Assembly (NCBI GenBank): GCA_030765065.1
Contig: CM060990.1
Location: 494,564,190-494,628,189 of the forward strand
Length of the DNA stretch: 64,000 nt
Direction of reading: 5' to 3'
Source of the DNA: Deroplatys truncata
Taxonomy: Eukaryota > Arthropoda > Insecta > Mantodea > Mantidae
Position 1 is the first letter of the stretch. Each line of letters starts with the position of its first letter. Position numbers and translations under genes: made by a program. Under the pieces are notes generated by a model, which had not been told where the DNA came from, made no database searches, and saw nothing but the letters and a program-made list of their open reading frames with translations. This document shows positions 1-64,000 of the stretch, piece after piece.

Positions 1-145
1 CGCAAAGGGAAAAAGGTGAGCCATAAAGGGAAAAAGGTGACCTGCAACGGGAAAAAGGTGACCAGCAAAGGAAAAAAGGCGTCCCACAAAGGAAAAAGGG
101 TAGGGAAAAGGTGACCCTCTCACGGGAAAAGATAACCCACTCACA
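1..145 (-). repeat. 21-bp GGTGACC array, left arm of element A
   Basis: Tandem copies of a 21-bp unit whose minus-strand form is GGGTCACCTTTTTCCCTTTG with variants. It continues beyond the left window edge. It is the mirror of the array at 16190-16400. Because 21 is a multiple of three the unit can stay open in several frames, so apparent proteins here are artefacts. Confidence 0.85.
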
Positions 146-1490
146 CTAACAGGTAAGTAATTCAGCTAGTATCACAGGAGGCTAGATTCCAGAGACTAAC
201 TGCATCATAACTATGCATGATTTCACAGGTAATTCAGCTAGTATCGTGGGCATTTAAGCTAATTCAGCTAGTATCACAGGAGGCTAACTGCATCATAGCT
301 ATGCATGATTTCAGAGGTAATTCAGCTAGTATCGTAGGTATTTAGGCTAATTCAGCTAGTATCACAGGAGGTTACATTCCAGGATTGGGTATAGCATAGT
401 TTCATATTTCACAGGTAATTCAGAGGGTATCGTAGGTATTTAGGATAATTCAAGTAACATAGTAGTTTAGAGTAATTAAGCAAGCATTACAGGAGGGTAG
501 GTTCCAGGGGTTGGTTATAACGTAGTTTCGTATTTTACAGATAGTTCAGGTAATATCGTAAGTATTTGGGTAATCAGCATAGTTTCACAGATGCTCGTGA
601 TAATTTCGATCAGAGATTTGTATCACAGCTATTTAAGGTAAATGCAGGTGATTCAGGTTGAATCAATGGTATTTAGGATAATTCAAGTATAATAGGTATT
701 TAAGACAAAACAGATAGTATCACAGGTGCTCGTGCTAATTTAGAGCAGGAATTCGTATCAGAGCTAGTTAAGGTAATTTCACATGATTCGGGTAGTATCA
801 CAGGTATTTAAGTCATTTTCACAGGCAATTCAGCTAGTATCGTGAGCATTTAAGCTAATTCAGCTAGTATCACAGGAGGCTAACTGCATCATAGCTATGC
901 ATGATTTCACAGGTAATTCACCTAGTATCGTAGGTATTTAGGCTAATTCAGCTAGTATCACAAGAGGATAGATTCTAGGGTTGGGTATAGCTTAGTGTCG
1001 TATTTCACAGGTAATTCAGAGAGTATCGTAGGTAGTCAGGTTAATTCAAGTATCACAGGCATTTAGAGTAATTCAGCTAGCATTACAGGAGAGTAGGTTC
1101 CAGGGGTCAGTTATAACATAGCTTCGTATTTCACATATAGTCCAGGTAATATCGTAAGTATTTGAGGTAATCGACATAGCTTCACAGATATTATCGATAA
1201 TTTCGATCAGAGATTTGTATCACAGCTATTTAAGTCAAATGCAGGTGATTCAGGTTGTATCAACGGTATTTGTGTCATTTTAACAGGTAATTCATCTAGT
1301 ATCATTGGTATTTAAGACGAACCAGATAGTATCACAGGTGCTCGTGCTAAATTAGAACAGGAATTCGTATCAGAGCTAGTTAAGGTAATTTCACATGATT
1401 CGGGTAGTATCACAGGTATTTAAGTCATTTTAACAGGTAATTCAACTAGTATCACAGGTACTCATGGTAATATAGAGAGTAATTAGATTA
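146..1490 (-). repeat. GATAC/GTATC degenerate satellite, left arm of element A
   Basis: About 1.3 kb of degenerate tandem units of roughly 30-42 bp, each built around GTATC(A) and a following AATTCAGCTAGTATC-type core on this strand. On the coding-like strand the core reads GATACTAGCTGAATTACCT. Several units are grouped in larger blocks that recur (for example the block with TGCATGATTTCACAGG). It mirrors 14835-16175. No reading frame of note. Confidence 0.85.
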
Positions 1491-1870
1491 TAAACATTTC
1501 TCATCCAACGTTACAACAATTTATATACTTTTTTCTAAATCTTACAAACGTATTATATGTTAAACAGTTATTGTACGATGCGGAGAGGGATAAACTGCAT
1601 ATTGGTTCACAAATTGAAAAGTTTTGCGTTAACATACCTTTATTTTAGTTCGTTGTAGGTGTCTCTCCCCTTTTATCTAGGCTTGAGACTAGTACTAGGA
1701 TTGCTCCTAAAGGCAGGGTTACCACCTTCCCTTCCATCTTCTTCTTTCTTCATCAGGCGTCTGCTAGTTGCATACACAGCACACGGATAAACTTAATTTT
1801 TTAAGATTGTAGACTCACGAGAAAATCTTTATCTTTAACTTACATTCTTTTAAGCACTGTTTGTAATGGC
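1491..1870 (-). other. Conserved polymerase 3' flank, element A left arm
   Basis: A non-repetitive block of about 380 bp shared by every polymerase arm in this window (also 14461-14835, 26773-27150, 33716-34081 and 42855-43240). It lies between the polymerase stop and the satellite and contains an A/T-rich stretch and a TATATAAATTG-like segment on the gene strand. It also contains the 30-codon reading frame annotated separately. It may hold the polymerase 3' UTR; no canonical AATAAA position is claimed. Confidence 0.6.
1645..1737 (-). CDS. Possible 30-aa hydrophobic peptide downstream of polymerase (element A left)
   Basis: A short reading frame starting MEGKVVTLPLGAILVLVSSL, with a hydrophobic stretch at residues 7-20 long enough for a short membrane segment, followed by a polar tail. 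The same 20-residue core, apart from a V/L change at position 6, is readable at the same place in element A right (14594-14689) and element B (26913-27041), with different tails. In both arms of element C the ATG is ATC. It sits 134 bp past the polymerase stop. It could be a real micro-ORF or an accidental frame inside a conserved noncoding flank. I recognise no family. Confidence 0.2.
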   Translation of the reverse strand: MEGKVVTLPLGAILVLVSSLDKRGETPTTN

Positions 1871-4800
1871 CTAATGTCCATACGCATAGGTAGTTATTCC
1901 ATCTTCGGCAATAACTCTTTTATCATCAAAGGGATTCAATGTAATTTTATTCACTTATACTGTGGTAACAGCATGCTTTTGTGACAGGAGTAGATTCATG
2001 GGAGTTCTGATGATTTCACAGGTTTTAAGACAGTCTGTATAGCGGTCAAATGTAATGTACTGCTTAATAGCGCTACGTTTTATACCTTTAATCTTTTTTA
2101 TCATTGAGCCATGAATATCTAAGGCATACATCTTAGGACGTAGTCCAACAAAGGGTAGGATGATTTTGCTATTAGCCTCATCTTTAAATTTTCCCAATAC
2201 CTTCTTGTTCTGAGTAGACTGGCATATATGATTGACAGCGTAATCAGCTGTATCGAGATGCTCAAGAAAACGTAGCTTGTCCTGGTACACATCTTCAATT
2301 GTAACACGATGAATGAATGAATCAGTGTCCATATACATAAGCTTCAGTTTTTCAGCTCCATAATAAGGCAACAACACGTCGTAATGATAGTGATAGATTA
2401 ATGTCTTGGAGATGTCCAACACACTCATTCCAATGTATATGCGCTTGTTGAACACAATCTGACGAGAGGCCACATGTACAGCAGCTAGATTAGCAGCATA
2501 TATCGTCCTGTCGATAAACGTAGGCTTAGCGATCAGCTTCTCTAGAGTTTTTTCATTGGTCACCAGTCGTATGTCCATACGGTTACGCAGGTTCTCCATA
2601 GTTTCTCCACACATGGCGTTGTTAAAAAGCTTGTAGAGATCCTTCTCGAAATCATTTGCAGCTTGTTGTCGTAGCCTGTTGTTAAATTCCACATAAGGTT
2701 TCAACCACCGAGACTGTTGGAATTGTAGCACACAATGGATTTTTGTTAGTCGTAGTCCATGACTAAGAGCTTGCTTCAAAGCCATGTAATGTACTACATA
2801 CTTCTTTCGAGGTCCAAGATGAGGTATCAGTTTCTTTTTAGATGCTTCCAATGGTTTCATACACTCTGGCAGGAAAGGTAGATCGTTGTGTAGATCGTGA
2901 AGTTCTGCAAGATATTCGATATCGACTTCTAATATGTACCCATGAGGATCATCTTCTTGTAGTGTTTCTAAGTTGATTTCTTCAGGTGACACCCACTGAA
3001 ATCCACCAAAAGGAAGGGCGTGACACATTGCCCACCCATATTGGTTATTAGCGTCCTCGTATGTGATAAATTGGGTTGGTCTCGACGGATCAACCTTCTC
3101 CATATAAGTGTTATTAGCCTCTGCATACCGATGAGAAACTTGGCATAAACCTCCTCTTATACCTGATTCCACCATGAGTAGTTGATCATAATCTTGTAAC
3201 AGCTCTAATTTAATTCCAGTATACAGTAACATAGCGTCCCATGTAAGACCTGGAGAGGTAAAATAATGGGCCGGATCGACTTTATGTGTTTTGAGGGTTT
3301 GCTCTCTGAACGTCTCAAAGACGTCAGCTAGAAGAAGTACATCCGAAGTTAAGTAGAGATCGCTGTGCTCTCCCAGGTTTCTCACATTAAACAGCTCCCA
3401 TACATTTCTAGCATGATCGTAGTCAGTATCAGTAATTTCTTCTTCATTTAATCTATTGTAGAAGGAGTCCTTAGGAGGCAAGCAGGTCTCGTTCAGGGCA
3501 TCCCATGACGTAACAAAATCATACGGAAATACGCCCTTACGTGTCATCAAATTCAATTTGTCTTCTCCGAAGTACTTTAGTGTTTCTGGATATGAGGTTA
3601 GATTTTTTAACAACTTATCCAAGCTAGTACTGAGGAATCGGAAGCTATCCACAAATCGAAGCTTTATATCTCCTACATACATGATGAATGAGATATAGCT
3701 TTCTTCAGAGTTAGGAATTACCTCCACACGTTCACTTGTGCACCCCAACTTCTTTACAATGAAATGCGAGTCATATCCGCTAAGGTTATGCATGAAGACT
3801 GGGATATACTTAGGTGTTTTGCAGGCTAAATTACATTCATTATGAAGACTTCCACGATATTCACCGCTGATGTATTCATGGTCGCGTACTTTAGAGTTCT
3901 CTTCTGTAAAGGGGTTTCCACACAAGTAGCATGTCGTAGAAGACTCAAAATCCTTTTGCTGTTGATCCGTAAGTTTCAGAGGCTTAGCAGATTTGTATAC
4001 GTCATCAATAATTTTTGCAAGAGATGTCAGGTACAGCATAAACGTCTGAGCAGCATCAGCACCACGATATACATAGGGTTGCTTAGGAAGACCAATTTCG
4101 AGATGTTCAACACTGGATGTAGGCTTCACGTAAATACAGAAGCTCATTGGTATGTGCTCTTGATAAGGGGTTGTATAGGAAGTTTCAGGATTGGGTATAC
4201 ACGTGTGGCATGGAGTGAGAATACTCTCAAAATCAGCATACATGACATAAGGTAGTTTCAGCATCCTCTCAACTTTTTTAAACTGTACAATTGATTTCTC
4301 CTTGGTAGGCATAACTACCCTTGCAACACCATGTTGATTACAGGTAGCTGCATGTTCTTGTAGTTTTTCCAGTCCACTTCGTCCATATCGATTATCAAAA
4401 TGTGTAAAACAGCGCTTGCAGGTATAAACACGTTCATTACATTTAGTTTTCTGGTGTCGACCGAGCTTCTCAAAATTCTTTATATACACGTAGTGATGTT
4501 TTCCAATGCTGTCATTCAATAGTAGCAGGTCGCGAGGTTCAGGTAGTTAAATATCAGCAAACTTTATCGGATACACTTCATGCTTCTCATCCAGCCCGAA
4601 AACGTTAATAGACATATTGTTAAATTTCTCAAATTTAGGTATTTGAGAAAGTGGAGTAGGGTAAGAAACACAGCTGAAGTCGTACTTATCTTGAAGTTGT
4701 TTGTATATGCTCTCACGTTGCGCAACCTTCTCAACGAATTTAGCTAATATAGAGTACATGAAACATTTCTCGTCGGTAAAGTTCTGAATGTTTATACACG

Positions 4801-5500
4801 CTTCTTTAGCTCCGACAGATGACGGTAATGGTATGTAGCTACTTCCTCGTAACGGGTTGTACTTGTTGATATGAAGTCGAACTCCTTCCACAGCAAGCAA
4901 AGCCCAGCTGCTACCCCTAAGCCGAGACTCTCCATTTCAGTCACCAATTTCTTGAATTTCACTTCCATCGTTGACTCCAGATCAGTTTCCAGGAAAACAG
5001 CTTGATTCCGTGTTTTAAATGTTTTGTCACAGGTTTCTCCAATACTGTTCACAAATCGACACTCAACCAGCAGATTAATTTAACACTCTTATGAATACCA
5101 AGCTCTTTATGCACAGCCTGGATTATGCGTTGTTTTGCTTCATGCAGATACATATTTAGGTCCTTAGCTGATTCGCATCGTATAAAATACGATTTCAATC
5201 GTCCTTCGAATGAAGTTTCGTATTCTTTCATATCACAGTCCTCCATTGTTGACAGTAACTGATGTTTAGTTTTCTCCAATCTTCTTTTCTTCTGAGGGCT
5301 GCTTATTTCACATATATCTTCGTGTCGCTGCCCCTTATAACCACCTTTGAAGGTTACATTACAATGTTTACAATGAAGAGCTTCTTGCAGCTCATCTCGT
5401 GTCTTCTCTTGTGATAACCTCGGAGGAACTTCTTCCCACATTTTCCGCATGCATATCCAGTAGCGCTTGGAATAATATCCTTATACGCTGAGTTATTCAT
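1871..5500 (-). pseudogene. polB: Protein-primed-type B-family DNA polymerase, element A left copy (broken)
   Basis: Reads leftward from an ATG at 5500. The family copies its element by DNA synthesis, probably protein-primed, in the nucleus. N-terminal part: two CCHC/C2H2-like zinc knuckles and a basic KKRRLE stretch. C-terminal half is uninterrupted from 4519 to 1955 (854 codons) and holds, in order, a CKRC-type finger, the exonuclease I motif YADFES, an endonuclease VII/HNH-like segment (CYLCG...RDHEYISG), exonuclease II (NLSGYDSHF), exonuclease III (YLTSDVLLLADVF), polymerase motif A (EDANNQYG), motif B (LFNNAMCG) and motif C (YMDTDSF). Breaks: frame changes near 5450, 5055 and 4900, a TAA at about 4549, and a CAA-to-TAA stop at 1955-1957 that removes about the last 30 residues. 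All catalytic motifs survive, so decay is recent. Divergent partner is at 10832-14460. Confidence 0.9.
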
Positions 5501-5639
5501 CTTTATTCTTGATGTAATAACGTATTAATCACTGATCAATGAAATGTAGACATCTTCACGTTGATACCACTTTAGAAAGCTGATTATTCTTGGAGAGAAC
5601 ACGATGTTAACACCTCAAGACTAATTAGCACAATGAAGT

Positions 5640-5670
5640 CCAATGCCCTAGATCACCATATTTATAGAGG
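5640..5670 (-). promoter_or_regulatory. TATA promoter of element A left polymerase
   Basis: On the minus strand CTATAAATATGG lies at about 5656-5667, some 160 bases before the polymerase ATG at 5500. The same box and leader occur before the right copy (10665) and before the left copy of element C (about 37892), so it is conserved with the gene. The transcription start is inferred, not seen. Confidence 0.55.
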
Positions 5671-5890
5671 GAGCACGAACCTTTTAGATCAATCATAACC
5701 TCGTTCCATAACCAGCTGTATATGATCGCTCAACGTGTATTAACCCCCCAGCCATATAACCTCAAGTCTAGAGACAGGATGTTTATGACGTCACACCCAG
5801 AGACAGGATGTCTGGCAGCATCAAACACGTTTAAACTCGTCTCATAATCACCTGCTTATGCTGTCACACCAGCAAGAGAAGTATTCCCAC
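5671..5890. other. Promoter-upstream block of element A left arm
   Basis: Single-copy sequence shared with the other arms, including two tandem-like boxes of ACAGGATGT with TGACGTCA (a CRE-like octamer palindrome) around 5775-5815. No reading frame. It could hold upstream regulatory sites of the polymerase promoter. Confidence 0.35.
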
Positions 5891-6410
5891 ACGCTCATTT
5901 AGACATATATTTCAAATTCAAGCCTACCACCACTACCACCACCATCACCACCTATTGTACCAAGGTTAATTCAAGCTGTATTATCACAATACTTAAAAGT
6001 AAAAGCTTAAAAGGAAACCTAGAAGATTTTCCCCCTTATTTACTTAATTATTTCATGTTTTCATTCCCTTTTCAATTCTTCCTTTCCATCTTCCCACAGA
6101 AAGACCATTACATTTCACTACAATCACGAGAAAAGCAAACGCTCATTCAGGCACATATTTCAAATTCAAAGCCTACCACCACCACCACAACTACCACCAC
6201 CACCACCACCACCACCATCACCTATTGTACCAAGGTTAATTCCAGCTATATTATCACAATTCTTAAAGTAAAAGCTTAAAAGGTAACGTAGAAGATATTC
6301 CCCCTTATTTACTTAATTATTTCATGTTTTTGTTCCCTTTTCAATTCTTCCTTTCCATCTTCTCACAGAAAGACCATTACATTTCACTACAATCATGAGA
6401 AAAGCAATTT
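5891..6410. repeat. 248-bp tandem duplication containing CCA microsatellite
   Basis: Two copies in direct order, starting at 5891 and 6139 with ACGCTCATT, each containing a (CCA)n tract (5928-5952 and 6174-6218) and ending in the CATTTCACTACAATCA segment. The mirror region in the right arm (about 10190-10440) has one copy only, so the duplication arose after, or escaped, arm homogenisation. The threonine-run frame at 6055-6279 is a by-product of the microsatellite. Confidence 0.85.
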
Positions 6411-7942
6411 TTCCAGAGTTACACAGATTCTAAGGTTCTAAATCGAACCCGGTAATACTTTTAATAAATGTATTTTAGCTCCCCAATATCAGCATCTACC
6501 ATTTAATCTTTACTCGAACCTGATATGATCCATAAGCTTGAAGATATATGAAATCACCCCTTCGGGATTCGATCTGAGTACTTTAAAGTAATATTTGTCA
6601 TGATAACGATATTTAAGGACTAGATACTCTGTTTACGTTTACCTTGACATGTCTATCTAAATTAAATTACGAGTTATTACATTTTTGCAAGTAAATTTCA
6701 TTGAATCGGTATTCGAACCCAGAATACCAGAAACAAAATAATTTATAATATTAGTCTGACATGTTAAACAAAGCTGTATGCAGTTACATCATCGATCTAA
6801 GTGATATATTCTAATGTACAGAGGAAAATTAAGGAGGTCATTAAAAGATGGGGAATCGAACCAAGCACAACTGATTAACAATTATATACAGCATTAATCA
6901 CCCAGTACAGAGCTTATCAATCATGCTTTGGTGCACTCCTCTACTTCACTTAATTCCCGAGATAATGAAAATTTAAAAATTAAGGATCGAACCCAGGACG
7001 TCAGGTATCTAGTTACACATCTACAAGATTATACCTAATAACATAAACGCTATAAAGTTTATTTGGCGTCTTTATCTTAAGTCGTTTAGCAGTTATTAAA
7101 TTTATAATAAATTCCATTGAATCAGTATTCGAACCCAGAACACCAAGAACAAAATAATTTATAATATGAGTTTGCTATGTTAAGCAAAGGTGTATGCAGT
7201 TACAGCATCAAACTAAGTGATATATTCTAGTGTACAGAGCAAAATTAAGGAAGTCATTAAAAGATGGGGAATCGAACTAAGCACAACTGATTAGAAATTA
7301 TATTCAGCATTAATTATCCATCATAAGGGCTCTCAATTATGCTTTAGTCCACTCCTCTACCTTGCATAGTTCCCGAGATAATAAAGATTTAAAAATTAAG
7401 GATCGAACCCAGGACGTCAGGTATCTACTTACACAATCACAAGAAACTACCTAATAACATAAATGCAATAAAGTTTATTTGACCTCTTTATCTTAATTAG
7501 TTTAGGAGTTATTAAATTTATAATTAAATTACATTTTATCGGTATTCGAACCCAGAAAACCAGAAGCAAAATTATTTACAATATTAGTTTGGTATGTTAA
7601 AAAGAGCTGTATACAGTTACAGCATCAATCTAAGTGATATATTCTAGTGTACAGAGAAAAATTAACGAAGTCATTAAAAAATCGGGATTCGAACTAGGGA
7701 TAACTGATTGAAAATTATATACAGTATTAATTACACATTATAACAGCTATCAAACATGCTTTGGTCCATTCCTCTACCTTTCTTAGTTTCCGAGATAATG
7801 GCGATTTAAAATTAAGGATCGAACCCAGGACACCAGGTACCCAAATATGCCTTCATAAGAAACTACTTAATGACATTAATGTAAGAAAGATTATTTGGCG
7901 TCTTTATCTTAATTAGTTTAGGATTTATTAGAAGATGAATTT
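6411..7942 (-). repeat. Element A left-arm array of tRNA B-box-like motifs, 140/416-bp periodicity
   Basis: Inverted copy of 8652-10160. On this strand the motif appears as TTCGAACCC or ATCGAACCC about every 140 bp (near 6710, 6852, 6985, 7130, 7270, 7401, 7543, 7687 and 7820). Three flavours alternate, giving a higher-order unit of about 416 bp. Each unit also contains ACTCCTCTACC, the complement of an A-box-like GGTAGAGGAGT. No complete tRNA cloverleaf could be drawn: stems flanking the T-loop-like motif do not pair. Confidence 0.8.
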
Positions 7943-8259
7943 TCAATTTGATGGAGGGGCACCGGAAAATCGATACCTTCATAATTGAATGCTTTGAAAA
8001 GCAGAATAATGGAGTATACTGTGGTTCTATATCCATGGTTACTCGCAGGGTATTTAGTGGCTAGCATACACCATGCAAAGCAGTAATTGTCTTTGTTCTG
8101 GATGTTTATAATTGCAGTTTTATTCCTGATTTTCTGAGGTAGTTCAATGTATGAACCTACGTGTAAAGGATCGTAGTGTGTAAAGCCCATCACTAGGCTG
8201 AGTATCTTTAACAAGGATTTCGACGATGCTCCCCCCTCAAATTTAGAAATGTTTTCCAA
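7918..8259 (-). pseudogene. Fragment of a second, divergent polymerase N-terminal region at the palindrome centre
   Basis: A 113-codon frame on the minus strand. It aligns by eye with the segment of the main polymerases just upstream of the exonuclease domain: YDPLHVGSYIELP and INIQNKDNYCFAWCMLA match YNPLRGSSYIPLP and INIQNFTDEKCFMYSILA of the large copies, followed by a shared hydrophobic/PVPLHQI stretch matching PTPLSQI. Identity is much lower than between the four large copies, so this is another lineage, not a recent copy. It occupies most of the left half of the unpaired spacer; its C-terminal end runs into the left arm border. It lacks exonuclease and polymerase motifs. It could be the scar of a larger gene lost when the palindrome formed. 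Confidence 0.65.
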
Positions 8260-8651
8260 AATATCCCCCGCAATTGAAGAGAAGATCTGATTGTGAAGAT
8301 TCTGTGTGCTGGTATTATAACATCAGGGAATCTGTCTCACTTCTCTACAAGAGTTTGTTGTCACATAGGAATCATACATGAAGATTCTGTGTGCTGGTAT
8401 TATAGGAATAAAAAGCGGATTCAGGAACAAAGGAAGATGCTGACAACTGATAAGCTTCTTTGTTCTATGCCGGCAAGCCCCGCCCATTTTAGCGGCTTTT
8501 TATTTCTACTGTTTAATCGCTTATATCTCCTGAACGAAAAGAGATAGAACAATAGGATAAAAACTAATCAATTCTTTGTAAAGCGCCGCGTCATTAGGGT
8601 ATTGCTACAAGTTGACCGGGATGCGTGAATTCGAATCCTAGGAGTGATTAC
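7943..8651. other. Unpaired central spacer of element A
   Basis: Sequence between the two arms, from the end of GGATTTATTAGAAGATGAAT on the left to its complement on the right. It holds the divergent polymerase fragment, a 25-bp direct repeat, and a segment (about 8516-8651) beginning ATCGCTTATATCTCCTGAA that also occurs in element B at about 22508-22640. In element B it lies just inside the short left terminus, so this segment marks the true element centre in both. Confidence 0.7.
8295..8404 (+). repeat. 25-bp direct repeat in the element A spacer
   Basis: The sequence beginning GAAGATTCTGTGTGCTGGTA occurs at 8295-8319 and again at 8380-8404, separated by 60 bp. It is absent from both arms. 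It may be a local duplication or the flanks of an excised piece. Confidence 0.75.
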
Positions 8652-10160
8652 AAATTCATCTTCTAATAAATCCTAAACTAATTAAGATAAAGACGCCAAA
8701 TAATCTTTCTTACATTAATGTCATTAGGTCGTTTCCTATGAAGGCATATTTGGGTACCTGGTTTCCTGGGTTCGATCCTTAATTTTAAATCGCCATTATC
8801 TCGGAAACTAAGAAAGGTAGAGGAATGGAGCAAAGCATGTTTGATAGCTGTTATAATGTGTAATTAATACTGTATATAATTTTCAATCAGTTGTCCCTAG
8901 TTCGAATCCTGATTTTTTAATGACTTCCTTAATTTTTCTCTGTACACTAGAATATATCACTTAGATTGATGCTGTAACTGTATACAGCTCTTTTTAACAT
9001 ATCAAACTAATATTGTAAATAATTTTGTTTCTGGTGTTCCGGGTTCGAATACCGATAAAATGTAATTTAATTATAAATTTAAGAACTCCTAAACTAATTA
9101 AGATAAAGAGGTCAAATCAACTTTATTGCATTTATGTTATTAGGTAGTTTCTTGTGGATGTGTAACTAGATACCTCACGTCCTGGTTTCGATCCTTAATT
9201 TTTTAATTTTTATTATCTCGGGAACTATGCAAGGTAGAGGAGTGGACTAAAGCGTAATTGATAACTCCTATGTTGTGCAATTAATGCTGTATATAATTGC
9301 CAAACAGTTGTGCTTAGTTCGATTCCCCATCTTTTAATGATTTCCTTAAATTTCCTCTGTACACTAGAATATATCACTTAGTTTGATGCTGTAACTGCAT
9401 GCACCTTTGTTTAACATAGTAAACTCATATTATAAATTATTTTGTTTTTGGTGTTCTGGGTTCGAATACTGATTCAATGGAATTTATTATAAATTTAATA
9501 ACTGCTAAACGACTTAAGATAAAGACGCCAAATAAACTTTATAGCGTTTAATTTATTAGGTAGTATCTTGTATATGTGTAACTGAATATCTGACGTCCTG
9601 GGTTCGATCCTTAATTCTTAAACTTTTATTATCTCGGGAACTAAGTGAGGTAGAGGAGTGCACCAAAGCAAGATTGATAGGTTCTGTACTGGGTGATTAA
9701 TGCTGTATATAATTGTTAGTCAGTTGTGCTTGGTTCGATTCCCCATCGTTTAATGACTTCCTTAATTTTCCTCTATACACTAGAATATATCACTTAGATC
9801 GATGATGTAACTGCATACAGCTTTGTTTAACATGTCAGACTAATATTGTAAATTATTTTGTTTCTGGTATTCTGGGTTCGAATACCGATTCAATGAAATT
9901 TACTTGCAAAAATGTAATAACTCGTAATTTAATTTAGATAGACATGTCAAGGTAAACGTAAACAGAGTATCTAGTCCTTAAATATCGTTATCATGACAAA
10001 TATTACTTTAAAGTACTCAGATCGAATCCCGAAGGGGTGTTTTCATATATCTTCAAGCTTATGGATCATATCAGGTTCGAGTAAAGATTAAATGGTAGAT
10101 GCTGATATTGGGGAGCTAAAATACATTTATTAAAAGTATTACCGGGTTCGATTTAGAACC
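8652..10160 (+). repeat. Element A right-arm array of tRNA B-box-like motifs, 140/416-bp periodicity
   Basis: B-box-like motifs (GGGTTCGATCC, AGTTCGAATCC, GGGTTCGAATA) occur near 8625, 8765, 8900, 9048, 9183, 9318, 9459, 9599, 9730, 9880 and 10019, a spacing of 131-150 bp. Flavour 1 (CCTGGGTTCGATCC) recurs at 8765/9183/9599, flavour 2 (AGTTCGATTCCCC) at 8900/9318/9730, flavour 3 (GGGTTCGAATACC) at 9048/9459/9880, so the higher-order period is about 416 bp. An A-box-like GGTAGAGGAGTGG lies about 85 bp before flavour 2. Final variants lie near 10073 and 10143. No foldable tRNA. Confidence 0.85.
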
Positions 10161-10664
10161 TTAGAATCTGTGTAACTCTGGAAAAATTGCTTTTCTCCTG
10201 ATTGTAGTGAAATGTAATGGTCTTTCTGTGAGAAGATGGAAAGGAAGAATTGAAAAGGGAATAAAAACATGAAATAATTAAGTAAATAAGGGGGAAAATC
10301 TTCTACGTTACCTTTTAAGCTATTACTTTAAGAATTGTGATAATACAGCTGGAATTAACCTTGGTACAATAGGTGATGGTGGTGGTGGTGGTGGTGGTAG
10401 TGGTGGTAGGCTTGAATTTGAAATATATGTCTGAATGAGCCTGTGGGAATACTTCTCGTGCTGGTGTGACAGCATAAGCAGGTAGTTATGAGACGAGTTT
10501 AAACGTGTTTGATGCTGCCAGACATCCTGTCTCTGGGTGTGACGTCATAAACATCCTTCTCTGGACTTGAGGTTATATGGCTGGGGGGTTAATACACGTT
10601 GAGCGATCATATACAGCTGGTTATGGAACGAGTTTATGATTGATCTAAAAGGTTTGTGCTCCCT
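10161..10664 (+). other. Promoter-upstream block of element A right arm, with GGT microsatellite
   Basis: Mirror of the left-arm block. It contains a (GGT)n tract at about 10376-10412, a TGACGTCA CRE-like palindrome near 10540, and ACATCCTGTC/ACATCCTTCT boxes. No coding frame. Conserved in all arms that keep their promoter. Confidence 0.45.
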
Positions 10665-10700
10665 CTATAAATACGGTGATCTAGGGCATTGGACTTCATT
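10665..10700 (+). promoter_or_regulatory. TATA promoter of element A right polymerase
   Basis: CTATAAATA at 10665-10673, followed 25-30 bases later by GGACTTCATTG, a plausible initiator. The polymerase ATG is at 10832, giving a leader of about 130 bases that is nearly identical between arms. Confidence 0.6.
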
Positions 10701-10831
10701 GTGCTAATTAGTCTTGAGGTGTTAACATCGTGTTCTCTCTAAGAATAATCAGCTTTGTAAAGTGGTATCAACGTGAAGAGGTCTACATTTCATTGATCAG
10801 TGATTAATACGTTATTACATCAAGAATAAAG

Positions 10832-13800
10832 ATGAATAACTCAGCGATTAAGGATATTATTCCAAGCGCTACTGGATATGCATGCGGAAAATGTGGGAAG
10901 AAGTTCCTCCGAGGTTATCACAAGAGAAGACACGAGATGAGCTGCAAGAAGCTCTTCAAATGTAAACATTATAATGTAACCTTCAAAGCTGGTTATAAGG
11001 GGCAGCGACACGAAGATATATGTGAAATAAGCAGTCCTCAGAAGAAAAGAAGATTGGAGCCAACTAAACATCAGTTACTGTCAACAATGGAGGACTGTGA
11101 TATGAAAGAATACGAAACTTCATTCGAAGGACGATTGAAATCGTATTTTATACGACGCGAATCAGCTAAGGACCTAAATATGTATCTGAATGAAGCAAAA
11201 CAACGCATAATCCAGGCTGTGCATAAAGAGCTTGATATTCATAAGAGTGTTAAATTAATCTGCTGGTTGAGTGTCGATTTGTTAACAGTATTGGAGAAAC
11301 CTGTGACAAAACATTTAAAACACGGAATCAAGCTGTTTTCCTGGAAACTGATCTGAGTCAACGATGGAAGTGAAATTCAAGAAATTGGTGACTGAAATGG
11401 AGGAGTCTCAGCTTAGGGGTAGCAGCTGGGCTTTGCTTGCTGTGGAAGGAGTTCGACTTCGTATCATCAAGTACAACCCGTTACGAGGAAGTAGCTACAT
11501 ACCACTACCGTCATCTGTCGGAGCTAAAGAAGCGTGTATAAACATTCAGAACTTTACCGACGAGAAATGTTTCATGTACTCTATATTAGCTAAATTCGTT
11601 GAGAAGGATGCGCAACGTGTGAGCAAATACAAACAACTTCAAGATAAGTACGACTTCAGCTGTGTTTCTTACCCTACTCCACTTTCTCAAATACCTAAAT
11701 TTGAGAAGTTTAACAATATGTCTATTAACCTTTTCGGGCTGGATGAGAAGCATGAAGTGTATCCGATAAAGTTTGCTGATATTGAACTACCTGAACATCG
11801 CGACCTCCTACTATTGAATGACAGCAGTGGAAAACATCACTACGTGTATATAAAGAATTTTGAGAAACTCGTTCGACGCCAGAAAACTAAATGTAATGAC
11901 CGTGTTTATACCTTCAAGCGCTGTTTTACACATTTTGATAATCGATATGGACGAAGTGGACTGGAAAAACTACAAGAACATGCAGCTACCTGTAATCAAC
12001 ATGGTGTTGCAAGGGTAGTTATGCCTACCAAGGAGAAATCAATTGTACAGTTTAAAAACGTTGAGAGGATGCTGAAACTACCTTATGTCATCTATGCTGA
12101 TTTTGAGAGTATTCTCACTCCATGCCATACGTGTATACCCAATCCTGAAACTTCCTATACAACCCCTTATCAAGAGCACATACCAATGAGCTTCTGTGTT
12201 TACGTGAAGCCTACATCCAGTGTTGAACATCTCGAAACTGGTCTTCCTAAGCAACCCTATGTGTATCGTGGTGCTGATGCTGCTCAGAAGTTTATGCAGT
12301 ACCTGACATCTCTTGCAACAATGATTGGTAATATATACAAATCTGCTAATCCTCTGAAACTTACGGACAAACAGCAAACAGATTTTGAGTCTTCTATGGT
12401 ATGCTAATTGTGTGGTAAAGGTTTTACAGGAGAAAACTACAAAGTACGCGACCATGATCACATCAGCGGTGAATATCTTGGAAGTCTACATAATGAATGC
12501 AATTTAGCCTGCAAAACATCTAAATATATCCCAGTCTTCATGCATAACCTTAGCGGATATGACTCGCATTTCATTGTAAAGGAGTTGGGGTGCACAAGTG
12601 AGCGTGTGTAGGTAATTCCTAACTCTGAAGAAAGCTATATCTCATTCATCATGTATGTAGGAGATATAAAGCTTCGATTTGTGGATAGCTTCCGATTCCT
12701 CAGTACTAGCTTGGATAAGTTGTTAAAAAATCTAACCTCATATCCAGAAACACTAAAGTACTTCGGAGAAGACAAATTGAATTTGATGACACGTAAGGGC
12801 GTATTTCCGTATGATTTTGTTACGTCATGGGATGCCCTGAACGAGACCTGCTTGCCTCCTAAGGACTCCTTCTACAATAGATTAAATGAAGAAGAAATTA
12901 CTGATACTGACTACGATCATGCTAGAAATTGTATGGGAGCTGTTTAATGTGAGAAACCTGGGAGAGTACAGCGATCTCTACTTAACTTCGGATGTACTTC
13001 TTCTAGCTGACGTCTTTGAGACGTTCAGAGAGCAAACCCTCAAAACACATAAAGTCGATCCGGTCTATTATTTTACCCCTCCAGGTCTTACATGGGACGC
13101 TATGTTACTGTATACTGGAATTAAATTAGAGCTGTTACAAGATTATGATCAACTACTCATGGTGGAATCAGGTATAAGAGGAGGTTTATGCCAAGTTTCT
13201 CATCGGTATGCAGAGGCTAATAACACTTATATGGAGAAGGTTGATCCGTCGAGACCAGCCCAATTTATCACATACGAGGACGCTAATAACCAATATGGGT
13301 GGGCAATGTGTCACGCCCTTCCTTTTGGTGGATTTCAGTGGGTGTCACCTGAAGAAATCAACTTAGAAACACTACAAGATGATCCTCATGGGTACATATT
13401 AGAAGTCGATATCGAATATCTTGCAGAACTTCACGATCTACACAACGATCTACCTTTCCTGCCAGAGTGTATGAAACCATTGGAGGCATCTAAAAAGAAA
13501 CTGATACCTCATCTTGGACCTCGAAAGAAGTATGTAGCACATTACATGGCTTTGAAGCAAGCTCTTAGTCATGGACTACGACTAACAAAAATCCATCGTG
13601 TGCTACAATTCCGACAGTCTCGGTGGTTGAAACCTTATGTGGAATTTAACAACAGGCTACGACAACAAGCTGCAAATGATTTCGAGAAAGATCTCTACAA
13701 GCTTTTTAACAACGCCATGTGTGGAGAAACTATGGAGAACCTGCGTAACCGTATGGACATACGACTGGTGACCAATGAAAAAACTCTAGAGAAGCTGATC

Positions 13801-14460
13801 GCTAAGCCTACGTTTATCGACAGGACGATATATGCTGCTAATCTAGCTGCTGTACATATGGCCTCTCGTCAGATTATGTTCAACAAGCCCATATACATTG
13901 GAATGAGCGTGTTGGACATCTCCAAGACATTAATCTATCACTATCATTACGACGTGTTGTTGCCTTATTATGGAGCTGAAAACCTGAAGCTTATGTATAT
14001 GGACACTGATTCATTCATTCATCGTGTTACAACTGAAGATGTGTACCAGGACAAGCTACGTTTTCTTGAGCATCTCGATACAGTTGATTACGCTGTCAAT
14101 CATATATGCCACTCTACTCAGAACAAGAAGGTATTGGGAAAATTTAAAGATGAGGCTAATAGCAAAATCATCCTACGCTTTGTTGGACTACGTCCTAAGA
14201 TGTATGCCTTAGATATTCAAGGCTCAATGATAAAAAAGATTAAAGGTATAAAACGTAGCGCTATTAAGCAGTACATTACATTTGACAGCTATACAGACTG
14301 TCTTAAAACCTGTGAAATCATCAGAACTCCCATGAATCTAACCCTGTCACAAAAGCATGCTGTTACCACAGTACAAGTGAATAAAATTACATTGAATCCC
14401 TTTGATGATAAAAGAGTTATTGCCGAAGATGGAATAACTACCTATGCGTATGGACATTAG
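10832..14460 (+). pseudogene. polB: Protein-primed-type B-family DNA polymerase, element A right copy (broken)
   Basis: About 1,209 codons of homology. Approximate residue positions: zinc knuckles 17-60, basic stretch about 70-77, conserved YNPLRGSSYIPLP region about 215, CFTHFDN finger about 370 (its first Cys is Phe here), exonuclease I YADFES 420, endonuclease VII/HNH-like segment (LCGKGF...RDHDHISGEY) 525-565, exonuclease II NLSGYDSHF 570, exonuclease III YLTSDVLLLADVF 716, motif A EDANNQYG 814, motif B LFNNAMCG 956, motif C YMDTDSF 1054. Breaks: frameshift near 11250 (one A short in a run), one G lost near 11355, Tyr-to-TAA at about 12406, Glu-to-TAG at 12609-12611, and one extra T near 12929. 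The last 524 codons are intact. Start chosen at the MNNSA methionine shared by three copies. Divergent twin: 1871-5500. Confidence 0.92.
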
Positions 14461-14834
14461 GCCATTACAAACAGTGCTTAAAGGAATGTAAGTTAAAGAT
14501 AAAGATTTTCTCGTGAGTCTACAATCTTAAAAAATTAAGTTTATCCGTGTGCTGTGTATGCAACTAGCAGACGTCTGATGAAGAAAGAAGAAGATGGAAG
14601 GGAAGGTGGTAACCCTGCCATTAGGAGCAATCCTAGTACTAGTCTCAAGCCTAGTTAAAGGGAGAGACACCTACAACGAACTAAAATAAAGGTATGTTAA
14701 CGCAAAACTTTTCAATTTGTGAACCAATATGCAGTTTATCCCTCTCCGCATCGTACAATAACTGTTTAACATATAATACGTTTGTAAGATTTAGAAAAAA
14801 GTATATAAATTGTTGTAACGTTGGATGAGAAATG
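14461..14834 (+). other. Conserved polymerase 3' flank, element A right arm
   Basis: Mirror of 1491-1870. It contains the micro-ORF at 14594 and ends with the AAAAGTATATAAATTG segment before the satellite begins. Confidence 0.6.
14594..14689 (+). CDS. Possible 31-aa hydrophobic peptide (element A right)
   Basis: Begins MEGKVVTLPLGAILVLVSSL, identical to the left-arm frame for 20 residues, then diverges through an indel and ends DTYNELK. The hydrophobic core is retained. Same caveat as at 1645-1737: it may be a chance frame in a conserved flank. Confidence 0.2.
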   Translation: MEGKVVTLPLGAILVLVSSLVKGRDTYNELK

Positions 14835-16175
14835 TTTATAATCTAATTACTCTCTATATTACCATGAGTACCTGTGATACTAGTTGAATTACCTGTTAAA
14901 ATGACTTAAATACCTGTGATACTACCCGAATCATGTGAAATTACCTTAACTAGCTCTGATACGAATTCGTGTTGTAAATTAGCACGAGCACCTGTGATAC
15001 TATCTGGTTCGTCTTAAATACCAATGATACTAGATGAATTACCTGTTAAAATGACACAAATACCGTTGATACAACCTGAATCACCTGCATTTGACTTAAA
15101 TTGCTGTGATACAAATCTCTGATCGAAATTATCAATAATATCTGTGAAGCTATGTCGATTACCTCAAATACTTACGATATTACCTGAACTATCTGTGAAA
15201 TACGAAGCTATGTTATAACCGACCCCTGGAACCTACCCTCCTGTAATGCTAGCTGAATTACTCTAAATGCTTGTGATACTTGAATTAACCTAAATACCTA
15301 CGATACTCTCTGAATTACCTGTGAAATACGACACTAAGCTGTACCCAACCCTAGAATCTGTCCTCTTGTGATACTAGCTGAATTAGCCTAAATACCTACG
15401 ATACTAGGTGAATTACCTGTGAAATCATGCATAGCTATGATGCAGTTAGCCTCCTGTGATACTAGCTGAATTAGCTTAAATGCTCACGATACTAGCTGAA
15501 TTGCCTGTAAAAATGACTTAAATACCTGTGATACTACCCGAATCATGTGAAATTACCTTAACTAGCTCTGATACGAATTCCTGCTCTAAATTAGCACGAG
15601 CACCTGTGATACTATCTGGTTTGTCTTAAATACCTATTATACTTGAATTATCCTAAATACCATTGATACAACCTGAATCACCTGCATGTACCTTAAATAG
15701 CTGTAATACAAATCTCTGATCGAAATTATCACGAGCATCTGTGAAACTATGCTGATTACCCAAATACTTACGATATTACCTGAACTATCTGTAAAATACG
15801 AAACTACGTTATAACCGACCCCTGGAACCTACCCTCCTGTAATGCTTGCTTAATTACTCTAAACACCTATGTTACTTGAATTATCCTAAATACCTACGAT
15901 ACCCTCTGAATTACCTGTGAAATATGAAACTATGCTATACCCAACCCTGGAATCTAAGCTCCTGTGATACTAGCTGAATTAGCCTAAATACCTACGATAC
16001 TAGCTGAATTACCTGTGAAATCATGCATAGCTATGATGCAGTTAGCCTCCTGTGATACTAGCTGAATTAGCTTAAATGCCCACGATACTAGCTGAATTAC
16101 CTGTGAAATCATGCATAGCTATGATGCAGTTAGCCTCTGGAATCTAGCCTCCTGTGATACTAGCTGAATTACTTT
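14835..16175 (+). repeat. GATAC satellite, right arm of element A
   Basis: Degenerate units of 30-42 bp, each starting GATAC, such as GATACTAGCTGAATTACCTG and GATACAACCTGAATCACCTG. Larger blocks repeat within it: the segment around 14920-15240 recurs around 15535-15850 with small changes, and the TGCATAGCTATGATGCA palindrome-like block occurs three times near 15425, 16024 and 16112. Mirror of 146-1490. Confidence 0.88.
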
Positions 16176-16189
16176 CCTGATAGTGTGAG

Positions 16190-16400
16190 TGGGTTATCTT
16201 TTCCCGTGAGAGGGTCACCTTTTCCCTACCCTTTTTCCTTTGTGGGACGCCTTTTTTCCTTTGCTGGTCACCTTTTTCCCGTTGCAGGTCACCTTTTTCC
16301 CTTTGTGGCTCACCTTTTTCCCTTTGCGGTCAGCTTCTTTCCTTTTGCTGGTCATCTTTTTCCCGTTGCAGGTCACCTTTTCTCTGAATGGGTTACGTGA
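16190..16400 (+). repeat. 21-bp GGTCACC array, right arm of element A
   Basis: About ten copies of GGTCACCTTTTTCCCTTTG and variants at a 21-bp period. The frame at 16185-16400 reads as a Phe/Pro/Gly heptad repeat only because the period is divisible by three. Confidence 0.85.
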
Positions 16401-16490
16401 TGGGCATGTCTAGAATTAGCGTTCTAACATTGACATGAAACAGTTTTCCACGAAGTTCACGTCTAAAGTCGCTTTCAAGGTCTAGCACCT
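16390..16490 (+). other. Conserved subterminal block of element A
   Basis: About 95 bp beginning GGGTTACGTGATGGGCATG and containing TCTAGAATTAGCGTTCTAAC and GTCGCTTTCAAGGTCTAGC. It separates the 21-bp array from the terminal tandem zone. Close copies lie at 29404-29505, 32330-32435 (inverted) and 44485-44590. High conservation between degenerate arrays suggests a functional site, perhaps for replication or end recognition. Confidence 0.6.
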
Positions 16491-17036
16491 CCTCTCCTAT
16501 TCCCTATCTCTCCTGTATATAAACCCATATTGTTACTCCTTCAGTATCTGTCTAGCCTAATACCTCTCCTCGTTTTCCTATATCTCTCATATAAACCATA
16601 CTCTACACCTCGACCTCTGTCTAGCCTAACACCCCTATCCCTGTTCCCTACCTCTCTCATATAAAAGACAAACTCTGTCCTTCAACTCTGTCTAGCCTAA
16701 CAGCTCTCCTCCTGTTCCCTACCTCTCTCACATAAAAGACATACTCTACCCTTCAACTCTGTCTAGCCTAACAGCTCTCCTCGTTTTCCTATACCTTTCA
16801 TATAAACCATACTCTACTCCTCAGCCTCTGTCTAGCCTAACACCTCTCGTCTATCTCTTCCATATAAACGTATTTCCCTCCTTCAACCCTGTCTAGCATA
16901 GTATCGGTCGTCGTATTCCCTATCTCTCCCATATAAACCCATTTTCCTCATTGAACCGCCCCATCTATCCTCGTTTTCCCTATCCTTTCCCATATATGCC
17001 CAAAAACTGGGCTCGAATTCCTCTATATACCCTACT
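16491..17036 (+). repeat. Terminal tandem zone and right terminus of element A
   Basis: Tandem units of about 69 bp with the core CTGTCTAGCCTAACACC followed by TCTCATATAAACCATAC. The last 60 bp match the termini of elements B and C (CCCTATCCTTTCCCATATA then a CTCGA-containing stretch) and end ACCCTACT at 17036. Confidence 0.8.
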
Positions 17037-17119
17037 GTAGCAGTATCTTGAAAATTTATGCTGATATAAGTACTTATAAAATTATAGTCATTTGGAAAGT
17101 TAGAATCAGACTGCAAAAT

Positions 17120-17572
17120 TCAGTACCATAGCCGAGATTTGAGACTTGTAGCACCACCTTGAACATTTATGACATCTTTCAGATTGATGAGCAATCTGCT
17201 TATTGTTGGCACACTTTTTTCTTCCACATAGAAATTGTGAATCGTGCGCCGAATGACGCATTTGTCGAAATCGTCTATTTCTGTAATAGGTTTAGGGACC
17301 TTATGTTTATTCACAGGTGTGTCAAATGGTACTCTTTTATCCATATGGTTTTTCTTATCTTTGAGAACTCTGGAAACGGAACTCAGTGAAACACTAGTTG
17401 CTTTGGCTACTCTTTCTTTCACTCTCTTAAGGCTTTTGTGGAACTCGGGTAAACATATATTTTCTTCCTTCATCTCTGTTTCTTGCTTCATGAAGTCGAG
17501 GACATTTGCAATTATTTCCCTGCTTTGAATACGTAATACCTTACCATTTAACTTTGAAAACGTAGGAGCCAT
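17120..17572 (-). pseudogene. Tc1/mariner-superfamily transposase, N-terminal fragment
   Basis: A 150-codon frame on the minus strand starting MAPTFSKLNGK. It has a helix-turn-helix-like stretch (RVAKATSVSLSSVSRVLKD, residues about 54-72), basic residues, and a second conserved segment FYVEEKSVPTISRLL typical of the paired DNA-binding region of a common arthropod transposase family. The catalytic DDE half is missing: the frame stops at 17120, about 80 bp from the end of element A. Upstream, GTGCCCAACCTTGTATA at about 17800-17815 may be the terminal repeat. Family placement is by recognition of the N-terminal pattern only. Confidence 0.55.
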
Positions 17573-18178
17573 GGTTATAAATATGACAAATATAAAATAA
17601 GCACTATTTACGTACTGCTCTCTTTGAAACTACAAGATGCGGACACTTTCTATGCAGACTGTATGTGTTACGCACTGTGAGTAAGCAAAGGTATTATATC
17701 GCTTTCGTTGATTAAGCTAAACATAAACCATTTCTAGGCTCGGCAGCTGGGTTGGCAATCAAGGTCACGATTCCAGAAGTTTTGCGCCAGTTATATCACT
17801 TGTGCCCAACCTTGTATATTTTCTAAGATACCATTACCTATACTTTCCTCTCCCCATTTCTTCAAACCACGAGAGTCTGTAAGGCCAGAATATAACAAAT
17901 GAATCAGTGCTGCTTTGGTTTCACTCTCCGATTACCTCTTACGTGTAAGTTATGAGAATGCAATTCAGCATCCCACCTGCTTCCATATGATTATGTGTTT
18001 ATTGTACATGGGTGGTGCTTAATAATCTCATTTCGATGTAGTGTTTCCCCTGCCTCAACAGAACAATATTTCCTAGTTCGTCGGTACAGTACACAGTGTT
18101 AAACTGTATTTCTGTATGGTGCAGTTGACCGTGGTGAAATCAGTGGTTTTCCTTATTTTGTTATTAGTTGCGTCAAAA
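17573..18178. other. Intergenic, no gene seen
   Basis: Likely holds the 5' end of the Tc1-like element (to about 17820) and the leader of the hAT element. No other supportable feature. Confidence 0.4.
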
Positions 18179-20197
18179 TGTCAAAACAAAAGGACAAAAA
18201 TACACCCAAAAGTTTAGAAAAGAGTGGCTTAGCAACAAACAATTAAAAGACTAGCTTGTTGAGATTCCCGCCGAACCTGCTAGTGCACGTTGTCGATTTT
18301 GTCAGTGCAATTTAAATTCGCATCTGTCGGATTTATAGAATCATTCAAAAAGCAAAAAAACATGTAAATGCTGAATCGCCATTTTCTTCACAGCGACAGT
18401 TAAAATTGGATTCACACGTAGTCAGGCATATCAATGCAGTTTCTATTGCAGAAGCGGCATTAAGTTTATTTGTGGCTAATCATTGTGCAATAAGGTCTGT
18501 GGAACACCTCTGCAGTCTCTCATAAAGGTGTTTTAAGGGTGCTGACCATGTCTCTCAGATGCGTTTGCATGGAAGTAAGTGTAGTGGTGTGATTAAAAAC
18601 ATTCTTTATCTACACTTCAACGCCAGTCTGAAAAAAGACATAGGAGACGGATATTTCAGTGTACTTTTAGAAAAATCAACGGACAATAGTGTCAGCAAAT
18701 TGTTAGCTGCGTGTGTGGTGTACTTTTCTGAAGGCCAAGGTCGCATTGTTTCCACATTCTTGGGGATGGTAGAGTTAGAAGAAGGCAATGCAGTGGCAAT
18801 AACCAATGGTTTAAAATCTTTGCTTAATGAGTATGGTTTGAACATTCTTTTAATGCGCGGTTTGGGCACTGACAATGCAGCAGTTATGGTAGGCATCAAT
18901 AATGGTGTGTATCAGAATTTGAAAAGAGAAGTTCCTCATCTTGCTTAATTCCTTATGTCTGTCATTCCATGCAGCGCGGTATCTTCTGCGGCAGCGGAAT
19001 CTTTGTCCCAAAATTTGGAGTTCTTGCTGTCGAAAACGTGTTCTTAGTTTTCCAAGTCTTCCTCTCGTCAAATTGCTTACAGAAAGTTATTCAGTGCAAT
19101 AAATGACGGAGCTAATCCACTTAAAATAGTTCAGAAGTGCAACACACGTTGGATGTCTATTTTAGACGCTGTCTCTCGTGTTCTGTTTCAGTGGCTTGAA
19201 CTAAAAACGCACTTTGAATTGCTATACTGCTCAACTTGTTTATAATATGTACAGTGATGACATAAACAAAACTTACCTCACTTTTCTGAAACCTTATTTG
19301 GAAGAATGTCATCAGCTGGTAAATATGGCATTTCAGTCAAATTCTGCAGAGCAATCACGGCTTCTATACGATGTTGTTTTACTAATGAACGGGCTCGTTA
19401 GAAGAATTGTTGTACCAGGGTACAGAAGTGATCTTTTAACAGCTGATGTTCGTAAACATAAGTCGCCGAAAATATACTTAGTTCATGAAGTCGAAGTCTT
19501 GCTGCAAGACATGAACAACACCAACAAAATTTCATCGGAGGTTGAAAAATGTCATAAGGAAAAGATGTGAACATTTTCTTGTTTCTCTTGCTTCTGAACT
19601 GCAACTCCGCTTGCCCAAAAATGTGAAGGTGTTGCAAAACGTGTCTTTAATTGCTCCGAGAGAATGCTTGCGAGTGATAAAAGAACTGATAGTATCGTTG
19701 GTCAAGGAAATGGGCTTGTCCGACAGTCCAGAAACCAAAATTGACTTTCAGTGTTCGAAGCTCACTACCGTGCAATGGAAAGAAATACGCAACACCGGGG
19801 CGCTCTGGAATGAAGTCAGGACATATAAGGATGCTAGCGGCTTAAATTCTTTCCAAGAGCTTTCGGATCTGGCTATAATCCTTCTGGTTTTACCATGGTC
19901 TAATGCAGACGTGGAAAGGGTATTTAGCAAGTTAAACTTGATAAAAACATCATTGCGCAACAGAATAATTACTGTTATAGTGAACGCCATAATTACCATA
20001 AGAGCTGGCCTTAATCGTCTGGGAAAGTGTTGTATGATTACGAGCTGCTAGAGGATCTTCTCCGAGAAATCGGCACCATGAGAGCATACGCCACAGGCAT
20101 TTCTCCAGCCGGCCCCAGTACTTCAGCAGTGGAAATAGAAGACACCCTAATGCAGGAGGAGGAGGAAAATGAAATGCTGTGGCTTGAACTACATTAA
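18179..20197 (+). pseudogene. hAT-superfamily transposase pseudogene
   Basis: Degenerate gene spanning about 670 codons. A start MSKQKDKNTPK at 18179 leads into a cysteine-containing segment (ARCRFCQCNLNSH-like) resembling a BED-type finger, in broken frames. The stretch 18559-18948 carries CSGVIKNILY, DIGDGYFSVLLEKSTDNSV and GLGTDNAAVMVGINNGVYQ, the conserved pattern of the RNase H-like domain in the hAT family with DUF4371-like cores; the Asp in GTDNA is expected to be catalytic. Frames 19214-19570 and 19542-20051 continue it; the latter carries LPWSNADVERVFSKLN, the hAT C-terminal dimerisation motif. The end reads LELH then stop at 20197. Several frameshifts and stops make it inactive. Terminal repeats were not resolved; CAGGGG-like sequence near 20440 is a candidate. 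Confidence 0.8.
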
Positions 20198-20221
20198 TAT
20201 GGTGAGTGGTATCTAAACTTT

Positions 20222-20222
20222 T

Positions 20223-20292
<70 letters not shown>
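20222..20292. repeat. (AAT)n microsatellite
   Basis: About 23 perfect ATA/AAT trinucleotides directly after the hAT 3' end. Confidence 0.97.
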
Positions 20293-20294
<2 letters not shown>

Positions 20295-20599
20295 AACGTA
20301 CCGTGATGACGAACAAATTTCTTTCTAAGTTACCAGTATATTTAAGTTTCACTTTTAAGAGGGCAAACAACAATAATAAGATTTAGCGGAATTTCAGTTT
20401 CAGTTTAACGAAATAATTATTTCCGAGTTGGCAACGCTGGGGGCAGGGGTATAACCTCCGATGACACTGCCTAAGGTCCAGTTGCAGCCAGTCTAATTTC
20501 CGTTCGTTCTGGCATTAGTGCTTAAGAAATCCGCAGCCTAATCATGACATACCATTAAAAAATCTAGAATGAGGAATATGAGGATAAGAAAACTACTGG

Positions 20600-20835
20600 T
20601 TCCATTCATATGTAAGTGGACGTGAACAAGTAGTTGAAATAATACAGAAAAATGAAAATACACACATATTTGTAACATGTCAGACGGGGAATATAAGCCA
20701 TGTGGAGTACAGTTATTTTCAGTTCTTGCGCCCGTTTTGTTTCTGATGCACATAAAAGTTTACTAATCTACTTGCACCCTTATGCCTGAATACTATTTGC
20801 TGATGATAAAATACGTATTAAAAGCAACAATAACA
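20600..20835 (+). pseudogene. Short fossil of a non-LTR reverse transcriptase
   Basis: Degenerate frames on the plus strand show SYVSGREQVVEII, then a segment with VLAPVLFLMHI, then ILFADDKIRI. The order matches the reverse transcriptase palm: the S(Y)(L/V)S.R.Q block, the G-SVL-P-LF block and the F/YADD box. Two frame changes separate them. No flanking LINE parts are seen. It is too short to assign a clade. Confidence 0.55.
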
Positions 20836-22020
20836 AGGACATTATAATATCATAAAATCATAATAGTAACAAAAAAGACAAGAATAGTTCAAGTTAAGAT
20901 TCTTATTAACACAGAATTCGCAGCTATTTTATTTTTTCACAGACAAACACCAATCCATACAAGACATAGGAAATTGCGTTTGCATCTATTTGTTGCTTGT
21001 TTGTAACTGAGGAATGCGGTTATCTATTAGCGGAATGGATTTTGGCCAACAACATTATGTCTAAATATATTTTCTTCTTTCTTTCTTTCTTTTCGAACTT
21101 GGTGGCGCACACAGTGCAAGATGGTGTGTTTCGATTGAGTAGTAGGCACATCGAGTTGAGAGACGTAAACGAGACGGATTCGTAAAGATTGTCATGAAGA
21201 TGGTTCAAGGAGGTAGTAATAGGGGACAAGACTTACTGGTAAGATATAGTTTCAAGCTTCACAGGACATTTATATTGCAGATGGCGTTGTACAGCTAAGA
21301 ATTGTCCTGTCAATATGATAACCTTAAACATGAATACGAAAACTGCTGTAAATCTTCAAAATCACCAGGTTTTGTACATATCTTGTACGTCAAAAAGTTC
21401 GTGCATCTTGCAAAAGGAAAGCGACTACAGAGTTAAGCGAAAAACCAGATATTATAACATACGCAACACATAATGAGATTTCCGTGATTTGTGCTAGTGC
21501 ATTGCATGTTATTGACGTTAAAATATTACGCGAAGCAATTCTTCAGTGAACGACGTCACTATATGCCCAAACTGCCAATAACTTTGCATGAAGTTCACGA
21601 GGCTTTAAGTACTTGCAACAAAACAAAGATCGTAAATCGGCTTTACTTACATTCTCTAAAACTTAAAAAACAAAAATACAATAAAAAAGGAAATGAAAGT
21701 AATGGAAATGCATATAAGAGGGGCTTTAAGGGTAGATGTGAGCACTTACACAGCCTCTAAGCTACCCACCGTTTTTAGGGCCCATATTACGATCTCCGGT
21801 TAAGATTCCGGCTATAAATTAACTGGGAGTCAGGACAAAGTTTAGTATTACGACCTTCGGTTAACAGCCAACCGGAAGTTATTATTATCAATGAACAACC
21901 CGCCACCTCGTGTAGCAATTAGAGTACTACCTTGGAGGTAACCATATAATAATGACGTAAGTATCTTCGGCCTGGATTGATAGTCCATAGGATTCCAAGG
22001 CGAATTATTAGAATAATATT
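20836..22020. other. Intergenic, no gene recognised
   Basis: AT-rich sequence with a short TTTC tract near 21078. A motif ATTACGATCTCCGGTTAA at about 21787-21804 recurs inverted near 53945; a related TATTACGACCTTCGGTTAA lies at 21845. Frames of up to 89 codons show no recognisable pattern. Confidence 0.4.
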
Positions 22021-22026
22021 TATATA
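22021..22026. other. Left target-site duplication of element B (TATATA)
   Basis: TATATA immediately before AGTAGGTTATTTAG; the same six bases follow the right end at 30786-30791. Confidence 0.75.
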
Positions 22027-22440
22027 AGTAGGTTATTTAGAAGAGATCGAGCGCAGTTTTTTGGGTATATATGGGAAAGGATAGGGAAAACGAGGGCAGA
22101 TGCTAAGTTGAGGGAGCCTTCAAGGAAGAAAATGGGTTTACATGGGAGAGATAGGGAATACGACCGATACTAGGCTAGACAGGTTTGAAAGAGGGAAGTA
22201 CGTTTATATATTAGAGATAGTGGACAGTAGTTAAGCTAGACAGAGGTTCAGGAGTAGAGTATGGTTTATATGAGAGGTATAGCAAATCGAGGTGAGGTAT
22301 TAGGCTAGGAGAGTAGTTTGTGTTTATAAGGAGAGACGAGAAAACGGAGAGAGATCCCATGCTAGAATAGACAAGTGTTAAAGGTAGGTTTATATAGGTT
22401 ATAATGAGGATGGGGATAATTAGCGGGGGAGTGGTCCAAT
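22027..22440 (+). repeat. Left terminus of element B
   Basis: Inverted counterpart of the right end; contains the TATATGGGAAAGGATAGGGAA block and four to five diverged 69-bp units (CTAGACAGAGG cores near 22240 and others). Confidence 0.8.
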
Positions 22441-22640
22441 TATCATATTAATTGCATATTCCTGCATATTAATTGCGCCAGAACGCTCAATTCTATACTA
22501 CCAATTAATCGCTTATATCTCCTGAATGAAAAGAGATAGAACAATGGGATAAAAACTAGTTAACTCCTTCGGATGCTGCGCGTCCTTGACGTATTGTTTT
22601 AGGTTGACCGAGATGCCCGGGTTAGAATCCTAGGAGTCAT
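22441..22640 (+). other. Centre-like segment of element B
   Basis: From about 22508 it matches the spacer of element A (8516-8651), starting ATCGCTTATATCTCCTGAA and ending GTCATTACAAATTCATCTTC. The preceding 70 bp, with ATTAATTGCATATTCCTGC, are unique here. Confidence 0.6.
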
Positions 22641-23770
22641 TACAAATTCATCTTCTAATAACTCCGAAACTAATTACGGTAAAGACACCGAATAAAGTCT
22701 ATTGCATTTATGTCATTAGGTGGTTTCCTGCGGATGTATATTTGGGTAGCTGGTGTCCTGAATTCAATTCTTAATTCTTAAATCTCTACTATCTCGGAAA
22801 CCAAGAGAGGCAGAGGGGTGTACTAAAGCACGATTGATAGGATCTGTGATGTGTAATTAATACTGTACACAATTTCCAATCAACTGTCTTTAGTTAGAAT
22901 CCCGATCTTTTAATGATTTCCTTAATTTTTCTCTATACTCTAGAATATATCACTTAGATTGATGCTGTAACTGCATACAGCTATTTTAAACATACCGAAC
23001 TAATATTCTAAATAATTTGTTCCTGGTTTCCGGGTTCGCATATTGATAAAATGAAATTTACTTATAAATTTAATAACTCCCGAACTAATTAAGATAAAGA
23101 CGGCAAATAAACTTTATTACATTAACCTTATTAGTTAATTTCTTGCTAATGTCTATATAGATACCTTGCGTCCTGGGTTCGATCCTTAATTTTGAATATC
23201 TTTTATCTCAGAAACTAAGAGAGATAGAGGCGTGTACCAAAGCATGTTTTATAGCCTCTATGATGGATAATTAATACTGTATATAATTGTCAATCAGTTG
23301 TCCTTAGTTCGAATCCCAATCTTTTAATGATTTACTTAATTTTCCTCTATACCCTAGGATACGTCACTTAGGTTGATAGCGTAACTGAATACAGCTGTGT
23401 TTAACATACCAAACTATTATAAAAATATTTTTGTTCCTGGTGTTCTGTGTTCGAATACAGTAAATTTCATTGAACGATTCAATGAAATTTACTTACAAAT
23501 TTAATAACTCGTAATCTAATTTAGATAGACACGTCAAGTAAAACGTAAACAGAGTACCTAGTCCCTAAGTATCGTTATCATGACAAAAATTAATTTAAAG
23601 TACTCAGATCGAATCCCGAAGTGGTGATTTCATGTATCTTCAAGCATATGGATCATATCAGGTTCGAGTAAAGATTAAGTGGTAGATGCTGATGCGGGGA
23701 GCTAAATTACTGAAATACATTTATTAAAGCATTATTTGGTTCGATTCTGGAAGCTTAGAATCTGTGTAAC
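22641..23770 (+). repeat. Element B array of tRNA B-box-like motifs
   Basis: Diverged version of 8652-10160, with motifs near 22621, 22757, 22890, 23034, 23178, 23305, 23448, 23605, 23662 and 23738. The 135-150 bp spacing is kept although several motifs have point changes (for example GTTAGAATCC). Confidence 0.75.
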
Positions 23771-24155
23771 TCTGAAAAAATTGCTTTGCTCGTGATTGTA
23801 GTGAAATGTAATGGCCTTTCTGTGGGAAGATGGAAAGGAAGAATTGAAAAGGGAATGAAAACCTGGAATAATGTAGTATACACATATATTTAAGTAAATA
23901 AGGGGGAAAATGTTCTACGTTACCTTTTAAGCTTTTACTTTTAAGTATTGTGATAATAGAGCTGGGGTTATACTTGGTGCAATGGGTGGTGGAGGCGGTG
24001 GTGGTGGTTGTGGTAGGCTTTGAATGACAACATCTGTCTGAATGAGAGTGTGAGAATACTTCTCTTGTTGGTGTGACATCATATAGTTAGCTATGGAACT
24101 AATTTAAATATGTTTTATACTATCAGACATCCTGTCTCTGAGTGTGACGTCATAG
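23771..24155 (+). other. Promoter-upstream block of element B, truncated
   Basis: Contains the GGT microsatellite (about 23985-24012) and the CRE-like TGACGTCAT near 24145, where homology to the promoter region stops abruptly and polymerase coding sequence begins. The TATA box and leader are deleted. Confidence 0.6.
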
Positions 24156-24827
24156 ACATCGAGTATCCTGTAGGATTTCACGATCTGCACAACGATCAAC
24201 CTTTCCTGCCTTAGTGTATGAAATCATTGAAATCATCTACAAAGAAACTGATAGCTCATCTTGGACCTCAAAGGAAGTATGTAGTACATTACGTGGCTTT
24301 GAAGCAAGCTCTTAATCATGGGTTACGTTTGAGTAAAATCCATCGTGTGCTGCAATTCCAACAGTCACAGTGGTTAAAACCTTATGTGTAATTTAACAAC
24401 AGGCTAGTACATTAAACTGCAAATGATTTCGAGAAGGATCTCTACAAAATCTTTAACAACGCCATGTTTGCAAAAACCATGGAGAATCTGCCTAACCGTA
24501 TGGATATACGACTGGTGAGAAATGAGAAGGCTAGAGAAGCCGATCGCCAAGCCTACGTTTATCGATAGGATGATAATCTAGCTGCTGTACATATGGTCTC
24601 TTGACAAGCCTATATACATTGGTATGAGTGTGTTGGACATCTCCAAGACGTTAATGTATCACTATCATTATGATGTGTTGTTACCATATTACGGAGCTGG
24701 AAACCTGAAGCTTATGTACAAGGATACTCATTGATTCATTCATTCATCGTGTAACAACTGAAGATGTGTACCATGACAAGCTACGTTTACTTGAGCATCT
24801 GGATACTGCTGATTATCCTACAAGCTA

Positions 24828-26151
24828 CGAGGTACGTCCAGAAAGTAAGTTCCGTTTGGTAATAAATTGTGTACAGATACAGAAAAATTATTTATGGCAC
24901 AAAATTCTACAACTCTTAAACTACTTTTCCACATAACTGCCGAAATTTCGCAGGCATTTGTCATAGCGTGGCACACGTTTTTGTATACCTTCTTCATAGA
25001 CGTTTGCCGCCTGTGTCTTCAACCAGTTGGAAACATTTTCTTTCAGTTCTTCGTCATTGTTGAAGTGTTGACCGCCAAGGAAAGACTTGAGATGTAAGAA
25101 CAGATGAAAGTCGCTAGGAGCGAGGTCAGGGCTGTACGGAGGATGGTCAAACACGTCCCAGCCAAATCCCTGTAGGAGGTTTTGCGTCACATTTGCAGTG
25201 TGTGGTCGTGCGTTGTCGTGAAGAAAAACAACACCTTTTGACAGCAATCCTCGGTGCTTATTCTGTATTGCGCGGAGCAATTTCCAAAGTGTCTCGCAAT
25301 AAACATCTGCTTTGATTGTTTGACCACGCGGTAAGAAATCAATGAGTAAGACGCCTTTCCAGCCCAGAACACTGTGCACATCATTTTTCGAGGTGTCAAG
25401 ATTTGTTTCGGCTTAACCTTTGCTGGGGATGAAGTGTGCCTCCGTTCCATTGATTGCCGCTTACTTTTAAGGATGTCGTAAGAAACCCAAGTTTCATCTC
25501 CTGTGACTATCTGTGTCAGAAATTCTTCGCCGCCTTCATCATAACGGGTCAAAAACTGAAGTGCACTACCCATCCGGTTTGTTTTGTGTTGCTCAGTAAG
25601 AATCTCTGGTACCCAACGAGAGCAAAGTTTACGAAATTTCAGTTTTTCGGTAACAATTTCATGAATTAGTGATCGTGAGATTTGGGGAAATTCCATAGCG
25701 AGAGCACTAATTGTAAACTTGCGGTTTTCTGGATCTTGTCATCGATCGCGTGAACCAGTTCGTCTGTAACCAAAGATGGACGCCCACTTCGTTCTTCATC
25801 GTGCACTTCACTACGTCCTTCATTGAACTGTTGGACCCATCTTCTCACCGTTGAATCACTCATCGCATTTTCTCCGTAAACTTCGCAAATTTGCCAATAA
25901 ATTTCAATTGGTTTCACTTTCCTAGCATTCAGAAAACGAATCACAGATCTGATTTCACAAGCGGCGGGATTTTCTATCAACACCGACATTGTAAACAAGC
26001 ACAACAAAGCGTACGTGGCTGACAGCGATCTCAAAATGGCGCACGTTTCTTCTCCTTGATACAGAGCGTCTACAGCGCATGTGCGGAACTGCGATCCCAG
26101 CGCTGCAGCGGAGAGAAATTGAAACGGATCTTACTTTCTGGACGTACCTCA
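24828..26151 (-). mobile_element. mariner-family transposon, 1,324 bp
   Basis: Ends are inverted: CGAGGTACGTCCAGAAAGTA at the left and its near-complement TACTTTCTGGACGTACCTCA at the right, about 30 bp of near-perfect match, flanked by TA dinucleotides at 24826-24827 and 26152-26153, the expected mariner target duplication. It lies inside the polymerase pseudogene of element B, so it came later. Transposase is on the minus strand. Confidence 0.93.
24921..26034 (-). pseudogene. mariner transposase (D,D34D type), frameshifted
   Basis: Would cut and paste the surrounding transposon. Three overlapping frames read leftward: 26034-25666, 25696-25187 and 25379-24921. The first holds the DNA-binding region with the second helix-turn-helix (STVRRWVQQFNEGRSEVHDEE, shortened here) and the linker SGRPS. 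The second holds VTGDETW with the first catalytic Asp. The third holds FLHDNARPH (second Asp) and YSPDLAPSDFHLF (third Asp), 34 residues apart as in mariner. Two frameshifts, near 25680 and 25380, inactivate it. All three catalytic aspartates remain readable. Confidence 0.92.
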
Positions 26152-26516
26152 TATATATGCTATTCAGCTCTAAACAAGAAGGAGCTTGGGAAATTTAAAG
26201 ATGAGCCTAATGGTAAAATCATCCAGCTCTTCGTCGGACTACCAGCTAAGATGTATGCACTAGATACCAATAGCTCAATAGTAAAAAAGATTAAGGGTGT
26301 AACACCTAGTGCTATTAAGCAGTACATTACTTTTGACAGCTATACAGACTATCTTAAAACCTGTGAAATCATCAGAAACGCCTATGAATCTAATCTTATC
26401 ACGAAAGCACGCTGTTAACACAGTGCAAGTGAATAAAATTACATTGAATCCCTTTGATAATAAAAGAGTTATTGCCGAGGATGGAATAGCTACCTATGCG
26501 TATGGACATTACAGTA

Positions 26517-26760
26517 ATATTTTGTAATATTTTATTTCATCATCATTATTACAATAATACAAATAAAGCTTACATCTAAAACTTTTGTCTAGTGCACCAG
26601 TTTTCTAGCTCCCCCATATTTAGCCCCTAGGCTGTATATATGGGATAAAGCTACTAGATACCATCTCTTCACATTTTCCAAACTATGCCCGTTCTGCTGT
26701 ACCTCTCTTAAGCTCCTCATCCACTTATCCCTTGTGTTGCCTAAAAATGTCCCCATCATT
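26517..26760 (-). mobile_element. 244-bp 5'-truncated retroposon insertion
   Basis: Flanked by a perfect 12-bp duplication GACATTACAGTA (26505-26516 and 26761-26772); the duplicated bases occur once in the other polymerase copies. Read on the minus strand, a short open frame with WYLVALSHIYSLGAK and ending RKLVH stop is followed by an A/T-rich tail with TGATGATGAAATAAAA. This is the pattern of a 3' LINE end inserted by target-primed reverse transcription. The LINE clade is not identified. Confidence 0.75.
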
Positions 26761-26772
26761 GACATTACAGTA

Positions 26773-27149
26773 TTACAAACGGTGCTTAAGAGAATGTGTG
26801 TCGAAGATGAAGATTTTCTCGCGAGTCTACAATCTTAAAAAATGAAATTTATCCTGTGCTGTGTATGCAATTAGCAGACGCCCCTGATGAAGAAAGAAAA
26901 ATAATAAAAACGATGGAAGGGAAGGTGTTAACCCTGCCATTAGGAGCAATCCTAGTGCTAGTCTCAAGCCTAAATAAAGGGGAGAGGCACCTACAACAAA
27001 CTAAAATAAGGTATGTTGACCCAAAGCTTTTCAATTTGTAAACCAATATGCAGTTTATTCCCCTCCGCCTCGCACACTAACTGTTTATCATATACGCTTT
27101 AGAAAAAAGTATATAAAGTGTTGTAACGTTGGATGAGAAATGTTTATAA
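26773..27149 (+). other. Conserved polymerase 3' flank, element B
   Basis: Same block as 14461-14834, carrying the micro-ORF at 26913-27041. Confidence 0.55.
26913..27041 (+). CDS. Possible 42-aa hydrophobic peptide (element B)
   Basis: MEGKVLTLPLGAILVLVSSL followed by a 22-residue polar tail. The hydrophobic core differs from element A by one V-to-L change. Possible micro-ORF; see 1645-1737. Confidence 0.2.
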   Translation: MEGKVLTLPLGAILVLVSSLNKGERHLQQTKIRYVDPKLFNL

Positions 27150-28935
27150 TCTAATTACTCTCTATATTACCATGAATATCTGTGATACTATCTTAATTAT
27201 GTGCTAAAATGACTTAAATACCTGTAATACTACCCGAATCATGTGAATTACCTTAAATAGTTCTGATAAAAATCCCTGCTCAAAATTAGCACGAGACCTG
27301 TGATACTCTCTGGTTTGCCCTAAATATCAATGATACTATTTGAATTACCGGTTAAAATGACTCAACTACTTGTGATACAACCTGAATCACCTTAAATAGC
27401 TGTGATACGAATCGTTGATCGAAATTATTACGAGTATCTGTGAAACTATGCTGATTACCCCAAATACTTACGATATTACCTGAACTTTCTGTGAAATACG
27501 AAGCTATGTTATAACCGACCCCTGGAACCTACCCTCCTGTAATGCTGGCTAAATTACTGTAATCCCCTATGATACTTGAATTATCCTAAATACCTACGAT
27601 ACTCTCTGAATTATCTGTGAAATACGAAACTATGCAATACCCCACCCCTGGAATCTATCCTCCGGTGATACTAGCTGAATTAGCTTAAATACCTACGATA
27701 CTAACTGAATTGCCTGTGAAATCATACACAGCTATGATGCAGTCAGCCTCCTGTGATACTAGCTGAATTAGCTTAAATGCCCCCGATACTAGCTATGAAA
27801 CGTATACAGCTATGATACGCCCTGCCCCTGGAATCTAGCCTCCTGTGGTATTAGCTGAGTTACTCTAAACACCTTGAATCAGTCCAGATACCTACGATAC
27901 TATCTGAATTACCTGTGAAATTATACGGAACTATATACACACTAAACCATGGAATCTGTCCTAACCTGTGATACTAGCTGAGTTACTCTAAGCACCTATG
28001 ATACTTGAATCAGCCCAAATACCTACGATACTATCTGAGTTCCCTGTGAAATCATACACAGCTATGATGCGGTCAGCCTCTGGAATATACCCTCGTGGTA
28101 TACTAGCTGAATTAGCTTAAATGCCAACGATGCTAGCTGAATTGCCTATGAAATCATATACAGCTATGATACGCCCTGCCCCTGGAATCTAGTCTCCTGT
28201 GATACTAGCTGAGTGACTCTAAACACATATGATACTTGAATTATCCTAAATAGCTGCGATACTATCTGAATTACCTGTGAAATCAAACGGAAGTATACAC
28301 ACGCCAAACCATGGAATCTGTTCTACCCTGTGATACTAGCTGAGTTACTCAAGCTTCTATGATACTTGAATCAGTCCAAATACCTACGATACTATCTGAG
28401 TTACCTGTGAAATCATACACAGCTATGATGCAGTCAGCCTCAGGAATATACCCTCCTGTGATGCTAGCTGAATTAGCTTAAATGTCCACGATGCTAGCTG
28501 AATTGTTTGTGAAATCATATACAGCGATGATACGCCATGCCCCATAAATCTAGCCTCCTGTGATACTAGCTGAGTGACTCTAAACACCTATGATACTTGA
28601 ATTATCCTAAATACCTGCGATGCTATCTAAATTACCTGTGAAATCAAACGGAACTATACACACGCTAAACCATGGAATCTATTCTGCCCTGTGATACTAG
28701 CTGAGTTACTCTAAGCATCTATAATACTTGAATCAGCTCAAATACCTACTATACTATCTGAATTACCTGTGAAACCATACACAGCTGTGATGCAGTCAGC
28801 CTCTGGAATATACCCTCCTGTGATACTGGATGAATTAGCTTAAATGCTCATGATACTAGCTGAATTGCCTGTGAAATCATATACAGCTATGATACGCCCT
28901 GCCCCTGGAATCTAGTCTCCTGTGATAGTAGCTGA
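27150..28935 (+). repeat. GATAC satellite of element B
   Basis: The longest of the satellite blocks, about 1.8 kb. From about 27720 onward it is organised in higher-order repeats of about 380 bp with the markers CCATGGAATCTGTYCT (27953, 28309, 28671) and ATACAGCTATGATACGCC. This amplification is not seen in elements A and C. Confidence 0.85.
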
Positions 28936-28939
28936 ATTA

Positions 28940-29400
28940 CTTACCTTTTAGCGTGAGTGGGTCACCTTTTTTGCGTAAGTGGGTCACCTTTTTGCGTGAG
29001 TGGGTCACCTTTTTATGTGAGTGTGTCACCTTTTTGCGTGAGTGGGTCACCTTTTTACGTGAGTAGGTCACCTTTTTGCGTGAGTGGGTCACCTTTTTAT
29101 ATGAGTGTGTCACCTTTTTGCGTGAGTGGGTCACCTTTTTACGTGTGTGGGTCATATTTTTCGTGAGTGGGTCACCTTTTTACATGAGTGTGTCACCTTT
29201 TTCCATTAGTGGGCCACCTTTTTACGTGGGTGGGTCACCTTTTTGGTTGAGTGGATCACCTTTTTGGTTGAGTGGGTCACCTTTTTGGTTGAGTGGGTCA
29301 CCTTTTTAGCCTGAGTGGATCACCTTTTTGTGTGAGTGGGTCACCTTTCTACGTGAGTGGGTCACCTTTTTGCGTGAATGGGTCACCGTTTTAGTGTGAG
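28940..29400 (+). repeat. 21-bp GGGTCACC array of element B
   Basis: About 21 copies of GTGAGTGGGTCACCTTTTTGC, period 21. The second half of the unit (TGCGTGAGT) differs from that in A and C (CCCTTTGT), while GGGTCACCTTTTT is kept. Confidence 0.9.
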
Positions 29401-29505
29401 CGGGCTAGTTGCTGGAGCTACCTAGAATTAGCGTTCTAACATTGACAGGAAACAGTTTTCCATGAAGTTCTCGTCTAAAGTCGCTTTCAAAGTCTAGCAC
29501 CTCCC
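29401..29505 (+). other. Conserved subterminal block of element B
   Basis: CTAGAATTAGCGTTCTAACA through AAGTCTAGCACCTCC, nearly the same as in A and C. Confidence 0.6.
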
Positions 29506-30785
29506 CTCCTATTCCCTATCTCTCCTGCATATAAGTCCATATTCCTGCTCCTTCACTATCAGTCTAGCCTAGCGGCTCTCTTCGTTTTTCTATACCTCTC
29601 ATACATGCAAACGCATACTCTATTCTCAACCTCTGTCTAGTCTACCATCTCTCCCCGCAATCCCTATCTTTTCCATATAAATGCATATCCTAGTCCTCAA
29701 CATGTCTGGCCTAGCACTTCTCCTCGTATGCCGTATCTCTCCCACATAAAGCACATTTCCCTCTCCTTCATCACTCTCTAGCATAGGATCTCTTCGTTTT
29801 CTCGTCTCTCCTTATAAATGCATACTCAAACCCTCATAGCCTAATACCTGTCCTCGGTTTGCTATCTCTCCCATATAAAAGCCATATTTTACCCTTCAAG
29901 TCCTGACTAGTCTAGCTCTTCCCCTCATATTCCCTATCTCTCCTGTGTATAAGCTCATATTTCTACTCCTTCAGTATCTGTCTAGCCTAACACCTCTCCT
30001 CCTGTTCCTATACCTCTCATACATATAAACACATACTCTACTCTCAACCTCTATCTAGTCTAGCACATCTCCCCATATCCGTTGCCTCTCATAAAGCGCA
30101 TTCTCCTCCTGCCCCCCTGTCTAGCTGAGGATCTCTCATTGGTTTTCTATACCTCTCATATAAATACCTTCTACCTTTAACATCTGTCTATCCTATCATA
30201 GGATCTCTCCGTTTTCTCGTCTCTCCTTATAAACGCATACTCAATCTCCTTAGCCTAATACCACTCCTTCTGTTCCTATACACCTATACCCCTCTACTCT
30301 AAACCTCTGGATGGTCTAGCACCTCTCCCCGTATCCCCTACCTCTCATAAAGCGCATTCCCTCCTGCCCCTCTATAGCTGAGTATCTCTGCTTGGTTTCC
30401 TATCTAACCTATATAAACCTACCTTTAACACTTGTCTATTCTAGCATGGGATCTCTCTCCGTTTTCTCGTCTCTCCTTGTAAACACAAACTAAAACTCTC
30501 CTAGCCTAATACCTCTCCTCGATTTGCTGTACCTCTCATATAAACCATACTCTACTCCTCAACCTCTGTCTAGCCTAACAACTCTCCACTATCTCTTCCA
30601 TACAAACGTACTTCCCTCCTTCAACCCTGTCTAGCCTAGTATCGGTCGTCGTATTCCCTATCTCTTCCATATAAATCCAATGTCCTCCTTGAAGGCTCCC
30701 TCAACTTAGCATCTGCCCTCGTTTTCCCTATCCTTTCCCATATATGCCCAAAAATCTTCGCTCGATCTCTCCTAAATAACCTACT
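29506..30785 (+). repeat. Terminal tandem zone and right terminus of element B
   Basis: About eighteen diverged copies of the 69-bp unit (CTGTCTAGCCTA... TCTCATATAAAC). The final 376 bp mirror the left terminus. Ends CCTACT at 30785. Confidence 0.85.
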
Positions 30786-30791
30786 TATATA
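30786..30791. other. Right target-site duplication of element B (TATATA)
   Basis: Matches 22021-22026. Confidence 0.75.
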
Positions 30792-30840
30792 ACAGGAGAA
30801 AAGCCAAAATAATTATATTTTCGAAAGATTTAAATTCAAT

Positions 30841-31112
30841 TAAGTTGAGCTTTATTTATGGACGCTCCTTAATTGCCGTGGTTCTTAGCGTCCCATTCTA
30901 TATTGGGGTGAAAACCCGGTAATTTTGCTCAGAGACCCCTTTATCAGGCTTGATGTTCTTTTATGTGTCGTAAATCTATGACACGGAGCCACCGGCTTCT
31001 GGCGGAAGCCATGCTAAGAATTTTTACGCCCGAAAACATCCATCGCCCTCCACCGGGTTGAATCTGCGGCCTCGGGAAGTAGAGGCTAGCATGGTAACCA
31101 CTACACCACTCT
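30841..31112 (-). mobile_element. tRNA-derived SINE, copy 1
   Basis: Minus-strand SINE. The head contains TGGTGTAGTGGTTACCATG (A box) and a B-box counterpart near 31070, altered here to AGATTCAACCC. The body includes CGTCATAGATTTACGACAC-like sequence and the tail AGCGTCCATAAATAAAGC. Likely duplication GAAAGTGTAATTT flanks it imperfectly (30823 and 31113). Three more copies lie at 53522, 58972 and 60483, all in the same orientation. Confidence 0.85.
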
Positions 31113-31308
31113 GAAAGTGTAATTTCCAGGTTTGGAACCAAGGTGAATTTCATAAGCATTATTAGGTTGTCGAAAGTTGCAATGGTTCCTTTAACTTTTA
31201 TTACATTTCTGCTGTATAAAACCACCAGGAAAACTATAGTTTCCATATAGTTTTATTTTGTTTTTTTCTTAACGTGAATGGCAGTAATGTTTGCTTCAAT
31301 ATATAATG
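31113..31308. other. Short unique stretch between SINE and element C
   Basis: No feature seen. Confidence 0.4.
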
Positions 31309-31314
31309 TAAGTA
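31309..31314. other. Left target-site duplication of element C (TAAGTA)
   Basis: TAAGTA directly before GGTAGCTTATTTAGG; repeated at 45542-45547. Confidence 0.85.
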
Positions 31315-32335
31315 GGTAGCTTATTTAGGAGAGAGCTGGGCCACTTTTTTGCGTTTATATGGGAAAGGATAGGGAAAACGAGGGTGGATGCGGAGGAAAA
31401 TGCGTTTATATGGGCGAGATAGGGAATACGAGGACTGACGCTAGGCTAGACAGTGGTAGAAGGAGGGGGGAATGCGCTTTATATGAGACAGATAGGGAAT
31501 ACGTGGAGAGGTGCTAGGCTAGACAGAGGTTGTGAGTAGAGTATGCGTTTATATGTATGAGAGGTATAGGAGCAGGAGGAGAGGTGCTAGGCTAGACAGA
31601 GGTTGAGTAGAGTATGGGTTATATGAGGGAGGTAGGGAACAGAAGGAGAGGTGTTAGGCTAGCCAGAGGTTGAGGAGAAGAGTATGGTTTATATGGGAGA
31701 TATAGGAAAACGAGGAGTGGTGTTAGGCTAGACAGAGGTTGAGGAGTGGAGTATGGTTTATATGACAAGTATACGAGGAGAGGTATTAGGTTAGGAGAAT
31801 TGAGTATGTGTTTATAAGGAGATACGAAAAAACGGAGAGATCCTATTATAGGATAGACAGGTGTTAAAGGTAGAATGTGTTTTATATGAGCGGTATAGGA
31901 AACCAAAGAGAGATGCTCAGCTAGACAGGGGACAGGAGAGGAATGCACTTTATGAGAGGTAGGGGATACGGGGAGTGGTGTTAGGCTAGACAGAGGTTGA
32001 GAGTAGAGTATGCGTTTATATGTATGAGAAGCATAGGAACAGGAAGAGGGGTGTTAGGCTAGACACAGGTTGAGGAGTAGAGAAAGTTTATATAAGAGGT
32101 ATAGGAAAACGAGAAGAGGTGTTAGGCTAGACAAAGGTCGAGGAGTAGAGTATGGTTTATATGAGAGGTACAGGGAAACGAGGAGAGGAGTTAGGCTAGA
32201 CAGAGGTCGAGGAGTAGAGTATGGTTTATATGAGAGGTATAGGGAAACGAGGACAGTCGGTAGGCTAGACAGATAGTGAAGCAGTAGGAATATGGACTTA
32301 TATACAGGAGAGATAGGGAATAGGAGGAGAGGTGC
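31315..32335 (-). repeat. Left terminal tandem zone of element C
   Basis: Units of about 69 bp with GAGAGGTGTTAGGCTAGACA and TATGGTTTATATGAGAGG; mirror of 44585-45541. Each unit carries a TTTATAT (TATA-like) sequence. Apparent Arg-rich or Pro/Leu-rich frames in both strands are by-products. Confidence 0.88.
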
Positions 32336-32435
32336 TAGACCTTGAAAGCGACTTTAGACGTGAACTTCGTGGAAAACTGTTTCATGTCAATGTTAGAGCG
32401 CTAATTCTAGACATGCCCATCACGTAACCCATTCA
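32336..32435 (-). other. Conserved subterminal block of element C, left
   Basis: Inverted form: TTAGAGCGCTAATTCTAGAC and ATGCCCATCACGTAACCC. AGCGCT makes a small perfect palindrome here, where element A has AGCGTT. Confidence 0.6.
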
Positions 32436-32840
32436 GGGAAAAGGCGACTCGCTCAGGGAAAAAGGTGACTGCTCAGGGAAAAAGATGACATGCAACGGGA
32501 AAAAGGTGACCAACAAAGGGAAAAAGGTGACCCGCAAAGGGAAAAACGTGACCCACAAAGGGAAAAAGGTGTCCCGCAAAGGGAAAAGGTGACACGCAAA
32601 GGCAAAAGGTGACCCACAAAGGGAAAAAGGTGACCCATAAAGGGAAAAAGGTGACCCACAAAGGGAAAAAGGTGACCCACACAGGGAAAAAGGTGACCCA
32701 CAAAGGGAAAAAGGTGACCCACTCAAGGGAAAAAGGTGACCCACACAGGGAAAAAGGTGACCCGCGCAGGGAAAAAAGGTGAAACACAAAGGGAAAAGGG
32801 TAGGGAAACGGTGACCCTCTCACGGGAAAAGCTAACCCAC
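32436..32840 (-). repeat. 21-bp GGGTCACC array, left arm of element C
   Basis: About nineteen copies of AAAGGTGACCCACAAAGGGA (minus form GGGTCACCTTTTTCCCTTTG). Long frames in all three minus-strand phases are explained by the 21-bp period. Confidence 0.9.
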
Positions 32841-32849
32841 TCACACTAA

Positions 32850-33715
32850 CAGGTAAGTAATTCAGTTAGTATCACAGGGTAGGACAGATCCCGGGAAGTG
32901 GATATAGCATAGTTCCGTATGATGTTACAGGTAATTCAGGGAGTATCGCAGGTATTTAGGATAATTCAAGTAACATAGGTGATTAGAGTCACTCAGCTAG
33001 TATCACAGGAGGCTAGTTTCCAGGGGCAGGACGTATCATAGCTGCATATTTTTCACAGGCAATTCAGCTAGTATCGGGGGCATTTAAGCTAATTCAGCTT
33101 GTATTTCAAGAGGCTGACTGCATCATAGCAGTGTATGATTTCACAAGTAATTCAGTTAGTATCGTAGATATTTAGGCTAATTCATCTAGTATCACAGGAG
33201 GATAGATTCCAGGAGTTGGATATAGCATAGTTTCATATTTCACAGGTAATTCAAAGGGTATCGTAGGTATTTAGGATAATTCAAGTAACATAGGTGTTTA
33301 GAGTAATTAAGCAAGCATTACAGGAGGGTAGGTTCCAGGGGTTGGTTATAACGTAGTTTCGTATTTTACAGATAGTTACGGTAATATCGTAAGTATTTGG
33401 GTAATCAGCATAGTTTCACAGATGCTCGTGATAATTTCGATCAGAGATTTGTATCACAGCTATTTAAGGTAAATGCAGGTGATTCAGGTTGTATCAATGG
33501 TATTTGAGTCATTTTAACAGGTAATTCATCTAGTATCACTGATATTTAGGGCAAACCAGATAGTATCACAGGTGCTCGTGCTAATTTAGAGCAGGAATTC
33601 GTATCAGAGCTAGTTAAGGTAATTTCACATGATTCGAATAGTATCACAGGTATTTAAGTCATTTTAACAGGCAATTCAACTAGTATCACAGGTATTCATG
33701 GCAATATAGAGAGTA
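32850..33715 (-). repeat. GATAC satellite, left arm of element C
   Basis: Inverted counterpart of 43241-44085, same 30-42 bp units. Confidence 0.85.
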
Positions 33716-34081
33716 ATTAGATTATAAACATTTCTCATCCAACGTTACAACAATTTATATACTTTTCTGGACCCTACAAACTTTTATATGTTAAACAGTT
33801 ATTGTACGATGCGGAGAGGGATAAACTGCATATTGGTTCACAAATTGAAAAGCTTTGCGTCAACATACCTATATTTTAGTTCGTTGTAGGTGTCTCTCCC
33901 CTTTTATCTAGGCTTGAGACTAGCACTAGGATTGCTCCTAATGGCAGGGTTACCACCTTCCCTTCGATCTTCTTCTTTCTTCATTAGGCGTCTGCTAGTT
34001 GCATACACAGCACACGGATAAACTTCATTTTTTAAAGATTGTAGACTCACGAAAAAATCTTCATCTTCGACTTAAACCCTC
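33716..34081 (-). other. Conserved polymerase 3' flank, element C left arm
   Basis: Same block as elsewhere. The ATG of the conserved micro-ORF is ATC here, so the peptide frame has no start in this copy. Confidence 0.55.
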
Positions 34082-37000
34082 TTAAGCACTGCTTGTAATA
34101 CTGTAATGTCCATACGCATAGGTAGTTATTCCATCTTCGGCAATAACTCTTTTATCATCAAAGGGATTCAATGTAATTTTATTCACTTGTACTGTGGTAA
34201 CAGCGTGCTTTCGTGATAGGATTAGATTCATGGGCGTTCTGATGATTTCGCAGGTTTTAAGACAGTCTGTATAGCTGTCAAATGTAATGTACTGCTTAAT
34301 AGCGCTACGTTTTATACCTTTAATCTTTTTTATCATCGAACCTTAAATATCTAAGGCATACATCTTAGGTCGTAGTCCAACAAAGCATAGGATGATTTTG
34401 CTATTATCCTCATCTTTAAATTTTCCAAGCACCTTGTTGTTTAGAGCTGAATGGAATATATGGTCGACAGGGTAATCAGCTGTATCCAGGTGCTCAAGGA
34501 AACGTAGCTTATCCTGGTACACATCTTCAGTTGTAACACAATGAATGAATCAGTGTCCATATACATAAGCTTCAGGTTTTCAGCCCCGTAATAAGGCAAC
34601 AACACATCGTAATGATAGTGATACATTAATGTCTTGCAGATGTCCAACACACTCATGCCAATGTATATAGGCTTGTTGAATACAATCTGACGAGAAACCA
34701 TATGTACCGCAGCTAGATTAGCAGCATATATCGTCCTGTCGATGAACGTAGGCTTAGCGATCAGCTTCTCTAGAGTTTTTTCATTGGTCACCAGTCGTAT
34801 ATCCATACGGTTACGCAGGTTCTCCATAGTTTTTCCAAACATGGCGTTGCTAAAAAGCTTGTAGAGATCCTTCTCGAAATCATTTGCAGCTTGCTGTCGT
34901 AGTCTGTTGTTAAATTCCACATAAGGTTTTAACCACCGAGACTGTGGGAATTGTAGCACACGATGGATTTTTGTTAGTCGTAGTCCATGATCAAGAGCTT
35001 GCTTTAAAGCCATGTAACTCACTACATACTTCTTTCGAGGTCCAAGATGGGGTATCAGTTTCTTTGTAGATGCTTCCAATGGTTTCACACAGTCAGGCAG
35101 GAAAGGTAGATCGTTGTGTAGATCGTTAAGTTCAGCAGGATACTCGATGTCGACTTCTAATATGCACCCATGAGGATCATTTTCTTGTAGTGTTTCTAAG
35201 TTGATTTCTTCAGGTGACACCCACCTAAATCCACCAAAAGGAAGGGCGTGACACAATGCCCACCCTTATTGGTTATTAGCGTCCTCGTATGTGATAAATT
35301 GGGTTGGTCTCGACGGATCAAACAAATCCATATAAGAGTTATTAGCCTCAGCATACCGATAGGAAACTTGGCATAAACCTCCTCTTATACCTGATTCCAC
35401 CATGAGTAGTTGATCATAATCTTGTAACAGCTCCAGCTTAATTCCAGTATACAGTAACATAGCTCCCATGTAAGTCCTGGAGAGGTAAAATAATGGGCAG
35501 GATCAACCTTGTGTGTTTTAAGGGTTTGCTCTCTGAACGTCTCAAAGACTTCAGCTAGGAGTAGTACATCTGAGGTTAAGTAGAGATCGCTGTACTAGCC
35601 TAGGTTTCTCACATTAAACAGCTCCCTACATTTCTAGCATGATTGTAGCCAGTATCAGTAATTTCTTCTTCATTTAATCTATTGTAGAAGGAGTCCTTAG
35701 GAGGCAAGCAGGTCTCGTTCAGGGCATCCCATGACGTAAGAAAATCATATGGAAACACACCCTTACGGGTCATCAACTTCAATTTGTCTTCTCCAAAGTA
35801 CTTTAGTGTTTCAGGATATGAGGCTAGATTTTTTACCAACTTATCCAAGCTTGTACTGAGGAATCGGAAGCTGTCCACAAATCGAAGCTTTATATCTCAT
35901 ACATACTTGGTGAATGAGATATAGCTTTCGTCAGAGTTAGGAATTACCTCCACACGTTCACTTGTACAACCCAGCTCCTTAACAATGAAATGAGAGTCAT
36001 ATCCCTAAGGTTATGCATGAAGACTGGTATATATTTAGGTGTTTAACAGGCTAAATTACATTCATTATAAAGATTTCTACGATATTCACCGCTGATGTGA
36101 TCATGGTCGCGTACTTTATAGTTCTCATTTGTAAAGGGTTTTCCACACAAGTAGCATGTCGTAGAAAACTCAAAATCGTTTTTCAGTTGATCCGTAAGTT
36201 TCAGAGGCTTAGCAGATTTGTATATGTCATCAATCATTTTTGCAAGAGATGTCAGGTACAGGATAAACTTCTGAACAGCATCAGCACCACGATACACATA
36301 GGGTTGCTTAGGAAGACCAGTTTCGAGATGTTTAACACTGGATGTAGGCTTCACGTAAATACAGAAGCTCATTAGTGTGTGTTCTTGATAAGGGGTTGTA
36401 TAGGAAGTTTTAGGATTGGGTATACACGTATGGCATGGAGTGAGAATACTCTCAAAATCCGCATAGATGACATAAGGTACATTCAGCATCCTCTAAACAT
36501 TTTTAAACTGTACAATTGCTTTCTCCTTGGTAGGCATAACTACCCTTGCAACACCATGTTGATTACAGATGGACACATGTTCTTGCAGTTTTTCCTGTCC
36601 ACTTCTTCCATATCGATCCTCAAAATGTGTAAAGCAGCGCTTACAAGTATAAACCCGTCCATTATGGTAGGTTTATCTGACGTCGAACGAGTTTCTCAAA
36701 ATTCTTTATATATACGTACTGATGTTTTCCACTACTCTCATTCAATAGTAGCAGGTCACAGTGTTCAGGTAATTCAATGTCCGCAACCTTTATCGGATAC
36801 ACTTCATGCTTCTCATCTACCCCGAAAACGTTGATAGACATCTTGTTACGCTTTTCAAATTTAGGTATTTGAGAAAGTGGGGTAGGATAGGAAACACAGC
36901 TGAAGTCGTACTTATCTTGAAGCTGCTTGTATTTGCTGACGCGTTGAGGCTTGCTGCTCACGAATTTGGCCAGTATAGAGTACATGAAACATTTCTCATC

Positions 37001-37728
37001 ACTAAAGTTCTGAATGTTTATACATGCCTTCCTTGCTTCAACAGATGACGGTAGTGGTATGTAGCTACTTCCTCGCAACGGATTGTACTTGTTGATACGA
37101 AGTCGAAGTCCTTCCACTACAAGCAAAGCCCAGTTGCTACCCTTAAGCTGAGACTCCTCCATTTCAGTCACCAATTTCTTGAATTTCACTTCCATCGTTG
37201 ACTCCAGATCAGCTTCCAGGAAAACAGCTTGATTCCGTGTTTTAAATGTTTTGTCACAGGTTTCTCCAATACTGTTCACAAATCGACACTCAACCAGCAG
37301 ATTAATTTAACACTCTTATGAATACCAAGCTCTTTATGCACAGCCTGGATTATGCGTTGTTTTGCTTCATGCAGATACATATTTAGGTCCTTAGCTGATT
37401 CGCATCGTATAAAATACGATTTCAATCGTCCTTCGAATGAAGTTTCGTATTCTTTCATATCACAGTCCTCCATTGTTGACAGTAACTGATGTTTAGTTGG
37501 CTCCAATCTTCTTTTCTTCTGAGGTCTGTTTATTTCACATACATCCTCGTGTCGCTGACCCTTATAACCATCTTTGAAGGTTACATTACAATGCATGCAT
37601 TTGAAGAGCTTCTTACAAGTCATCTCGTGTCTTCTCTTGTCATAACCTCGGAGGAACTTCTTCCCACATTTTCCGCAAGCGTATCCAGTAGCGCTTGGAA
37701 TAATATCCTTAATCGCTGAGTTATTCAT
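34082..37728 (-). pseudogene. polB: Protein-primed-type B-family DNA polymerase, element C left copy (broken)
   Basis: About 1,215 codons of homology from the ATG at 37728 to the stop at 34082 (end TYAYGHYSITSSA). Zinc knuckles CGKCGKKFLRGY and CMHCNVTFKDGY are intact, then KKRRLE. The first frame stops after SVDL at 37276 and the protein resumes in another frame (NSIGETCDKTF). Later breaks: near 36662, a stop just before the RMLN segment at about 36492, a stop after NECNLAC at 36043, and frame changes near 35880, 35610, 35470, 35260 and 34440. Exonuclease I (YADFES), the HNH-like segment (CYLCGKPF...RDHDHISGEY), motif A region, motif B (LFSNAMFG) and motif C (YMDTDSF) can still be read. Residues shared only with its twin (MFGKTMEN, ASTKKLIPHL) show the arms of C are closest to each other. 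Confidence 0.9.
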
Positions 37729-37884
37729 CTTTATTCTTGATGTAATAACGTATTAATCACTGATCAATGAAATGTAGACCTCTTCACGTTGATACCACTT
37801 TAGAACGCTGATTATTCTTGGAGAGAACACGATGTTAACACCTCACGACTAATTAGCACAATGAAGTCCAATGCCCTAGATCAC

Positions 37885-37915
37885 CATATTTATAGAGGGA
37901 GCACGAGCCTTTTAG
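37885..37915 (-). promoter_or_regulatory. TATA promoter of element C left polymerase
   Basis: Minus strand CTATAAATATGG at about 37886-37897, about 160 bases before the ATG at 37728, same as in element A. Confidence 0.55.
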
Positions 37916-38500
37916 ATCAAACATAAACTCGCTCCATAACCAGCTGTATATGATCGCTCAACATGTATTAACTCCAGCCATATAACCTCACGCCCAGAAG
38001 CAGGATGTTTATGACGTCACACCCAGAGACAGGATGTCTGGCAGCATCAAACACTTTTAAACTCGTCTCATAACTACCTGCTCATGCTGTCACAACAGCA
38101 AGAGAAGTATTCTCACACGCTCATTCAGGCATATATTTCAAATTCAAAGCCTACCACCGCCACTACCACCACCACCATCACCACCTATTGTACCAAGGTT
38201 AACTCCAGCTCTATTATCACAATACTTAAAGTAAAAGCTTAAAAGGTAACGTAGAAGATTTTCCCCCTTATTTAGTTAAATGTCTGTATATACTACATTA
38301 TCTCATGTTTTCATTCCCTTTTCAATTCTTCCTTTCCATCTTCTTTCAGAAAGACCATTACATTTTATACAATCACGAGCATAGCAATTTTCCCAGAGTT
38401 ACACAGATTCTGAGCTTCTAGAATAGAACTCGGTAATACTTTTAATAAATGTATTTTTAGTAATTTAGCTCCCCCGCATCAGCATCAGGCATTTAATCTT
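37916..38500 (-). other. Promoter-upstream block of element C left arm
   Basis: Contains TGACGTCA near 38013, ACAGGATGT boxes and the CCA microsatellite (about 38150-38188). No gene. Confidence 0.45.
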
Positions 38501-39131
38501 TAGTCGAACCTGATATGATCCATAGGCTCAAAAATATATGAAATTGCCCTTAGAGATTCGATCTGAGTACTTTAAAGTAATTATTGTCATGATAACGATA
38601 TTTAGGAACAAGGTAATCTGTTTACTTTATACTTAACGTGTCTATCTGAATTAAATTACGAGTTATTAAATTTGCAAGTAAATTTCATTGAATCGGTATT
38701 CGAACCCAGAACACCAGAAACAAAATAATTTATAATATTAGTCTGACATGTTAAACAAAGCTGTATGCAGCTACATCATCGATCTAAGTGATATATTCTA
38801 GAGTACAGAGGAAAATTAAGGAAGCCATTAAAAGATGGGGATTCGAAACAAGCACAACTGATTAACAATTATATACAGCGTTGATTACACATTGTAGGAG
38901 CTATCAATCATGCTTTAGTCCACTCCTCTACCTCATTTAGTTCCCGAGATAATGGATATTTAAGAATTAAGGATCGAACCCAGGACGTCAGGTATCCAAC
39001 TAGACATTCGTAAGGTACTACCTAATAACATAAATGCAATTAAGTTTATTTGGCGTCTTTATCTTAAGTCGTTTAGGAATTATTAAATTTATAAGTAAAT
39101 TACATTTTATCGGTATTCGAACCCAGAACAC
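38501..39131 (-). repeat. Element C tRNA B-box-like array and asymmetric centre
   Basis: Five to six motifs (TTCGAACCC type near 38697, 38837, 38970 and 39114) at 135-145 bp spacing. At about 39131 the array, in a flavour-3 unit ending CCCAGAACACCAG, abuts GGTGTTAACATCGTGTTCTC, which is the leader just upstream of the right polymerase. So the matching array, microsatellite and TATA box of the right arm have been deleted. Confidence 0.75.
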
Positions 39132-39247
39132 CAGGTGTTAACATCGTGTTCTCTCCAACAATAATTAGCTTTCTAAAGTGTTATCAAGGTGAAGAGGTCT
39201 ACATTTCCTTTAAGAAGGATTAATACGTTATTACATCAAGAATAAAG

Positions 39248-42200
39248 ATGAATAACTCAGCGTATAAGGATATTATTCCAAGCGCTACTGGATACGCTTG
39301 CGGAAAATGTGGGAAGAAGTTCCTCCGAGGTTATGACAAGAGAAGACACGAGATGACTTGTAAGAAGCTCTTCAAATGCATGCATTGTAATGTAACCTTC
39401 AAAGATGTTTATAAGGGTCAGCGACACGAGGATGTATGTGAAATAAACAGACCTCAGAAGAAAAGAAGATTGGAGCCAACTAAACATCAGTTACTGTCAA
39501 CAATGGAGGACTGTGATATGAAAGAATACGAAACTTCATTCGAAGGACGATTGAAATCGTATTTTATACGATGTGAATCACCTAAGGACCTGAATATGTA
39601 TCTGCATGAGGCAAAACAACGCATAATTCAGGCTGTGCATAAAGAGCTTAGCATTTACAAGAGTGTTAAAATTAATCTGCTGGCTGAGTGTCGATTTATT
39701 AACAGTATTGGAGAAACCTGTGACAAAACATTTAAAACAACGAATCATCCTGTTTTCCTAGAAACAGATCTGGACTCAACACGGGAAGCGAAATTCAAGA
39801 AATCGGTGACTGAAATGGAGGAGTCTCAGCTTAAGGGTAGCAACTGGGCTTTGCTTGCAGTGGAAGGACTTCGACTTCGTATCAACAAGTACAATCCGTT
39901 GCGAGGAAGTAGCTACATACCACTACCGTCATCTGTTGAAGCAAGGAAGGCATGTATAAACATTCAGAACTTTAGTGATGAGAAATGTTTCATGTACTCT
40001 ATACTGGCCAAATTCGTGAGCAGCAAGCCTTAACGCGTCAGCAAATACAAGCAGCTTCAAGATAAGTACGACTTCAGCTGTGTTCTTACCCTACTCCACT
40101 TTCTCAAATATCTAAATTTGAGAAGCTTAACAAGATGTCTATAAAAGTTTTCGGGTTGGATGAGAAGCACGAAGTGTATCCGATAAAGGTTGTTGACATT
40201 AAACTAGCTGAACACTGTGACCTGCTACTATTGATTCACAGTAGTGGAAAACATCACTACGTATATATAAAGAATTTTGAGAAACTCATTCGACGCCAGA
40301 AAACTAAATGTAATGGACATGTTTATACTTGTAAGCGCTGCTTTACACATTTTGATGATCGATATTGACGAAGTGGACAGGAAAAACTGCAAGAACATGT
40401 GTCCATCTGTAATCAACATGGTGTTGCAAGGGTAGTTATTCCTACCAAGGAGAAAGCAATTGTACAGTTTAAAAATGTTGAGAGGATGCTGAAAGCACCT
40501 TATGTCATCTATGCGGAATTTGAGAGTATTCTCACTCCATGCCATACGTGTATACCCAATCCTGAAACTTCCTATACAACTCCTTATCAAGAACACACAC
40601 TAATGAGCTTCTGTGTTTACGTGAAGCCTACATCCAGTGTTGAACATCTCGAAACTGGTTTTCCTAAGACACCCTATGTGTATCGTGGTGCTGATGCTGC
40701 TCAGAAGTTTATGCTGTACCTGACATCTCTTGCAAAAATGATTGATGACATATACAATTCTGCTAAGCCTCTGAAACTTACGGATCAACAGCAAAACGAT
40801 TTTGAGTTTTCTACGACATGCTACTTGTGTGGAAAACCTTTTACAGAAGAGAACTATAAAGTACACGACCATGATCACATCAGCGGTGAATATCATGGAA
40901 GACTTCATAATGAGTGTAATTTAGCCTGTAAAACACCTAAATATATCCCAGTCTTCATGCATAACCTTAGCGGATATGACTCTCATTTCATTGTTAAGGA
41001 GCTGGGTTGTACAAGTGAACGTGTGGAGGTAATTCCTAACTCTGAAGAAATTTATATCTCATTCACCAAGTATGTAGGAGATATAAAGCTTCGATTTGTG
41101 GACAGCTTCCGATTCCTCAGTACAAGCTTGGATAAGTTGGTAAAAAATCTAACCTCATATCCTGAAACCCTGAAGTACTTTGGAGAAGACAAATTGAAGT
41201 TGATGACCCGTAAGGGTGAATTTCCATATGATTTTGTTACGTCATGGGATGCCCTGAACGAGACCTGCTTGCCTCCTAAGGACTCCTTCTACAATAGATT
41301 AAATGAAGAAGAAATTACTGATAGTGACTACGATCATGCTAGAAATGTATGGGAGCTGTTTAATGTGAGAAACCTGGGAGAGTACAGCGATCTCTACTTA
41401 ACCTCAGATGTACTACTCCTAGCTGATGTCTTTGAGACATTCAGAGAGCAAACCTTCAAAACACACAAAGTTGATCCTGCCCATTATTTTACCTCTCCAG
41501 GACTTACATGGGACGCTATGTTACTGTATACTGGAATTACGCTGGAGCTGTTACAAGATTATGATCAACTACTCATGGTGGAATCAGGTATAAGAGGAGG
41601 TTTATGCCAAGTTTCCTATCGGTATGCTGAGGCTAATAACACTTATATGGATAAGTTTGATTCGTCGAGACCAACACAAGTTATCACATACGAGGACGCT
41701 AATAACCAATATGGGTGGCAATGTGTCACGCCCTTCCTTTTGGTGGATTTAGGAGGGTGTCACCTGAAGAAATCAACTTAGAAACACTACAAGAAGATGA
41801 TCCTCATGGGTGCATATTAGAAGTCGACATCGAGTATCCTGCTGAACTTCACGATCTACACAACGATCTACCTTTCCTGCCTGACTGTGTGAAACCATTG
41901 GAAGCATCTACAAAGAAACTGATACCCCATCTTGGACCTCGAAAGAAGTATGTAGTGCGTTACATGGCTTTGAAGCAAGCTCTTGATCATGGACTACGAC
42001 GAACAAAAATCCATCGTGTGCTACAACTCCGAAGGTCTCGGTGGTTAAAACCTTATGTGGAATTTAACAACAGACTACGACAGCAAGCTGCAAATGATTT
42101 CGAGAAGGATCTCTACAAGCTTTTAACAACGCCATGTTTGGAAAAACTATGGAGAACCTGCGTAACCGTATGGATATACGACTGGTGACCAATGAAAGAA

Positions 42201-42854
42201 CTCTAGAGAAGCTGATCGCTAAGCCTACGTTTATAGACAGGACGATATATGCTGATAATCTAGCTGCTGTACATATGGTCTCTCGTCAGATTGTATTCAA
42301 CAATCCCATATACATTGGCATGAGTGTGTTGGACATCTCCAAGACATTAATGTATCACTATCATTACGATGTGTTGTTGCCCTATTACGGAGCTGAAACA
42401 CTGGAGCTTATGTATATGGACACTGATTCATTCATTGTGTTACAACTGAAGATGTGTACCAGGATAAGCTACGTTTCCTTGAGCATCTGGATACAGCTGA
42501 TTACCCTGTCGACCATATATGCCATTCAGCTCTAAACAACAAGGTGCTTGGAAAATTTATAAATGAGGCTAAGATGTATGCCTTAGATATTCAAGTTTCG
42601 ATGATAAAAAAGATTAAAGGTACAAAACGTAGCGCTATTAAGCAGTACATTAATTTGACAGCTATACAGACTGTCTTAAAACCTGCGAAATCATCAGAAC
42701 GCCCATGAATCTAATCCTATCACGAAAGCACGCTGTTACCACAGTACAGGTGAATAAAATTACATTGAATCCCTTTGATGATAAAGGAGTTATTGCCGAA
42801 GATAGAATAACTATCTATGCGTATGGACATTACAGTATTACAAGCAGTGCTTAA
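39248..42854 (+). pseudogene. polB: Protein-primed-type B-family DNA polymerase, element C right copy (broken)
   Basis: About 1,200 codons. This is the only copy in which the zinc-knuckle part and the next domain are in one frame across the run near 39668 (GTTAAAATT; the other three have one A fewer). The first 261 codons are open, ending at a CAA-to-TAA stop at 40031. Further breaks: frameshift near 40085, Gly-to-TGA at about 40367, open 460-codon stretch to 41781 with a G lost near 41718, and frame changes near 42122, 42440, 42570 and 42650, with a small deletion in the last. Exonuclease I reads YAEFES here: the metal-binding Asp is Glu. Exonuclease II NLSGYDSHF, III YLTSDVLLLADVF, motif A, motif B (NAMFGKTMEN-like across a break) and motif C YMDTDSF are recognisable. 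TATA box and upstream region are missing. Confidence 0.9.
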
Positions 42855-43240
42855 GAGAGTTTAAGTCGAAGATGAAGATTTTTTCGTGAGTCTGCAATCT
42901 TAACAAAATGAAGTTTATCCGTGTGCTGTGTATGCAACTAGCAGACGCCTGATGAAGAAAGAAGAAGATCGAAGGGAAGGTGGTAACCCTGCCATTGGGA
43001 GCAATCTAAGTGCTAGTCTCAAGCCTAGATAAAAGGGGAGAGACACCTACAACGAACTAAAATAAAGGTATGTTGACGCAAAGCTTTTCAATTTGTGAAC
43101 CAATATGCAGTTTATCCCTCTCCGCATCGTACAATAACTGTTTAACATATAAAAGTTTGTAGGGTCTAGAAAAGTATATAAATTGTTGTAAAGTTGGATG
43201 AGAAATGTTTATAATCTAATTACTCTCTATATTACCATGA
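42855..43240 (+). other. Conserved polymerase 3' flank, element C right arm
   Basis: Same block as 14461-14834; micro-ORF start is ATC as in the left arm. Confidence 0.55.
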
Positions 43241-44085
43241 GTACCTGTGATACTAGTTGAATTGCCTGTTAAAATGACTTAAATACCTGTGATACTACCC
43301 GAATCATGTGAAATTACCTTAACTAGCTCTGATACGAATTCCTGCTCTAAATTAGCACGAGCACATGTGATACTATCTGGTTTGCCCTAAATATCAGTGA
43401 TACCAGATGATTACCTGTTAAAATGACTCAAATACCATTGATACAACCTGAATCACCTGCATTTACCTTAAATAGCTGTGATACAAATCTCTGATCGAAA
43501 TTATCACGAGTATCTGTGAAACTATGCTGATTACCCAAATACTTACGATATTACCGTAACTATCTGTGAAATACGAAACTACGTTATAACCGACCCCTGG
43601 AACCTACCCTCCTTTAATGCTAGCTTAATTACTCTAAACACCTATGATACTTGAATTATGCTAAATACCTACGATACTACCTGAATTACCTGTGAAATAC
43701 GAAACTATGCTATATCCAACTCCTGGAATCTATCCTCCTGTGATACTAGATGAATTAGCCTAAATGTCTACGATACTAACTGAATTACTTGTGAAATCAT
43801 ACGCTGCTATGATGCAGTCAGCCTCTTGTAATACAAGCTGAATTAGCTTAAATGCCCCCCGATACTAGCTGAATTGCCTGTGAAAAATATGCAGCCATGA
43901 TACGTGCTGCCCCTGGAAACTAGCCTCCTGTGATACTAGCTGAGTGAGTCTAAACACCTATGTTAGTTGAATTATCCTAAATACCTACGATACTCTCTGA
44001 ATTACCTGTAACATCATACGGAACTATGCTATATCCGCTTCCCGGGATCTGTCCTACCCTGTGATACTAACTGAATTACTTACCC
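43241..44085 (+). repeat. GATAC satellite, right arm of element C
   Basis: Mirror of 32850-33715. Confidence 0.85.
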
Positions 44086-44089
44086 GTTA

Positions 44090-44484
44090 GTGTGAGTGGG
44101 TTAGCTTTTCCCGTGAGAGGGTCACCTTTTTCCTACCCTTTTCCCTTTGTGTGTCACCTTTTTTACCTGCGCGGGTCACCTTTTTCCCTGTGTGGGTCAC
44201 CTTTTTCCGTTTGTGGGTCACCTTTTTCCCTTTATGGGTCACCTTTTTCCCTTTGCGGGTCACCTTTTTCCCTTTTCGGGTCACCTTTTCGCGTTTATGG
44301 GTCACCTTTTTCCCTTTGTGGGTCACCTTTTTCCCTTTATGGGTTACCTTTTTCCCTTTGCGGGTCACCTTTTTCCCTTTGTGGGTCACCTTTTTCCCTT
44401 TGCGGATCACCTTTTTCCCTTTGTTGGTCACCTTTTTCCCGTTGCATGTCACCTTTTTCCCCGAGCGAGTCACCTTTTCTCCGA
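44090..44484 (+). repeat. 21-bp GGGTCACC array, right arm of element C
   Basis: About eighteen copies of GGGTCACCTTTTTCCCTTTG at 21-bp period; mirror of 32436-32840. Confidence 0.9.
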
Positions 44485-44590
44485 ATGGGTTACGTGATGG
44501 GCATGTCTAGAATTAGCGCTCTAACATTGACATGAAACAGTTTTCCACGAATTTCACGTCTAAAGTCGCTTTCAAGGTCTAGCACCTCCC
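44485..44590 (+). other. Conserved subterminal block of element C, right
   Basis: GGGTTACGTGATGGGCATG, TCTAGAATTAGCGCTCTAAC and CGCTTTCAAGGTCTAGCACC, as at the other three positions. Confidence 0.6.
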
Positions 44591-45541
44591 CCTCCTATTC
44601 CCTATCTCTCCTGTATATAAGTCCATATTCCTACTGCTTCACTATCTGTCTAGCCTACCGACTCTCCTCGTTTCCCTATACCTCTCATATAAACCATACT
44701 CTACTCCTCGACCTCTGTCTAGCCTAACACCTCTCCTCATTTTCCTATACCTCTCATATAAACTATACTCTACTCCTCAACCTCTGTCTAGCCTAACACC
44801 CCTCTTCCTGTTCCTATACTTCTCATACATATAAACGCATACTCTACTATCAACCTCTGTCTAGCCTAACACCACTCCCCGTATCCCCTACCTCTCATAA
44901 AGCGCATTCCTCTCCTGTCCCCTGTCTAGCTGAGCATCTCTCTTTGGTTTCCTATACCGCTCATATAAAACACTTTCTACCTTTAACACCTGTCTATCCT
45001 ATAATAGGATCTCTCCGTTTTTTCGTATCTCCTTATAAACACATACTCAATTCTCCTAACCTATTACCTCTCCTCGTTTTCCTATACTTCTCATATAAAC
45101 CATACTTCACTCCTCAACCTCTGTCTAGCCTAACACCTCTCCTCGTTTTCCTATATCTCCCATATAAACCATACTCTACTCCTCAACCTCTGGCTAGCCT
45201 AACACCTCTCCTTCTGTTCCCTACCTCTCTCATATAACCCATACTCTATTCAACCTCTGTCTAGCCTAGCACCTCTCCTCCTGCTCCTATACCTCTCATA
45301 CATATAAACGCATACTCTACTCTCAGCCTCTGTCTAGCCTAGCACCTCTCCACGTATTCCCTATCTGTCTCATATAAAGCGCATTCCCTCCTCCTTCTAC
45401 CACTGTCTAGCCTAGCGTCAGTCCTCGTATTCCCTATCTCGCCCATATAAACGCATTTTCCTCCGCATCCTCCCTCGTTTTACCTATCGTTTCCCATATA
45501 AACGCAAAAAAGTGTCCCAGCTCTCTCCAAAATAAGCTACT
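44591..45541 (+). repeat. Right terminal tandem zone of element C
   Basis: Units of 69 bp (for example CTCTGTCT starting at 44713 and 44782). Ends AGCTACT at 45541. Confidence 0.88.
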
Positions 45542-45547
45542 TAAGTA
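45542..45547. other. Right target-site duplication of element C (TAAGTA)
   Basis: Matches 31309-31314. Confidence 0.85.
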
Positions 45548-47400
45548 ATATTAACCCAATATTCGTGCGTCTAACCTATTTTTTCAAATCACGTTTAAAA
45601 AATAACAGCGAAACTTAACCTTACATTCCAAAATGTACTATTTTCCTACTAACCTATAGGAGGCCGAAAACAAAATTCCATATAAGTTATTACTCCAAAA
45701 TCACCCAACATATTTCCACACTAATGTACGAGAGTATATTAACAGCGTAATTCTACTTACCATGGGTTTTCCATTTTTTGTTTGTTTGTGGAGGTTTTCT
45801 TCTAAACGTAAGCATTTATTAATAACTTAATCACAGTACACAGAGCGAGTCAACAGCGAAACCTATATAATTTAATATTCTGAAATGTTTTAATCTAATG
45901 AAAGCCGTATATTATTCCTTTTGTAGCAATGCCGAGGTGAACCCTCAGTAACGGTTGCATATAGGTATAATCGGCAAATCATTTGAGTTTTAGACCCGCA
46001 GATCCTACGGCTTGTCCTGTCGTCGCTCCGCACTCTCAACTTCTAAAAAACATCCCTCGGCTACGCTTTGCGGCTTAGGAGCCTCAACATTGGGCTACGC
46101 TTTACGGCTTAGCGCCCTTACTAACGTCTCCTGCCTGGACTCGTATATCGAATCATTCACGCGTGCCAATTAGAAATGGGGAACAAAACCCGAATGTTAC
46201 ATTATTTAATAATAGGAACAAGATCTCGGAAAAATAAATTCGAAGAGAGGGATGAAGTTGGGAAATGATTCAGATTAACGAAAAATGCACTATGGCTCTC
46301 TTTTCTCTCACACTTATCTTCTGTAATAATTTGTAGCAGCATCACAACCTCATTCAGAGCTTATGGTCTTTTTTTAACCCAACACACTTGTCGAAACTGT
46401 TTCTTTTTCAATATAGTGGAGTAAGACTTACGGCTCACTCCTCTGTGCCATGAAACAGCTGCAGAAATAAAGTAAGTAGGATACTAATGTACATCAGGTA
46501 AACCAACATCACGTAAACGCCACCAAAGCGTTCTTATATCATACGCAAAATCTATTTTTCCATTAACCTAACTCATATTGAGAGTGAAATCCCACATAAC
46601 CCAATACTCCGAAACGCTCTAACTGATCTTCAAATTACCCTACACGTATAATTATCCTATTTTACACTACTTCCAAGAACTATATTAACGGTATATAGTT
46701 CTTTTTTAAATATACCGCAACACACTTACCGTATTCCAATGCGAACTAAACTAACGCTATAACGCTTAGAAATGTGAGCTCCTAGCCTATACAAATCGTA
46801 ATGCTAACAAGTATGCTTTATTACGTTCCTGAATGCATCCAGCCATCAGAAACAATCCATATTAATCTCGAAATTCCTGAAACCAATTTAATAGAAAAGT
46901 TAGATTTTATTATAGACAGAAATCAGATGACGAACTCAAGAAAGTTACAGCAGAGAGCTTATTTTAAAGATCTAATGTTACAAGTTTCCAATTAGGTGGC
47001 GTAAAATCGCGCACGAAAATGTTGCCAACCATACATTACATAAGTTGGCGTCAAGTGGTGTACTAACGCGAAGCCGTATGTAACATTCTCAGATTAATAC
47101 AGTTAACAATGCAGAAACAAGTGGAAAGAAAAACAGGAACACGATCATCAGAGGTAATCCAAGTGAAGGATATGAAGGGAATATTCCCAGAAGTACTAAT
47201 GTCGAGATAAACGAAGTAACTAAACTATACCCCCGCCGTTGAATCTTTGCACTTGACAGTTCATGTGACTTCGGTAACGTTGGCTATATTGTGGTTGCGA
47301 CGCTGCCAGAGTGGTTAGTAAACTGATTGTTCTCCTTTCTAACGTGTCTAAGCCGCATGCAAAAAGTATACGTAAGTAGCGAACGTCAGTGAATAATAAC
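45548..47400. other. Intergenic, no recognised gene
   Basis: AT-rich. A 20-bp motif GGCTACGCTTTGCGGCTTAG occurs at 46059 and, with one change, at 46093. A 64-codon plus-strand frame at 46801-46995 (MLTSMLYYVPECIQPSE...) has ordinary composition but no pattern I know. No splice or promoter evidence. Confidence 0.4.
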
Positions 47401-47404
47401 TATT

Positions 47405-47406
47405 TT

Positions 47407-47458
<52 letters not shown>
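47405..47458. repeat. (ATT)n microsatellite
   Basis: About 18 perfect trinucleotides; explains the Asn and Ile runs in local frames. Confidence 0.97.
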
Positions 47459-47459
<1 letters not shown>

Positions 47460-47607
47460 GCTAATTGAAAATAACTCAGCATAAACATTGCAACGTATGT
47501 AGAATAAATTAGCGCTTTTAACAATATAGAAACAAAATAATGCAAACGTGCCTGCTACAATGGGGAGAAAAAACAACAAATTATAATCTGTGATAACAAA
47601 CTTATCT

Positions 47608-47895
47608 TCACTCACGCTGCGTTCCAGATGGTTCAAGAATTTTGTCTTCTTTATCTTGGAGTTTCACTCCCTTGTAAACAACAGTTCTCGTGATTAGCTC
47701 AAGAACTGCTGCAGTTGATTGTACGGTTTTATCAGTAGGAATAGAGGGAAGCCCATGAACCTTCACGTACTCCTGTTCAAAGAATTCCCGAGTCCTTAAC
47801 AGTTCCAATGCCTGACTATTAAGTGGCACATCTCGATGCAAAGGATTTTCACTTTGTGAACCATCACTCGGTTATCGGCGTCGTTTTTGAGACAT
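47608..47895 (-). pseudogene. Small unrecognised reading frame with one internal stop
   Basis: On the minus strand an ATG at 47895 opens MSQKRRR, then a TAA at codon 8 (47872-47874), then an uninterrupted 88-residue stretch (including NPLHRDVPLNSQ, HGLPSIPTDKTVQ and VVYKGVKLQDKED) to a TGA at 47608. The composition is that of a real soluble protein rather than a chance frame, and the basic start fits the rest. GTGAGTG at 47609-47615 could alternatively be a splice donor. It could be a processed pseudogene or an exon. I do not recognise the family. Confidence 0.35.
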
Positions 47896-48308
47896 TGTCG
47901 CACTTCAAATCTTTTATAAATAATATGAATGAAATATGTTATATATAAAAGATAAATATAAATAAATATCTGTGTATTAATTAACACCAACAATAACCAC
48001 AAATATAAAACAATGACCAATATTGGCTTGCAAAGAACAACTCGACGCACATGCTAGAGATTCACAAACTGAAACACGTGGTTGGAAATAGCTACATCCG
48101 GCAACAGAGCCGCTTCTAGATCCACTTCCGCTTTGTCATAGACCACCCGAAATGCTGCCTTGTGATTGGTTAGGAAGTGTAACGGTTAGAGCTTTTCATC
48201 TGTTTTTTTTTTTGCGACTGTACCAAACTTAATCGCTAGCTGTCAAGCGCAACGTTTCAACGGCGGGGTATAGCACAGGACAACTGCCCGGCACGGGAAA
48301 CAGAGACA

Positions 48309-49296
48309 ATGGCGTCCTTGCAAGTAGCACGGGAAACTGAGACAATAGTGTTCTTGCAGGTTATAGTTGATCTTTTGAATAAGGATCTAAAAAAGGCACT
48401 GGAAGAAATAAATTCTCTTAAGAAAGTCATTTAAGAACAAGCTCAAATCGATCCTTCAAAAGAAAGGGCAAAATCTGAAACACTACGAAACGACGCGAGG
48501 AATACAAGTGAACACGGGGACCAAAATGATCAACAAAGAGGCAAAAAATGGCAAAAACCAAAAAGAGGTCTACAAATAAATTACTGAAGAACAATAGATG
48601 AGAATAGCACTTCAATTCCATTAATAAACAGGTTTGAAATCCTGCAAAATTCAGACCTAAGTGCTTACCCTTGCGATAACAATATAGTGATGGCTACACG
48701 TGAAAAAACCCAGACTGCAAGAAAAAGCAAACCAGCAGAACAATGAAAGAAGAAGGAGAAATAATCATCCTTGCAGACAGTCAGGGAAGAGGACTCGCCG
48801 AACGAGTAACACAACGATCGGCAATCTTTCCAAGCTAGGAATAATTAAACCAGGGGCCCCATCAGCTGAAGTTTTAAGAAGTGTAGGTATTACTTCAAGA
48901 CAAGCAGACAATCGTGATGATGTAGTGATAATGTGTGGTGCAAATGACATCCAAAAACGAAAGTGAAGAAACAATAAATAACATTAGGCAAGTTCTTGGA
49001 ACCTAACCTCGACAAATGTAATTATAGTGAATTTTCCAACTAAACATTACTTAATTTCAACCTCATGTGTACTTGACCTAATAAGAGACTCTAATGTTAA
49101 ATTATATAAACTGTGTGTCAGATTTAGAAATGTGAGGTTAGTTGATGTTTCCAAATATCACCGAGACATATTTACTAGACATGGCTTACATTTTAACGGT
49201 AGAGGAAAAGATCTTCTAGCTACTAACATAACTAAGTATCTAAAGGCACTCATATCACAAAAACCTATAATTACATTACAAAATCAGAGAAACTAG
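48309..49296 (+). pseudogene. LINE ORF1: coiled coil plus SGNH/GDSL esterase-like domain (broken)
   Basis: From an ATG at 48309 the first frame reads a leucine-rich helical stretch (DLLNKDLKKALEEINSLKK) ending in a stop, then an NRFEILQN-type segment near 48635. A second part starts EIIILADSQGRGLA at about 48760, where the GDSxG-like block of the SGNH hydrolase fold is expected (Asp-Ser present). It closes with FTRHGLHFNGRGKDLLA near 49175-49215, where the catalytic Asp/His block of this fold is expected (here ...RHGLHFN). In LINEs such ORF1 proteins bind the element RNA. Interrupted by several stops between 48430 and 49027. Confidence 0.65.
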
Positions 49297-49439
49297 GTAA
49301 CAGCACCATCTGTAATAACCTTTCTGGTGTACTGAGGGTAACAAAATTATAAACACTGTAAATAACATAAACGACTGACAGTAAATTATAAGCAAGAGTA
49401 AAGCAAACAGTGATTTTGTAATCTTACATTAAAATATAT

Positions 49440-52400
49440 GCGGGCTGACACAAAAACAATTGAACTAGCTAACTGATTTGGCAATATCGGCATAGAACCG
49501 AACATACTCTGTCTCAGTGAATATCATTTAAACAAATATGAAATCAATCAGCTCAAAATTGAAGGTTACGACCTGGGAACATATTCTTTTGTAGGGAAAC
49601 ATTTTGTAAAGATGGGACAAGCATATACGTAAAAACGTAATAACTTACAGTAAGATCGACTTTAGTAAATTCTGTACAGAACAAACCTTTGAAGCGTGCT
49701 GTATAAAACTTGAAAAGCAACCGGGAAACATTCTTATTATGTGTGTCTATAGGGCACCATCTAGCAATGTCAGAGAATTTATTAACAAACTTGGGTCTAC
49801 TCTAAGCTATCTATACAAACCAAAATTACAATTCATTATCTGTGGTGACATAAATATAGATTTCCTCACAGAATCTATTAATAAAACAGATTTCGTTTCG
49901 CTATTAATGACATATAATTTATCCCACACGTAAACTTTCCAACAAGAGTGCACAATGAATCGAGCACAGCGATCGATAACATCATTATATACAATAGTAG
50001 AATAAAATAAGAGTTGAAGCTTTCCTGGCGACGAATATGCTCTTGACGTTCTCGGGTTTCAAGCCCGAGAACGTCTAGACTCTAGAACAATAGTATAATA
50101 AATTCCTCAAATACTTTTCCACTTATAAATGCCCTGCCGGACTATGATGTCCAAGTCATACACAGCGTTTGTACTGCCTCTAAATCGAAATCCCGAAAAA
50201 GAATTACAGAAATAAATGACGAAAATTTAAATAAATTTAGTTCACTGCTAGGATAGGAAGATTGGACGGCCATCTATCACACTAATGATATTAAGGCAGC
50301 ATTTAATTTGTATTTAAGCTTCTATGTCAATTACTTTAATTAATGCTTTCCAGTAAAATATATAAACACATAAACAGCTATGGATTACACAAGGTATCAA
50401 AATCTCCTGTGAACAGAAGATAACTTTGCATTTATTGAGTAGAAATAGTAATAATAGGGAACAAAACGCCCATTACAGGAATATTGCAAAATTCTTAGTA
50501 GAGTTATTAAATGTCCAAAGGCACATCACTAAAATACAAAAATAAAGACATAAAAATAAAGTATGGACGATATGGAATACAATAAAACACGAAACCAATA
50601 GAATAAACAGTAATAATAACACCTCAACCCTTATACTAAATAATAGCAAAATCAAAGACACAACTGAAATTGCAAATTAATTCAATAATTCCTTTATAAA
50701 ACTAGCCGCAAATATAAAGCTAATTGATAGTAACAAAGAAATTGCTATACAACCATTAAATAATGTTATTACAAGGGAATTTCCTAGCTTCATAACCATA
50801 ACCACAAAAAGGCGAGATTTTAGCCGCTATAGAATCCCTTAAAACGAAAGACAGTGCAGGGTATGATGAAATATAAAGTAAAATAACAAAACGCACTGCT
50901 GAAACCATTATTACTCCTCTAAGTTATTTCTGTAATTTATCACTAGTGCGGAATATTTCCGGAACGACCAAAATTCTCAATTGTAAAACATCTTTATAAA
51001 AACAGAATGGACTAAAATGGATAATTACAGGCCCGTTTCTCTTTTACCCACTTCCTCAAAAATATTTAAATGAATTACGTACAACTGGCTGTACCAGCAT
51101 TTGGAATCAAATAACATTCTTGTTTACGAACAGTTTGGTTTTAGAAGGGAAGTATTAATTAATAATGATATCTACAAACTCACTAATGAGGTACCAGAAT
51201 CATTAAATAGCAGGAAACATGTAGCCGGGATTATCTGCGACTTAAGTAAGGCTTTCGAATGTGTAGACCACAAAATACTGTTACAAAGGTTAGAATATTA
51301 TGGCATTCAAGGAATATCGCCAAAATGGTTTAAGTCCTATATAACAAACAGAAGACAAAACGTAAAAATCTCAACACCAAACACAAAGAGACTTAGCTAC
51401 TCAAACTGTAAACTCATAAAATAAGGAGTTCCACAGGGTTGTATTCTAGAGCCATTATTCTTCTTAGTATTCATAAACGATTTAGCCCCTAGTGTAAACA
51501 AATATACACAAGTTTTTCTTTTGCTGACGGCACTAAACTATCAATTTTCCACAAAGGTTTAGAAAAATTCAAAGAAAATGCATGTCACATAATAACATTA
51601 ATGCAATCATAATTCAATGCAAATAGGTTGAAACTACACGTTGATAAAACTAATCTTGTGAAGTTCACTACAATCAACACAGCACAACACAACTTCAATA
51701 TCGAAATAAATAAAAAGTGTGTTAGACACTCAGATGTTACTAAATTCCTAGGGGTAAAAATAGACAAGCATCTTAATTGGAGAAGTCACATTGACGAAAT
51801 AGTCCCAAAATTGAGCTCTGCGTGCTATGTACTACGTCTCTTATCCTCTTTTCGTGACACACACACTAACATTAGCCTATTTTGCATACTTTCACTCAAT
51901 CCTGAAGTATGGTATAGTTTTATTGGGAAGTTCTACAAACTCAAAGAGAATATTTAATCTGCAGTAAACGGACCTCAGAATCATATCAGGTTCATATGCA
52001 GGAACATAATGTAGGAATATCTTTAAGAACCTAGAAATATTATCATTCACTGGAGAATGCACATACAGGTTAATGACTTTTTACATAAGAAATAAAACAC
52101 GATTTGTTGCCAATTCTGACATTCACAATATTAATACAATATTCAGACTAGAGTTACATTTAACACCAACTAACCTCACATGTGTTCAAAAAGGAGTACA
52201 TTATCAGTGTATACCATCTGATCTGCATCATGAAGAGCTTAAAATGCACACAGTTGAAGAGTTCATTAAGAAACTAACATGCGATATGTACGATAAATTA
52301 CACCGCCATCACAACCCACTAATATCAACATTAGGAACCTACGATACAGAAAACAACAAACACAACAGACCCCTATCACTATTCGATAGAACATTATCCA

Positions 52401-52453
52401 TTGATTACACTGCTGAAATACAACACTTCCTCGACAATGTCATTCAAACATGA
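49440..52453 (+). pseudogene. LINE ORF2: endonuclease and reverse transcriptase (broken)
   Basis: Endonuclease remnants: NILCLSEYHLNKYEI near 49500 and VNFPTRVHNESSTAIDNIII near 49930-49990, the C-terminal part of the APE-like domain. Reverse transcriptase: SLKTKDSAGYDEI near 50830, DNYRPVSLLPTSSKIFK near 51020, QFGFRREVL at 51131, ICDLSKAFECVDHKILL near 51235 (first catalytic Asp), VPQGCILEPLFFLVFINDL near 51430, and the FADD box altered to FADG at 51520-51531 (second catalytic Asp replaced by Gly). Then LHVDKTNLVKF and FLGVKIDKHLNW follow, and a C-terminal tail 52073-52453. Many frame breaks. Would make the enzyme that copies the element by target-primed reverse transcription. Confidence 0.8.
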
Positions 52454-52500
52454 CAAAGACACTAACAAAGGACTACTCCCCACTAAACACCCAACATTAA

Positions 52501-52552
52501 TCTTTTTTTCTTCTTCTTCTTCTTCTTCTTCTTCTTCTTCTTCTTCTTCTTC
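52501..52552. repeat. (CTT)n microsatellite
   Basis: About 16 TTC repeats at the 3' end of the LINE; gives the serine run in the local frame. Confidence 0.95.
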
Positions 52553-53235
52553 CTTGTTTCAGACGAGCCCGTTGCAGTGTCCTCAAGTCCTCAGTAACTG
52601 CTGAGGCAGATAAGGAGAAAGGGCCTCCCACCGTGAACGACGTGGGCAGTGAAAGACGGGTCACTGCATTATGCAGTCGTTCACACAGACGGCAACGGCG
52701 ACCACCAGGACGAGTACAACGAAGGACCTAGAAGACCGGATGCTACGACAGACGCCTGTGCCCGCTTGACGAACAGGAACCCCTGGGAAGAACAGCACTG
52801 GACGCAACCTCACAAATTTTACAATTATGCATAGAATTAGTTCTACAATACATATCTAACTTAGCAGTAAGTTAACGTTAAGTCGCATGACACGTAGGTA
52901 CTCCCTGCAAAGAACACACAAATTAGACCTTAAGGATGAAATTAAGCATATACTAACAACATCAGAAAATACGCATATAACCCACTGATATTGTTCAGGT
53001 TTCATTGGCAATACCAGCAAGTAACATTTGACGCGCTCGCATGCAATGCATGCCAGCCAAGTAGTGATTCATATACTAAGCATGAATGCACGTTCCTACA
53101 CAGCAATACGCAATTAACACGTGGTAGGGTTTTTTAGTGGGTATTCCGCGCTTTGAGCGGCGAGACCCACATATCCCACCAACCATTACACACCGGCTGG
53201 GGGTAGAATGCAATAATGCATTTTTCCCCCCACGG
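52553..53235. other. GC-richer unrecognised stretch after LINE
   Basis: 52553-52840 is distinctly richer in G and C than its surroundings and carries a 61-codon frame without a recognisable pattern; 52980-53235 includes GCATGCAATGCATGC-like palindromic sequence near 53040. Possibly parts of an unidentified repeat inserted in LINE sequence. Confidence 0.35.
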
Positions 53236-53480
53236 AAAAAAGATCAGTTTATAGAATATTTAATTTGCTACCTCACAACTTGAAAACTTGTAATGATAAA
53301 ACATTTAAGCCGAAACTATATTTACATGAACACTCATTTTATACGATCAATGAGTTTCTAAATGATACTTAGAACTTAACATTTAACCATGTAAATAATA
53401 TTGTAAATACTGTAGATATGAACAACTCTGTGAACATACTGACATATTCCACATCCTGTTGTTAAAAACAAAGCATAGGA
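53236..53480 (+). pseudogene. C-terminal end of another LINE ORF2 and its 3' tail
   Basis: A frame VYRIFNLLPHNLK followed by KPKLYLHEHSFYTINEFLND and a stop at about 53369. This is the usual last segment of ORF2 in CR1/Jockey-like LINEs. It is followed by AT-rich 3' sequence. It does not continue from the copy above, which has its own C terminus. Confidence 0.6.
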
Positions 53481-53521
53481 TCTATGGATGCAAATACACG
53501 TATGTACGTATGCATGAAATT

Positions 53522-53806
53522 AAATTGAGTTTTATTTATGGAGGCTCTTTAACTGCTGTGGTCCTTAGCGTCCCATTCTCTATTGGGTGAAAGACCGGTA
53601 ATTTTGCTCAGATGCCGCTTTATCAGGCTTGAGGTTCTTTTACGTGCCGTAAATCTACGACACGGGACCACCAGCTTTATATCCCTTCCAAAGGAAGCCA
53701 TGCTGAGGATTTTTACGCCGAAAAAATCCGACTCCCTCCGCCGGGTTTGAACACGCGACCTCGGGAACTGGAGGCTAGCATGGTAACCACTATACCACGG
53801 AGGGCG
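53522..53806 (-). mobile_element. tRNA-derived SINE, copy 2
   Basis: Same family as copy 1. Head CCGTGGTATAGTGGTTACCA (A box) and CGTGTTCAAACCC (B box) on the minus strand, tail ATAAATAAAACTCAATTTA. Target duplication not clear. Confidence 0.85.
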
Positions 53807-54600
53807 ACTGAATGTGTGTGTGTACCAAATTGTTAACAAACTCCAGGTTAACTACTCTACAGTTACGTTGCGTTTGTAATATGCGGCACTCCGTTTAACC
53901 AACAGGTAGCAATAATTACAAGTTAGAAAACCTCAGCTTTTAACCGGAGATCGTAATACAAGCCCTCAAGTTTTATAGAAAAGTAATCACAGAATGTCAA
54001 TAAAGTACTCCATCTTATTACTATTGCGTATGCGCAGAAGAAACTGCCAACCCAACCGTATTAGTGTAGCCCGCTAGAATAGCAATGTATTTATTCTGTA
54101 AAATTTAGGTGGGTGACTAATTTCGCTCTCGGCTCCTTTACTGCCCACATTGTGATATCATACGCGCTATTTGAACGCAGTTCATATACACACACTCACC
54201 TAAACGCTTTAAGCCTGAACTCGGGCTTGAACAATAAGTCCTCGTTGTCATACGATAAATTTAAGGTTTGTTCTTCATTGTCCCCAAACTAATTTTTTCA
54301 GCACTTTAGCTCATTAAAATTGAAGACATGCATACCAAATATTAAACTATAAAGTTGGTTGACATCTCATTTTAAAGCCTATACAATGGTGTTTGATACA
54401 CTTTCTACTCTCTTTGTGGGGAAAAAATCTGGAAAATTTGTTTATAAAAGTAACACAACAATTTTATTACCAAACATGAAGCATACTATAACAAACAAGG
54501 TAGTGAAAGAATTTCAAACATTGGTTTTTTCTTAGCAAAGTTATGGAATTTTTATTTTTTTTATTTTTCAAATTTAACGAATTGAGTTATACTATTTTAT
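53807..54600. other. Intergenic, no gene seen
   Basis: Contains TTAACCGGAGATCGTAAT at 53940-53957, the inverted counterpart of the motif at 21787. AT-rich afterwards. Confidence 0.4.
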
Positions 54601-54870
54601 GCTGTATTCAGTTAAGTTGATATCACTATATTTGCTGTAAAATTTCAGAAAAAAATGATTATAACTGTGGAATTTGATACCCAACGTGAATGCATAACTT
54701 AAACAGTATTTTTAATTGAAACTTTGTCTATTTTTATGCTGTATTCAGTTAAGTTAATATCACTATATTTGCTGTAAAATTTCAGAAAAAAATGATTATA
54801 ACTGTCGAATTTGATACCCAACGTGAATGCATACTTAAACAGTATTTTTAATTGAAACTTTGTATTTAAG
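54601..54870. repeat. 137-bp tandem duplication
   Basis: Two copies starting GCTGTATTCAGTTAAGTT at 54601 and 54738, nearly identical to GAAACTTTGT at the end of each. Differences are single bases and one short indel, so it is recent. Confidence 0.93.
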
Positions 54871-55825
54871 TTGATATGCATTTTATCACTTTAGGCACAA
54901 TAACTATACTTTTAATATATTTTGAAATATTTGCTAAATATGCCATTTTTACTACGAATCTAGCACCATTTCTCAGAAAAAGAATCATAACTCCTATACA
55001 CTTTGGAGCAGATAGGTAAACTTTAGAACTTTTGCTTTACTAATTGATACAAGTGTTAAGTGTGAGAGCTTCTGTGTGTTGTCAGGTGGTTTCTTTCTTT
55101 GCAAATAAATGCGAGTTTGTTTTCTCCAGTCTTGCTCTGAATAGCTTTTTCTGTGAATGACATTTTGTGATAAAAATAATCCGTTTTCTCAGTAATTATT
55201 AAGCACATCTTACTCAAATTTTAGGATGATAAAACATCACATTAATGCTGTTGTGGATATATTTTGATGTTAATAATATATTTAGTTATTTAAAACTTAA
55301 CCAAAATAAGAAAATAAATAAAAAGTTATTTATTGCTGATAAATTTTAATCAAAAGTTGGAGTAATTAAGGAAACAAGCCTATCCTCCTTAATAAACAAG
55401 CGTATTGTATAAAAGTATGGATCCAACTTAGAAGGTATGCATCTACAACCTGTAAAATTTTGGTCTCATAAATTTAGCAGATTTAACATTGGTGAGATAG
55501 AGGTTTTATTCCCCCCTTAAAATGGATACATTAAAAAAAGGAAAACTAAGCAACGAATCCCACACTCAAAATGTACTGGAGCTCTGCGTTCACAAATAAA
55601 TTGAAAGTACTGACATCAATGATAATTTAATAGTTTTTTTTGAAGTGCAGAAAACTGAGAAATTCCGATAATTGAAAACCCATTGAAATATTTGACAATT
55701 ATTTATATAAATAAAATATAATGTAAATTAACTAAATGTACTGAATATATATGTTGTGAATAAAACGATTGCGTTCTAAATCATATACTGAATAATGGTT
55801 TCCCACAGCCGACAGCTTAAGAACA
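54871..55825. other. AT-rich intergenic, no gene seen
   Basis: No frame or repeat worth reporting. Confidence 0.4.
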
Positions 55826-56450
55826 CTGTAAGGTAAGGAATGGTCGTGTACACATCCTGGCGAGTTTATGTATAGGTAGTAAAACAAAATCAGGCCCACA
55901 GACTATCACAAACCTGAGAGTATATTTTCGATTTCTGTCTACGAAAGCTGCATCATTTTGCTTGGGAGCTTCAATGATGATTAGCGTATCATTATCACAA
56001 CCTCAAGGCATCACATGAATGGCAAAAAAGGTCTTACGATGTGTCCCATGTTAGCTAGAGAGCAAAATAATGTTTGAAATAAAACTTTATATACTGCTTC
56101 TACAACTCCACGAACCCTTGTATATTCTGCCTTATAGATGCCATAGATTTCACCAATAAGTGGTATTGCACCCTAGTTCCCAAGCAATGGAGGTCTGCCT
56201 GTGGTTATACCGTAGCAAATAGCTTCTATGTATGTTGCTTTGTGGTAAATCTCCAGTTAGCTGGCAAAGCTCTTCTAGCTTCTGTGTTGTTGGTCGAAAA
56301 CGTTCGTTGAATTCATCAGAAACTTTCAAAATGCATAATTAATTGATACGTGGTTTCTACACTTTTCTTCCACGCATTCAAAAGGCTTCTGCATCATCTG
56401 AACTAGTCGCTAGACCACATATTGCATAAATAACTCCTTATGAGCTTTAT
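55826..56450 (-). pseudogene. PIF/Harbinger-type transposase relic
   Basis: No long frame remains, but reading the minus strand leftward gives, in order: KVSDEFNERFRPTTQKLEEL (about 56325-56265), YGITTGRPPLLGN then GEIYGIYKAEYTRVRGVV (about 56200-56100), and CDNDTLIIIEAPKQNDAAF then FVDRNRKYTLRFVIVCGPDF (about 56005-55885). The order matches the N-terminal region, the helix-turn-helix before the catalytic core, and the start of the DDE core of HARBI1-like proteins, where C/D-G-T and I-AP blocks surround the first catalytic Asp. At least three frame changes and two stops. The later catalytic Asp and Glu are not found. Placement by motif order only. Confidence 0.6.
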
Positions 56451-57595
56451 AATTAAAACCGTCGAGCTTTATACTAATATATAAATTCACCATTGGAGAT
56501 TCACGGATATAAGTCCACTATAACAATACGCAGTATTATAAGACTGAAAGTTTTCGTTAAACAGAACACCGATAAAACAAACACGCAGGCTGATATCAGT
56601 CTGCTACACTAGTAACTAGTAGTTTACACTCACAAGTCCTAGGAACAAACACCTGCAAAATAAACAAGAGATACTAGAGTGGATAGCAGTTATACTAGTT
56701 CCCGGCCCTAGTTTACACAACAGAGTCAGTAAATATTAGATGTTTAAGCTAGAAGTGGACCTTTTTTCCTATAGATGCGAGTATCATATTTAAAGGACTT
56801 GATCATTCTTAGTTTGTATAGAAGCAGGGGCTAAGATTTTAAACCCTATTTAAATGAGAATGAAGTGATTAACGAGATAATTAAGTATGACGGTTATGGT
56901 GACCCAAAGGGTTTACATGCCTAATTAAGTCAAATTAAATAAACGGCGACAGTTATGAGTTTGGGATGACACTTATGATGATATATGACCCATACAATAC
57001 GATTGCGGCGATTGCCGCTTTTTTATGACATTAATGTAATTAGGGTGAAAACTCATTAGCATAATTGACCCTCATAAATAGGTCATAAAACACGAATGTC
57101 ACCTAAAGCCGACACTCCTGCCAGGTCCACACAACTTTGGGTCACAGCATTTGCATTTCAAGGTGTACCGCTCAAACTTGAATATCCTTTCATTTCAGTA
57201 ATAAATGAATCATAAGTATGTAATTTCAGTCTTCAAAGAGGCCGATGGACCCAAGTGACTGTGTTGCATCTATAGATTAACTAAATTCACCTTATGCATG
57301 ATTTCAAAGAAAGTACACCATGCCCTCAGCCCATCTGTCAATCATTTATGATTTGCATGTTATAAAACTGTTTACAGAAATTGCAGTGATTTATTGAAAC
57401 AAGTCGGCCAGTAGAAAAATAGAAATGAATTGCTTTTCGCAATTCCAATGGCGTCCTTATTTTCCAGATATCTCCAACGATAAATGGATAAAGAGGAGTA
57501 CAATGAGAATACATGAAATAATAATAATCAAATAAATAAATGAATTAATATCGCAACAGTTTCCAGCTTATAAAAAATAGTCACATGACTTAAAC
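56451..57595. other. Intergenic, no gene seen
   Basis: AT-rich; a small GGCGATTGCCGC-like inverted sequence at about 57005. Nothing else supportable. Confidence 0.4.
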
Positions 57596-57599
57596 AATG

Positions 57600-57775
57600 T
57601 ATAAAGCAGAGATGGAGAGAGGTAGAAAGAGAGAGGAGAGAGTGAGAGAGATAAGGAGAGGGAGGCGAATACCGCAATAATACAAACAGTGATAAAAGTA
57701 TTCGTTATCAAATATGGCATTGCGTATACGCACACATACACATACACACACGCACATACTTGCACACACATACAA
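57600..57775. repeat. (GA)n and (CA)n simple repeats
   Basis: Interrupted GAGA tract at 57604-57662 and ACACAC tract at 57728-57772. They account for the Cys/Val and Ser/Leu frames on the minus strand. Confidence 0.9.
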
Positions 57776-58968
57776 TTCAAACACTTGTGAATATGGGTCG
57801 ATTTCTGTTTATTAATGTAATATGCAGATCACCAGCGGGCGTCATAGCATGGCTATGTGCAGACACCCCGTCTCATAACTGGTCTGGATATATGAGCCTG
57901 TTCATTAAACATATCCCCACCTTCAATCCTTTGTATTGAAAAACTTGCGTCTACCTGGTTTTACTTGGCCTGTGACGTCATCTAACAAGTTCTAACTTGC
58001 ATGACAACCCCTCCCACATTTCTTTGTATCCGGAACACCTGCATCTACATGGCTCGAACCGGTCTGCGACGTCATCTAACATGTTCTTCTAACTTGCATA
58101 GGGTCCCACCTTTCTGTAAATTTCCCCTCAAATCTAACGTGGCGTGAATATGCGGTTTAAGCATGTGAGCTGCGCTAGAGCATATTAGAAGGGAGCCCCC
58201 GCCTCATTCATTATTCGAGGTGGAACGTTTCGGAGATTTTGTAATGGCTAAGGACAATGCGATGTCAGGAATGAGGGATTTCTTGAGCGAGTACGGCGAG
58301 GAAACACACCATTATGCATATTATCATACAGAGACCTGTAATGGACTCATTCATTAAATAGTGTGTAAAAAACCTTCATACCATGATCAAGATGTCTTCA
58401 CGCGATGTATGAACAGAAAACTGTGCATTCTACCAAAGAAGCAACTTTTAAGTAACACATTTCCTTTCTACAACAACTGTCTATAACTACAGTTAACGAA
58501 CAGCTAACTTTAAAACATTTCTTATTTTCAGACAACTGATTACAAAAGAGGGGTGTCTTAGCGATGTGGATGAGAGCGATGTCTTTGTTAGAAGCCATGC
58601 TGCCCAATGCCATTCGGAGTTATGCAATGGATGTATTGCTGTGCACAAATACTGCGGAACATGATCGGATCACACCATACTTCCTATGCAATGAAAACTG
58701 CAGAGTGTACCAGCTCAGGAACAGAAGGTTAAAGTATTGATGAAAAATAATTATATACAGGTTACTATTTCTGTTATAATTACGGTAAGTCTAACGTGTA
58801 AAATCATCTTTTTCCAGAATTAAAATGACAACGCCGAGCATACTGGTACCCAAGGAAAGATTAAATCCTGAATACACATGACATAGATGAAGTATTGTCC
58901 CCATCGCAGAGCAGCATACGCAGCCTATAGACGATGCACTGACGACAGACAATTTCCTGACCGAAATT
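57776..58968 (+). other. Unrecognised, coding-like fragments
   Basis: On the plus strand MAKDNAMSGMRDFLSEYGEE (ATG at 58244) runs about 37 codons to a stop, and near 58545-58665 a stretch including DESDVFVRSHAAQCHSELCN is open. Near 58925 another ends DDALTTDNFL and is cut by the SINE at 58972; after the SINE it resumes LIDEYVMQVMGIY. These could be exons or the fossil of one gene. No family recognised and no splice model proposed. Confidence 0.25.
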
Positions 58969-58971
58969 AAA

Positions 58972-59243
58972 TTAAATTGAGTGTTATTTATGGACGCTCT
59001 TTAACTACTATGGTCCTTAGCGTCCCATTCTACATTGGGCGTGAAAGACCGGAAATTTTGCTCAGAGGCCTCTTATCAGGCTTGAGGTTCTTTTACGCGT
59101 CGTAAATCTACGATACGGGACTACCGGCTTTACTTCCCTTCCGAAGGAAGCCATGCTAAGGATTTTTACGCCCGAAAAAATCCATCGCCCTCCGCCGGGT
59201 TTGAACCTGTGACCTCGGGAACTAGAAGCTAGCACGGAGGACG
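58972..59243 (-). mobile_element. tRNA-derived SINE, copy 3 (A box deleted)
   Basis: Tail at the left, B box (GGTTTGAACCTGTGACC context) near 59205. The head lacks the piece TGGTAACCACTACACC found in the other copies, so the Pol III A box is gone. Flanked by TTCCTGACCGA (58951 region) and TTCCTGATCGA (59246 region), an 11-bp duplication with one change. Confidence 0.85.
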
Positions 59244-60190
59244 ACTTCCTGATCGATGAGTACGTTATGCAAGTCATGGGAATATACTTCAGAAGACTCC
59301 CAAGCGTTCATCATGTGGAGAAGCCGAACTTCGGGAAATGTTAATATCAGTATCTTCTCTGTATCTGGAAACAACATCGATGTAGGAACATTGTATTTCT
59401 CAAGTGCTTTCGCTTTGTGTAATCTAACAAGTGTTATTTTTTTAGGCGTCGAGCAACCCCCTTGCTAAACACGACGACTTGTAATAGATTCAATGTGTAA
59501 TGTTTCAGGTCCAGTAAGAATCCCAGAAAGAAGAGCACATTTGCTGAGTATCTTAGGAAATGCATACTGCTGAAAGACCGAATGCGCCGTATTGTCAGTC
59601 ATCCGATAGGAGGCATCCCCAAGAAAGATGCAAGCAACCGTGCTCTAAAACGTGCTCCAGGACGTTTACATCTTTAGTCATATAGCTAACGCAGGACTTT
59701 TGTATGGTATTCCAGTGCTACACATCAAAACGGACATTCTGAAGTATATGTACATGCTATTGTTAGGCTGGGAGTCAATGGAAAAGGCTCCCACTATTCG
59801 AAACGTTCCTGAAAGTGAAAAAGTGGTCATGTCGTGAAAACACTGAATAGGTTTTCTCATATAATAAATATTACTGTGTTTATGGAAAATGAAAAAAATA
59901 GACTTTTGAACGCTAACCCAATCGATTGTTAAATACTTTTAAATAACTGCACTTAAAGGAATCGCACTTTTTGACAAACATTTAAGTAACCTAACCACTG
60001 TAATAGAAGGGACAATTACAGGATCAAGGAATTAGAGAAGCAAAGTGGTGGAATTATATGATAAGTAACATCTGCTATATAATTTGTATTTATTTACAAA
60101 CCCACCTTATATTTTCCTATATAGTACTCATTTTATCCTTACTGTACACAAGTTCATTAAATTCATGCTTGCATAACATGGGTTAAATAT
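59244..60190 (+). other. Unrecognised, coding-like fragments
   Basis: After the SINE, a plus-strand frame continues to about 59335. At about 59510-59685 a basic stretch (STFAEYLRKCILLKDRMRR, then GGIPKKDASNRALKRAPG) is open for some 55 codons after a TTTCAG that could be a splice acceptor. A 61-codon frame follows at 59652. None is recognised. Nearness to capsid relics makes a fossil Polinton/adintovirus gene possible but unproven. Confidence 0.25.
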
Positions 60191-60482
60191 TTATTTGTAA
60201 ACATATTGTCATGTATCATTAAGCAATACAGTGATGTCTGGGGGTCGGTATATTGCAGTTGCTTGAATTTCAAATCCAATGTTAACAGCTCCAATTTACA
60301 GTCTCCTCAAGTTGATGGGAGCAATCTATGGCAAATATCGGAGCATGAGCAAGAAAAATTTTTCTGTTCAATTAGGAGTAATTGTTTTTTCCATAATAGC
60401 ATTTCTGGAGCTTCGAATAAACTTCCTACAACGATGCAAAACTTGAGTTCCCAAATTCCAGTTTCATGTCGTGGCAGGTAAA

Positions 60483-60812
60483 AATTGAGTTTTATTTATG
60501 GACGCTCTGTAACTGCTGTGGTCCTTAGCGTCCCATTCTATATTAGGCGTGAAAGATCGGTAATTTTGCTCAGAGGCTCTTTATTATAAGGCTCTTTATT
60601 TTATTTATATTATAAATTTGCTCTTTATCAGGCTGGAGGTTCTTTTGCGTGCCGTAAGTATATCACAAGAGACTATTTGCTTTACTTCCCTTCGCAAGGG
60701 AACCATGCTAAGGATTTTTACACCCGAAAAGATCCATCGCCGTGAGGCGGGTTTCAACCCGCGACCTCGGGAACTAGAGGTTAGCATGGTAACCACTACA
60801 TCACCGAGGACG
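60483..60812 (-). mobile_element. tRNA-derived SINE, copy 4, inside the capsid fossil
   Basis: Same family, with an extra piece of about 45 bp rich in TTTATT near 60580-60625. Flanked by ATGTCGTGGCAGG (left) and ATGTCGTGGTAGG (right), a 13-bp target duplication with one change. The host reading frame resumes across the duplication, so the SINE is younger than the capsid insertion. Confidence 0.88.
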
Positions 60813-61154
60813 AAATGTCGTGGTAGGAATAACACTGACTATTGAGATAAAGTCTCAGATTAGTTGTGTGCAATGATCAAACTCGGAACAGTTTTTAGTT
60901 ACATTATTCATTCCTGAGGTTTATAAACTAACAATCTGGGCTTCTCTGTCTTCGATGTTGCGACGTTCCAAGTGAAGTATCTAGTTTACGCAAAGCAAAT
61001 TGAGTAGGTAGATCCATTGTTCAAAAGGCGATATATAGAGATCTGTCTGACAACACTCTTGAGAATCTCTACATTTTCAGCATCAGTTAAGGCGTACTAC
61101 AGACATGCTACACTCAATGCATACAAGTTTAACAATAGCATATTCTCCTTCAGA

Positions 61155-61410
61155 CGTCAGAACGCAGCCTTTAGAATCCCGAAATCGAATGATCACCAAC
61201 TCAAGCTTGCTATTAAGTATAAGATCCTTGTGGTCATCAGAAAATCTAAGAGGATTTTACAGAGGGACTATAGCATTGAAGGCGTCAGAACGCAGCCTTT
61301 AGAATCCCGAAAGCGAATGATCACCAACTCAAGCTTGCTATTAAGTATAAGATCCTTGTGGTCATCAGAAAATCTAAGAGGATTTTACAGAGGGACTATA
61401 GGCTCCAATA
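61155..61410. repeat. 128-bp tandem duplication inside the capsid fossil
   Basis: CGTCAGAACGCAGCCTTTAG starts at 61155 and again at 61283; the copies differ at one or two bases. A short third partial repeat (AGAGGGACT...AGGCTCCAAT) follows at 61390-61430. Confidence 0.92.
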
Positions 61411-61870
61411 GAGGGACTGAAGGCTCCAATTGCAGAATGCGCAATGTCCACATTTCACTAGGATAGCTCCATCCGGCATTCAGCAAACGGTTGGATTGGT
61501 CGAGGGAAGCATAGTTGCACATAGTTGTAATTCCTGTATTTTTTGTTCTATCTATAGTTAATCCGTACATATCTAGCCGAATCTCGTCAAACAAAAATGC
61601 AATAGTATTACTAGTTGGCTTTATCGTAGTAGTTGCGCAATTTGGTTTAGTAATAGAACCCTCAATGTAGATGAAACTTCTGCTAGGTAAAATATATAAA
61701 TCTTCAGCTTAACAAGGCATTCTTCATCATTAGCATCCATAACCGATGTATTATAGTGTAAAAGCAGGTGCTTCTTTTCTTTAGCGATCTTGTCGTCAAA
61801 GGTGAGTGCTTCTGTCACATTGAAGATATTAGTTATAGAATTCTGTAGCCCAAATCTTCGAGGAACTTGC

Positions 61871-62302
61871 TATGACTCGACATTAACACTTTGAGTGTCA
61901 AATACAGAGTATGATCAATAGGTCGATTTTTGGAACCTGATCCTGCAGAAACGCAGAAGAAGAGAAAGTAGTCTTAGAGTGGGGGAGAGCCGCTGGTGGT
62001 ATTCCCCTTGCGTGGAACGATAGGAATGCGTTAGGCTTGCGACCGAAGCACAAATGGCAACATGTACAGTACTGTCAAAGTTGTATTGCTCACAGATACA
62101 CCGGTAGATTCTTCAATTACTTTGCAAAGTGACTGCCCTTAATCTAGATTCTTCTTAAAATAATTATACACATTGTATATCGCTTCCCGTGTCTGAGAAT
62201 GCAGAACTTTACTTCCACCTAATTTAGTAACACATTCGACTATACTACAATCATCCGGAACGCGTGGTGATGTCGCCTTATCTCACGTTGTGTACACACC
62301 TG
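61871..62302. other. Stretch between the two capsid relics
   Basis: No gene recognised. Could hold a degraded intergenic region or small gene of the same old element. Confidence 0.35.
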
Positions 62303-63131
62303 CTACCCTGTATTACTGTCACAACACCCCTCCCCAGAACATGATGGACTTGTCCAGCTACTGCGAATACAGATAAGCGGGTTCAGGAAGAAAAAAATCA
62401 GCCTATACACGACGAAGCATGGCTTACATATTTGTCGGCGTCTGTAAAATATACTCCAATTGAGCCTGATGTGAAATCTTATACATATGTCTTCGTTTCC
62501 AAGGTTGATTGTCTTGCCATTCTGTTCAACTATTGGAAGAGTAATTTGGTAGATGAAATTCGTGTCTATTTTTGGTAGTTGTATGGGATTTGAAGTCTCT
62601 TGCGGAATGTGATATTCCGGCGGAACAGAACCGAAAATCCTGTAGAACGAGGGTTTGCTTTTCAGTGAAAGAACCTGTTGCAATACTGCACTCGATTGGT
62701 TTGATGTTCACATTAAGTGTGTCCACTAGGAAATCAGATTAAGCCAGCTGATTAGCAGGGATAGTCTTATTTTCAGCGAAGTCAAATAGACGTACTTTAT
62801 AGCACTGCTTAGAAAAATCAACGGTAAAAGGACATTTAACTTCAGCCCTCATGGTATTATTAGACCGTATGAAGAAATCATCCTATCCCAATCCAAACCT
62901 ATCTCTGATGGCGCATTAATGTCAGCAATCTCATACGTTTCATATCAAGACCTTAAGCTCATAATTGCAATGAAACACGTTATTACTCAGGTGAACGTAT
63001 GAAACTAAATAGAGGGTTTAAAAATTCAAAAAGGAAAACTCATAATGCCTCTTAGTATCTATCCAAATAGGAGGATTCAGATGTGTAGTAATTACAGGTT
63101 CTGTATCGCTATCAGTAATAGTGTAAGCCAT
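62303..63131 (-). pseudogene. Fossil minor capsid (penton)-like gene of Polinton/adintovirus type
   Basis: Reads leftward from an ATG at 63131: MAYTITDSDTEPVIT then LNPPIWIDTKRHYEFSF, a stop, scattered remains, then NNTMRAEVKCPFTVDFSKQ (about 62850), DTLNVNIKPIECSIATGSFT (about 62710-62670), PPEYHIPQ and IVEQNGKTINLGNEDICIRF (about 62530-62475). The order fits a short arthropod-genome protein I associate with the single-jelly-roll capsid of Polintons; the PPI start, the (T)VDFS block and the Q(N/D)G.(I/L)N block are the recognised landmarks. At least three stops or frame changes. It lies directly upstream of the hexon-like relic on the same strand, as expected for neighbouring structural genes. 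Confidence 0.55.
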
Positions 63132-63810
63132 TGCGATAGAAATTGCAAACACAATTAATACCCACAGATGACTGAGGTAAAACTCCGAGATCTTTTGACA
63201 TTATATGTCATCTTAACACATTTAGCATACCTTTCTACCTCTTTCGGAGGCTTCAGGTTCCAAAACTATCAGAATAAAATGCTGTGTTACCATCCTTCTT
63301 TAGAGGATACCTGGGTGCCTGGATTTGGGTGCCTTCATTCTCAGAGGTGTCAAGATTTACAATTCTCTCTTTATAATGAGGCTTTGAAGGTAGCTTTCGG
63401 GCATATATACGCCTAAAAATTGATGATTTTTTAAACGCGTAGTCTAAAAGTAGATAACAATAAAACAGGGCTTTTATTGGGTCAACTCTGACCGTTTCTT
63501 TAATCCTTCTTCTTGTTCTGCTGATCGTGCCTTGTCTTTAGACCATTATCCTTAGCCTCGTTATTCCTTTTAAGCTTCTACCAATTTAAAGCGGAACGAA
63601 ACACAGCAATCATGTTTCTTCTTAAATTAAGGATATGATGCAATGGTAAGATAATATTCTTACTCCGCCACACCGTTATCTCTGCGGAGGCGAAATAGTA
63701 ACCACCGTATACGTCATCAGAGCCAGCAGTGCGCTGGAAGCAGTTGGGAGATCACAAGTCAGTCATTGCTGCACGTGCAGTAATACGTTTTCAAAAGTTG
63801 CTCTTGTTAG
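63132..63810. other. Intergenic, upstream of THAP frame
   Basis: A plus-strand frame at 63168-63416 (82 codons) has ordinary composition but no recognised pattern and overlaps the 5' side of the penton-like relic. Nothing else supportable. Confidence 0.35.
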
Positions 63811-63845
63811 TATATAAGTTCAGGAGTAGTGCACTTTGTGGTGGG
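63811..63845 (+). promoter_or_regulatory. TATA box before THAP frame
   Basis: TATATAAG at 63811-63818, about 100 bases before the ATG at 63913. An initiator-like TCAGG follows. Suggestive only. Confidence 0.35.
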
Positions 63846-63912
63846 GTATTGGTGATAGTGTTACTGAGTCAGTTTAGTACTACACAAATAACGTAATACT
63901 GTGAAAAATAAA

Positions 63913-64000
63913 ATGCCTCAATGTTGTGCATATGGCTGTAATCTGAGAAAGAAAGCAAACCAGGAACTCATTTTCACGCGTTTCCAAACAGCGATATATC
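63913..64000 (+). CDS. THAP-type zinc-finger protein, start only (continues beyond window)
   Basis: ATG at 63913 opens MPQCCAYGCNLRKK then NQELIFTRFQ. The beginning M-P-x-C-C-x-x-x-x-C (first part of the C2CH zinc site) and the F-x-R-F block match the first third of a THAP domain, a DNA-binding domain found in transcription factors and P-element-type transposases. The usual FxRFP reads FTRFQ here; shifting by one base after TTTCC would give RFPNSD, so a 1-bp loss is possible and the copy may be broken. Cut off at the window end, so whether it is a gene or a P-like transposase cannot be said. Confidence 0.6.
   Translation, partial: MPQCCAYGCNLRKKANQELIFTRFQTAIY

What the first reader, a model, noticed from the sequence alone, without database searches (positions are those of the whole stretch)
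31315..45541. Complete palindromic DNA element encoding only a protein-primed-type polymerase, in two divergent copies
The element has defined ends, a perfect TAAGTA 6-bp target duplication and 14.2 kb of inverted arms, yet the only recognisable gene is B-family DNA polymerase, present twice head-to-head. Classical Polintons have one polymerase plus integrase, ATPase, protease and capsid genes, and unique interiors. A polymerase-only palindrome suggests a self-copying replicon that dimerises through its centre, as linear replicons with hairpins can, and borrows integrase from a helper. I do not recall this architecture as a named class.
Basis: partly seen in the sequence, partly recalled or inferred. 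Interest (0 to 1): 0.88.

Follow-up and report, generated by a model that had tools for sequence, protein, structure and literature searches.

The report
Palindromic polymerase-only Polinton family in mantis
A praying-mantis genome carries a large family of jumping DNA elements that are near mirror images of themselves, with two facing-away copies of a virus-type DNA polymerase and no integration gene of their own; a virus-like element in the same genome has the same ends and could supply it.

Summary
31315-45541 is a complete insertion with TAAGTA target duplications and inverted arms of 6.4-6.5 kb around a 1,289-bp unpaired centre; its only recognised gene is a broken PolB, one per arm. It is an old copy of a large family in a 4.29-Gb mantis genome (COX1): one PolB 26-mer has 3,932 exact hits, and the first 100 form 45 head-to-head pairs. 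One copy (C1:18.3 Mb) is a 17.7-kb palindrome with 8.8-kb arms 99.94% identical, a 71-nt loop, an open 1,225-codon PolB in both arms and its own 6-bp duplication. In 15 of 15 elements sampled the two arms are each other's closest relatives, and a PolB deletion is mirrored in both arms of two independent copies: the palindrome is inherited and its arms evolve together. The loop matches the terminus of a second, integrase/capsid-bearing Polinton family; one member of that family wears the palindrome's outer ends and has its own duplication. Best reading: a Polinton reduced to its inverted repeats, copied by its own PolB through fold-back and integrated in trans. New variant of a known kind; not met in the held papers listed by my searches.

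The parts
31309..31314 (.). left target-site duplication TAAGTA
   Evidence: sequence
45542..45547 (.). right target-site duplication TAAGTA
   Evidence: sequence
31315..45541 (.). element E2 (the finding): degraded palindromic PolB element
   Evidence: inverted repeats; family termini
31315..37843 (-). left arm of E2 (part with a partner in the right arm)
37844..39132 (.). unpaired centre of E2: inner part of the left arm; its partner and the central loop are missing
   Evidence: left arm reaches canonical arm position 543, right arm starts at 1793
39133..45541 (+). right arm of E2
34082..37752 (-). PolB region of left arm, broken
   Evidence: ORFs; Pfam DNA_pol_B_2 1.5e-9
39224..42890 (+). 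PolB region of right arm, broken (3' edge approximate)
   Evidence: ORFs; Pfam DNA_pol_B_2 1.6e-15
31404..32338 (.). about 69-bp tandem repeats of the outer arm, left
   Evidence: TRF
44645..45457 (.). about 69-bp tandem repeats of the outer arm, right (two overlapping rows)
   Evidence: TRF
32455..32801 (.). 21-bp tandem array, left arm
   Evidence: TRF
44135..44461 (.). 21-bp tandem array, right arm
   Evidence: TRF
1..17036 (.). element E1: palindromic member; its left end is at G000:C16:494563482, 708 bp before the window; TSD GTAGCA
1955..4546 (-). E1 left-arm PolB, 863-codon open stretch
   Evidence: Pfam DNA_pol_B_2 1.9e-25
8402..8510 (+). relic of the helper-family terminus at the centre of E1 (edges approximate)
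   Evidence: blastn core 8435-8488, 88.9%
22027..30785 (.). element E3: member with one PolB-side arm and the PolB deletion (canonical arm 1630 joined to 4488), interrupted by mariner-type ORFs; TSD TATATA

Best explanation
It is a Polinton (Maverick/adintovirus-like element) that has been reduced to its terminal inverted repeats. The repeats have grown until each holds a complete protein-primed-type PolB gene, and the core has shrunk to about 99 bp: a copy of the terminus of a second, integrase-bearing Polinton family. Shown on the copies read: ends, 6-bp duplications, a palindrome with a recurring centre, joint evolution of the two arms, purifying selection on PolB, a central relic of the helper terminus, and one capsid/integrase element with the same outer ends and its own duplication. 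Inferred: PolB copies the DNA from the ends by strand displacement; a single strand with one arm and the loop folds back on itself and re-makes the missing arm from the other, so the arms are equal at each insertion; an integrase from the helper family inserts the product.
For: Canonical copy L029/L030: arms 8.8 kb, 99.94% identical (5 differences), 71-nt loop, two open 1,225-codon PolB frames, TSD TACCTA. First 100 of 3,932 exact PolB 26-mer hits: 45 (-,+) pairs, 10 singles; 19 of the 45 spacings within 10,588-10,646 bp. Arm/centre junction 25-mer: 1,646 exact hits; the first 100 make 38 pairs, all 105-130 bp apart, and 24 singles. Loop 49-mer, up to 3 mismatches: 229+269 hits, reversed control 0/0. 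Arms are each other's best match in 15 of 15 elements compared and sisters in 15 of 15 in the tree, at most 4 in 1,000 label shuffles. Deletion of arm positions about 1630 to 4488-4524 mirrored in both arms of C1:31.25 Mb and C16:469.9 Mb. dN/dS 0.15-0.23 between open PolB frames of three elements; exonuclease and polymerase motifs present. TSD 6 of 6 in all 13 members with both ends read. Helper integrase family: 126 scored matches, many open over 309 codons; C16:237.6 Mb element with the same terminus, TSD AGCGTT, rve 2.7e-9, double jelly-roll 3.7e-73. Loop = helper terminus: first 85 of 99 bp align with it. No helper gene in 15 members by tblastn, while the same queries hit helper loci.
Against: Only one integrase/capsid element with the palindrome's ends was verified, and some of its frames look partial (jelly-roll match 15-240 of 316 positions, A32-like match 98-162 of 242 and under the cut-off), so it may itself be dead; a second candidate proved ordinary arm sequence. 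The six other integrase elements whose ends were seen have the other (B) ends, five clearly and L054 by position. Non-palindromic and lopsided copies with TSDs exist (L027, L028, C7:216.9 Mb; 10 of 55 groups are single), so the palindrome is not needed for insertion. PolB-deleted palindromes moved too, so own PolB is not needed either. No replication intermediate was seen; protein priming is inferred from family. No element with full arms and a full core was found, so the order of events is a guess. Pfam did not return DNA_pol_B_2 for the whole 1,225-aa protein, only for pieces of it and of relatives, and the PDB sequence searches gave no polymerase.
Confidence: 0.62

Rival explanations
1. Palindromes are made anew each time, as copy-back (defective-interfering-like) products of a longer, one-armed Polinton whose displaced strand snaps back at the hairpin formed by the 99-bp central relic.
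For: The relic is bounded by inverted 14-mers and can pair. A one-PolB copy with an open frame exists (L027). Centres vary a little (105-130 bp).
Against: No longer progenitor seen: none of the 38 junction pairs is wider than 130 bp start to start. The PolB-deleted arm is mirrored in two independent palindromes and shared with E3, as expected if palindromes are inherited. L027 joins a TIR to canonical inner sequence, as expected of a deletion derivative. The 24 unpaired junction hits and 10 single PolB hits were not read, so a progenitor could be among them.
Confidence: 0.2
2. Arms stay alike because of gene conversion between them in the chromosome after insertion, as in sex-chromosome palindromes; replication has nothing to do with it.
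For: Would also give sister arms.
Against: Diverged copies are not homogenised: E1 arms 98.7%, E2 arms 96.1% in the same PolB piece. Seven of the eight elements with the piece open in both arms have arms 99.93-100% identical, the eighth 99.53%; the relation is not strict, since e74.9 (99.93%) and e75.7 (99.87%) have one arm with many stops, as from a frameshift. Mirrored rearrangements recur at independent sites.
Confidence: 0.08
3. Two separate insertions in opposite orientation side by side, or an assembly artefact (fold-back reads).
For: Such artefacts exist in long-read data (general knowledge).
Against: One TSD around the whole; no outer terminus at the centre of the canonical copy (scan); recurring spacing at many loci; arms differing by up to 4%.
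Confidence: 0.02
4. The palindrome is simply a non-autonomous Polinton that needs the helper for everything; its PolB is a passenger.
For: PolB-deleted palindromes were also mobilised; six of ten helper loci show their own PolB-B.
Against: dN/dS 0.15-0.23 between elements, and 8 of 15 sampled elements keep the 1.5-kb PolB piece open in both arms.
Confidence: 0.15

Closest known systems
Polintons / Mavericks
   Same: 6-bp target duplication and AGTAG-starting inverted repeats (that these are usual for Polintons is recalled), viral-type PolB, size near the 15-20 kb given in PMC4028283 (passage read); one capsid/integrase element with the same outer ends in the same genome
   Different: No integrase, ATPase, protease or capsid gene found; no unique interior beyond the loop; PolB twice, inside the inverted repeats; near-perfect palindrome with a 71-nt loop in the canonical copy
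Adintoviruses (animal Polinton-like viruses)
   Same: PolB is of their kind: 46% identity to a protein named PolB of Ladona dragonfly adintovirus
   Different: Adintoviruses as defined in PMC11071296 (passages read) encode hexon and an integrase with chromodomain; neither was found in these elements
Bidnaviruses
   Same: Adintovirus-type PolB in a reduced genome, in some cases in up to twelve segments (PMC11071296, passage read)
   Different: Bidnaviruses unite PolB with parvovirus-like NS1 and capsid; no such gene was recognised here
Adenovirus incomplete genomes with inverted duplication of one end (recalled; a search gave listings only)
   Same: Fold-back copying of one end of a protein-primed linear genome into a palindrome
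   Different: Those are transient virion DNAs; this is a chromosomal lineage with many inherited copies
Teratorn (herpesvirus-piggyBac element)
   Same: Outer and 'internal' termini bounding long inverted repeats (PMC6431247, passage read)
   Different: Different virus and transposase; 41-182 kb with a large unique region

Membership tests
Polinton/Maverick | 6-bp target-site duplication | tested here: met
   13 of 13 members with both ends read, and the helper C16:237.6 Mb. Two further fetched members lacked a flank. Most were chosen for well-kept ends. That 6 bp is typical of Polintons is recalled.
Polinton/Maverick | terminal inverted repeats | tested here: met
   arms up to 8.8 kb (canonical) and 9.7 kb (C16:587.6 Mb); nearly the whole element in those. 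L028 showed no inverted block above the script's limits.
[quoted passage not shown]
   PF03175 1.6e-26 on residues 430-1225 of the open frame, exonuclease and polymerase motifs (motif names recalled); priming by protein not testable here, structure tool off
Polinton/Maverick | RVE integrase in the element | tested here: not met
   tblastn with two integrases against 15 members (12 fetched, 3 in the window): no match at 1e-3, while the same queries hit helper loci
Polinton/Maverick | FtsK/A32-like ATPase, cysteine protease, jelly-roll capsid | tested here: not met
   tblastn with helper and metagenomic capsid, ATPase and other frames against the same 15 members: none; ten further frames of members match no Pfam family at 0.01
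Non-autonomous derivative of a Polinton | same termini as an element that carries the missing integrase | tested here: met
   terminal 25-mer identical; terminal 226 bp 96% identical to L016, 87% to L030, 80% to L027; own TSD AGCGTT; one element only
Adintovirus | PolB with N-terminal OTU-like domain | not tested
   N-terminus shows C2H2-like/DUF7128 weak matches; no OTU test made
Adintovirus | hexon and integrase genes | tested here: not met
   not found in 15 members
Copy-back defective genome | made afresh from a longer parent | tested here: inconclusive
   recurring centre and mirrored deletion speak for inheritance; no full census

The most novel reading that the evidence does not exclude
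A split mobile virus: one part is a self-homogenising hairpin replicon that carries only the polymerase and can be rebuilt from one arm plus the loop; the other part carries capsid and integrase, has lost its own polymerase (as C16:237.6 Mb has) and wears the same outer ends so that the first part's polymerase copies it. Each supplies what the other lacks, and the palindrome is a way for a protein-primed replicon to survive incomplete copying.
Probability: 0.2. Interest if true: 0.93.

Novelty: new variant of a known kind. Interest (0 to 1): 0.8.

Why it matters
Polintons are thought to link transposons, plasmids and DNA viruses, but how they copy themselves is known mostly from models (recalled). 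A natural palindrome in many copies, with arms that are equal at insertion and then decay like LTRs, would give a read-out of fold-back copying by a protein-primed-type polymerase, a clock for each insertion, and a case in which polymerase and capsid/integrase functions sit on different elements with the same ends.

Tried and rejected
Close relatives of PolB in the viral collection: none with the single protein; the alignment gave two Polinton-like contigs (L051, L052), used as a source of integrase, ATPase and capsid queries. Adenovirus protease family PF00770 in the genome: no match, but its 14 controls were silent too, so it shows nothing. ATPase of L051 in the genome: no match, equally uninformative. 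PDB sequence search with PolB and with the PolB profile: mostly zinc fingers, no polymerase. A 31-mer meant to mark the joint between palindrome end and helper core proved to be a repeat unit of ordinary arms as well, so its 101+112 hits count nothing. First idea, independent copy-back at varying breakpoints, was given up as main reading when the modal spacing and the recurring loop appeared. A second helper with palindrome ends (C16:319.37 Mb) was looked for and not confirmed. L054, a helper with a PolB remnant, has B ends, so loss of PolB-B does not go with palindrome ends in general. An earlier count said 20 of 45 modal spacings; the list gives 19, used here.
Full report
What was checked. 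The stretch 31315-45541 has the duplication TAAGTA at 31309-31314 and 45542-45547 and inverted arms 31315-37843 / 39133-45541, 94-98% alike in most blocks, with 1,289 unpaired bases between them. The only gene recognised is PolB, once per arm, reading away from the centre and broken in both arms. Two more members lie in the window: E1, a palindrome with arms 95-97% alike over its long blocks, which starts 708 bp before the window and ends at 17036 (TSD GTAGCA), and E3, 22027-30785 (TSD TATATA).

How common it is. The assembly holding the window has 4.29 Gb in 818 contigs. The terminal 25-mer with up to three mismatches has 997 + 1,014 places, the reversed control none. A 26-mer at the 3' end of PolB has 1,973 + 1,959 exact places. 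The first 100 of these, all on contig C1 between 0.2 and 147 Mb, fall by left-to-right pairing into 45 (-,+) pairs and 10 singles; two singles have a same-strand neighbour within 25 kb. Nineteen of the 45 spacings lie between 10,588 and 10,646 bp; for a 5' 26-mer (1,569 + 1,592 places) the first 100 give 42 pairs and 16 singles, and 23 of the 42 spacings lie between 4,446 and 4,506 bp. If this part of C1 is representative, about 1,770 palindromes are present; that is an extrapolation from exact hits. COX1 of the assembly is closest to mantises (93% identity to Sceptuchus simplex, Prohierodula sp. and Statilia maculata; Prohierodula placed in Mantodea), so the host is most likely a mantis; the species was not determined.

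The canonical form. C1:18330977-18348665 (L029, L030) has arms of 8.8 kb with five differences, a 71-nt loop, an open 1,225-codon PolB frame in each arm and TSD TACCTA. PolB carries the exonuclease and polymerase motifs (motif assignment recalled), matches DNA_pol_B_2 over most of that model at 1.6e-26 when residues 430-1225 are scanned (the full-length scan did not return it), and differs between elements with dN/dS 0.15-0.23 (four open frames from three elements). Its named relatives are PolBs of insects and other animals: 52% in Halyomorpha, 46-56% in Rhodnius, 46% to a protein named as adintovirus PolB (best 120 of 2,444 listed).

Insertion. Of the 11 elements fetched first, chosen because both ends match the terminal 25-mer exactly or with one mismatch, nine could be checked and all nine have 6-of-6 duplications; two had a flank outside the fetched stretch. 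With the canonical copy and the three in the window that makes 13 of 13 members with both ends read. At C7:216.9 Mb two right termini lie 83 bp apart; the outer gives 6 of 6, the inner 5 of 6.

Gene content. Ten frames of the helper family and of a metagenomic Polinton-like contig (two integrases, two ATPase-like, capsid-like, protease-like and other frames) find nothing in 15 members by tblastn at 1e-3, while they hit helper loci. Ten further frames of members, some from the extra DNA of C16:587.6 Mb, match no Pfam family at 0.01.

Inheritance of the palindrome. For a 1.5-kb PolB piece I compared both arms of 15 elements (ten fetched for this, all with 3' spacings of 10,598-10,641 bp; the rest already held), plus three single arms. 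Arm-arm identity exceeded the best match to any other element in 15 of 15 (96.1-100% against 94.4-99.5%), and the arms were sisters in 15 of 15 in the tree, against at most 4 in 1,000 label shuffles; four of the 15 clades carry no support value. Eight of the 15 elements keep the piece open in both arms; E1 and E2, the most diverged, are broken. C1:31.25 Mb and C16:469.9 Mb lack arm positions from about 1630 to 4488-4524 (most of PolB) in both arms, in mirror image, and E3 has the same deletion. A change in one arm is therefore carried to the other before or at transposition, and palindromes without a full PolB have also moved.

The centre. The loop 49-mer has 229 + 269 places with up to three mismatches, control none. 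The arm/centre junction 25-mer has 815 + 831 exact places; the first 100 make 38 (+,-) pairs, 105-130 bp apart, and 24 singles; no pair encloses a larger core. The 99 bp at the centre of the canonical copy begin and end with AGTAGAAATAGAAT and its complement, and their first 85 bp align end to end with the terminus of a second Polinton family. A relic of the same terminus is at the centre of E1 (8402-8510) and of C16:587.6 Mb. Several copies, the one in the finding included, have lost part of the centre on one side.

The helper family. The integrase of a metagenomic Polinton-like contig (L051) finds 126 scored matches in the genome, out of 9,143 first-look candidates, many open over 309 codons (a lower bound). 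In the 10 loci cut out, six show a different PolB (PolB-B, 39% identical to PolB-A over its C-terminal part) beside the integrase, two keep only an about 89-codon remnant, one a short piece, one nothing within the 1.5 kb held. Ends were sought for nine of the ten: one, L062, has palindrome-type (P) ends; six have the other (B) ends, five clearly and L054 by position; in two the end lay outside the piece. The L062 element (C16:237599033-237615442) starts with the same 25-mer as the palindromes, shares 226 terminal bp at 96% with L016 (87% with L030), has inverted ends of about 1.2 kb plus a further 0.24-kb block at 97%, the B terminus directly inside the P end, integrase, a double-jelly-roll frame and other virus-like frames, no usable PolB found, and TSD AGCGTT. 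Some of its frames look partial. So an element with the palindrome's ends and an integrase gene has been inserted as a unit.

Mechanism. Shown on the copies read: a PolB-only palindrome that is inherited, kept symmetrical, and inserted with 6-bp duplications. Inferred: strand-displacement copying from the ends by PolB; fold-back of a strand at the loop, which rebuilds one arm from the other; integration by an integrase of the helper family. The likely history, arms growing outwards around a helper-type core that then collapsed to 99 bp, rests on the position of the B terminus in three kinds of element and is not proven.

Prior work. Searches of the held papers for Polinton or Maverick with palindrome, inverted duplication, non-autonomous or long inverted repeats (20 of 44 listed; 26: 1 of 1; 71: 2 of 2; 73: 14 of 14; 81: 12 of 25; 87: 2 of 2), for adintovirus (25 of 29), for adenovirus fold-back forms (12 of 30), for protein-primed palindromes (12 of 60) and for mantis genomes with Maverick (1 of 1) listed nothing that, by title and start of abstract, describes such an element. 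Only listings were seen for those; passages were read in PMC6431247, PMC11071296, PMC4028283 and PMC4642659. Unlisted hits were not looked at and most subscription papers are not held, so absence in print is not shown.

Verdict. A real and abundant architecture, within the Polinton world by ends, duplication and polymerase, but without the gene set and with a structure that I met in no paper listed.

Noticed in passing
window 22027-30785: Third member of the family, interrupted by mariner-type transposase frames (24921-26130).
   Followed up: partly
window 18526-20051 and 51074-51957: hAT transposase fragment (19515-20051 matches the hAT dimerisation domain) and a frame that reads like a LINE reverse transcriptase (not scanned).
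   Followed up: no
G000, many contigs: 99 COX1 matches, among them full-length copies inside large contigs: many mitochondrial insertions.
   Followed up: no
L018 7735-9907 and its mirror in L019: C16:587.6 Mb palindrome carries about 2.2 kb of extra, unidentified DNA in both arms (arms 99.3% alike over 9.66 kb), around a larger helper-end core.
   Followed up: partly
G000:C1:291345599-291350005: Cluster of six loop 49-mers within 4.4 kb, a local array of palindrome centres.
   Followed up: no
G000:C1:165350358, 166600435, 168822508 (5' PolB 26-mers): Palindromes with 2.8-4.5 kb more than usual between the two 5' PolB 26-mers; could hold core genes or other insertions.
   Followed up: no
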